DNA from: Trueperaceae bacterium | Lineage (GTDB): Bacteria > Deinococcota > Deinococci > Deinococcales > Trueperaceae | Assembly: GCA_019454765.1 (NCBI GenBank) | Contig: JACFNR010000005.1 | Coordinates: 1,768-40,123, forward strand | Length of the DNA: 38,356 nt | Direction: 5' to 3' | Shown: positions 1 through 38,356 of the stretch, piece by piece | How positions within the stretch are numbered: the stretch's first letter is position 1 | Layout of the letters: each line of letters starts with the position of its first letter | The notes under the pieces: generated by a model | The model's input: only the letters and a program-made list of their open reading frames with translations | The model's database searches: none | Told to the model about the DNA's origin: nothing | Position numbers and translations under genes: made by a program

Positions 1-63
1 CAGCAGGGGCGGGCGACAGGACGGCCCCGCCCCCCTGAGGCCCGCCGACCGCGCCGCGCTGGG

Positions 64-69
64 TATACT
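64..69 (+). promoter_or_regulatory. candidate -10 box upstream of prs
   Basis: TATACT lies about 155 nt before the chosen prs start. No convincing -35 box is seen 16-18 nt upstream. Bases 1-225 hold no other gene that I can support; they are GC-rich leader sequence. Confidence 0.35.
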
Positions 70-225
70 CGCGTGCGGCCGCGCAGGACGCCGCCGCCCC
101 GCGCCGCCCGGCCGCGGGCGATTCCGTGCGAGGTGTTCAGTGACGCTCAGCCCCAGCTCCCAGCCTCCACTTCCCGGCGGCGAAGCCCCGAACTCCCGCC
201 AGCGGCGGCGCCCGGGCGGTCCCCG

Positions 226-1170
226 GTGAGGAGCGGCGAGGACGTCAAGCTCTTCAGCGGCAACGCCAACCCGGCGCTGGCACGTGCGGTCGCCGAGCAC
301 CTTGGCGGCAGCCTCGCGCACGGCACCGTCACCCAGTTCCCTGACGGCGAGACGCGCATCAGCATCGACGAGAGCGTGCGCGGCGGCGACTGCTACATCA
401 TCCAGTCCACCTGCGCACCCGTGAACCACCACCTCATGGAGCTGCTGGTGCTCATCGACGCCCTGCGGCGTGCGTCCGCGTGGCGGATAAACGCCGTCGT
501 CCCGTACTTCGGGTACGCGCGGCAGGACAAGAAGATGCAGGCGCGAGAACCCATCACGGCCAAGCTCGTCGCCAACCTGCTGGAGACCGCCGGCGCGGAC
601 CGCGTCATCACCATCGACCTGCACGCCGGCCAGATCCAAGGTTTCTTCGACGTCCCCGTCGACCACCTGACCGCGCTCAAGATCCTGGGCAACCACCTGA
701 AGACGCTCGACCTGACCGACTGCGTGGTCGTGTCGCCGGACGTGGGCCGCGCCACGGAGTCGCGGCGCCTCGCGAACTTCCTTAACCTGCCGCTCGTGAT
801 GCTCTACAAGCGCCGCACCAGCCCGACCGACACCGAGGTCACCCACGTCATCGGAGACGTCGAGGGCAAGCGCCCCATCATCATGGACGACATGATCTCG
901 ACCGCTGGCACCATGCGCCGCGGCATCGAGGCGCTGCTGGCGTTGGGTGCCAAGCCCGACGTGCGCGTCGCGGCCACCCACGCCGTGTTCACGCCGCCGG
1001 CTCTCGAGCGGCTCAGCCACCCGGCCGTCAGCGGCATATACGTCACCGACACCATCCCCCTCGAGGAGACGAACGACAGGATCACCGTGCTGAGCGTCGC
1101 CCCGCTGCTCGCGCAGGCGATCCGCAACGTGCACGACCACGTGTCGGTGAGTTCGCTCTTCGGCGGCTGA
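226..1170 (+). CDS. prs: ribose-phosphate pyrophosphokinase
   Basis: Makes PRPP from ribose 5-phosphate and ATP for purine, pyrimidine, histidine and tryptophan synthesis; cytoplasmic. The protein carries the family signatures KLFSGNANP at the N-terminus, FPDGETRISI, PYFGYARQDKK (ATP-binding loop region), DLHAGQIQGFFDVP, VVSPDVG and the PRPP-loop IIMDDMISTAGT. The frame is open back to position 73, but family alignment begins near KLFSGN. The GTG at 226 gives 314 residues, matching the usual length of about 315, so the upstream 51 codons are probably leader. A GAGGAG-like stretch just after this GTG leaves the exact start slightly open. It is followed by L25 and pth, as in many bacteria. Confidence 0.95.
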   Translation: MRSGEDVKLFSGNANPALARAVAEHLGGSLAHGTVTQFPDGETRISIDESVRGGDCYIIQSTCAPVNHHLMELLVLIDALRRASAWRINAVVPYFGYARQDKKMQAREPITAKLVANLLETAGADRVITIDLHAGQIQGFFDVPVDHLTALKILGNHLKTLDLTDCVVVSPDVGRATESRRLANFLNLPLVMLYKRRTSPTDTEVTHVIGDVEGKRPIIMDDMISTAGTMRRGIEALLALGAKPDVRVAATHAVFTPPALERLSHPAVSGIYVTDTIPLEETNDRITVLSVAPLLAQAIRNVHDHVSVSSLFGG

Positions 1171-1180
1171 GCCGCGCACC

Positions 1181-1210
1181 TTTACAGTGGGGGCCGGCAC
1201 CGAGTAGCAT
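1181..1210 (+). promoter_or_regulatory. sigma-70-type promoter for rplY-pth
   Basis: TTTACA (1181-1186), an 18-nt spacer and TAGCAT (1205-1210) lie between prs and the L25 gene. The predicted start of transcription is near 1217, giving a leader of about 46 nt that ends in GGAGG at 1254-1258. Confidence 0.55.
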
Positions 1211-1262
1211 CAGTAGTTGCGTGGGCGCCGGAGCGACAAGCCGCGCGCCCCCTGGAGGATCC

Positions 1263-1880
1263 ATGAGACTCAATGCCGAGAAGCGCGTGCCAGGCACGGC
1301 CGCGCAGTTGCGCCGCGCCGGGATGCTGCCCGGCATCGTGTACAACCAGGAGTTGAACGAGCCCATCGCCGTCGAGCTGCGCGCCTTCGACAAGGCGTTC
1401 CGGGCGCAGGGCACTTCGAGCCTGATCGACCTCGTCATCGACGGCACGGAGCGCTCCGTGGTGGTCAAGCAGGTGCAGATGGACAAGCGCCGCCGCGAGC
1501 CGATGCACGTGGACTTCTACGCCGTCACCGCCGACCGTCCGCTCGAGGTCAACGTCCCCATCGAACTGCGGGGCACGCCGGTGGGCGTGCGCGAGGGCGG
1601 GCTGCTCGACGTGCAGCGGCGCGAGGTCAAGATCGCGGTGCTGCCGCGCTTCATCCCGAACCACGTCGAGATCGACGTCGGTCACCTGGCCATCGGCGAG
1701 AGCCTGCACGTCAGGGACCTCGTGGCGCACCTCCCCGGCGAGGCGCACGTGCTCGACGACCTGGACCTCTCCATCGCCGCCGTCGTGCCGCCCCGCGTCG
1801 CCGACGAGGCCGAGACCGAGGCCGCGCCCACCGAGCCCGAGGTCATCGGCGCCGCCGGCGAGGAGCAGGGCGAGGGTTGA
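1263..1880 (+). CDS. rplY: 50S ribosomal protein L25/general stress protein Ctc (TL5 type)
   Basis: Binds 5S rRNA in the large ribosomal subunit. The 205-residue product has the two-domain CTC/TL5 layout: an N-terminal L25 5S-binding domain (about residues 1-95, with GMLPGIVYNQ and the QVQMDKRRREPMHVDFY region) and a C-terminal TL5-type beta domain (about 95-185, VPIELRGTPVGVREGG). An acidic, low-complexity tail rich in Glu and Ala follows. The length matches the Thermus TL5 protein rather than the short 94-residue E. coli L25. ATG 1263 is chosen because GGAGG sits 4 nt upstream and MRLNAEKR is the normal family start. It overlaps pth by the stop codon. Confidence 0.93.
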   Translation: MRLNAEKRVPGTAAQLRRAGMLPGIVYNQELNEPIAVELRAFDKAFRAQGTSSLIDLVIDGTERSVVVKQVQMDKRRREPMHVDFYAVTADRPLEVNVPIELRGTPVGVREGGLLDVQRREVKIAVLPRFIPNHVEIDVGHLAIGESLHVRDLVAHLPGEAHVLDDLDLSIAAVVPPRVADEAETEAAPTEPEVIGAAGEEQGEG

Positions 1881-2512
1881 CGCCGGCGCTGCCCCAGGCG
1901 TCCTCGCAAGCAGTCAAGCTCGTGGTCGGCCTCGGTAACCCGGGGCCGCGCTACTCCGGAACCCGGCACAACGCCGGGTTCCTCGTCGTGGAGGAGCTTG
2001 CGCGCCGGCACGGCGGCGCGTTCAGGACCCAGAAGTCGGCGCGCGTTGCCAAGCTGCCACCCGGCACGCTGGGGCCGACCGCCGTGACGCTGCTGGAGCC
2101 GCTCACCTTCATGAACCTCTCCGGCAGGGCGGTGCAGGGCGCCGCCACGCGCGACGGCGTGAGGCCGCAGGAGCTGCTGGTCGTTCACGACGACATCGAC
2201 CTGCCGTTGGGCCGGCTCCGGGTGCGCATCGGCGGCAGCAGCGGTGGTCAGCGCGGCGTCGCCGACATCGCCCGCGCCCTCGGTCCCGACTTCGCCAGGG
2301 TCAAGGTCGGGGTCGGTCGCCCGCCGGAGGGGTGGAGCACGGAGGGGTGGGTGCTGAGCCGCTTCACGCCGGAGGAGGCGGGGCTCCTCGGCGAGGTGGT
2401 GGCCCGCGCCGCCGACGCCGTCGAGCTCGTGGCGCGCCACGGGACGGAGCGAGCGATGAACGAGGTCAACGGGCTGGACTTGGCGGCGGAGCGGCGGGCA
2501 CCTCCGGATTAG
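1877..2512 (+). CDS. pth: peptidyl-tRNA hydrolase
   Basis: Cleaves the ester bond of peptidyl-tRNAs released from stalled ribosomes and recycles the tRNA. Family residues seen include GLGNPG (Asn), TRHNAG (catalytic His), FMNLSG (Asn) and VVHDDIDLP (Asp). The usual GGHNGL segment reads GGQRGV, so the conserved His-Asn pair there is replaced by Gln-Arg. No ATG or GTG lies before VVGLGNPG. The TTG at 1877, in a TTGA overlap with the L25 stop, is the best start and gives 211 residues. It is translationally coupled to rplY and converges with pstB after 37 nt. Confidence 0.92.
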   Translation: MTPALPQASSQAVKLVVGLGNPGPRYSGTRHNAGFLVVEELARRHGGAFRTQKSARVAKLPPGTLGPTAVTLLEPLTFMNLSGRAVQGAATRDGVRPQELLVVHDDIDLPLGRLRVRIGGSSGGQRGVADIARALGPDFARVKVGVGRPPEGWSTEGWVLSRFTPEEAGLLGEVVARAADAVELVARHGTERAMNEVNGLDLAAERRAPPD

Positions 2513-2535
2513 CCCGGGGGCGGCCGCCGCGGGGC
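2512..2535. terminator. GC-rich inverted repeat between convergent pth and pstB
   Basis: An imperfect palindrome (GCCC...GGCGGCCGCC...GGGC) fills the short gap between the two convergent genes. It could act as a bidirectional terminator stem, but no T-run follows on either strand, so the role is uncertain. Confidence 0.3.
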
Positions 2536-2549
2536 GCCACGGGCGGACG

Positions 2550-3380
2550 TCACCCGAAGCGGCCGGACACGTAACGCTCGGTGAGCTCGTGCCTTGGCGC
2601 CGTGAACATCTGGTCGGTGGGCCCCTCCTCCACCAACGTGCCGAGGTGCATGAAGGCGGTGCGGTCGGAGACGCGCCCCGCCTGCTGCATGTTGTGGGTC
2701 ACGATGATCACGGTGTAGCGCTCCTTCAGCTCCACGATCAGGCGCTCTATCCTGTCGGTCGCGATCGGGTCGAGCGCGCTCGTGGGCTCGTCCATGAGCA
2801 GCACCTGCGGCTCGGTCGCGAGCGCGCGGGCGATGCAGAGGCGCTGCTGCTGCCCGCCGGAGAGCCCCAACGCCGACCCCTTCAGCTTCCCTTTGACCTC
2901 CTCCCATAGCGCCGCGTCCCGGAGCGAACGCTCTACCACCGCGCCGAGGTCGCCGCGGCGCCCGGCCAGCCGCGGCCCGAAGGTCACGTTGTCGGCAATC
3001 GACTTCGGGAACGGGTTGGGCCGCTGGAACACCATGCCCACGCGCCGCCGCACCGCGACTGGGTCCACCCCCGCGCCGTACAGCTCCTCCCCCTCGTAGC
3101 GCACCCGCCCCTCCGTCCGCACGCCCTCCACGAGGTCGTTCATGCGGTTGATGCTGCGCAGTAGCGAGCTCTTGCCGCAGCCGGACGCGCCGATGAGGGC
3201 CGTGACGGCGTTGCGGGGAACGGCCAGCGACACGTCCTTGAGCGCCCTGAAGCCGCCGTACCAGAGGCTGAAGCCGTCGATCTCCACCACGGCCTCGCCC
3301 GGCGGCACCGGGTCCGTCCTGACGGTCACGTGCTCTTCCGCTGGCGGTTGACCCACGCCGTTCCCTCTCGGGCGCGTCAC
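2550..3380 (-). CDS. pstB: phosphate ABC transporter ATP-binding protein PstB
   Basis: The ATPase subunit that powers high-affinity phosphate import with PstC and PstA. Motifs in order: Walker [10 protein letters not shown] (about residues 64-72), Q-loop in [11 protein letters not shown], signature [14 protein letters not shown], Walker [14 protein letters not shown] and H-loop IVTHNMQQA. The C-terminus ERYVSGRFG is typical of PstB. The chosen GTG at 3380 overlaps the pstA stop as GTGA and gives 276 residues. A second GTG at 3329, preceded by GGAAG, would give a product closer to the usual ~257, and the segment between is not conserved. It is last in the minus-strand pstSCAB operon. Confidence 0.95.
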
Positions 3381-4573
3381 GCCCTGCTCTCCAGCGCGCG
3401 CCGCAGCCTCGCGGCGACCGCGTACATCAGCGCCAGCACGACCAGGAGCACGACTATCCCGGCCGACGCCAGGTGAGCGAACTCCGGGTCGTTCTCGCCG
3501 ACCCACGAGTAGATCTGGATGGGGAGCACCGTGAACTGCGATAGCGGGCCGCTCGGCACTCCCGGAACGAAGGCCGCCGCTCCGATGATCAGGAGCGGCG
3601 CCGTCTCGCCGATGGCGCGGGCGACGGCCAGGATCACCCCGGTCACCACGCCGGCGCGCGCCGCGGGCAAGACCACCTTGAACACCACCTGCGACTTGGC
3701 CGCGCCCAGCCCGTAGGCCGCCTGCCGCAGCGAGTCCGGCACCGCCCGCAGGCCCTCCCTTGTGGCGACCACGACCACCGGGAGGACGAGCAGCGCCAGG
3801 GTGAGCGCGGCCGCCAGCACCACGGGGCCGAGTCGCATGAGCCGCACGAAGACGGTCAGGCCCAAGATGCCGTACACGACGCTCGGGACTCCCGCGAGGT
3901 TGCGGAGGTTGACCTCGAGCAGCCGGGCCGCCCGCGACCTGCCGCCGTACTCCTCCAGGTAGACGGCGGCGCCCACTCCGAGCGGCACGGCGATCAACGC
4001 CACCAGGCCGATCACCCACAGGCTGCCGGCGAGCGCCGGACCGACCCCGGCCAAGAGCGGCGTCCGCGACGGCAACCGCCTCAGGAAGCCGGGGTTGAGC
4101 CACGGGTTCAGGTAGAGCTGCCGACCCGGCCCCGCCTCGGCCATGAGCTCGCGGTAGGCGCGGGCGCCCGCCAGCAGCCCCTCATCTCGGACGAGGCGGT
4201 CGCGGCTGCTCGAGACCACCCACCTGAGGGGCGCGCCGTCGACGGCCCACATGAGCCGCACCCGGTTCCTGGCCGCGAAGAGGCGGCGCTGCTCCCGGTC
4301 CGCCAGCAGGGCGTCCGCCGCCTCCGGGTTCACGCCCCGCGCCGCGAGCTCCAAGCGCACCACCCTCTCCCAGCTTCCCGCTAGCGCGAAGCCGTCGAGG
4401 AAGGCGAAGCTCTCGCCGCTGCCCGCAGGCTCGACCACCTGCCAGGAGACGGTGTCGAGCGCCACGTCGACCAGGAGCGCGGCCAGCACCGCCAGCCCGA
4501 GGAGCGCCGCCGCGAGCGCGCCCGCCCCGAACAGCCGGCCGCGGAGCAGCCGACCCCGCCCCCCGCCGATCAC
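3377..4573 (-). CDS. pstA: phosphate ABC transporter permease PstA
   Basis: Inner-membrane permease that pairs with PstC. The C-terminal half is classical: a [15 protein letters not shown] region, [14 protein letters not shown] and the EAA-type loop with [16 protein letters not shown] and [14 protein letters not shown]. The protein has 398 residues, about 100 more than E. coli PstA. After the first membrane segment (about 15-38) there is an inserted, charged, probably periplasmic stretch (about 40-180) containing [11 protein letters not shown] and [13 protein letters not shown]. Some PstA proteins carry a similar extra domain, listed as DUF3333, though I cannot confirm this is the same one. 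GTG 4573 overlaps the pstC stop as GTGA. Confidence 0.92.
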
Positions 4574-5502
4574 TCGTACCGCTCCCGGTAGCGCTCGACC
4601 AAGGCCTGCGCCACCACGTTCACCGCCAGCGTGATCACGAAGAGGGTGGCCGCGACGGCGTACAACGCGCGCGCCGCCGTCGACCCGGCGGCCTGGTCTC
4701 CCGTGGCGGCCTGGACGATGAACGAGGTCATGGTGGCTATCGTCTCCCGCGGGTCCAGGGTCAGGAGCGGGCGTTGGCCGGCCGCGAGGGTCACGATCAT
4801 CGTCTCGCCCACGGCGCGGGAGAACGCCAGCATCGCGGCCGCCACCACGCCCGAGAAGGCGGCGGGCAACACGACCTTCACCACCACGTCGAGCTTGCCC
4901 GCCCCCAGGCCGTAGCCCGCCTCCCGCAACGCCAGGGGCACGGCCAACATGGCGTCGGTGGCCAGGGAGGAGACGATCGGGAGGAGCATGAACCCCATCA
5001 CGATCCCGGCCGACAGGGCGTTGAACAGCTTCAAGCCCGGCACGAACCCCTGCAGCCACGGCGTCACGAAGAGGAGGGCGAAGTAGCCGAGGACGACCGT
5101 CGGCACGCCTGCCAGGAGCTCGAGCGCGCCCTTCACGCGGCGCCGCGTCGCGGGCGAGGCGTACTCCGCCAGGTAGACGGCGCTGCCGATGCCGAGCGGC
5201 ACCCCGACCAACATGGCGATGGCCGTCACCTGCAGCGTGCCGGCAACGAGCGGCGCGATGCCGAAGTGCTTGTCGGCGAAGAGGGGCGTCCACCGCGCGC
5301 CCGTGAAGAACTCGAGCGCGTTCACCGCCGGATCGCGGAAGAAGGCGAAGGTCTCGCTCGCCAGGACGACCACCACCGCCACGGTGACCAGCACGGTCAG
5401 CCACGCCGCCGCCGCCAGCGCCCCGCCCAGGAGGCGCTCGCGCCGCAACTCGCCCGCCGCCAGCACGAGGGCGCCGTCGCGCCGTCCCCGGGTCGGCCTC
5501 AC
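4570..5502 (-). CDS. pstC: phosphate ABC transporter permease PstC
   Basis: Inner-membrane permease of the phosphate importer, 310 residues, normal length. It shows an N-terminal membrane segment (about 30-50), the ETFAFF motif that opens the first periplasmic loop, GVPLGIGSAVYLAEYA, LLAGVPTVVLGYFAL, the cytoplasmic EAA loop with GLGAGKLDVVVKVVLPAAF and FSRAVGETMIVTLAAG. GTG 5502 overlaps the pstS stop as GTGA, so translation is coupled to the binding-protein gene. Confidence 0.95.
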   Translation of the reverse strand: MRPTRGRRDGALVLAAGELRRERLLGGALAAAAWLTVLVTVAVVVVLASETFAFFRDPAVNALEFFTGARWTPLFADKHFGIAPLVAGTLQVTAIAMLVGVPLGIGSAVYLAEYASPATRRRVKGALELLAGVPTVVLGYFALLFVTPWLQGFVPGLKLFNALSAGIVMGFMLLPIVSSLATDAMLAVPLALREAGYGLGAGKLDVVVKVVLPAAFSGVVAAAMLAFSRAVGETMIVTLAAGQRPLLTLDPRETIATMTSFIVQAATGDQAAGSTAARALYAVAATLFVITLAVNVVAQALVERYRERYE

Positions 5503-6464
5503 TCGTCCGCCTCCAGGGCGTCAAGAACGCTGTCGCCCGGCTGGAAGTCCGCGAAGGCGCTGCCGGTGCGCCGCGCCGCGAAGCGAGCCGCCACCGCGGC
5601 GTACACGTCGTTGGCGTACGCCACGTAGCCCGTCTCGTCGATGTAGTCGCGGTTCTCCGCCGCCAGGTAGAAGGCGACGAAGTCGGCGAGGCGGGGCTTG
5701 CTCGCCAGCGACCGGGTGCTCACGTAGATGAATAGCGGCCGCGAAAGGGGCGCGTAGGCGTTGGAGACGATGGTGGCCGCGGCGGGCGCCACGCAGCCGC
5801 CGCCGGCGTCGACCGCCACCGCCTTGAGCCGGCTCGAGTTGAGGGCGTAGTAGGCGTAGCCGAAGAAGCCGAGGGCCGCCGGGTCGCTCTCCACGCCCAG
5901 CACGAGCACGTTGTCGTCCTCGCTCGGGAAGTAGTCGGTGCGGATGGCGCCCGCCTCGCCCGTGACGGCGTGCGTGAAGAAGTCGAAGGTGCCGCTGTCG
6001 GCGCCGGGACCGTAGAGCGTGATGGCGGCGTCCGGGAAGCCCGGCCGGACCTGGCGCCAGTTCGTGATGCTCGAACCGGGCTTCCAGATGGCTCGCAACT
6101 CGGGCACCGTCAGGCAGTCGACGAAGTCGTTGGCGGCGTTCACCACCACCGTGATCGCATCGGCCGCGACGGGCAGCTCGATCACGGCGATCCCGGCTCG
6201 GGCGCAGGCGGCGAGCTCGCTGGGCCGCACGACGCGGCTCGCGTCGGCGACGTCCACCTCGCCGGCACAGAGCTTCGAGAGTCCGCCGCCCGTGCCCGAG
6301 AAGGCGACGGCCACGGGCGAGCGCGTCTCGATGGTGAACTCCTCGGCCATGGCGAGCGAGATGGGGTACACCGTGGAGGAGCCGTCCACGCGGATCATCC
6401 CCTGCGCGGCCGCCAGGCCGGCGAGGGCGAGCGCCGCGACGAGGGCCTTCGGTCCGCTAACCAC
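5499..6464 (-). CDS. pstS: phosphate-binding protein PstS
   Basis: Periplasmic receptor that hands phosphate to PstCA. It has a signal peptide (about 1-20, hydrophobic, ending LAAAQG), then the PstS_2-type fold with [34 protein letters not shown], a [13 protein letters not shown] anion-binding segment and LGFFGYAYY. There is no lipobox Cys in the signal peptide. The frame is open to a GTG at 6470, but GGAGG at 6474-6470 lies 5 nt before the GTG at 6464, which is therefore preferred (321 residues). It heads pstSCAB and is divergent from hutU. No PhoU gene or recognisable Pho box is seen in the 104-nt gap. Confidence 0.95.
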
Positions 6465-6530
6465 CTCCACCTCCCGCGGCGAGCGTAGCCGACATACGTC
6501 ATCGCCAGGTCATTAGCCCCCTCGAGGCGT

Positions 6531-6536
6531 TAGAGT
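6531..6536 (+). promoter_or_regulatory. candidate -10 box for hutU-hutI
   Basis: TAGAGT fits the TANNNT pattern and would give a leader of about 26 nt that includes the AGGAGG at 6558-6563. The -35 region (near GGTCAT, 6508-6513) is weak. Confidence 0.3.
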
Positions 6537-6568
6537 CGTGCCAGCAGGCGAGCGGTCAGGAGGTCGAC

Positions 6569-8251
6569 ATGGTGACGGGAACCCCGCCGACGTGGCCGAT
6601 ACGCGCCGCGCGCGGGAACGTGAGGACGGCCAAGGGCTGGATACAGGAGGCCGCCATCCGGATGTTGATGAACAACCTCGACCCGGAGGTGGCGGAAGCG
6701 CCCGAGGAGCTGGTCGTGTACGGCGGCCGCGGCCGCGCGGCGCGCGACTGGAACGCGTTCCGGCGGATAGTCGCCACTCTCGAGCGCCTCGAGAACGACG
6801 AGACGCTGCTGGTCCAATCCGGCAAACCCGTGGGGGTGTTCAGGACGGTGCCCGCCGCGCCGCGCGTCATCCTCGCCAACTCCAACCTCGTGCCGAAGTG
6901 GGCCACCTGGGAGGAGTTCGATCGGCTCGACGCCGCCGGTCTGATGATGTACGGCCAGATGACGGCCGGCTCCTGGATCTACATCGGCACGCAGGGCATC
7001 CTGCAGGGCACGTTCGAGACGTTCGCCGCCGCGGCGCGGCGCCACTTCGGCGGCACGCTGGCCGGCACCCTGACGGTGACGGCCGGCCTGGGCGGCATGG
7101 GCGGGGCGCAGCCGCTGGCCGTCACCCTCAACGGCGGCGCCGTGCTCGTCGTGGAGGTCGACCCGCACCGCATCGAGCGCCGCCTGGAGACGCGCTACTT
7201 GGACGAGTCGAGCGTCGACCTGGACGACGCGTTGGCGCGGGTCGAGGCGGCGCGCGCCGAGAGGCGCGCACTGTCGGTCGGGCTCCTCGGCAACGCCGCC
7301 GAGGTGTTGCCCGAGCTGGTGCGGCGCGGTGTGCGCGTCGACCTGGTCACCGACCAGACGAGCGCTCACGATCCGCTGTTCGGCTACCGCCCCGTCGGCG
7401 CGCCAGACGAGGACCTCGCCGGAGCGCGGACGCGCGACCCCGCCGACTACAGGCGCCGCGTGCTCGCGTCGATGGCCGCGCACTGCTCCGCCATCGTCGA
7501 CCTGCAGCGCGCCGGAGCGGTGGCGTTCGATTACGGCAACAACCTGCGCGCCTTCGCGCTGGAGGGCGGCTTCGGCGACGCCTTCGCCTACCCGGGGTTC
7601 GTGCCGGCCTTCATACGCGACCAGTTCTGCGAGGGGCGCGGCCCGTTCCGTTGGGCGGCCCTGTCGGGCGACCCGGCCGACATCCACCGCACCGACGAGG
7701 CCATGCTGGAGCTCTTCCCCGACGACGAGGGGCTAAGGCGCTGGCTCACGGACGGCGTGAGCAAGTTCGCGTTCCAGGGCCTACCGGCGCGCATCTGCTG
7801 GCTCGGCTACGGCGAGCGCGACCGCGCGGGGCTGCGCCTCAACCAGATGGTCGCCGATGGGGAGCTGCGAGCGCCGGTCGTGATAGGCCGCGACCACTTG
7901 GACGCCGGCTCCGTCGCCAGCCCCTACCGCGAGACGGAGGCCATGCGTGACGGCTCCGACGCGGTCGCCGACTGGGCGCTCCTCAACTTCGCCCTCAACG
8001 CCGTGAGCGGCGCCGGCTGGGTGAGCTTCCATCACGGCGGCGGCGTGGGGATGGGGTACAGCCTCCACGCGGGCCAGGTCTGCGTGGCCGACGGTTCGGC
8101 TGACGCGGCCGACCGGATCGCCCGGGTGCTGTTGAACGACCCCGGGACGGGCGTCATGCGTCACGCCGACGCCGGCTACGACGTCGCGGTGCGCGCCGCG
8201 CGGGAGCGCGGCATGGACCTGCCGGGCGTGACGGACGAGGTCGGGCCGTGA
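6569..8251 (+). CDS. hutU: urocanate hydratase
   Basis: Second step of histidine breakdown: NAD+-dependent hydration of urocanate to imidazolone propionate. The 560-residue product is full length. It has the family opening [22 protein letters not shown], a Rossmann-type glycine segment [12 protein letters not shown], the segment [13 protein letters not shown] with the active-site Cys, and the C-terminal [21 protein letters not shown] 6569 is preceded by AGGAGG at a 5-nt spacing. The stop overlaps the hutI start as GTGA. Confidence 0.97.
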
Positions 8252-9459
8252 CGGACGCGACCGCCCACGGCACCGTCGTCAAGGGAATCGGCGAGCTGTA
8301 CACACCCGATCGGCTGATCCGCAGTGCCGCCATGGCGCTGCGGGGCGGCAGCGTCGTGTGGGTCGGCGAGGAGGCGGCGCTGGGCGGCGAGCACGTCGAC
8401 TGGCCGGCGGTCGACCTCGGCGGCAACGCCGTCATCCCTGGGCTCGTGGACTCCCACACCCACCTCGTGTGGGCGGGCGATCGCCTCGACGAGTACCTGA
8501 TGCGGGCCCGCGGGGCGTCGTACGCCGCCGCGCTGACGGCGGGCGACGGCATCCACGCCACCGTGAGGGCCACGCGCGAGGCGTCCGAGGCGGCGCTCCT
8601 GCTGGCGGCGCGGCGGCGCGCGGGGGCGTTCCTGCGGAGCGGCGTGACGGCCATGGAGGTGAAGTCCGGCTACGGGCTCACGACTGAGGCGGAGCTGCGC
8701 ATGCTGCGCGTGGCGCGACGCCTCGGCGAGGAGGGGCCTCAGCGCATCACCACCACGCTGCTCGCGCACGTGCCGGAACTGGGCGTGGCGCGAGACGCCT
8801 ACGTCGACGCGTTCGTGACCGAGACGCTGCCCGAGGCGGCGCGCCAGGGGCTGGCCGACGCCGTGGACGTCTTCTGCGACGAGGGGGCGTTCACGCTGGC
8901 CGAGTCGCGGCGCATCCTCGAGGCCGCCCTGACCCTCGGCCTGCCCGTGAAGGCGCACGCGGAGCAGCTCACTCACACGGGCGCCGCGCGGCTCGTCGCC
9001 GAGCTCGGCGGCCTGTCCGCCGATCACCTGGAACTCGCCACGGAGGGCGACCTGGCGGCGATGGCCGGAGCCGGGACCGTCGCGACGTTCCTGCCCGTCG
9101 CGGCGTTGCTCCTCAAGCGGTCGCCGCCGCCGCGCGAGGTCGTGAGGGCGAGCGGGGTGAGGGTCGCCCTGGCGTCCGACCACAACCCCGGGTCGGCGCC
9201 CGTGTACGGCCTGCTGCCCGCGCTGCAGCTCGCCGTCGCCACGCTGGGGATGAGCGTGGAGGACGTGCTCGTGGCGGGTACGGCCAACGCCGCAGCGGCT
9301 CTCGGCCGGCCAAGTTGGGGCAGGCTCGAGCCCGGCTCGGTGGCCGACTACCTCGTCGTCGACTCGCCGAGGGCGCTCACGCCGTTCTACACGTGGGGGG
9401 CGCCGTCGCTCAAGGAGATGGTGATAGGCGGACAGACCGTGTGGCGCAAGGACGGTTGA
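8248..9459 (+). CDS. hutI: imidazolonepropionase
   Basis: Third step of histidine breakdown: metal-dependent hydrolysis of imidazolone propionate to N-formimino-L-glutamate. It is an amidohydrolase-fold protein of 403 residues with [12 protein letters not shown] (metal-binding HxH), MEVKSGYGL, a [13 protein letters not shown] segment, the ADHLE His and [10 protein letters not shown] (the family usually reads TDFNPGS). The GTG start overlaps the hutU stop. It ends 10 nt before the convergent hutG stop. Confidence 0.96.
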
Positions 9460-9469
9460 GGGCCGGCGC

Positions 9470-10429
9470 TCACGCCTGCGACCCGCCGCCGCGCGCCTCC
9501 CACCACGCCACCAGCGTCTCGGCGAGGAGCCGAGCGGCGAGCAGGGCGCTGCGACCCGTGGGGTCGAGGTCGGGCGCGAGCTCCATGAGGTCGACGCCGA
9601 CGAGGCGGTTGCGGCGGGCCGTGGCCGCCACCAGGTCGCGCACCTGGCCGTACGTCAACCCCTCGGGTTCCGGGCTACCCGTGCCTGGCAGCTCGGCGGC
9701 GTCCAGCGCATCGACGTCCACGCTGAGGTAGACACTCTCGCCGCGCGGCAGGCGCTCGATGACGGCGGCGAGGTCGGCGCGGACGGCGCGGGCGCTCACC
9801 AGCTCGTGGCCGCGCGCCCTGGCGGCCGCGAACGCCTCGGAGTCGGCGCGCACCCCCCGCAGGCCGATGGTCGTGATCTTGACCAAGCCGGGCAGCGCCT
9901 CCACCGCCCGCCGGAACGGGCTCGAGTTGGCGTAGCGCGTGGCGTTGCGCTGCGCCGAGTAGTCGAGGTGCGCGTCGAGCTGCACCACGTGGAGGCGCGG
10001 CACGTCGCCGTAGGCGCGCAGCAGCGGGTAGCTCATGGAGTGATCGCCCCCCACGAAGACGGGCAGCTCCACGGCGGCGCGGAGCGCCGCGGCGGCGGCC
10101 TCCACCCGCGCGAGGCTCTCCCCCGTCTCGAGCTGCGCCACGTCGACGTCGCCCGCGTCGACCAGCGCGGCGCCGACCAGCCGGTGGGCGTCCGACTCGA
10201 AGTCGTAGTAGCCGGCGGGCCCCACCGCGTAGCGGCCCGTGGCGCTCCTCACGGCCGCCGGCCCGAAGCGCGCGCCCGGCCGGAAGCCGACCGCGAAGTC
10301 GTAGGGGACGCCCAGCACGCCGACGTGGAAGTCGCCGGCCGCGAGGCTCGTAAGCGACCGCTGCTCGGCCTTGAAGAACGTCGCCGGGCCGGTGAACGGC
10401 AGCTCGAGGTGGCGCGCCCTACCGGTCAC
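9470..10429 (-). CDS. hutG: ureohydrolase, probably formimidoylglutamase
   Basis: Arginase/agmatinase-fold enzyme with the binuclear manganese site: [21 protein letters not shown] and [14 protein letters not shown]. In this setting the likely reaction is formimino-glutamate to glutamate plus formamide, the last Hut step, because the three other Hut enzymes are adjacent. The GGDHS form is closer to the agmatinase branch than to the GGGHE form I recall from Bacillus HutG, so agmatinase activity cannot be excluded from sequence. It has 319 residues. The GTG start overlaps the hutH stop as GTGA, making it third in the valS-hutH-hutG chain. Confidence 0.75.
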
Positions 10430-11960
10430 CGGAGCTCCACGCCGGCGGCCTCCACGGCCGCCAGCAGGCTGCCGTCGACCACCGCCCCGTGCACGGCCTC
10501 GAGGTCGGGCTTGAGGTAGCGATCCGGCCCAAGGTGTGGCACGAGCTCCCGCAGGCGGGCGTGCGCGGCGGCGACGCCGCGGCCCGGCCTGAGCGGCGCC
10601 CGGAAGTCGACGCCCTGCGCGGCCGCCATGAGCTCCACCGCCAGCACGTAGCGGACGTTGCGCAGCACCGCGACGAGCTTGCGGGCGGCGTGCGCGCCCA
10701 TCGACACGTGGTCCTCCTGGTTGGCGCTCGTCGGTATCGAGTCGACCGACGCAGGGTGCGCGAGCACCTTGTTCTCGCTCACGAGCGCGGCGGCCGTGTA
10801 CTGCGCCACCATGAGGCCGGAGTTGAGGCCGCCGTGCTCCGTAAGGAAGCCGGGCAACCCCGACAGGGCGGGGTTCACGAGCTGCTCGACGCGGCGCTCC
10901 GAGACGTTGCCGAGCTCCGCCAACGCGATGGCGGCGTAGTCGGCCGCCAGCGCCAGCGGCTGCCCGTGGAAGTTGCCGGCGCTGATCACCTCGGCGGTCT
11001 CGCCCGCCGTCACGACGAGCGGGTTGTCCGTGACGGAGCGCAACTCGACCTCGACGACGGCGCGGACGTGGGCCAGGGCGTCGCGCGACGCGCCGTGCAC
11101 CTGCGGGACGGCGCGCAGGGAGTACGGGTCCTGGACGCGGTCGCAGTCCGCGTGGGAGAGGACGACCTCCGAGTCGGCGAGGAGCGCGCGCATGTTCGCC
11201 GCCACGGCGACGGCCCCTGGGTGCGGTCGCAGGCGCGTGACCGCCTCGCGGAACGGCGCGTGGCTCCCCAGCAACGCCTCCACGGTGGCGGCGGCCGCGA
11301 CGTCGGCGACGCGGGCGAGGCGCTCGGCGTCGAGGAGCGCCAGGACCAGGTGCGCCGTCATCAGCTGGGTGCCGTTGATGAGGGCAAGGCCCTCCTTGGC
11401 GGCCAGCTCCAGCGGGGCGAGACCCACCCGCGCCAACGCGGCGCGGCCCGGGAGGTGGTCGCCGCCGACCTCGGCCTCCCCCTCGCCTATCAGCACCAGC
11501 GCCATGTGCGCGAGGGGGGCGAGGTCGCCCGACGCGCCGACGCTGCCCTGGGCCGGGATCACCGGGTGGACGCCCCGCTCGAGCAGGGCGGCCAGGAGCT
11601 CGACCACCTCCGGCCGGACGCCGGAGGCGCCCAGGGCCAGCGACTGGGCGCGCAGGAGGAGCATGGCGCGCACCACGTCGGTGGGTAACGCCTCCCCGAC
11701 GCCGACCGCGTGAGATAGCAGCAGGTTGCGCTGCAGGGCGACGACGTCGCCCTGCGCGATGCGCGTTGCGGCGAAGCGTCCGAAGCCCGTCGTCACGCCG
11801 TAGACGGTGTCGCCCCGGGCCAGGAGCTCGTCGACGTACGCGCGGTTGCGCGCCAGCCGCTCGCGCGCGGTGCTGCCCAGCGTGACGGCACCACCGTGCC
11901 GCGCCACGCGCTCCAGCGCCTGTGGCGTCAGTTCCGACCCCAGGGCGAACGGCGTGACGC

Positions 11961-11964
<4 letters not shown>
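10426..11964 (-). CDS. hutH: histidine ammonia-lyase
   Basis: First step of histidine degradation: deamination of L-histidine to trans-urocanate. The Ala-Ser-Gly triad that cyclises to the MIO cofactor is at about residues 144-146 in [19 protein letters not shown]. Other family segments are [54 protein letters not shown] and [15 protein letters not shown]. It has 512 residues, normal for HutH. The GTG start at 11964 overlaps the valS stop as GTGA, so it is probably translated by coupling from valS and shares its T-box leader. Confidence 0.97.
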
Positions 11965-14609
<2,645 letters not shown>

Positions 14610-14945
14610 CCCAGCCTCCGGTCACGGCGCTCTGCGCGCCCGCCGGAGGCGCCGCAGCGACGACGCGGCCCCGTCCGGCGACTGCGGACGAGGCGACTAC
14701 CCCGCGGTACCACCGCAGTTCCCCTCGCGCGCGAGGGGCACTCGATCGTCCGCACTATCGCGGCGGCAAGCGGGGGTTCTACTGCCCGGGGGCTCGCGCC
14801 TATCGGGTTTCCTCCCCACGCGCGCCCCGTCCGGGGCGCCGGCGGGCGACGTTCTGCGCTGCACCTCGCCCGGGCTCGCACCCGGCGACGCCGGCTCGGG
14901 CTCTCTGTCAGGTGCGGTCGGCGCCTACTCCTCCCGCCACTCGGA
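14610..14945 (-). promoter_or_regulatory. T-box riboswitch, valine-specific (GUC specifier)
   Basis: This covers the 360-nt region between mrp and valS on the minus strand. Stem I closes with GGCGGG/CCCGCC and GCACCT/AGGTGC. The specifier loop has the loop-E pair AGUA (14929-14926) and GAA (14854-14852), followed by GUC at 14850-14848, a valine codon matching valS. The distal part has the typical CAGAGAG and GGUGCGAG elements. The T-box motif UGGUACCGCG is at 14712-14703, within a GCGGUGGUACCGCGG antiterminator-like element. A 9-bp pair UGCGGACGA/UCGUCCGCA brackets it. No U-run follows any stem, so control may be translational. Confidence 0.9.
14614..14650 (-). promoter_or_regulatory. hairpin sequestering the valS ribosome binding site
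   Basis: On the minus strand GCCTCCGG (14650-14643) is perfectly complementary to CCGGAGGC (14621-14614), which contains the valS ribosome site 4 nt before ATG 14609. An inner GGCGC/GCGCC pairing extends the stem. This structure would mask initiation unless it is opened. Confidence 0.6.
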
Positions 14946-14950
14946 TGATA
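14945..14950 (-). promoter_or_regulatory. -10 box for the T-box/valS/hutH/hutG operon
   Basis: TATCAT on the minus strand lies just before stem I of the T-box. CTGAAC about 18 nt upstream is a weak -35 match. Transcription would start near 14938, right at the base of stem I. Confidence 0.5.
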
Positions 14951-14970
14951 GCACCGCGGCGCGGGGCCGT

Positions 14971-16026
14971 TCAGCCGACCATGGGCAGGCTGTTCACGGA
15001 CTGGATGCTCACCTGACCCGCCATGCGCCGCGTGGCGCGGCGGAGCTCGACGGCGCTGGGGTCGTCGGGGTGCGACACCACCAGCGGCGTGCCGCTGTCG
15101 CCGCTCTCCCGCAGCGCCCGCGTGATGGGTACCTGGCCCAACAGGGGCAGGTTCTCGGACGCCGCCCACCGCTCCGCGCCCCCCTCGCCGAAGATGTGGT
15201 CCTTCGTGCCGTCGGGAAGGGCGTAGTAGCTCATGTTCTCGATGACCCCCAGGACGGGTATGTGCGTCTTGCGCGCCATGGTGTAGGCGCGGCGCACGTC
15301 GACGAGCGCCATGTCCTGCGGGGTGGTGACGAGCACCATGCCCGTGACGGGCACGAGCTGCGACAACGACAGCTGCACGTCGCCGGTGCCGGGCGGGAGG
15401 TCGACCACGAGGTAATCGAGTTCGCCCCACACGGTCTGCTTGAGGAGCTGAGTCAACGTGCCGTGCAGGATAGGGCCGCGCCAGGTGAGCGCCTGGCCGT
15501 CCTCGACGAGGTTGGCGATCGAGATGACCTTCACGCCGTGGTTGCGAAGGGGCAGGATGTGCTTCTCGTCGTCGGCCATGAGGCGCTTGCCCTCGACGCC
15601 GTACATCTTGCCCTGGCTGGGGCCGTAGATGTCGGCGTCGAGCAGGCCCACGAGCGCCCCCTCGAGGCTGAGCGAGGCGGCGAGGTTGGCGGCCATGGTC
15701 GACTTGCCGACGCCCCCCTTGCCCGAACCGACGGCGATGACGTTGCGCACGCCGGGGAGCGGCATCTGCGTGGGACCCCTCACGACCGAGCCGAAGGTCA
15801 GCTCGACCTTGTCGACGCCCAGGTCCTTCTTGATGGCGGCCCTGATGTCCTGCTCGATCTTGGCCTTCATCGGGCAGGCCGGGGTGGTGAGGGTGACCTC
15901 GAGCTTGACGGTGTCGTCACTCACCTCCACGCTGTCGACCATGCCGAGCGTGACGAGGTCTTGGTGGAGCTCCGGGTCGTTGACGCCCTTCAGGGCCTCG
16001 AGTACGCGTTCGCGGGTGACTGCCAT
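14971..16026 (-). CDS. Mrp/ApbC/NBP35-type iron-sulfur cluster carrier ATPase
   Basis: Predicted cytoplasmic P-loop scaffold that delivers Fe-S clusters. The N-terminus (about residues 1-80) is a MIP18/DUF59 domain with ALKGVNDPELHQDLVTLGMV and the TTPACPMK Cys segment. The rest is the ParA/MinD-like ATPase with a deviant Walker A GSGKGGVGKST, switch DADIYGPSQG, DYLVVDLPPGTGD and GVIENMSY. The usual C-terminal CxxC pair is not evident: the segment after ENMSYY reads ALPDGTKDHIFGEGG with no Cys. ATG 16026 gives 351 residues. No ribosome site precedes it; TAACCT lies about 5 nt upstream, so a leaderless message is plausible. Confidence 0.9.
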   Translation of the reverse strand: MAVTRERVLEALKGVNDPELHQDLVTLGMVDSVEVSDDTVKLEVTLTTPACPMKAKIEQDIRAAIKKDLGVDKVELTFGSVVRGPTQMPLPGVRNVIAVGSGKGGVGKSTMAANLAASLSLEGALVGLLDADIYGPSQGKMYGVEGKRLMADDEKHILPLRNHGVKVISIANLVEDGQALTWRGPILHGTLTQLLKQTVWGELDYLVVDLPPGTGDVQLSLSQLVPVTGMVLVTTPQDMALVDVRRAYTMARKTHIPVLGVIENMSYYALPDGTKDHIFGEGGAERWAASENLPLLGQVPITRALRESGDSGTPLVVSHPDDPSAVELRRATRRMAGQVSIQSVNSLPMVG

Positions 16027-16096
16027 ACGTAAGGTTAAGCGTACCAACGCACCGCGCGCCCGCGTGCACGTACCGTGACCAACGCCGGCCAACGCC

Positions 16097-16125
16097 TTGT
16101 GACGCCCTCGTCGCCTGGCTATACT
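16097..16125 (+). promoter_or_regulatory. promoter giving a probably leaderless mRNA
   Basis: TTGTGA (16097-16102), a 17-nt spacer and TATACT (16120-16125). The expected transcription start, 7-9 nt downstream, coincides with the GTG at 16134, and no ribosome site is present. This is a leaderless arrangement of the kind common in Deinococcus. Confidence 0.6.
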
Positions 16126-16133
16126 CGCATGGC

Positions 16134-17636
16134 GTGGATCAAGCCGGGCGTTTTCAACGCAGCGAGCGACTCAGGAGCGACGGCGGCATCGTCACGAGCC
16201 TGGGCGTCGACGTCGTCACCGGCCTGGCGGTCCTCATCTACGACTTCCCGGGGGCGCCGCGCCTCAGGCAGGGCGCGCAGGCGATCGCGGGCGTCCCGAC
16301 GCCGGTGGCGGCCTGGGTCGACGGGGAGCGCGGCACGCTCGTGGTTGCCTACCCGAGCGACGCCACCCTGGTGGCCCCCGGCGAGGCGGTGGTCGACGAC
16401 CACTTCGTGCTCCAGGCCCTGACCATCCTCCGCGACGCGGCCGCCCGCGGCCTGGCTCACGGCGACCTGCACGCCGGGCGCTTCCTTTGGGCCGAGCGGC
16501 GCCTGTACCTCGAGGGGTACGGCGTGCCGTGGCAGGCCGACCTCCCTGCCGCGGCCGGCCAGGCGCTCAACCTCGCGCTGCGCAAGGACCTGCGGCAGGC
16601 GGCGGCCGCGCTCCTGGAGCTGGGCGTGAAGGGGATCAGTTCCGAGGTCGCCGCGGCGCTCAAGGCGGCGACCGCCGGCACGAGCGCCACGGACGCCGCC
16701 GGGCTGCAGGCCGTCGTCCGGCGGCTCGCGGGCGGCGCCGTGAAGGTCCCGTCGGCGGGCTTCGGCGACATCGTCCTGCCCGTGGCCCCGAAGCAGCAGC
16801 ACCCGACCGAGGGCGGCCCACTCGACCTCGACGCGCTCGAGTTCACCGTGCCGCCCGCCACGCCCGTGGCCGGCGTCGACTTCGACCCTCACGACGTGGT
16901 CGGCACCATGGGCGCCCCGCCGAGCGTCTCCGCCACCCGCACCGACATGCGCGTCGACCCGAGCGTCTACGCCGACGAGGTCGCGGCACCGCGCGACGCG
17001 CCCCCGGTGGGCGCGCCCTCGGTTGGCGCGCCCCCGGCGCCCACCCAACCGGCGGCCGAACCGGACCCGATCACGCTCCATAGCGACCCCGGCGGCACCG
17101 TGCTCAGGACCGGACCCAGCACCCCCGCCCCGTCCGACGGCGGGTTCGTCAAGAACCTGCCGCCGGGCGCCACCTACCGCGCCGGGAGCCTCGACGAGGC
17201 GCTGCGGCCGGCCCCGATCCGCGTTGGCGACGAGGCCGACCGCCGCCAGGGGCGCCGGTCGTGGCGCGGCCCCGCGCTGCTACTGCTGCTGCTACTCGCC
17301 GTCGTGCTCGGCAGCTTCCTCGCGCTGCGGGCGCAGCGCTCCTCCGGCCTCGGCAACGTGGAGGCCGCCACGGTGCGTCACCTGGTCGACGTGCGCGTCA
17401 CGCCCGGCAACCTGCCGCCGGTGAGCCTGGTGGTCGACAGGAGCCCGGACGGCTCCCTCTACTCGCCCGGCACGATCATCGGTTCGGTGCCGCGCCGCGT
17501 GGCGTTCGACGCCAACGGGGTCTGGGTCGTCCACGCCCAGTTCCAGGGCCGCTCCAGCACGAGCGTGACGCTGCGCGTGCCGGACGAGTCCGTCATCACC
17601 CTCGACTTCCCGGAGCCGGGACAGACGGCGCCGTGA
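16134..17636 (+). CDS. predicted transmembrane pseudokinase
   Basis: The first ~200 residues follow the protein-kinase order but lack catalytic residues. A D..TG..V element (26-36) has Tyr36 where the beta-3 Lys should be. The catalytic loop reads HGDLHAGR (109-116), keeping the Asp but with Arg in place of the metal-binding Asn. The DFG position reads GYG (128-130). Residues ~225-375 are a Pro/Ala/Asp-rich, probably disordered linker, followed by one membrane segment (~380-399) and a beta-rich, probably extracytoplasmic C-terminus (~405-500). The role is unknown; a scaffold or sensor is inference. The start is GTG 16134, fixed by the promoter position. guaA follows after 35 nt. Confidence 0.7.
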
Positions 17637-17671
17637 CGACCGGCGCCCGCGCCGGCCAGGGAGAGAACACA

Positions 17672-19207
17672 GTGCCCAAGAGCATCGTCGTGATCGATTA
17701 CGGCTCGCAGTTCAGCCGCCTGATCACTCGTCGCCTTCGCGAACTCAACGTCCACTCGGTCATCCTGCCCGCCGCCTCGTCGGTGGAGCGGATCCTGTCT
17801 CAACGGCCGGCGGCGCTGGTGCTGTCGGGGGGGCCCAACAGCGTCACCGACCCGGGTGCCCCCGGCATCGCCCCAGGCCTGTTGGAGCTCGGCCTGCCGG
17901 TGCTGGGGATCTGTTACGGGATGCAGCTCCTGGCGCGCGAGCTCGGCGGCTCCGTCGGTGGCGGGAGCGCCCGCGAGTACGGCAAGGCGGTGCTGCGCGA
18001 GCGCCGCGGTTCCCTCTTCGACGGCATCGACGGTGAGTTCGTCGCCTGGATGAGTCACGGCGACGCCGTGACCGCCCTGCCCCCCGGCTTCACGGCTCAG
18101 GCGACGACGGAGCATGGCGTCGTGGCGGCGATGGCAGACGCCTCACGCGGGCTCTACGGGCTGCAGTTCCACCCCGAGGTCAACCACACGCCGCGCGGCA
18201 TGGCGGTGCTGGAGCGCTTCGTCGACCTGGCGGGCGTCCCACGCGACTGGACCGCCGCCAACATCGTCGAGGCCGCGGTCGCCGACGTGCGCGCCAGGGT
18301 GGGCGACGAGCGGGTGCTGCTCGGCATCTCCGGCGGCGTCGACTCCACCACGCTCGGGCTGCTCCTTAACCGCGCGATCGGCGACAGGCTCGTGGCCGTG
18401 TTCGTCGACCACGGCCTCCTCCGCCAGGGCGAGGCGCGCGAGGTCGCTGCCGCCCTGCGCGACCTGGGGGTCGACCTCACGGTCGTCGACGCCGCCGACC
18501 GCTTCGTCACGGCGCTGGCGGGCGTGACCGACCCCGAGGCGAAGCGCAAGACGATCGGCCGCGAGTTCATCGAGGTCTTCACGGCCGAGGCGCGGCGCTC
18601 CCAGGCGGGCGGCGGCCCCATCCGCTTCCTGGCGCAAGGCACGCTCTACCCGGACGTCATCGAGTCCGCCGGCGTGCCGGGGGCGGCGAACATCAAGTCC
18701 CACCACAACGTCGGCGGCCTGCCGGCCGACCTGGGGTTCGAGCTGGTGGAGCCGTTCAGGGACCTCTTCAAGGACGAGGTCCGCGAGGTCGCGGCGCAGC
18801 TCGGGCTCGACCCGGTGCTGCGGGAGCGCCACCCCTTCCCCGGCCCCGGCCTGGCGGTGCGGATCATCGGCGAGGTCACCCCGGCCCGCCTCGACGCGCT
18901 CAGGCGGGTGGACCACGTCTTCATCTCCGCTTTGCGCGAGTTCGGCCTGTACGGCGCCACCTGGCAGGCGTTCGCGGTCCTCACGGACCTGCGCTCCGTC
19001 GGGGTCATGGGCGACGGTCGCACCTACGGCCACACGGTGGCGCTGCGCGCCGTGTCGAGCGTCGACGGCATGACCGCCGACTGGACGCGCCTGCCGCACG
19101 AGTTCCTCGCCACGGTCGCCAACCGGGTCGTGAACGAGGTGCCCGAGGTCAACCGCGTGGTCTACGACATCACGAGCAAGCCGCCGGCGACGATCGAATG
19201 GGAGTGA
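17672..19207 (+). CDS. guaA: GMP synthase (glutamine-hydrolysing)
   Basis: Converts XMP to GMP using glutamine and ATP. The class I amidotransferase domain (about 1-190) has the nucleophile in GICYGMQLL and the His-Glu pair in FHPEVNHT. The ATP pyrophosphatase domain has the PP-loop [12 protein letters not shown]. The C-terminal dimerisation domain ends in the family signature [12 protein letters not shown]. It has 511 residues, normal length. GTG 17672 has GGGAGA upstream and [14 protein letters not shown] fits the family start. It overlaps the next gene. Confidence 0.97.
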
Positions 19208-19683
19208 CGACCTCGCCTGCGGCGCGCACCTGGTTGGTGAAGTCCGAACCGGACTGCTACCCGTACCGCGCCCTCGTGGCCGACGGCCGCACCGCCTGGG
19301 ACGGCGTGCGGAACTACCAGGCGCGCAACTACATGCGCGACGCCATGCGCGAGGGCGACCTCGTCCTCTTCTACCACTCGAGCACCGCGCTGCCCGCCGT
19401 CGTCGGCCTCGCGCGGGTGGCGAGCGGCGCCTACCCCGACCCGACCCAGTTCGATCCGCACGGCGAGTACTACGACCCCAAGGCGACGCCCGACGAGCCG
19501 CGCTGGTTCCTCGTCGACCTCGAACCGGTGCGCGAGCTCGCCCGCCCCGTGACGCTGGCGGAGATGCGCGGCGACCCCGGCCTCGAGGGGATGCAGCTCC
19601 TGGCACGCGGCAACCGCCTCAGCGTCATGCCGGTCGAGGAGCGCCACTTCCGGCGGGTGCTGGAGCTCGCGGCCGGCGCCTGA
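19198..19683 (+). CDS. EVE-domain protein (thymocyte nuclear protein 1 family)
   Basis: A single EVE domain spans almost all 161 residues: [12 protein letters not shown], the highly conserved [27 protein letters not shown] and [11 protein letters not shown] domains belong to the PUA-like fold and are thought to bind modified bases in nucleic acids; the target here is unknown. The ATG start lies 10 nt inside guaA; a GTG at 19204 (GTGA overlap) is the alternative. Confidence 0.9.
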
Positions 19684-19742
19684 GCGCCCCCGCTGGCGGC
19701 ACCCTCCGGTGAGCCCTTACCCGGGCGGCGTCGACCCGGTGG

Positions 19743-19748
19743 TAGCAT
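19743..19748 (+). promoter_or_regulatory. candidate -10 box for hrcA, near-leaderless
   Basis: TAGCAT sits 7 nt before the hrcA ATG with no ribosome site between, again suggesting a leaderless transcript. No clear -35 and no CIRCE operator (TTAGCACTC-N9-GAGTGCTAA) are visible here. Confidence 0.35.
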
Positions 19749-19755
19749 CTGGCTC

Positions 19756-20712
19756 ATGAAGGAGCGGCGCGCGAGGGTCCTCGAGCTCGTGGCGGAAGCC
19801 TACATCGCCACGGCGCACCCCGTCGCGTCGTCTCACATCGCCGCGCAGCTCGAGGTCAGTCCCGCCACCGTGCGCTACGACTTCGGCTCCCTCGAAGACG
19901 CCGGGCTGTTGCAGCAGCCGCACACCTCCGCCGGCCGCATCCCCACCGTGCTCGGTTTCAGGACGTACGCCGCCGGCTTCCTTCCCCCCAAGCCGCTGGC
20001 GGCCCCGCAGCGGGCGCGCCTCGACGAGCGGTTGAAGGGCGCAGTGGGCGACGACCTCTTCAACCTCGCCTCCCGCTTGGCGGCCGAGTTGTCCGGTTAC
20101 GCCGTCACGCTGCGGCTACCCGCCGACGCCACCATGAACATCCTCGAGATCCACCTCTCGCCCCTCAGCGCCAGCCGGATGTTGGCCGTGGTGGTGCTCG
20201 AGAACGGCCTCGTGCGCCAGCTCGGGGTGACCGTCGACCCCATCCCGACCGACGACGTCATCGACGACGCGGAGCGGAACCTGCGTCAGCTGTCGCAACC
20301 GGTCGGAGAGGTGCCGGCCGCCCTCCTGGACATCGCCAAGCGCGCGGGGGCGGAGCTGAGCCGGACGTTGCAGGCGCTCGCGGCGGCGTGGAGCGATCTC
20401 CACCCCCCGCGCGTGTTCCGGGAGGGCATCGGGCGTCTCCTGGCGGAGCCGGAGGGGGCGGACCCGGCCTTCGTGCGCTCCGCGCTCGAGCAGCTGGAGG
20501 AGGACGCCCCGGCCACCGACGACGCCAGCCTCACCCTGGAACTCGACGACCGGGTGGCGCGGCTCTGCGCCGCTTTCGCCCTCGGCCGGACGACGGGGCA
20601 GCTGACGCTGGTCGGACCGGCCCGCATGCGTTACGGCGAAGCCTTCTCGGTGGCCCAGGGGCTGGCGCGCGCGCTCGAGCGACCGCACGCCCACGGGGCG
20701 GTCAGCGGCTGA
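19756..20712 (+). CDS. hrcA: heat-inducible transcription repressor HrcA
   Basis: Represses chaperone operons by binding CIRCE, with GroEL as co-regulator in studied bacteria. The N-terminal winged helix includes ARVLELVAEAYIATAHPVAS, SPATVRYDFGSLEDAGLL and the hallmark PHTSAGRIPT. The GAF-like core contains LEIHLSPLSASRMLAVVVLENG. It has 318 residues, slightly shorter than the ~340 typical. It is not next to grpE/dnaK here, so its targets are elsewhere. Confidence 0.9.
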   Translation: MKERRARVLELVAEAYIATAHPVASSHIAAQLEVSPATVRYDFGSLEDAGLLQQPHTSAGRIPTVLGFRTYAAGFLPPKPLAAPQRARLDERLKGAVGDDLFNLASRLAAELSGYAVTLRLPADATMNILEIHLSPLSASRMLAVVVLENGLVRQLGVTVDPIPTDDVIDDAERNLRQLSQPVGEVPAALLDIAKRAGAELSRTLQALAAAWSDLHPPRVFREGIGRLLAEPEGADPAFVRSALEQLEEDAPATDDASLTLELDDRVARLCAAFALGRTTGQLTLVGPARMRYGEAFSVAQGLARALERPHAHGAVSG

Positions 20713-20798
20713 GCCGGACGGCGGGCGAGCACCACGAAGCGGCCCACGGAGACGCTCCCCAACGGAAAATCTCACACCCCGGGGGACCGCCCCGGCAC

Positions 20799-20804
20799 TA
20801 TGCT
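20799..20804 (+). promoter_or_regulatory. candidate -10 box for the roadblock/coiled-coil block
   Basis: TATGCT lies 26 nt before the ATG at 20831. The leader includes GAGGAGG and AAGGAG. The -35 region is not recognisable. Confidence 0.35.
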
Positions 20805-20830
20805 CCGCAGCGAGGAGGGGAAGGAGCGGC

Positions 20831-21703
20831 ATGCCTAACGACGTCTACCGGTACACGCATGCGGCGCTCTCCGCCCTCGTCTCGCCACGGGTGGCACACT
20901 CCATACTGGAAGACGCCCTGAAGACCAAGAGCCAGACCAGCGACACCATCACCGTGGGGGCCATGCGCCACCTACTGGCGGGCGCCGTCCGCAAGGAGCT
21001 CGCCCGGACGTTGCCGCGGGCCGGGTTGACGAGCACCCTCAAGCGCCTGGCGGACGAGCTGGCGGCGCACCCCGACCTCGGCTCGAGCCAACCCACTCCC
21101 GTGGCCAACGCCCTGATAGCGGAGGCCGACGCCGAACACGCGCTCGACGCCCTCACGGCCGAGCGGGCCGTCGTCGTGCCGCCGCAGCCTGTCTCCGCGA
21201 CGGCCCAACCGGGCGGCTCGTCGCCGCGGTCGGGAGTCCCGGCCATCCAAGGCCTGAACGTCGGCGCCGCCACCGTCCTGGAGCGGCCCGTCGGGCGCCT
21301 GAGCGGGCGGGCGTTGCATGGGGACGGGCGGCCAGCGCGCCGACCCGCCCCTCCCCCGCCCCCCGGCAAGATCGTGCCGCGCCTGGTCGAGCGCGCGCAG
21401 CAGGTGGCGCTCAAGCTGTTCGGCGACATCGAGAGCGTCCGGCAGGTCGTCGTGGTCAGGCGCCAAGCCGTCGTCCTGGAGCGCGGCGAGGGCATCGACG
21501 CCGCCGCCCTGCCCGGCCTGGTAGTTTCGTCTCGTCACCTGTTGGCGCGCGCTGGAGAGCTGCGCGCCCTGTCGGTGGAGCGCGCCGGCGGCGTGCTCTT
21601 CCTCTTCCCGTTCGGCGAGGACACGGTCGTCGTCGTCACGTCACCCAACGTCAACATCGGTGCCGTCCTGAACGCGCGCGCCGCTCTCGAGGAGGCTGCA
21701 TGA
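20831..21703 (+). CDS. roadblock/LC7-like domain protein with novel N-terminal domain
   Basis: No named family recognised. Residues ~195-287 have the pattern of bacterial roadblock/LC7 domains: a helix, a hydrophobic strand VVVVRRQAVVLERGEG, the ALPGLVVSSRHLLARAGEL helix, LSVERAGGVLFLFPFGEDTVVVVT and the closing NVNIGAVLNAR. Roadblock proteins usually dimerise and regulate small GTPases; no GTPase gene is in the window. Residues ~5-77 form a helical domain (VY...SPRV...L.DAL...SDT...LP) that aligns without gaps to the start of the large coiled-coil protein at 23729. A Pro/Ala linker (~115-180) joins them. It has a good ribosome site, and its stop overlaps the next ATG. Confidence 0.65.
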   Translation: MPNDVYRYTHAALSALVSPRVAHSILEDALKTKSQTSDTITVGAMRHLLAGAVRKELARTLPRAGLTSTLKRLADELAAHPDLGSSQPTPVANALIAEADAEHALDALTAERAVVVPPQPVSATAQPGGSSPRSGVPAIQGLNVGAATVLERPVGRLSGRALHGDGRPARRPAPPPPPGKIVPRLVERAQQVALKLFGDIESVRQVVVVRRQAVVLERGEGIDAAALPGLVVSSRHLLARAGELRALSVERAGGVLFLFPFGEDTVVVVTSPNVNIGAVLNARAALEEAA

Positions 21704-23679
21704 TCCGGCGTCAACTGACCCTTACCACCTGCGTGGTGGCCCTGCTCACGCTCCTGGCGGCAGCGTTCGCGCAGGACGACTCGGTTCTGCAGCGCTACGA
21801 CCTCGCGATCGAGAACCTCGAGGTGGCCACCGCCAGCGTTCCCCAGGACGGCGCCCAGGCGCGAGACGAGCTCGAGCGGGCGCTGAACGCCCTCCTCACC
21901 CTGTCGCGCGACGCCACGAGCACGAACCTCGTGCAGGCCATGGAGCGCACGTTCGAGAGGACGCGCGTGGCCGTCGACAACCAGAGCCGGACCGACATGG
22001 CGGTGCAGACGGCCGTCCTGGCCGGGGGCTTCAGTCGGCTCGTGATGGACTCCGCCTACCTGGTCGCCGGTAGTGGCGACCTGACGACGGCGAGGACGCG
22101 GCTACTCCACCTCGCGGACCGCCTCGGCTTCGCTCCGGCGGACGCGGGCGCCGTCACCGACGCCGCGACGGCTCCGGCGCTGCGGCTGGCGTTCGAGGCC
22201 GGCCTCGCCGACGCGGTCGCCGCCCGCCTCGCCACCGTCGACGACCTGGCCGCCACCGATCCCGACGCGGCCTACGTCGACCTGGCGAGCGCCTACGGGG
22301 CGTCACTGTTGGTGCAGGACTCGCCACGCATCGCCCCCTCGCTCAACCGCGACCTGGTGACCGCGGCGCAGGCGCTCGTCGCCCACGACGAGGCGGCGCT
22401 CGCGACCGCGACCGAGGCCGCCCGGAAGACCCTGGCCGACCTCGCCGCGGCCGCACGCGGCGCCGACGCCGGTGCCGCCGCCGGGGCCGCGCTCGAGCCG
22501 GACCAGGCCACCGCCCCGGCCCCGGTGGAGCTACCGACCGCAGCGACCCCCGCGAGCACCGAAGGCGCCGGTGGGACCCCGCAGGGAGATGCCGCCACCA
22601 GCTCGGGCGGAACGGCCGGTAGCGCCGCGGACGCGCCGGCCACGGCGGGAGCGGCCGAGCCAGTCGGTGCGCCCGCCGGCTTGGCAGACGCGAACGGCGC
22701 CCCGGCCGAAGCCGGCGTGGTCACCGCCCCCGAGCAGGCCGCGCCGGCCACCGCCCGCGACGAGGCCTCCATCCAGGAGGCCGTCGCCGCCCGACTCCTC
22801 GCCCTCGGCGAGGCGGCGGAGCGCGCCAAGTCCGAGGAGCTCACCCGGCAGCTCGTGGCCGCCGGCGTCGGCGCCGACGCGGCCCCGGCCGCCGCCAACC
22901 GCATGCTGGCGCGCGGCCACGACGACCTTGACGGGCTCCTGCGGGGGCTCGAGGCCCACAGCGCCCAGCTGACCGCCGCCGTCGCCCGCGGCGACAGGGA
23001 CGCGGCCACGGCCGCTTTGAGCCTGACGACGGACGTCTTCCGGCGCGACGTGGCCCCGCTCCTCGACCACGTCGATCCCCGGCTCGAGGCGTCGACGGAC
23101 GCGCTCCTCACGGAGCTCGCGGCCGCGCACCCCACGCAGGCCGACGCCGCCCTCGTCGCCGCTCGCACCGCGATGGTGCGCGGCGCGTTCGCCGGCGCGA
23201 CCCCCACGCTCGCCGACGAGGTCGAGGGCGGCGTCGCCCGCTACTGGTCCGGTCCGGCCCGCGACGCCGTGTTCCTGATCCTCGGGATCCTGGCCATCTT
23301 CCCCCTGGTCCTACTGAACATGGCGTTCGGCGGGAGCAACCGCAACTGGCGCCTCGTCGGCTGGGGCCTGTTCCTCCTCCTCGTTCCGGTCTTCTACCAG
23401 GCGGTCGTGGGCCTGGCCAACCTCCTCGGCGAGGTGGTCGACCTGAGTTGGCTTCCCGACCTGGCGCGCTGGTCGCTGCTCGGCGGCCTCACGGGCCAGG
23501 TCGCGTGGGTGCTTCTCGTGCTCGTGGCGCTCGTGCTGGCCATCGTCGGCCTGCGCGGCATCTGCTTGCAGTTCGGCCTGCTCGGCGGCGCCCGCAAGGG
23601 GGCGCAACCCAAGGCGACCGCGGTGCAACCCAAGGGCAGCACCGGCCACACCACCATCGATTGGGACGAGGAGTTCTGA
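21700..23679 (+). CDS. exported helical protein with C-terminal membrane domain, unknown function
   Basis: 659 residues, no family recognised. An N-terminal signal-like segment (about 1-25, ending AAAFAQ) is followed by an Ala-rich helical region (~26-255), a low-complexity Ala/Pro/Gly/Thr linker (~255-350) and a second helical region (~350-515). About three membrane segments follow (~523-543, 551-575, 598-618). The short tail is basic, then acidic, ending TIDWDEEF, and is probably cytoplasmic. The topology suggests a long periplasmic part anchored by a C-terminal bundle. It starts by ATGA overlap with the roadblock gene and is followed by the coiled-coil gene, so the three are likely made together. 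The tail could be the contact to cytoplasmic partners (inference). Confidence 0.6.
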   Translation: MIRRQLTLTTCVVALLTLLAAAFAQDDSVLQRYDLAIENLEVATASVPQDGAQARDELERALNALLTLSRDATSTNLVQAMERTFERTRVAVDNQSRTDMAVQTAVLAGGFSRLVMDSAYLVAGSGDLTTARTRLLHLADRLGFAPADAGAVTDAATAPALRLAFEAGLADAVAARLATVDDLAATDPDAAYVDLASAYGASLLVQDSPRIAPSLNRDLVTAAQALVAHDEAALATATEAARKTLADLAAAARGADAGAAAGAALEPDQATAPAPVELPTAATPASTEGAGGTPQGDAATSSGGTAGSAADAPATAGAAEPVGAPAGLADANGAPAEAGVVTAPEQAAPATARDEASIQEAVAARLLALGEAAERAKSEELTRQLVAAGVGADAAPAAANRMLARGHDDLDGLLRGLEAHSAQLTAAVARGDRDAATAALSLTTDVFRRDVAPLLDHVDPRLEASTDALLTELAAAHPTQADAALVAARTAMVRGAFAGATPTLADEVEGGVARYWSGPARDAVFLILGILAIFPLVLLNMAFGGSNRNWRLVGWGLFLLLVPVFYQAVVGLANLLGEVVDLSWLPDLARWSLLGGLTGQVAWVLLVLVALVLAIVGLRGICLQFGLLGGARKGAQPKATAVQPKGSTGHTTIDWDEEF

Positions 23680-23728
23680 ACATGATGCCCCGCGAGCGCC
23701 CGGGTAGGTGCGGGAGGTCAGGCGCCGG

Positions 23729-26494
23729 ATGAACGCCGCCGTCAGCCCCGTCTACCAGACCGCCGTCACGGAGCTCGAGGCCGTGCTCTCGCCGCGCATC
23801 GTCTCGCGGGCGCTCAAGGACGGGCTCCGGCAGCTGGGACGGTCGCCGGACACGGCGGACCTGATGGACATCGAGAAGGTCATGAAGTCCCAGGTCTACC
23901 GTCAGCTGCAGGTGCTGATGCCGGTGACCCAGGCGAAGGAGACCGTGGCCGGCATCCTCGACCGGCTGGCGACGTCCTCCGCCGGCGCCAGCACCCCGTC
24001 CGTGGCGGGCAGCGACGCCCTCAAGGTGCAGGCCAAGCGCCTCGCCGCCCTGCAGGCGGAGCTGAAGCCGTTCAACCTCTACTTCGAGTGGCCGGAGGTC
24101 CAGAAGCTGCGCGCCCAGGTTCAGCTCGCCGAGGCCGACGCCGCCGCCGGCCGCGAGGCGCCCGGGCTACTCGCCGACGGCGAGGCTCAGCTCGAGCTGG
24201 TCAAACAGAAGCTAGAGGACCAGCTCGTGCTGCAGGCTCGCGACCTGGCGGTAGTGCAGGAGGCGCTCGAGCAGGTGCGGGAGGTCGGCGGCAACAGCGT
24301 TAGGCGCCTCGAGACCCTCGTCAACCAGGTGGCCGCCGCGCAGGCGCAGCGCCACCTCGTCCAGGCCGAGCTCGAGCGCGCCCACCGCCTCGCCCGCGAG
24401 TTGCGCAAGGCGCTGCCCGTCGAGGCGGCAGCGGCCACCCAACCCCCGGCCGCGACCGACAGCGAGACGCTCGACCCGGCGGCCCGCGACGCGACCACGG
24501 GCGCGGAGCCCACGGTCGCGCGCGGCGACGCCACGGCGCCCGAGCCCGAGCCGGCGGCGCCGCCGGCGGCGCCGGACGGCGGCGTGGCGGGGCGCAGCCA
24601 CCGCCTCGACATCGACGCGGAGCTCCACGACCTACGCACGCTCGAGAGCGACTACGCCAACGTGTTCGAGTACCTGCCGGAGCTGGCCGTCCGGATGGCG
24701 GAGCTGAGGTCCGAGCTGGAGGCGGAGCGCTCGGTCGCCCAGGTGCTGGAGGGGATGCGCGCCGACCTCGACGCCACGACGCGCGCCGTGCGCGAGGACC
24801 TGCGCGAGGAGCTCGAGGAGATGAGCGCCAGGGTCGCGGCCATGCGGTCGGACGTGGCGACCGCCGAGCTGGACCAGGCGCTGCGGGTGACCCTCGGCAT
24901 CCTGGAGTCGAGCCTGCCCAACCGCACCGACGTGGAGCACGTGCGGCGCCTGCACCAGTTGGCGCTGGAGCAGGAGGGCGTCCTGCAGCACGAGGACGAA
25001 CAGCGGGCCGCCGGCCTCGCCGCGCAGTCCGAGCTGCTGGAGCGGCTCGAGTCGACGCTCCTGCGCCGCGGCGACGACGCCGACGTGCGCGAGGAGGTGG
25101 ACAGGCTCCGCGCCGAGTTCGACCACCTGCGCCTCGCCCATGAGCAGAACACCGTCGCTCACGACCTCGTGTCCGCGGCGCGGCAGGCCGAGGAGGACCT
25201 CGCCAGGAGCCTGGCGGCACGCGCCACCGAGGCCTCCGAGAAGCTGGTGGCGCAGTTGACGGCGCTCCGCGCTCAGCTCGAACGCCTGCCGGTCACGGCC
25301 ACGCTCACGGACCGCGCCGACACCCTCCGCCACGAGGTCGAGCGCCTCCTGCAGGAGCAGGAGAGCGCCTCCGCCGTCGCCGGGCTGCTGCTCGACGACG
25401 ACCCCGGACCGCCCACCCTGGTCGACGACGGCGAGCTGGCGTCGCTGACGACCGAGGTCGACGCCCTTCGCCAGGAACTGACCACCAGCCTCCGCAGCCG
25501 CCTCATGCGGCTGGCCGAGGAGGCCACGGCGCTGGGGAACCACCCGCTGATCGAGCACATCCAGCGCGCGCTGCTCGGGCTCGAGCTCGGCCGCTACCCC
25601 GACCTGGCGCAGTTCCAGGCGGCGCTCCGGCAGGAACGCGAGGCGCAGCGGCAGGAGCAGCTCGACGAGCTCAAGCGGTTGGCGCAGGCGGCGGCACATT
25701 TCGAGGGGGACGGCCGCGGCGCGGAGCTGAAGGCGCTCCTGGCCGACGCGCGCGAGCGGATCCAGGCGGGCGAGCCGGCACAGACGCTCAAGCGCGCCGG
25801 CGAGCTCCTGCGCGAGCTCGAGGAGCAGGCCGACGCGGTGCTGGCCGGCATGCCGACGCGGCTCGACGCCGCCCTGGCAGAGCTCGAGCCGGTCTCCAAG
25901 CTGAATAGCGACGGCGTGGTGACGGTGCGTCGGATCCTCCACCACCTGGACTCGCAACGGGACGCTCTGCCGCGCCTGTCGCGCGGGCTTCAGTTGCAGC
26001 TGGAGCAGGCCCTTGGCCAGGCCGAGCGCATGCTGGTGGAACTCCGCGGCGAGTACGAGGCCACGCGCCTGGTGGCCGACCAGGTGGTGAGCGGTGGCCT
26101 GCTCGACGGGGTCCTGGGGCTGTTCCGGACGGCCGACCCACCGCCGGCGGAGCCCGAGACGCCAACCTTCTCCCGCCAGGCGGTCCTCGACGAGTACCTG
26201 AGCGAGAAGTACGTGAAGGGGGGCGCGTGGATGGACGCCGCCGGCGCCCTGCTGGCCGGCACAGACGACACGTTGCCTGCCGGCGCCACCGATCCCAGCC
26301 CCGTGCCCCTGGCCGGCGCCACGGCCGCCTGCTGGCAAGCCGACGACGAGGCGCTCATCGTCGCCTGGCTGCCCAACGGCGAGTGGCTGGCGTTGCGGCT
26401 CGGCGACCCCGACCTGGCCGGGCTGATGGTCAACCGGGTGAGGCGCGACGCCGCGACCTGGCCCCTCGCGGGGGCGGCGCCGGGCGACGGGTGA
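23729..26494 (+). CDS. large coiled-coil protein sharing the N-terminal domain of the roadblock protein
   Basis: 921 residues, no family recognised. Residues 8-80 are the domain shared with the 20831 gene product (VYQ...LSPRI...LKDGL...DT...MP). Then come helical segments (~98-235), an Ala/Pro/Glu linker (~235-295), long heptad-like coiled coil rich in Glu, Leu, Arg and Gln (~300-800), a short LLDGVLGLFR segment, and a compact C-terminal region (~880-905, ALIVAWLPNGEWLALRLG) that looks beta-rich. No signal peptide or membrane segment, so it is probably cytoplasmic. The ATG at 23729 has GGGAGG 11 nt upstream and matches the domain start; GTG 23708 would add 7 residues. Its stop overlaps tsaE. 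Confidence 0.6.
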   Translation: MNAAVSPVYQTAVTELEAVLSPRIVSRALKDGLRQLGRSPDTADLMDIEKVMKSQVYRQLQVLMPVTQAKETVAGILDRLATSSAGASTPSVAGSDALKVQAKRLAALQAELKPFNLYFEWPEVQKLRAQVQLAEADAAAGREAPGLLADGEAQLELVKQKLEDQLVLQARDLAVVQEALEQVREVGGNSVRRLETLVNQVAAAQAQRHLVQAELERAHRLARELRKALPVEAAAATQPPAATDSETLDPAARDATTGAEPTVARGDATAPEPEPAAPPAAPDGGVAGRSHRLDIDAELHDLRTLESDYANVFEYLPELAVRMAELRSELEAERSVAQVLEGMRADLDATTRAVREDLREELEEMSARVAAMRSDVATAELDQALRVTLGILESSLPNRTDVEHVRRLHQLALEQEGVLQHEDEQRAAGLAAQSELLERLESTLLRRGDDADVREEVDRLRAEFDHLRLAHEQNTVAHDLVSAARQAEEDLARSLAARATEASEKLVAQLTALRAQLERLPVTATLTDRADTLRHEVERLLQEQESASAVAGLLLDDDPGPPTLVDDGELASLTTEVDALRQELTTSLRSRLMRLAEEATALGNHPLIEHIQRALLGLELGRYPDLAQFQAALRQEREAQRQEQLDELKRLAQAAAHFEGDGRGAELKALLADARERIQAGEPAQTLKRAGELLRELEEQADAVLAGMPTRLDAALAELEPVSKLNSDGVVTVRRILHHLDSQRDALPRLSRGLQLQLEQALGQAERMLVELRGEYEATRLVADQVVSGGLLDGVLGLFRTADPPPAEPETPTFSRQAVLDEYLSEKYVKGGAWMDAAGALLAGTDDTLPAGATDPSPVPLAGATAACWQADDEALIVAWLPNGEWLALRLGDPDLAGLMVNRVRRDAATWPLAGAAPGDG

Positions 26495-26961
26495 GCGCCG
26501 GGACCGCCCTCCCGCCGGCCGGCGCCCTCCCCCTCGCCTCCCTCGACGCCACCACCGAGCTGGCGCGCGCCGCCCTCGCCGCCCTGCCGAACGGCAGCCT
26601 GCTGGTCCTGTCCGGGCCGCTGGGCGTGGGCAAGACCACGTTCACCCAGGCGTTGGCGTCGCTACTCGGCGTGGAGGCGCCCGTGAACAGCCCCACCTAC
26701 ACGCTGGTGCACGAGTACCCCTCGCCCGCGGGGACCCTCGTGCACATGGACGCCTACCGGTTGGGTGGCGCCGCGCCGTTGGCCGGGACCATGCTCGACG
26801 ACTACCTCGAGCGGGCGCGGCTCGTGGTCGTCGAGTGGGGCGAGGGCCTGCTCGACGCCTACCCCGAGGCGTGGTGGCTCGAGTTCGGCTTCGGCGCCGC
26901 CGACGACGGCGAGGGGAGCCGGGTGCGGTGGGCCCGCTGGGGCAGGCGGCCCGTCACGTGA
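26491..26961 (+). CDS. tsaE: tRNA threonylcarbamoyladenosine biosynthesis ATPase TsaE
   Basis: ATPase of the TsaB-TsaD-TsaE complex that makes the t6A modification at position 37 of ANN-decoding tRNAs. Walker A GPLGVGKTTFTQALA, the NSPTYTLVHEY segment, HMDAYRL and LVVVEWGEGLLDAYPE are family hallmarks. It has 156 residues, usual length. The GTG start overlaps the previous stop, and its stop overlaps tsaB as GTGA. Confidence 0.92.
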   Translation: MSAGTALPPAGALPLASLDATTELARAALAALPNGSLLVLSGPLGVGKTTFTQALASLLGVEAPVNSPTYTLVHEYPSPAGTLVHMDAYRLGGAAPLAGTMLDDYLERARLVVVEWGEGLLDAYPEAWWLEFGFGAADDGEGSRVRWARWGRRPVT

Positions 26962-27539
26962 CGGGCGAGCGGAGGATCCTCCTCGGCATCGACTGCTCGA
27001 GCGCCCACCTGGCGCTCGCCTTGGTCGACCCCGAGCTCGGCGTGCTGGCGGCCGGCGCCGACGACGTGGGGCGGGCCCACGCCGCGCTGGTGATCGCGGC
27101 CTTGGATGCGCTCTTCGAGCGGGCGGGGATCGCGCCCGGGCGGGTCGGTCTCATCGGCGTGGGGGTCGGGCCGGGCTCGTACACCGGCGTGCGCGTGGGC
27201 GTCGCCACCGCCACGGGGTTGGGGCGCGCCTGGGGGGTCCCGGTGGCGGGGGCCTCGAGCCTCGTCGCCGTCGCCGGCACGCGCGCCGCGCCTGGAGAGG
27301 AGGTGGTGGCCGTGATGGACGCGCGCCGCGGCAACGTGTACGCGCAGCGGCTATTGCGCAGGGAGGCCGGGCCGTCCGTCCCGACCTACGACGAGCTCGA
27401 GGCGCCCCGCAAGCTTGGTCGGGCCGCGCTGGCCGCCGCCTACCCGGGTCTGCGCGTGGTGGAGGGGGCGCCGCCGGACGCGGCCGTCTCCGCGCTAGCC
27501 GCCGTGGCGGGGCGCCGGGTCGAGCCCTACTACCTGTGA
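26958..27539 (+). CDS. tsaB: tRNA threonylcarbamoyladenosine biosynthesis protein TsaB
   Basis: Partner of TsaD in t6A synthesis; an ASKHA-fold protein without its own catalytic site. It shows LLGIDCSSAHLALAL, the signature GPGSYTGVRVGVATATGL and VAVMDARRGNVYAQ, and ends RVEPYYL as in the family. It has 193 residues, shorter than the ~230 of E. coli, apparently with a trimmed C-terminal half. tsaD is not in the window. Confidence 0.9.
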   Translation: MTGERRILLGIDCSSAHLALALVDPELGVLAAGADDVGRAHAALVIAALDALFERAGIAPGRVGLIGVGVGPGSYTGVRVGVATATGLGRAWGVPVAGASSLVAVAGTRAAPGEEVVAVMDARRGNVYAQRLLRREAGPSVPTYDELEAPRKLGRAALAAAYPGLRVVEGAPPDAAVSALAAVAGRRVEPYYL

Positions 27540-27546
27540 CTGGCGT

Positions 27547-27552
27547 TATACT
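27547..27552 (+). promoter_or_regulatory. candidate -10 box for the mreB-lpx operon
   Basis: TATACT just after the tsaB stop. It would give a leader of about 120 nt containing a CCCGGGC/GCCCGGG hairpin at 27617-27639. The -35 element is weak. Confidence 0.4.
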
Positions 27553-27680
27553 GCGGCACCGCGAGACCACGGCGTGCTCGTGGACCGTCTCCCGATGCCC
27601 CTCACCGGCCGCGCGCCCCGGGCGTCGCTTCGGCCCGGGCTGCGTCGTGGAGCCGTGAGCCCCGTGGGGCGGGAGTGAGC

Positions 27681-28718
27681 ATGTTCTTCAAACTAGGTCA
27701 GGAGATGGGGGTCGACCTGGGCACGGCGACCGTCCTCATCTACGTGAAAGGCAAGGGCATCATGCTGCGCGAGCCGTCGGTCATCGCGATGGTCCGCGAT
27801 ACCGGCGAGGTGAAGGCGGTGGGCGAGGAGGCCTACCGCATGCTCGGCAGGACCCCCGGGAACATCGTCGCAGTGCGCCCCATGCGCGACGGCGTCATCG
27901 CGGACTACGACCTCACGGAGAAGATGTTGCAGGCGTTCGTGCGCAAGGTGCTCACGGGGCCCAGCCGGCTGTTCAAGCCGCAGATCATGGTGTGCGTCCC
28001 CTCCGGCGTGACGGAGGTGGAGCGCCGTGCCGTCCTGCAGGCCACCCGCGAGGTGGGGGCCCGCAAGGCGTTCCTCATCGAGGAGCCGCTCGCCGCGGCC
28101 ATCGGGGCCGGCGTCAAGATCGCCGAACCGACCGGTTCGATGATCGTCGACGTGGGCGGTGGCACCACCGACATCGCCATCATCTCGCTCGGCGGGATCG
28201 TCGTGTCTGAGAGCCTGCGGATCGCCGGCAACGAGTTCGACGAGTCGATCATCAGGCACATCCGCCACAAGGAGAACCTCCTGATCGGCGACCGCACGGC
28301 CGAGACGGTCAAGACGCACGTCGGCGCCGCCATGCTGCGCGGCCCCGCCGACGACGACTCGATGGAGGTGCGCGGCCGCGACCTCATCAACGGCCTCCCC
28401 AAGAGCATCACGGTCACCACGAAGGACGTCGTGGAGGCGCTGAAGGAGCCCATCGCCAAGATCGCCGACGGCGTGAGGCGCGTGCTGGAGCAGGCGCCGC
28501 CGGAGCTCGTGAGCGACGTCATCGACCGGGGCATCATCATGACGGGTGGCGGCGCGCTGCTACGCAACTTCGACGAGCTGCTGCGCGAGACGACCGGCAT
28601 CCCCGTCATGGTGGCCGACAACGCGACCGAGTCGGTGGCGCTCGGCACGGGGCAGGCGCTCGACATGCTCCACGTCCTGCAGGACGCCCTGATCTCCGAC
28701 AACTTCCTGAGGCGCTGA
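27681..28718 (+). CDS. mreB: rod shape-determining protein MreB
   Basis: Bacterial actin that forms membrane-associated filaments guiding peptidoglycan synthesis. It has an amphipathic start MFFKLGQ, phosphate-1 motif VDLGTATVLIY, GVTEVERRAV, EEPLAAAIGAG, phosphate-2 motif VDVGGGTTDIAIIS and adenosine motif MTGGGALLRN. It has 345 residues, normal length. ATG 27681 is preferred, with GGGAG 5 nt upstream; a GTG at 27675 would add two residues. mreC and mreD do not follow; an S55-type gene starts 2 nt after the stop, which puts mreB at the head of the lipid A-like gene cluster. Confidence 0.96.
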   Translation: MFFKLGQEMGVDLGTATVLIYVKGKGIMLREPSVIAMVRDTGEVKAVGEEAYRMLGRTPGNIVAVRPMRDGVIADYDLTEKMLQAFVRKVLTGPSRLFKPQIMVCVPSGVTEVERRAVLQATREVGARKAFLIEEPLAAAIGAGVKIAEPTGSMIVDVGGGTTDIAIISLGGIVVSESLRIAGNEFDESIIRHIRHKENLLIGDRTAETVKTHVGAAMLRGPADDDSMEVRGRDLINGLPKSITVTTKDVVEALKEPIAKIADGVRRVLEQAPPELVSDVIDRGIIMTGGGALLRNFDELLRETTGIPVMVADNATESVALGTGQALDMLHVLQDALISDNFLRR

Positions 28719-28720
28719 GG

Positions 28721-30529
28721 GTGGCGGCGCAGCCGCGCGCCGCGCGTCTCGTTCGCGGGGAGCGGCCGCGCCCGGCGCCGGCGCAGGTGCTTGTCGCGGC
28801 GGCCTGCCTGACGGTGGCGCTCTGCATGGGCACGGTCGGGCACGCCCAGCGCGGCGCGGCGCCCGACATGCCCGTCGAGCAGGTGGTGGTGGGCGACAAG
28901 GGCCACGCAGTGACCGCCGGCCCCGGCAACCGGCTGGAGCGGTTCCCCATCGAGGTCGTGGCCGTCCAGTGGGAGGGCGGCGCCGGCTTCCCGCTGGTGT
29001 TGGTGCGGGCCGGTGGCGAGTTCATCGCCGCCGCCGGCGGCGTGGCCGCCGGCATGAGCGGTAGCCCCGTCTACGTCTCCACCGAGGCGGGCGACGCGCT
29101 GCTCGGCGCCATCGGTTACGTCTTCCCGCGCGCCGATCACGACCTCGCGCTGGTGACCCCGATAGCCGTGATGCGGCGGGCCCTGCCCGGGCGCATGCCG
29201 CCGTTCGTCGACGTCCCCGGGGTGGGCCGGGCCGTGCCGGCGGCCACCCCCGTCCTCATGACCGGCGTGTCCACGCGCGCGGCCGCGCTGTTGGCGCCGC
29301 TCTTCAGGGACGAGCGCGTGGCGCCGTTCGTGGCGCAGGGGGGCGGCACCGGACCGGGTTCGCCGAGCGGGGCGCCCGGCGCGGCCGACGAGTTGGGGCC
29401 CGGCTCGGCGCTCGCCGTGGCCCTCGCCTGGGGCGACGTCAACATCCAGGCCGTGGGGACCGTCACCGCGGTGGAGGACGGGGAGCTGCTCGCCTTCGGC
29501 CACCCCTTCCTCGGCCTCGGCCGCGTGGCCTACCCCGTCGTCCCGGCGGAGGTCACGGCCATCGTGGCCAGCGCCGACGTGCCGTTCAAGCTCGCCAACG
29601 CGGGCGGGCCCATCCTCGGCACCGTGGAGCAAGACAGGCCGGGCGCCATCGCCGGACGCCTCGGCGTCGAGCCGCCCGCCATCCTGGTCGAACTCAGCCT
29701 GCTGGGGATCGGCCCCAGCACCAGCTACAGCTTCAGTGTCCCCGCCGACGACCGCCTCTACCCCCCCGTCGTCGGCACCGGGGTGCTGGCGCTGCTCGAC
29801 CGCTACCTGAGCGCGACCACCGGGGGCTACGCCGAGGTGGCGTGGGAGATCGCGTTGGGGAGCGGCGAGCGCGTGAACGTGCTCGAGCAGACGAACGACG
29901 CCACCGACATCGGCTACCGGGCGGCGGTCCTCGCCTTCTCGCCGCTGGCGCTCCTCGCCGACAACCGGTTCGGGGAGAGCGACGTGACGCGGGTCTCCCT
30001 CGCCATCCGGCTCGACGAGCGCCAGCGCGTGGCCACTCTGGAGGAGGCCGTCGCGGAGGAGACGACGGTCGCGGCCGGCGAGAACGCCATCGTCCACCTG
30101 CGGCTGCAGCCCTACCGCCAGCCCGCCATCGTGCGCAACGTGAGCGTGCCCATCCCAGCAGACATGGAGGGGGAACTGACCCTGCTGATCCGCGGCGGCG
30201 ACGTGCCGCGCGACACGGGCGACGCTCACGTGGACGAACAGGAGGTCGACAGGCCGCGCAGCTACCCCGAGCTCCTCGACGCCCTGCGCCAGCAGGTGCA
30301 GGCCAGCGAGCTGGTCGTGGAGGTGGTGACACCGGACGGTGACGTGCTGCGCCTGCTGCGAACCCCGTTCGCGTTCGTCGTGGACGGCAACGAGCGCGTC
30401 ACCCTCGAGGTGGTCGTCGCCGAGGACACGGACGAGGGCACCGGGGCCGACGGCGCCGAGAACGTTGGCGAGGACGGCGATGCTGCCGGCGGGGCCGGGG
30501 AGGAGGGGGCAGAGGATGACGAGCGGTGA
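28721..30529 (+). CDS. exported SpoIVB-type (peptidase family S55) domain protein
   Basis: 602 residues. The N-terminal membrane or signal segment is at ~22-42 (AAACLTVALCMGTVGHAQ). The S55-like domain has KGHAVTAGPGNRLERFPIEV and the Ser motif GVAAGMSGSPVY (~108-118), then ITPI-like LVTPIAVMRRALPG. A second conserved block reads ELLAFGHPFLGLGRVAYP. A long beta-rich region (~340-570) and an acidic Glu/Asp/Gly tail follow. Known SpoIVB proteases act in sporulation signalling, but here the neighbours are mreB and lpxD, so a periplasmic envelope role is more likely (inference). Whether it is an active protease is not settled. It overlaps lpxD by 14 nt. Confidence 0.75.
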   Translation: MAAQPRAARLVRGERPRPAPAQVLVAAACLTVALCMGTVGHAQRGAAPDMPVEQVVVGDKGHAVTAGPGNRLERFPIEVVAVQWEGGAGFPLVLVRAGGEFIAAAGGVAAGMSGSPVYVSTEAGDALLGAIGYVFPRADHDLALVTPIAVMRRALPGRMPPFVDVPGVGRAVPAATPVLMTGVSTRAAALLAPLFRDERVAPFVAQGGGTGPGSPSGAPGAADELGPGSALAVALAWGDVNIQAVGTVTAVEDGELLAFGHPFLGLGRVAYPVVPAEVTAIVASADVPFKLANAGGPILGTVEQDRPGAIAGRLGVEPPAILVELSLLGIGPSTSYSFSVPADDRLYPPVVGTGVLALLDRYLSATTGGYAEVAWEIALGSGERVNVLEQTNDATDIGYRAAVLAFSPLALLADNRFGESDVTRVSLAIRLDERQRVATLEEAVAEETTVAAGENAIVHLRLQPYRQPAIVRNVSVPIPADMEGELTLLIRGGDVPRDTGDAHVDEQEVDRPRSYPELLDALRQQVQASELVVEVVTPDGDVLRLLRTPFAFVVDGNERVTLEVVVAEDTDEGTGADGAENVGEDGDAAGGAGEEGAEDDER

Positions 30530-31580
30530 ACGCCTCACGGTCGGCGAGCTGCTGGAGGCGCTGGGCGCGCGGCTGAGCCGCGGCGCGGTCGAAGACCTCG
30601 CCCGGCCGCTGGAACGCCTCTGCGACCGCGGCATGCTGGCGCTGCCCGACGCGCGGCCGGCGGTCAGCGCCTGCGTGATGGCCGCCGCGGACGCGGCGGC
30701 AGGGCCGCCGGAGCCGGCCCCGGCACTCCTGGTCGTGCCCGCCGGCACCCCCTGGCTGGACGGCTACCCCGGCGCGGCCGCCGAGGTCGCCGACGCGCGC
30801 CTCGCCCTGGCACTGGCGAGCGCCTTGTTCGTCGACCCGCACCTGCCCCCGCCGGGCGTTCACCCGCGGGCCGTCGTCCACCACACGGCCGTGCTGGGCG
30901 AAGGGGTGCGCGTCGACGCCGCGGCCGTCGTGGCGGCCGACGCCGTGGTCGGCGCCGGTAGTTGCGTGGGGGCGGGCGCCGTGGTCGGCGCCGGCGCGCG
31001 CCTCGGCGTCGACTGCCGCCTTCACCCCGGCGTGACGCTCTACCCGGGCGTGGTCCTCGGCGACAGGGTCACGCTTCACGCCGGCAGCGTCATCGGCGCC
31101 GACGGGTTCGGGTACGCCGCCGGGAGGACGGGCGTGACGAAGATCCACCACCTGGGCGGCGTGGTGCTGGGGGACGACGTCGAGGTCGGGGCCAACACCT
31201 GCATCGATCGCGGCACCCTCGCGGACACGGTGGTGGGGGCGCGCACCAAGATCGACAACGCCTGCCAGGTCGGTCACAACGTGCGGATAGGCTCCGACAC
31301 CCTCATCGCGGGCTTGACGGGCATAGGGGGCAGCGCGCGCGTTGGCTCGGGCGTGATCATCGGCGGGGCGGTGGCGGTCAGCGACCACGTGACCATCCAC
31401 GACGGCGCGCGCGTTGCCGGGCGCAGCGGCGTCACCAAGGACGTCCCCGCCGGCGCGACCTGGGCCGGCTTCCCCGCCAGGCCGCACCGGCAGTTCGTGC
31501 GGGAGCTCTACCTGCTCGGCAAGCTCGAGGAGTGGTGGCGCCGCACCAAAGCGGGCGGCGAGGGCGCGGGGCCCGCCTGA
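30516..31580 (+). CDS. lpxD: UDP-3-O-acylglucosamine N-acyltransferase
   Basis: Third step of lipid A synthesis: adds the second acyl chain, on nitrogen, from acyl-ACP. The left-handed beta-helix of hexapeptide repeats spans ~115-320. The LpxD signatures are SVIGADGFGYA, a DDVEVGANTCIDRGT segment and KIDNACQVGHNV, with the presumed catalytic His at 254 (E. coli His239). The N-terminal domain (1-110) is divergent. It has 354 residues. ATG 30516 fits the start of the N-terminal domain and overlaps the upstream gene by 14 nt; the frame is open further upstream but without family similarity. The stop shares one base with the lpxC ATG. Confidence 0.92.
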   Translation: MTSGERLTVGELLEALGARLSRGAVEDLARPLERLCDRGMLALPDARPAVSACVMAAADAAAGPPEPAPALLVVPAGTPWLDGYPGAAAEVADARLALALASALFVDPHLPPPGVHPRAVVHHTAVLGEGVRVDAAAVVAADAVVGAGSCVGAGAVVGAGARLGVDCRLHPGVTLYPGVVLGDRVTLHAGSVIGADGFGYAAGRTGVTKIHHLGGVVLGDDVEVGANTCIDRGTLADTVVGARTKIDNACQVGHNVRIGSDTLIAGLTGIGGSARVGSGVIIGGAVAVSDHVTIHDGARVAGRSGVTKDVPAGATWAGFPARPHRQFVRELYLLGKLEEWWRRTKAGGEGAGPA

Positions 31581-32353
31581 TGGTCCGCGTGGCGGGGCGG
31601 GCCGTCCATAGCGGCCTCACCTGCAGCGTGACGCTGCACCGGGTCGGCGGCCCCACCCGCTTCCGGCGGGGATACGTCGAGGTGCCCGCCGACCTGGCGC
31701 ACGTCATCGGCGCCGAGCGCGCCACGAGCCTGGGCGCCGACGGCGCCAAGGTACACATGGTGGAGCACCTGCTGGCGGCGTTGCGGGTGGCCGGCTTCTT
31801 CGCGGGCGTGCTCGTGGAGGCCAGCGCCGACGAGCTCCCGATCCTCGACGGCTCCGCCGCCCCGTGGGCCGCCGCCGTGGCGGAACTGGGCGAGCCGCCG
31901 CCGGCGCCGGCGCCACTCGTGATGACAGCGCCCGTTAGCGTGTCGGTCGGCGGAGCGCGGGGGCGAGTGATGCCCGGCCGCGAGTCGCTCGCCTACGAGA
32001 TCGAGTTCGCTCACCCCGCCATCGGGGTCCAGGCGTGGGCCGGGGGGCCGGGCGCCTACGGCGAGCTCCTCGAGGCGCGCACGTTCGGGTTCCTGAGCGA
32101 CCGCGAGGCGCTGCTCGCGCGCGGGCTCGCCCTTGGGGCCGATGAGGAGCATGTTATCGTCTTCGCAATGGACGGGCCGTCGCGTCCCCTTCGCCACGCG
32201 CAGGAGCCGGTACGTCACAAGGCCCTCGACGCCCTCGGCGACCTGGCGCTGCTGGGTCGCCCGCTCGAGGGGGCCGTCAGCATCCACCGCGGTTCACACG
32301 CCCTACACCACGAGCTGGCGCGCGCCGCCCTCCGCCACGTGGGAGCGGAGTGA
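31580..32353 (+). CDS. lpxC: UDP-3-O-acyl-N-acetylglucosamine deacetylase
   Basis: Zinc-dependent, committed step of lipid A synthesis. The metal-site and catalytic residues are all present: VEHLLAAL (Glu62, His63), VRHKALDALGDL (His213, Asp217) and RGSHALHH (His240). Other matches are ELPILDGSAAPW, ARTFGF and RGLALGADEEHVIVF. At 257 residues it is shorter than E. coli LpxC (305), with trimmed loops in the first domain, but no key residue is missing. It is coupled to lpxD by TGATG. Confidence 0.95.
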   Translation: MVRVAGRAVHSGLTCSVTLHRVGGPTRFRRGYVEVPADLAHVIGAERATSLGADGAKVHMVEHLLAALRVAGFFAGVLVEASADELPILDGSAAPWAAAVAELGEPPPAPAPLVMTAPVSVSVGGARGRVMPGRESLAYEIEFAHPAIGVQAWAGGPGAYGELLEARTFGFLSDREALLARGLALGADEEHVIVFAMDGPSRPLRHAQEPVRHKALDALGDLALLGRPLEGAVSIHRGSHALHHELARAALRHVGAE

Positions 32354-33336
32354 GCACCGGGGGCGCCCATCCGCAACCGATCCGCGTCGCCGTCGTCGGC
32401 GCGGGCGTCATGGGTCGGCATCACGCCACCAACTACATGACGCTGCCCCACGTCACGCTCGTCGCCATGGTGGACGTCGACGCCGCCAAGCGGACGCAGG
32501 CGCACCAGACCTTCAGGTGCGCCACCTACGCGACCGTCCAGGAGATGCTGACGCGCGAGGCCATCGACGCCGTCAGCGTGGCGGTGCCGACGAGCCTCCA
32601 CTTCGCCGTCACCCGCGCCCTCCTCGACGCGGGCGTGCACGTGTTGGTCGAGAAGCCGGTCGCCACCGAGGTGGGGCAGGCCCGCGCGCTGGCGCAGCTG
32701 TCGCGGCAACGGGCGCTCGTCTTGCAGGTCGGGCACATCACGCGCTTCTACGGCGCCGTGCAGATGCTGGCGCGCGAGGTGAGGGAGCCGTACCTGATCG
32801 AGGCGCGGCGCCTATCGCCCTCGCAGCGGGTCAAGGACGTCGGGGTGGTGCTCGACCTGATGATCCACGACATCGACATCCTGTTGGGCCTCGTCGCCAG
32901 CCGCGTGACTGACGTTGCGGCCGCCGGGCTCCCTCTGAACGGCTCCCCGCTCGAGGACGTGGCCGCCACCCAGATCACGTTCGAGAACGGCTGCGTCGCG
33001 CGCCTCCTCGCCAGCCGCGTCTCCCCCGACCCGGAACGCACCATGCTCATCGCCGAGCGCGACAAGACGGTCAGGGTGGACTTCGGCAAGGAACCCTACA
33101 GCGAGGTGCAGTTCTTCCGGACGCCGGATGCCGCCAGGAGCGCCGGCCACGTCAGCCTCGACCGCCACCTGGTTCACGACGAGAACCCGCTGCGCAAGGA
33201 GCTCGAGCACTTCATCGCCCGCATCGAGCGTAAGGCCGACCCGATCGGGACGCTCGACGACGACATGCGCTCGCTGGAACTGGCCACAGACATCCTCGCC
33301 GCCATGCGTGCGGCGCGCCCCGTGCCGGTACACTGA
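32350..33336 (+). CDS. Gfo/Idh/MocA-family NAD(P)-dependent oxidoreductase
   Basis: 328 residues. The N-terminal Rossmann fold has VAVVGAGVMGRHHATNY, then VAVPTSLH, the family motif VLVEKPVA (EKP) and the C-terminal domain with DLMIHDIDILLGL, the usual HDxD active-site region. The substrate cannot be read from sequence; its place between lpxC and fabZ points to a nucleotide sugar or lipid A precursor. GnnA, which helps make the 3-amino sugar of some lipid A types, belongs to this superfamily, but its aminotransferase partner GnnB is absent from the window. The GTG start overlaps the lpxC stop. Confidence 0.85.
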   Translation: MSTGGAHPQPIRVAVVGAGVMGRHHATNYMTLPHVTLVAMVDVDAAKRTQAHQTFRCATYATVQEMLTREAIDAVSVAVPTSLHFAVTRALLDAGVHVLVEKPVATEVGQARALAQLSRQRALVLQVGHITRFYGAVQMLAREVREPYLIEARRLSPSQRVKDVGVVLDLMIHDIDILLGLVASRVTDVAAAGLPLNGSPLEDVAATQITFENGCVARLLASRVSPDPERTMLIAERDKTVRVDFGKEPYSEVQFFRTPDAARSAGHVSLDRHLVHDENPLRKELEHFIARIERKADPIGTLDDDMRSLELATDILAAMRAARPVPVH

Positions 33337-33342
33337 CGTGCC

Positions 33343-33762
33343 ATGGTAGACGTCCGCGGCATCCTCCCCCACCGCTACCCGTTCCTGCTCGTCGACGCCT
33401 TCGTGAGCCAGGACGGCGACGACTTCGAGTGCCTCAAGAACGTGTCGCACAACGAGCCCTTCTTCGTGGGGCACTTCCCGACCGAGCCCGTCATGCCGGG
33501 GGTGCTCGTCATCGAGGCGCTGGCGCAGGCGGCGGCGGTGGGCCTGGCCGTGCGCGAGGGGAGGCAGGGGGAGCCCGGCGTCGGTTACCTCACCGGCGTC
33601 GACGGGGCCAGGTTCCGGCGCAAGGTCGTACCGGGGGACCAGCTCCGCCTGACCGGCACCATCGTCCTGTTCCGCCGTGGTCTCTGCAAGGTCGACGCGC
33701 GCGCCCTGGTCGGCGCCGAGGTGGTCGCCGAGGCGCAGCTGTCGTTCATGTACGCCCGCTGA
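33343..33762 (+). CDS. fabZ: 3-hydroxyacyl-ACP dehydratase FabZ
   Basis: Hot-dog-fold dehydratase of fatty acid elongation that balances hydroxyacyl-ACP between membrane lipids and lipid A. It has ILPHRYPFLLVD (catalytic His), FFVGHFPTEPVMPGVLVIEALAQ (catalytic Glu) and LTGVDGARFRRKVVPGD. It has 139 residues, normal. It starts 6 nt after the oxidoreductase and overlaps lpxA by ATGA, the usual fabZ-lpxA pairing of diderm bacteria. Confidence 0.96.
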   Translation: MVDVRGILPHRYPFLLVDAFVSQDGDDFECLKNVSHNEPFFVGHFPTEPVMPGVLVIEALAQAAAVGLAVREGRQGEPGVGYLTGVDGARFRRKVVPGDQLRLTGTIVLFRRGLCKVDARALVGAEVVAEAQLSFMYAR

Positions 33763-34541
33763 TGACTGCGGACGCCGGGCGGGCGCCGTCGGCGCACGTC
33801 CACCCTTCCGCCCGCCTCGCGCCGGACGTGACCGTCGGGCCGAACGTGGTCATCGAGGCCGACGTCGAGGTCGGCGCCGGCACGCGCCTCCTAGCCGGGA
33901 CCGTGCTCCACGCCGGCAGCCGGGTGGGCGCCCGCTGCACGTTGGGGCCGTACGCGGTGGTGGGGGGCGAGCCGATGGACTCCGCGTTCAAGGGTGAGTC
34001 GACACTGGCCGTGGTGGAGGACGACGTGACGCTGCGCGACTTCGTGACCGTCCACCGGGCCACGGGCGAGGGCAACGAGACGCGGGTAGGCAGGGGTTCC
34101 CTGGTCATGAGCTACGCGCACGTGTCGCACAACGTGCGGGTGGGGCCCAACGTGACGATCACGACGGCGGCGCAGCTCGGCGGTCACGTGGTCGTCGGGC
34201 GCCACGCCGTGCTCGGCTCGGGCGCGCTGCTGCACCAGTACGTGCGGGTGGGCGCCTTCGCCATGTTCGGCGCGGCGAGCGCCGCCAACCAGGACGTGCT
34301 CCCATTCAGCATGGCGCGCGGCAACCCGGTGCGTCACTACCGCCTGAACGGGGTGGGTCTGAAGCGCAACGGCATCGTGGGCGAACGGTACGCAGCGCTG
34401 GAGCGCGCCCTGCGCTTCGTGCGCCGGCGCGACCTCGGCGCCCTGGAGGAGCTCGCGAGCACCAGCGCCGACGCCCGCGAACTGCTCGAGTTCCTGGCCG
34501 GCAGCAGGCGCGGCGTGGCGCGCTTCGTGAGCGGGGGATGA
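33762..34541 (+). CDS. lpxA: UDP-N-acetylglucosamine O-acyltransferase
   Basis: First step of lipid A synthesis: transfers a hydroxyacyl chain from ACP to UDP-GlcNAc. Hexapeptide beta-helix from ~10 to 190, with the family segments GEPMDSAFKGE, the AHVSHNVRVG region carrying the catalytic His (123, matching E. coli His125), LGGHVVVGRHAVLGSGALLHQ and VGLKRNGI, then an all-helical C-terminal domain. It has 259 residues, normal. The start overlaps fabZ and the stop overlaps the LpxB-like gene. Confidence 0.95.
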   Translation: MTADAGRAPSAHVHPSARLAPDVTVGPNVVIEADVEVGAGTRLLAGTVLHAGSRVGARCTLGPYAVVGGEPMDSAFKGESTLAVVEDDVTLRDFVTVHRATGEGNETRVGRGSLVMSYAHVSHNVRVGPNVTITTAAQLGGHVVVGRHAVLGSGALLHQYVRVGAFAMFGAASAANQDVLPFSMARGNPVRHYRLNGVGLKRNGIVGERYAALERALRFVRRRDLGALEELASTSADARELLEFLAGSRRGVARFVSGG

Positions 34542-35839
34542 AGGGCGCCGTCGGCGGAGGCCCCTACCAGGTCGTCCTCGTCAGCAACGGCCCGGGCGAG
34601 CTATACACCTGGGTGCGCCCGGTGCTCGACGCCCTCAGGCGGCGCGACCCCTTAGTCAGGGTGGCCATCAGTCTCGTGCCCTGTCAGTTCGCCGGCGGCA
34701 ACGAGGCGGCCATCGCCCGCACGTTCGCGCCGGACCTCGTCACCACGCCGGCGCAGTACCTGCGCGCCGCCGCCGTCGGCGCGGCGCCGGAGGGACTGAG
34801 CGCCGAGCCGGGGCGCGGCGTTGTGATCGGCCTCGGCGGCAACGCGGCGTTGACCGTGGCGCTCGGGCGCCGCCTCGGGCACCCCGCCTACCGTTACAGC
34901 TTCGAGCCGCACTGGCAGCGCGGCCTGACGGCGCTGCTCGTGCCGGACGAGCGGGTGCGCACGCGCGCGGTGAGGGCCGGGGCGCCCGCCGGCGCGGTGC
35001 GGGTGGTCGGCAACCTCGTCGCCGACGCGGTCGACGAGGCGACGCCGGCGGCCTCTCCGGGGTCGCCGCACGTGCTGCTCTTCGCGGGGAGCCGCGACGC
35101 GTTCGCCGTCCACCTCATCCCGCTCCTGATCGCCGTCGTCGACCGCTTGCGGGCGGCCCTGCCCGGCGCCAGGTTCGTGTGGCCCGTCAGCCGCCTGCTG
35201 CGGCCCGACACCATCGCCGCCGGCGTGGCCGGCAGGCACGCGGCCACCCTCGGCGGGGTGGCCGGCAGCCTGGTGGACGACGGGCCGACCCGCGCCGTGA
35301 TCACGCCCGGGGGCGGCAGGCTCGAGCTCGTGCCCGAGGAGGAACGCTACGCGCACATGCGCGCCGCCGACCTCGCCCTGACCATCCCGGGCACCAACAC
35401 GCTCGAGTTGGGGATAGCGGGCGTCCCGTCACTTGTGCTCCTCCCCCTCAACCAACCGGAGCTGATCCCGCTAGAGGGCGCGGGGCACTGGCTCGGCCTG
35501 GTGCCGCTCGTCGGCAAGTACCTCAAGCGGCACGCCGTGCGGATGTTCGTGAACGGCCTCAAGGTGCCCGTCTCGCTCCCCAACCGCCTGAGCGGCGAGG
35601 AGTTGATGGTCGAGCTGAGCGGCCATGTGGACCCGGCCCGGGTGGCGGAGGCCGTGCTGCGACTGCTCGCCGACCCGGCCGACCTGGCGGCGCGACGCTC
35701 CCGCTTGCACGCGACGATGCCGCGCCGCGGCGCGGCCGCCGCGCTGCTCGACGCCGTCCTGCCGGCCGCCTCCGGGCGGGCGCGAGCAGACGGTGGCGCG
35801 ACGCTCCCGACCGCGGCGGCCGGGAGCGGCCGGACGTGA
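34538..35839 (+). CDS. LpxB-like glycosyltransferase (lipid-A-disaccharide synthase-related)
   Basis: 433 residues, GT-B fold. The N-terminus VVLVSNGPGELYTWVRPVLDAL replaces the GExSGD start of classical LpxB. The C-terminal half has ADLALTIPGTNTLELGIAGVPSLVLLPL, equivalent to the SGTATLE region of LpxB. It resembles the lipid-A-disaccharide-synthase-related proteins of cyanobacteria more than E. coli LpxB. Position after lpxA suggests it joins two acylated glucosamine units or glycosylates a related lipid (inference). Start and stop overlap the neighbours by 4 nt. Confidence 0.75.
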   Translation: MKGAVGGGPYQVVLVSNGPGELYTWVRPVLDALRRRDPLVRVAISLVPCQFAGGNEAAIARTFAPDLVTTPAQYLRAAAVGAAPEGLSAEPGRGVVIGLGGNAALTVALGRRLGHPAYRYSFEPHWQRGLTALLVPDERVRTRAVRAGAPAGAVRVVGNLVADAVDEATPAASPGSPHVLLFAGSRDAFAVHLIPLLIAVVDRLRAALPGARFVWPVSRLLRPDTIAAGVAGRHAATLGGVAGSLVDDGPTRAVITPGGGRLELVPEEERYAHMRAADLALTIPGTNTLELGIAGVPSLVLLPLNQPELIPLEGAGHWLGLVPLVGKYLKRHAVRMFVNGLKVPVSLPNRLSGEELMVELSGHVDPARVAEAVLRLLADPADLAARRSRLHATMPRRGAAAALLDAVLPAASGRARADGGATLPTAAAGSGRT

Positions 35840-37581
35840 GCGCGACCGCCGGCGGCGGCCGCGCCCGGGCGCGGCCGACCGCGCTCCTGTGGCCCCGCTC
35901 GACCAGCGCCTGGCTGGGGGTGGCCGCGGCGCTCGTCGGGGCAGGGCTGCGGGTCGCCATCGTCCCCCTGTTCGTGGCGCCCCTGTTCGACGACGTGTTG
36001 CAGGCGCACGACCTGAGCGCCCTGCCGCGCGTGCTGGGCACCGCCGGCGCCGTGGCCCTCGGCGGCAGCCTCGCCCTCTGGGTGCAGGACGCGGCGCTCG
36101 GCCGCGCCGCCGCCCACCTGGGCGCCACGTGGCGCGACAGGCTCTACGCCGATCTCCTTGCCTCCCCTCCCGGCAGCCTGCCCGGGACGAGCGGCGCCCT
36201 GGCCGGCCGGGTCGTGAGCGACCTGCGCGAGGTCGAGACGTACTTCCGGTACGGGCTGGGCACCCTGGTGGCGGAGAGCGCGACGCTGCTCTTCATACTG
36301 GCGCTGCTCGTGAGGGCGGACGCGACGGCGGCGCTGGCCCTCTTCGCGCTCGCCCTGCCGGGCGCCCTGGTCCTGCGCCTCGTCGGGCGGCGCTTGGAGG
36401 GTGCCACGCGCGGCGCGCTCGAGGGCACAGAGGAGGTGGCGCACCACCTCCAGGAGGGCCTGAAGCATCACGAGCTCGTCCGGGCCTTCGGCGCCGTGGG
36501 CGCGATGCGCGAACGTCTCGGGGCGGCCAACCGCCGGACCGCGCGCGCGACGGCCAGGCGCAGCCTGATCGCCGGCCTCCAGACGCCGCTCACGCAGCTG
36601 TTCGTCTTCACCGCCATCGGCGTGCTGGTCGTCATACTGGTCGGCGCCGTCGCGCGCGACGCGGCGACCGTCGGCGACGTGACCGCGTTCCTCACGCTGG
36701 TGGCGCTGGCAGCGACCCCCACTCAGCTGCTCCCGCAGGGGTACGCCATGTACCGACAGGCGCGCGCCGCCGCCCGGCGCCTGCACGCGCTCCAGGGCGC
36801 CGCGCACTTGTCGCCTACCACGGGCGCGCACCCGCCGGCTGCGGCAGGCGACGGCCCGAGCGAAGGCGACGCGACCCCCGCCCCCACTAGCTTCACGGTG
36901 GCGCGCGCCCACGCTCAACCCGGCGAGGCGCCCCTACTGGCGCTTCACGGCGTGGCCTTCGGCTACGACGCCGCCAGGCCAGTCCTCGCCGGCGTCGACC
37001 TCAGCTTCCCACGGCGCGGCCTCGTCGTCGTGGGTGGACCCAGCGGCAGCGGCAAGACGACCCTGTTGCGGCTGCTGCTGCGCTTCGCGCGCCCGACGGC
37101 AGGGCGGGTGACGCTCGACGGCGTCGACCTTGCCGACGTCGACGAGGCCGCCCTGCGGAGCCGGCTCGCGTACGTGCCGCAGGGGCACGAGCTCCTGTCG
37201 GGGGCGTTGAGGGACGCCCTCGCGATGGGCCGGGTGGCCGAGGACGGCGAGCTGTGGTGGGCGCTGGAGGCCGTGGGCATGGCGGGCGCGGTGCGAGCGT
37301 TGCCGGCCGGCTTGGCGACGCGGCTCGCCGAGGACGGCGGCGGTTTCTCTGGCGGCCAACGTCAGCGGCTCGCCGTCGCCCGCGCCCTGCTCGGCCGCCC
37401 CGACGCCGTGCTCCTCGACGAACCGACCTCCAGTCTCGACGACGGCAGCGAGGCGGAGATCAACGCACTCCTCGCCCGGCTCGCCAAGGAGCGGCTCGTG
37501 CTCGCGGTGACGCACCGCCCGGCCCTCGCCGAGCGGGCGGACGTGCTCGTGCTCGCCGACGGCGTGGGGGCGCCGGCGTGA
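35836..37581 (+). CDS. MsbA-like ABC exporter (fused membrane and ATPase domains)
   Basis: 581 residues. The membrane domain (~20-325) has about six helices. A hydrophilic Pro/Ala/Glu linker (~330-365) leads to the ATPase domain with Walker A GGPSGSGKTTLL, Q-loop YVPQGHELLSG, signature FSGGQRQRLAVARALL, Walker B AVLLDEPTSSLD and H-loop VTHRP. This is the homodimeric exporter layout, and its place next to lpxA/lpxB points to flipping of a lipid A-like product. The GTG at 35836 overlaps the upstream stop as GTGA; the frame is open further upstream but that part lies inside the LpxB-like gene. Confidence 0.85.
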   Translation: MSATAGGGRARARPTALLWPRSTSAWLGVAAALVGAGLRVAIVPLFVAPLFDDVLQAHDLSALPRVLGTAGAVALGGSLALWVQDAALGRAAAHLGATWRDRLYADLLASPPGSLPGTSGALAGRVVSDLREVETYFRYGLGTLVAESATLLFILALLVRADATAALALFALALPGALVLRLVGRRLEGATRGALEGTEEVAHHLQEGLKHHELVRAFGAVGAMRERLGAANRRTARATARRSLIAGLQTPLTQLFVFTAIGVLVVILVGAVARDAATVGDVTAFLTLVALAATPTQLLPQGYAMYRQARAAARRLHALQGAAHLSPTTGAHPPAAAGDGPSEGDATPAPTSFTVARAHAQPGEAPLLALHGVAFGYDAARPVLAGVDLSFPRRGLVVVGGPSGSGKTTLLRLLLRFARPTAGRVTLDGVDLADVDEAALRSRLAYVPQGHELLSGALRDALAMGRVAEDGELWWALEAVGMAGAVRALPAGLATRLAEDGGGFSGGQRQRLAVARALLGRPDAVLLDEPTSSLDDGSEAEINALLARLAKERLVLAVTHRPALAERADVLVLADGVGAPA

Positions 37582-38306
37582 TCTACGACGACGCGCCCGA
37601 CCTCTACGACCTCCAGTACGCGGCCTACCGCGACGACATCCCGTTCTACCTTCGGCTCGCCGACGAGCTCGGCGGGCCCGTGCTGGAGCTGGGGGCCGGC
37701 ACCGGCAGGGTCACGGCGGCGTTGGCCCGCGCCGGCCACGCCGTCGTCGCGGTGGACGCCGCGCCGGCCATGTTGGCGCGGGCGGGCCGGCGCCTCCCGG
37801 AAGGCGCCACCGTCGAGCTCGTCGAGGCCGACATGCGCGAGCTCGACCTCGGCCGCGAGTTCCCGCTCGTCATCGCCCCCTTCAACACGCTCATGCACGC
37901 CTACACCGTGCCGGACCAGGACCGCACCCTGACGGGCGTGCGCCGCCACCTGGCGCCGGGCGGCACCTTCGCGTTCGACCTGTTCAGGCCGCACCTCGGC
38001 CAGCTGGGGGTGGTGAGGCGCGAGCCGACCTGGGCAGGGCTCGGCGAGCACATTGACCTCTTCCTCGTGCAGGACCACGACCCCGACGCGCAGCTACTCG
38101 AGAGCGTGTACTACCTCGACGTCCGCTCGCCTGACGGCGCCATCACGCGGCGCCGCACGCGCCTCCTGCAGCGCTACTACCACCGCTTCGAGCTCGAGCG
38201 CGCGCTGGCGCAGGCCGGGTTCGGTCGGGTGCGGCTCTTCGGCGGCTTCGACAGGGGGCGCCTGGAGGCGTCGAGCGCGCTGATGGTGGGTCTGGCCGGC
38301 GGCTGA
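37578..38306 (+). CDS. class I SAM-dependent methyltransferase
   Basis: 242 residues. It starts IYDDAPDLYDLQYAAYRDD, a common opening of this family. Motif I is VLELGAGTGRVTAALA, followed by the acidic end of beta-2 in VAVDAAPAMLARA, VEADMREL, and PFNTLMHAY at motif IV. The C-terminal half matches the Methyltransf_25 or 11-like group with RYYHRFELERALAQAGF. The substrate is unknown; its place at the end of the envelope operon allows a lipid or sugar target, but this is inference. The GTG start overlaps the ABC exporter stop. Confidence 0.85.
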   Translation: MIYDDAPDLYDLQYAAYRDDIPFYLRLADELGGPVLELGAGTGRVTAALARAGHAVVAVDAAPAMLARAGRRLPEGATVELVEADMRELDLGREFPLVIAPFNTLMHAYTVPDQDRTLTGVRRHLAPGGTFAFDLFRPHLGQLGVVRREPTWAGLGEHIDLFLVQDHDPDAQLLESVYYLDVRSPDGAITRRRTRLLQRYYHRFELERALAQAGFGRVRLFGGFDRGRLEASSALMVGLAGG

Positions 38307-38322
38307 AGGGCGGCCCCGCCCT
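38307..38322 (+). terminator. short inverted repeat after the last gene of the operon
   Basis: AGGGCGG and CCGCCCT, separated by CC, sit immediately after the methyltransferase stop. There is no T-run, so this is only a possible transcript end. Confidence 0.3.
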
Positions 38323-38356
38323 CGTCGTGGTCGCTGGACCGTCTCAGGGCGCGCCC

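Follow-up and report, generated by a model that had tools for sequence, protein, structure and literature searches.

A three-gene module of twin roadblock proteins and a membrane protein that shares its presence and absence with MglA in near-complete Deinococcota genomes

Three neighbouring genes of a Trueperaceae bacterium, here called A, B and C, form a module that is co-inherited across the Deinococcota and for which we found no family or literature description, as a first-pass annotation of this DNA had suspected. That annotation had also raised a link to small GTPases, which roadblock domains usually control. This link has now become concrete: C and MglA share presence and absence in near-complete genomes. 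In the reading that we favour, with a probability of about 0.5, ABC serves as a membrane-anchored scaffold of roadblock proteins through which MglA/MglB polarity is positioned or regulated; it would then be a candidate membrane component of the switch that marks one cell pole as the front. What is new here is the B family and the A-B-C combination, neither of which has a named match in Pfam, NCBIfam, the PDB or the literature searched; the roadblock domains are those of a known superfamily.

The window, i.e., the whole stretch of 38,356 nucleotides that was analysed, lies on contig C5 of a 2.9 Mb genome (97% complete; Trueperaceae, Deinococcota). The module and its immediate neighbours are arranged as follows:

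19756-20712, forward strand: hrcA, the upstream neighbour, kept in Trueperaceae (f1) and part of family f3
20831-21703, forward strand: gene A, 290 aa; four-helix N-terminal domain, linker and C-terminal roadblock
21700-23679, forward strand: gene B, 659 aa; two helical periplasmic domains, three transmembrane (TM) helices and a conserved tail, predicted to be cytoplasmic
23729-26494, forward strand: gene C, 921 aa from ATG; A-like N-terminal domain, helical domain, coiled coil and C-terminal roadblock
26491-26961, forward strand: tsaE, the downstream neighbour

The tight packing described earlier is borne out. A and B meet in an ATGA overlap, and B is separated from C by 49 nt, or by 28 nt if C uses an alternative upstream GTG start at 23708, which would give a protein of 928 aa. 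The stop of C in turn overlaps the presumed tsaE start (GTGA, 26491-26494); the tsaE frame has no NCBIfam match and is named from reading its sequence and from its place before tsaB. Because A, B and C are all conserved across a phylum, chance open reading frames are ruled out. A promoter and terminator scan returned nothing above chance. In the window the module is accompanied by hrcA, tsaE, tsaB, mreB, an S55-like gene and lpx genes. The S55-like gene (28721-30529) encodes a SpoIVB/S55-like protein below the Pfam cut-off; it directly follows mreB in Trueperaceae and is also conserved in genomes without A and C. After these two genes comes a lipid A-type cluster (30339-37581) with hexapeptide/LpxD-like, LpxC, GnnA-like oxidoreductase, LpxA, LpxB-like and MsbA-like ABC transporter genes. 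Parts of this cluster are retained at other Trueperaceae loci, and lipopolysaccharide synthesis in Deinococcota may merit separate study.

Of the 111 Deinococcota genomes searched with profiles, 101 have A, 107 have B and 106 have C; none of this sample was recognised as Deinococcus. Scanning named genomes with one C peptide pattern gave 38 loci, titled as Deinococcota lineages apart from one titled only 'bacterium', and Deinococcus was not among these titles. Whenever A and B were found on the same contig they adjoin, and this also holds in Thermus- and Meiothermus-like genomes. Judged by the refuting condition named at the outset, homologues that lie apart in other genomes, the outcome is divided: C is unlinked in g25 (Meiothermus-like), g20 (Thermus-like), g28 and g26, but all three genes still co-occur there. 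The neighbourhood survey found no gene besides A, B and C that is common to most family groups, so that gene neighbourhood gives no function for ABC.

The domains of A and C are:

20831-21070, forward strand: N-terminal four-helix domain of A (about aa 1-80), homologous to the start of C (hhalign of family alignments, 99.1% probability, E 4.7e-19)
21362-21694, forward strand: roadblock domain of A (about aa 178-288), from a profile match, a homologue model and structure matches
23741-24004, forward strand: N-terminal domain of C (about aa 5-92), common to A
24026-24433, forward strand: most conserved helical region of C (aa 100-235), with the motif YFEWPEVQ
24626-26128, forward strand: long helical/coiled-coil region of C (about aa 300-800), with a hydrophobic periodicity peak at 3.45-3.5
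26171-26473, forward strand: C-terminal roadblock of C (about aa 815-915), from a profile match to the PDB and hhalign to A

Judged from their sequences, A and C are soluble paralogues with a common N-terminal domain and a terminal roadblock, and C corresponds to A with some 500 residues of predicted coiled coil placed between the two domains. The first ~85 residues of A match the start of C directly (BLASTP, E 1e-7), the C-terminal roadblocks align with 96.4% probability in hhalign of the family alignments (E 1.3e-9), and mismatched domain pairs of A and C gave no hhalign match. In trees of either domain all A fall on one side and all C on the other (support 0.98 and 0.99), so the split between the two genes probably predates the divergence of the sampled families. 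The end domains of C are separated by the conserved helical region, a linker rich in Pro and a stretch of about 500 residues with coiled-coil periodicity. C does contain a long coiled coil, but this covers only ~500 of its 921 residues rather than the more than 900 first attributed to it. An SMC-type identity for C was rejected, since its ends are an A-like domain and a roadblock and no ATPase family matches. In the Pfam/NCBIfam scan MutS_III gave a weak, chance-like match in three of 32 C homologues.

Both roadblocks are divergent and fall below the Pfam cut-off. For A, PF03259 scores E=0.25 (11.5 bits against a cut-off of 23), and 3/42 A homologues reach E 0.01 or better, the best at 4.5e-4. 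The roadblock previously read in A finds firm support in the AlphaFold model of a short A homologue (mean pLDDT 90), in which a four-helix domain is joined to a domain that has the strand and helix order of a roadblock and matches solved roadblocks at Z 11-13. The structures matched include archaeal roadblocks, LAMTOR subunits and MglB (M. xanthus 6hjm, Z 12.2; T. thermophilus 1j3w, Z 11.2). The profiles of A and C independently match the same PDB roadblocks at their C-termini, namely 7f8m (for C at profile positions 803-912, E 2e-4) and Streptomyces CvnB5 (3leq). On the evidence of the model the C-terminal domain of A belongs to the roadblock/LC7 superfamily, as does, by profile comparison, that of C. 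The single roadblock protein of the first-pass annotation is thus correct for A and one short for the module, since C also ends in a roadblock and starts with A's domain.

The N-terminal domain appears in other contexts as well: a third protein (up to 791 aa; locus L178 in genome G041, 4150-6522, minus strand) starts with the domain found in A and C and has no roadblock visible by eye. The window's own genome (G000) contains a further pair of adjacent small roadblock-like frames on contig C6 at about 87205 (locus L182), separate from mglAB and from ABC.

B is divided as follows:

21700-21774, forward strand: putative signal peptide (about aa 1-25), from hydropathy
21781-22485, forward strand: periplasmic helical domain 1 (aa 28-262), from a model with pLDDT mostly above 90
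22486-22752, forward strand: disordered Ala/Pro-rich linker between helical domains 1 and 2
22753-23247, forward strand: periplasmic helical domain 2 (aa 352-516), from the model
23254-23574, forward strand: three TM helices (aa 519-543, 548-577 and 597-625)
23656-23676, forward strand: C-terminal tail (I/V)(D/E)WDEEF (aa 653-659)

As had been noticed at the outset, the middle protein combines a membrane anchor with a large periplasmic part. From hydropathy and a model with mean pLDDT 84, in which the tail is disordered, B is predicted to be an inner-membrane protein with periplasmic domains, and the combination of a signal peptide and three TM helices would place the tail in the cytoplasm. 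The TM region carries the conserved motifs FGG.N..W and GLRGI..QFG. The WDEEF tail is near-invariant in 48/50 aligned B homologues, and the linker before it is variable; among the 47-48 aligned homologues whose sequence extends into these columns, W and D are conserved in 100%, the two E in 94% and 92%, and F in 96%. Searching plasmids with B gave no match, and no relatives turned up in a viral-contig scan. YfdX gave a weak, chance-like match in three of 50 B homologues (best E 9e-4) in the Pfam/NCBIfam scan.

Natural losses bear on the function of this tail. G011, G031 and G023 keep the whole run EVE-hrcA-B-tsaE-tsaB-mreB-S55 but have neither A nor C. B is still in place (loci L173, L174 and L177), and in each of these A/C-less genomes it has no WDEEF tail. 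In G028 all three genes are gone and tsaE follows hrcA within ~70 nt, and in G007 and G008 moaD and moaE, named by reading the sequence, occupy the ABC site. None of these six ABC-reduced genomes has lost HrcA, TsaE, TsaB, MreB or S55. In the genus g13 a separate A gene was not found, B and C are short, and the tail is present as WDEDF. These cases are most simply explained if a partner maintains the tail, and if this partner is C or something for which C is required; the genus g13, with C and the tail in the absence of A, points to C. However, since MglA and MglB are lost in the same genomes, either may instead be the partner, and the tail could bind MglA, MglB or another factor lost alongside.

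The association with MglA was read from the 85 genomes with a completeness of 90% or more and a contamination of 5% or less. Five of them lack C and five lack MglA, and the five are identical (G007, G008, G011, G023 and G028); MglA is present in every C-bearing genome of at least 90% completeness. If genomes are treated as independent, the probability of this coincidence is 3e-8, but the genomes are related and the GuaA tree requires at least two separate joint losses (g3 with g4, and g7), so that the evidence equals two joint events, all in one family. The losing lineages include small genomes, which may have dropped many genes, and the control genes compared are few. The same five genomes and G031 have no PF03259 roadblocks, a group that includes MglB. 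Two incomplete genomes lack them as well, and so does G025, in which MglA and C are both kept. G011, G023 and G031 still have PilM, with matches at E<1e-30, whereas it has no clear match in the ABC-less G007, G008 and G028, nor in G048, where ABC and MglA are present. Because PilM is kept in the first three, the module follows MglA and not simply type IV pili; a dependence on type IV pili was discarded, as the distribution of PilM does not match that of ABC.

The most serious alternative, which we consider possible but clearly less probable than the proposed scaffold, is that ABC organises the envelope or the cell in a job of its own, does not act on MglA, and uses its roadblocks only to dimerise. 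ABC and mglAB would then have been lost together when g3/g4 and g7 gave up a common lifestyle trait, e.g., surface motility. This would agree with the small number of independent joint losses, with the divergence of the A and C roadblocks, and with the lack of a clear PilM in G007, G008 and G028. It would also agree with the gene order, as mglA and an adjoining roadblock gene lie on contig C66 of the host genome, unlinked to A and C on C5. However, the three genomes that keep PilM without A, C and MglA argue that pilus loss alone does not explain the pattern, and the retention of the neighbouring genes in all ABC-reduced genomes also speaks against it.

Two other functions were considered. That B is a periplasmic sensor, with A and C as its cytoplasmic signalling adaptors and an output other than a GTPase, appears improbable. 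The helical domains of B do align with the sensor bundles TorS (3o1j, Z 11.2), Adeh_2942 (4k0d, Z 10.0) and McpS (Foldseek E 0.6, prob 0.47), but such scores are within the chance range for helical bundles, with unrelated four-helix bundles scoring alike, and Foldseek gave no match for B at E below 0.001. The Foldseek and VIA matches of B thus look like helical-bundle background, and no other gene is conserved beside the module across families. Still less probable is a morphogenesis or cell-division module acting with MreB, an idea that comes from the hrcA-ABC-tsaE-tsaB-mreB neighbourhood: mreB lies downstream of ABC in Trueperaceae, but it stays put when A and C are lost and was not seen at the ABC loci of other families.

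MglB is a roadblock protein and a known regulator of MglA. A and C resemble the MglA-MglB system of M. xanthus and T. thermophilus in their roadblock fold, and in near-complete genomes C is present or absent together with MglA. What sets them apart is their additional N-terminal domain and the long coiled coil of C. Neither gene lies next to mglA, an adjacency here taken as a mark of the MglB family, and their proposed membrane partner B has no counterpart named in the MglA/MglB literature searched. In M. xanthus a second roadblock protein, the MglB paralogue MglC, is described as working with MglB in polarity (PMC7949163, PMC9481161). Its structure (7ct3) matches the A roadblock at Z 10.2, a likeness at the domain level only. 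MglC is not known to have the N-terminal domain, a coiled coil or a membrane partner in common with A and C. A likeness in working principle is offered by the eukaryotic Ragulator/LAMTOR complex, in which the p18 anchor is described as wrapping the MP1-p14 roadblock heterodimer at the membrane (PMC5680233). A roadblock pair and a membrane anchor would likewise be combined in ABC, and the A roadblock matches the p14/MP1 chains at Z ~12; in contrast, B is multi-pass with periplasmic domains, and no Rag GTPase was seen. The Cvn conservons and Mfp of Actinomycetota also join a roadblock to a small Ras-like GTPase, and the structure of the conservon protein CvnB5 is matched by both the A and the C profile. 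The conservon operon is reported to encode a histidine kinase-like protein, a roadblock, a DUF protein and a GTPase (PMC13343842), whereas no such kinase, DUF or GTPase gene was seen beside ABC.

In the proposed scaffold, the cytoplasmic tail of B would dock onto C, perhaps also onto A, and the roadblocks of A and C would pair with each other or with MglB. The paired roadblocks may then bring MglA to a membrane site, hold it there or control it; this site would most likely be a cell pole. The coiled coil of C could set the reach of the complex or cluster it, and the periplasmic domains of B could either link the site to the wall or detect a signal from the envelope. What the system would finally control is type IV pilus polarity, as described for Thermus MglA/MglB. 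Specifically, a review reports that deletion of mglA or mglB in T. thermophilus leaves pilus formation intact and affects the localisation of pili at one pole (PMC12024867), and another account calls the mechanism of the monopolar pilus bias unclear (PMC12393216). Of the cell-organising or envelope-spanning complex imagined in the first-pass annotation, a cell-organising role at the inner membrane is plausible; B is predicted to sit in the inner membrane, and we see no sign that the whole envelope is spanned.

The module was not found in titles and abstracts of the literature on bacterial roadblocks and MglA. More speculatively, and held only tentatively, ABC might be a Ragulator-like bacterial scaffold in which the TM anchor relays a periplasmic signal or wall landmark to the roadblock pair, and so places MglA; it would then provide polarity and directional sensing in Deinococcota in place of chemosensory pathways. 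Thermus is a workhorse for studies of pili and competence, and the module offers such studies three specific genes and one candidate docking motif. If the proposed function is true, a membrane-anchored twin-roadblock design would join the few Ras-like GTPase systems known from bacteria.
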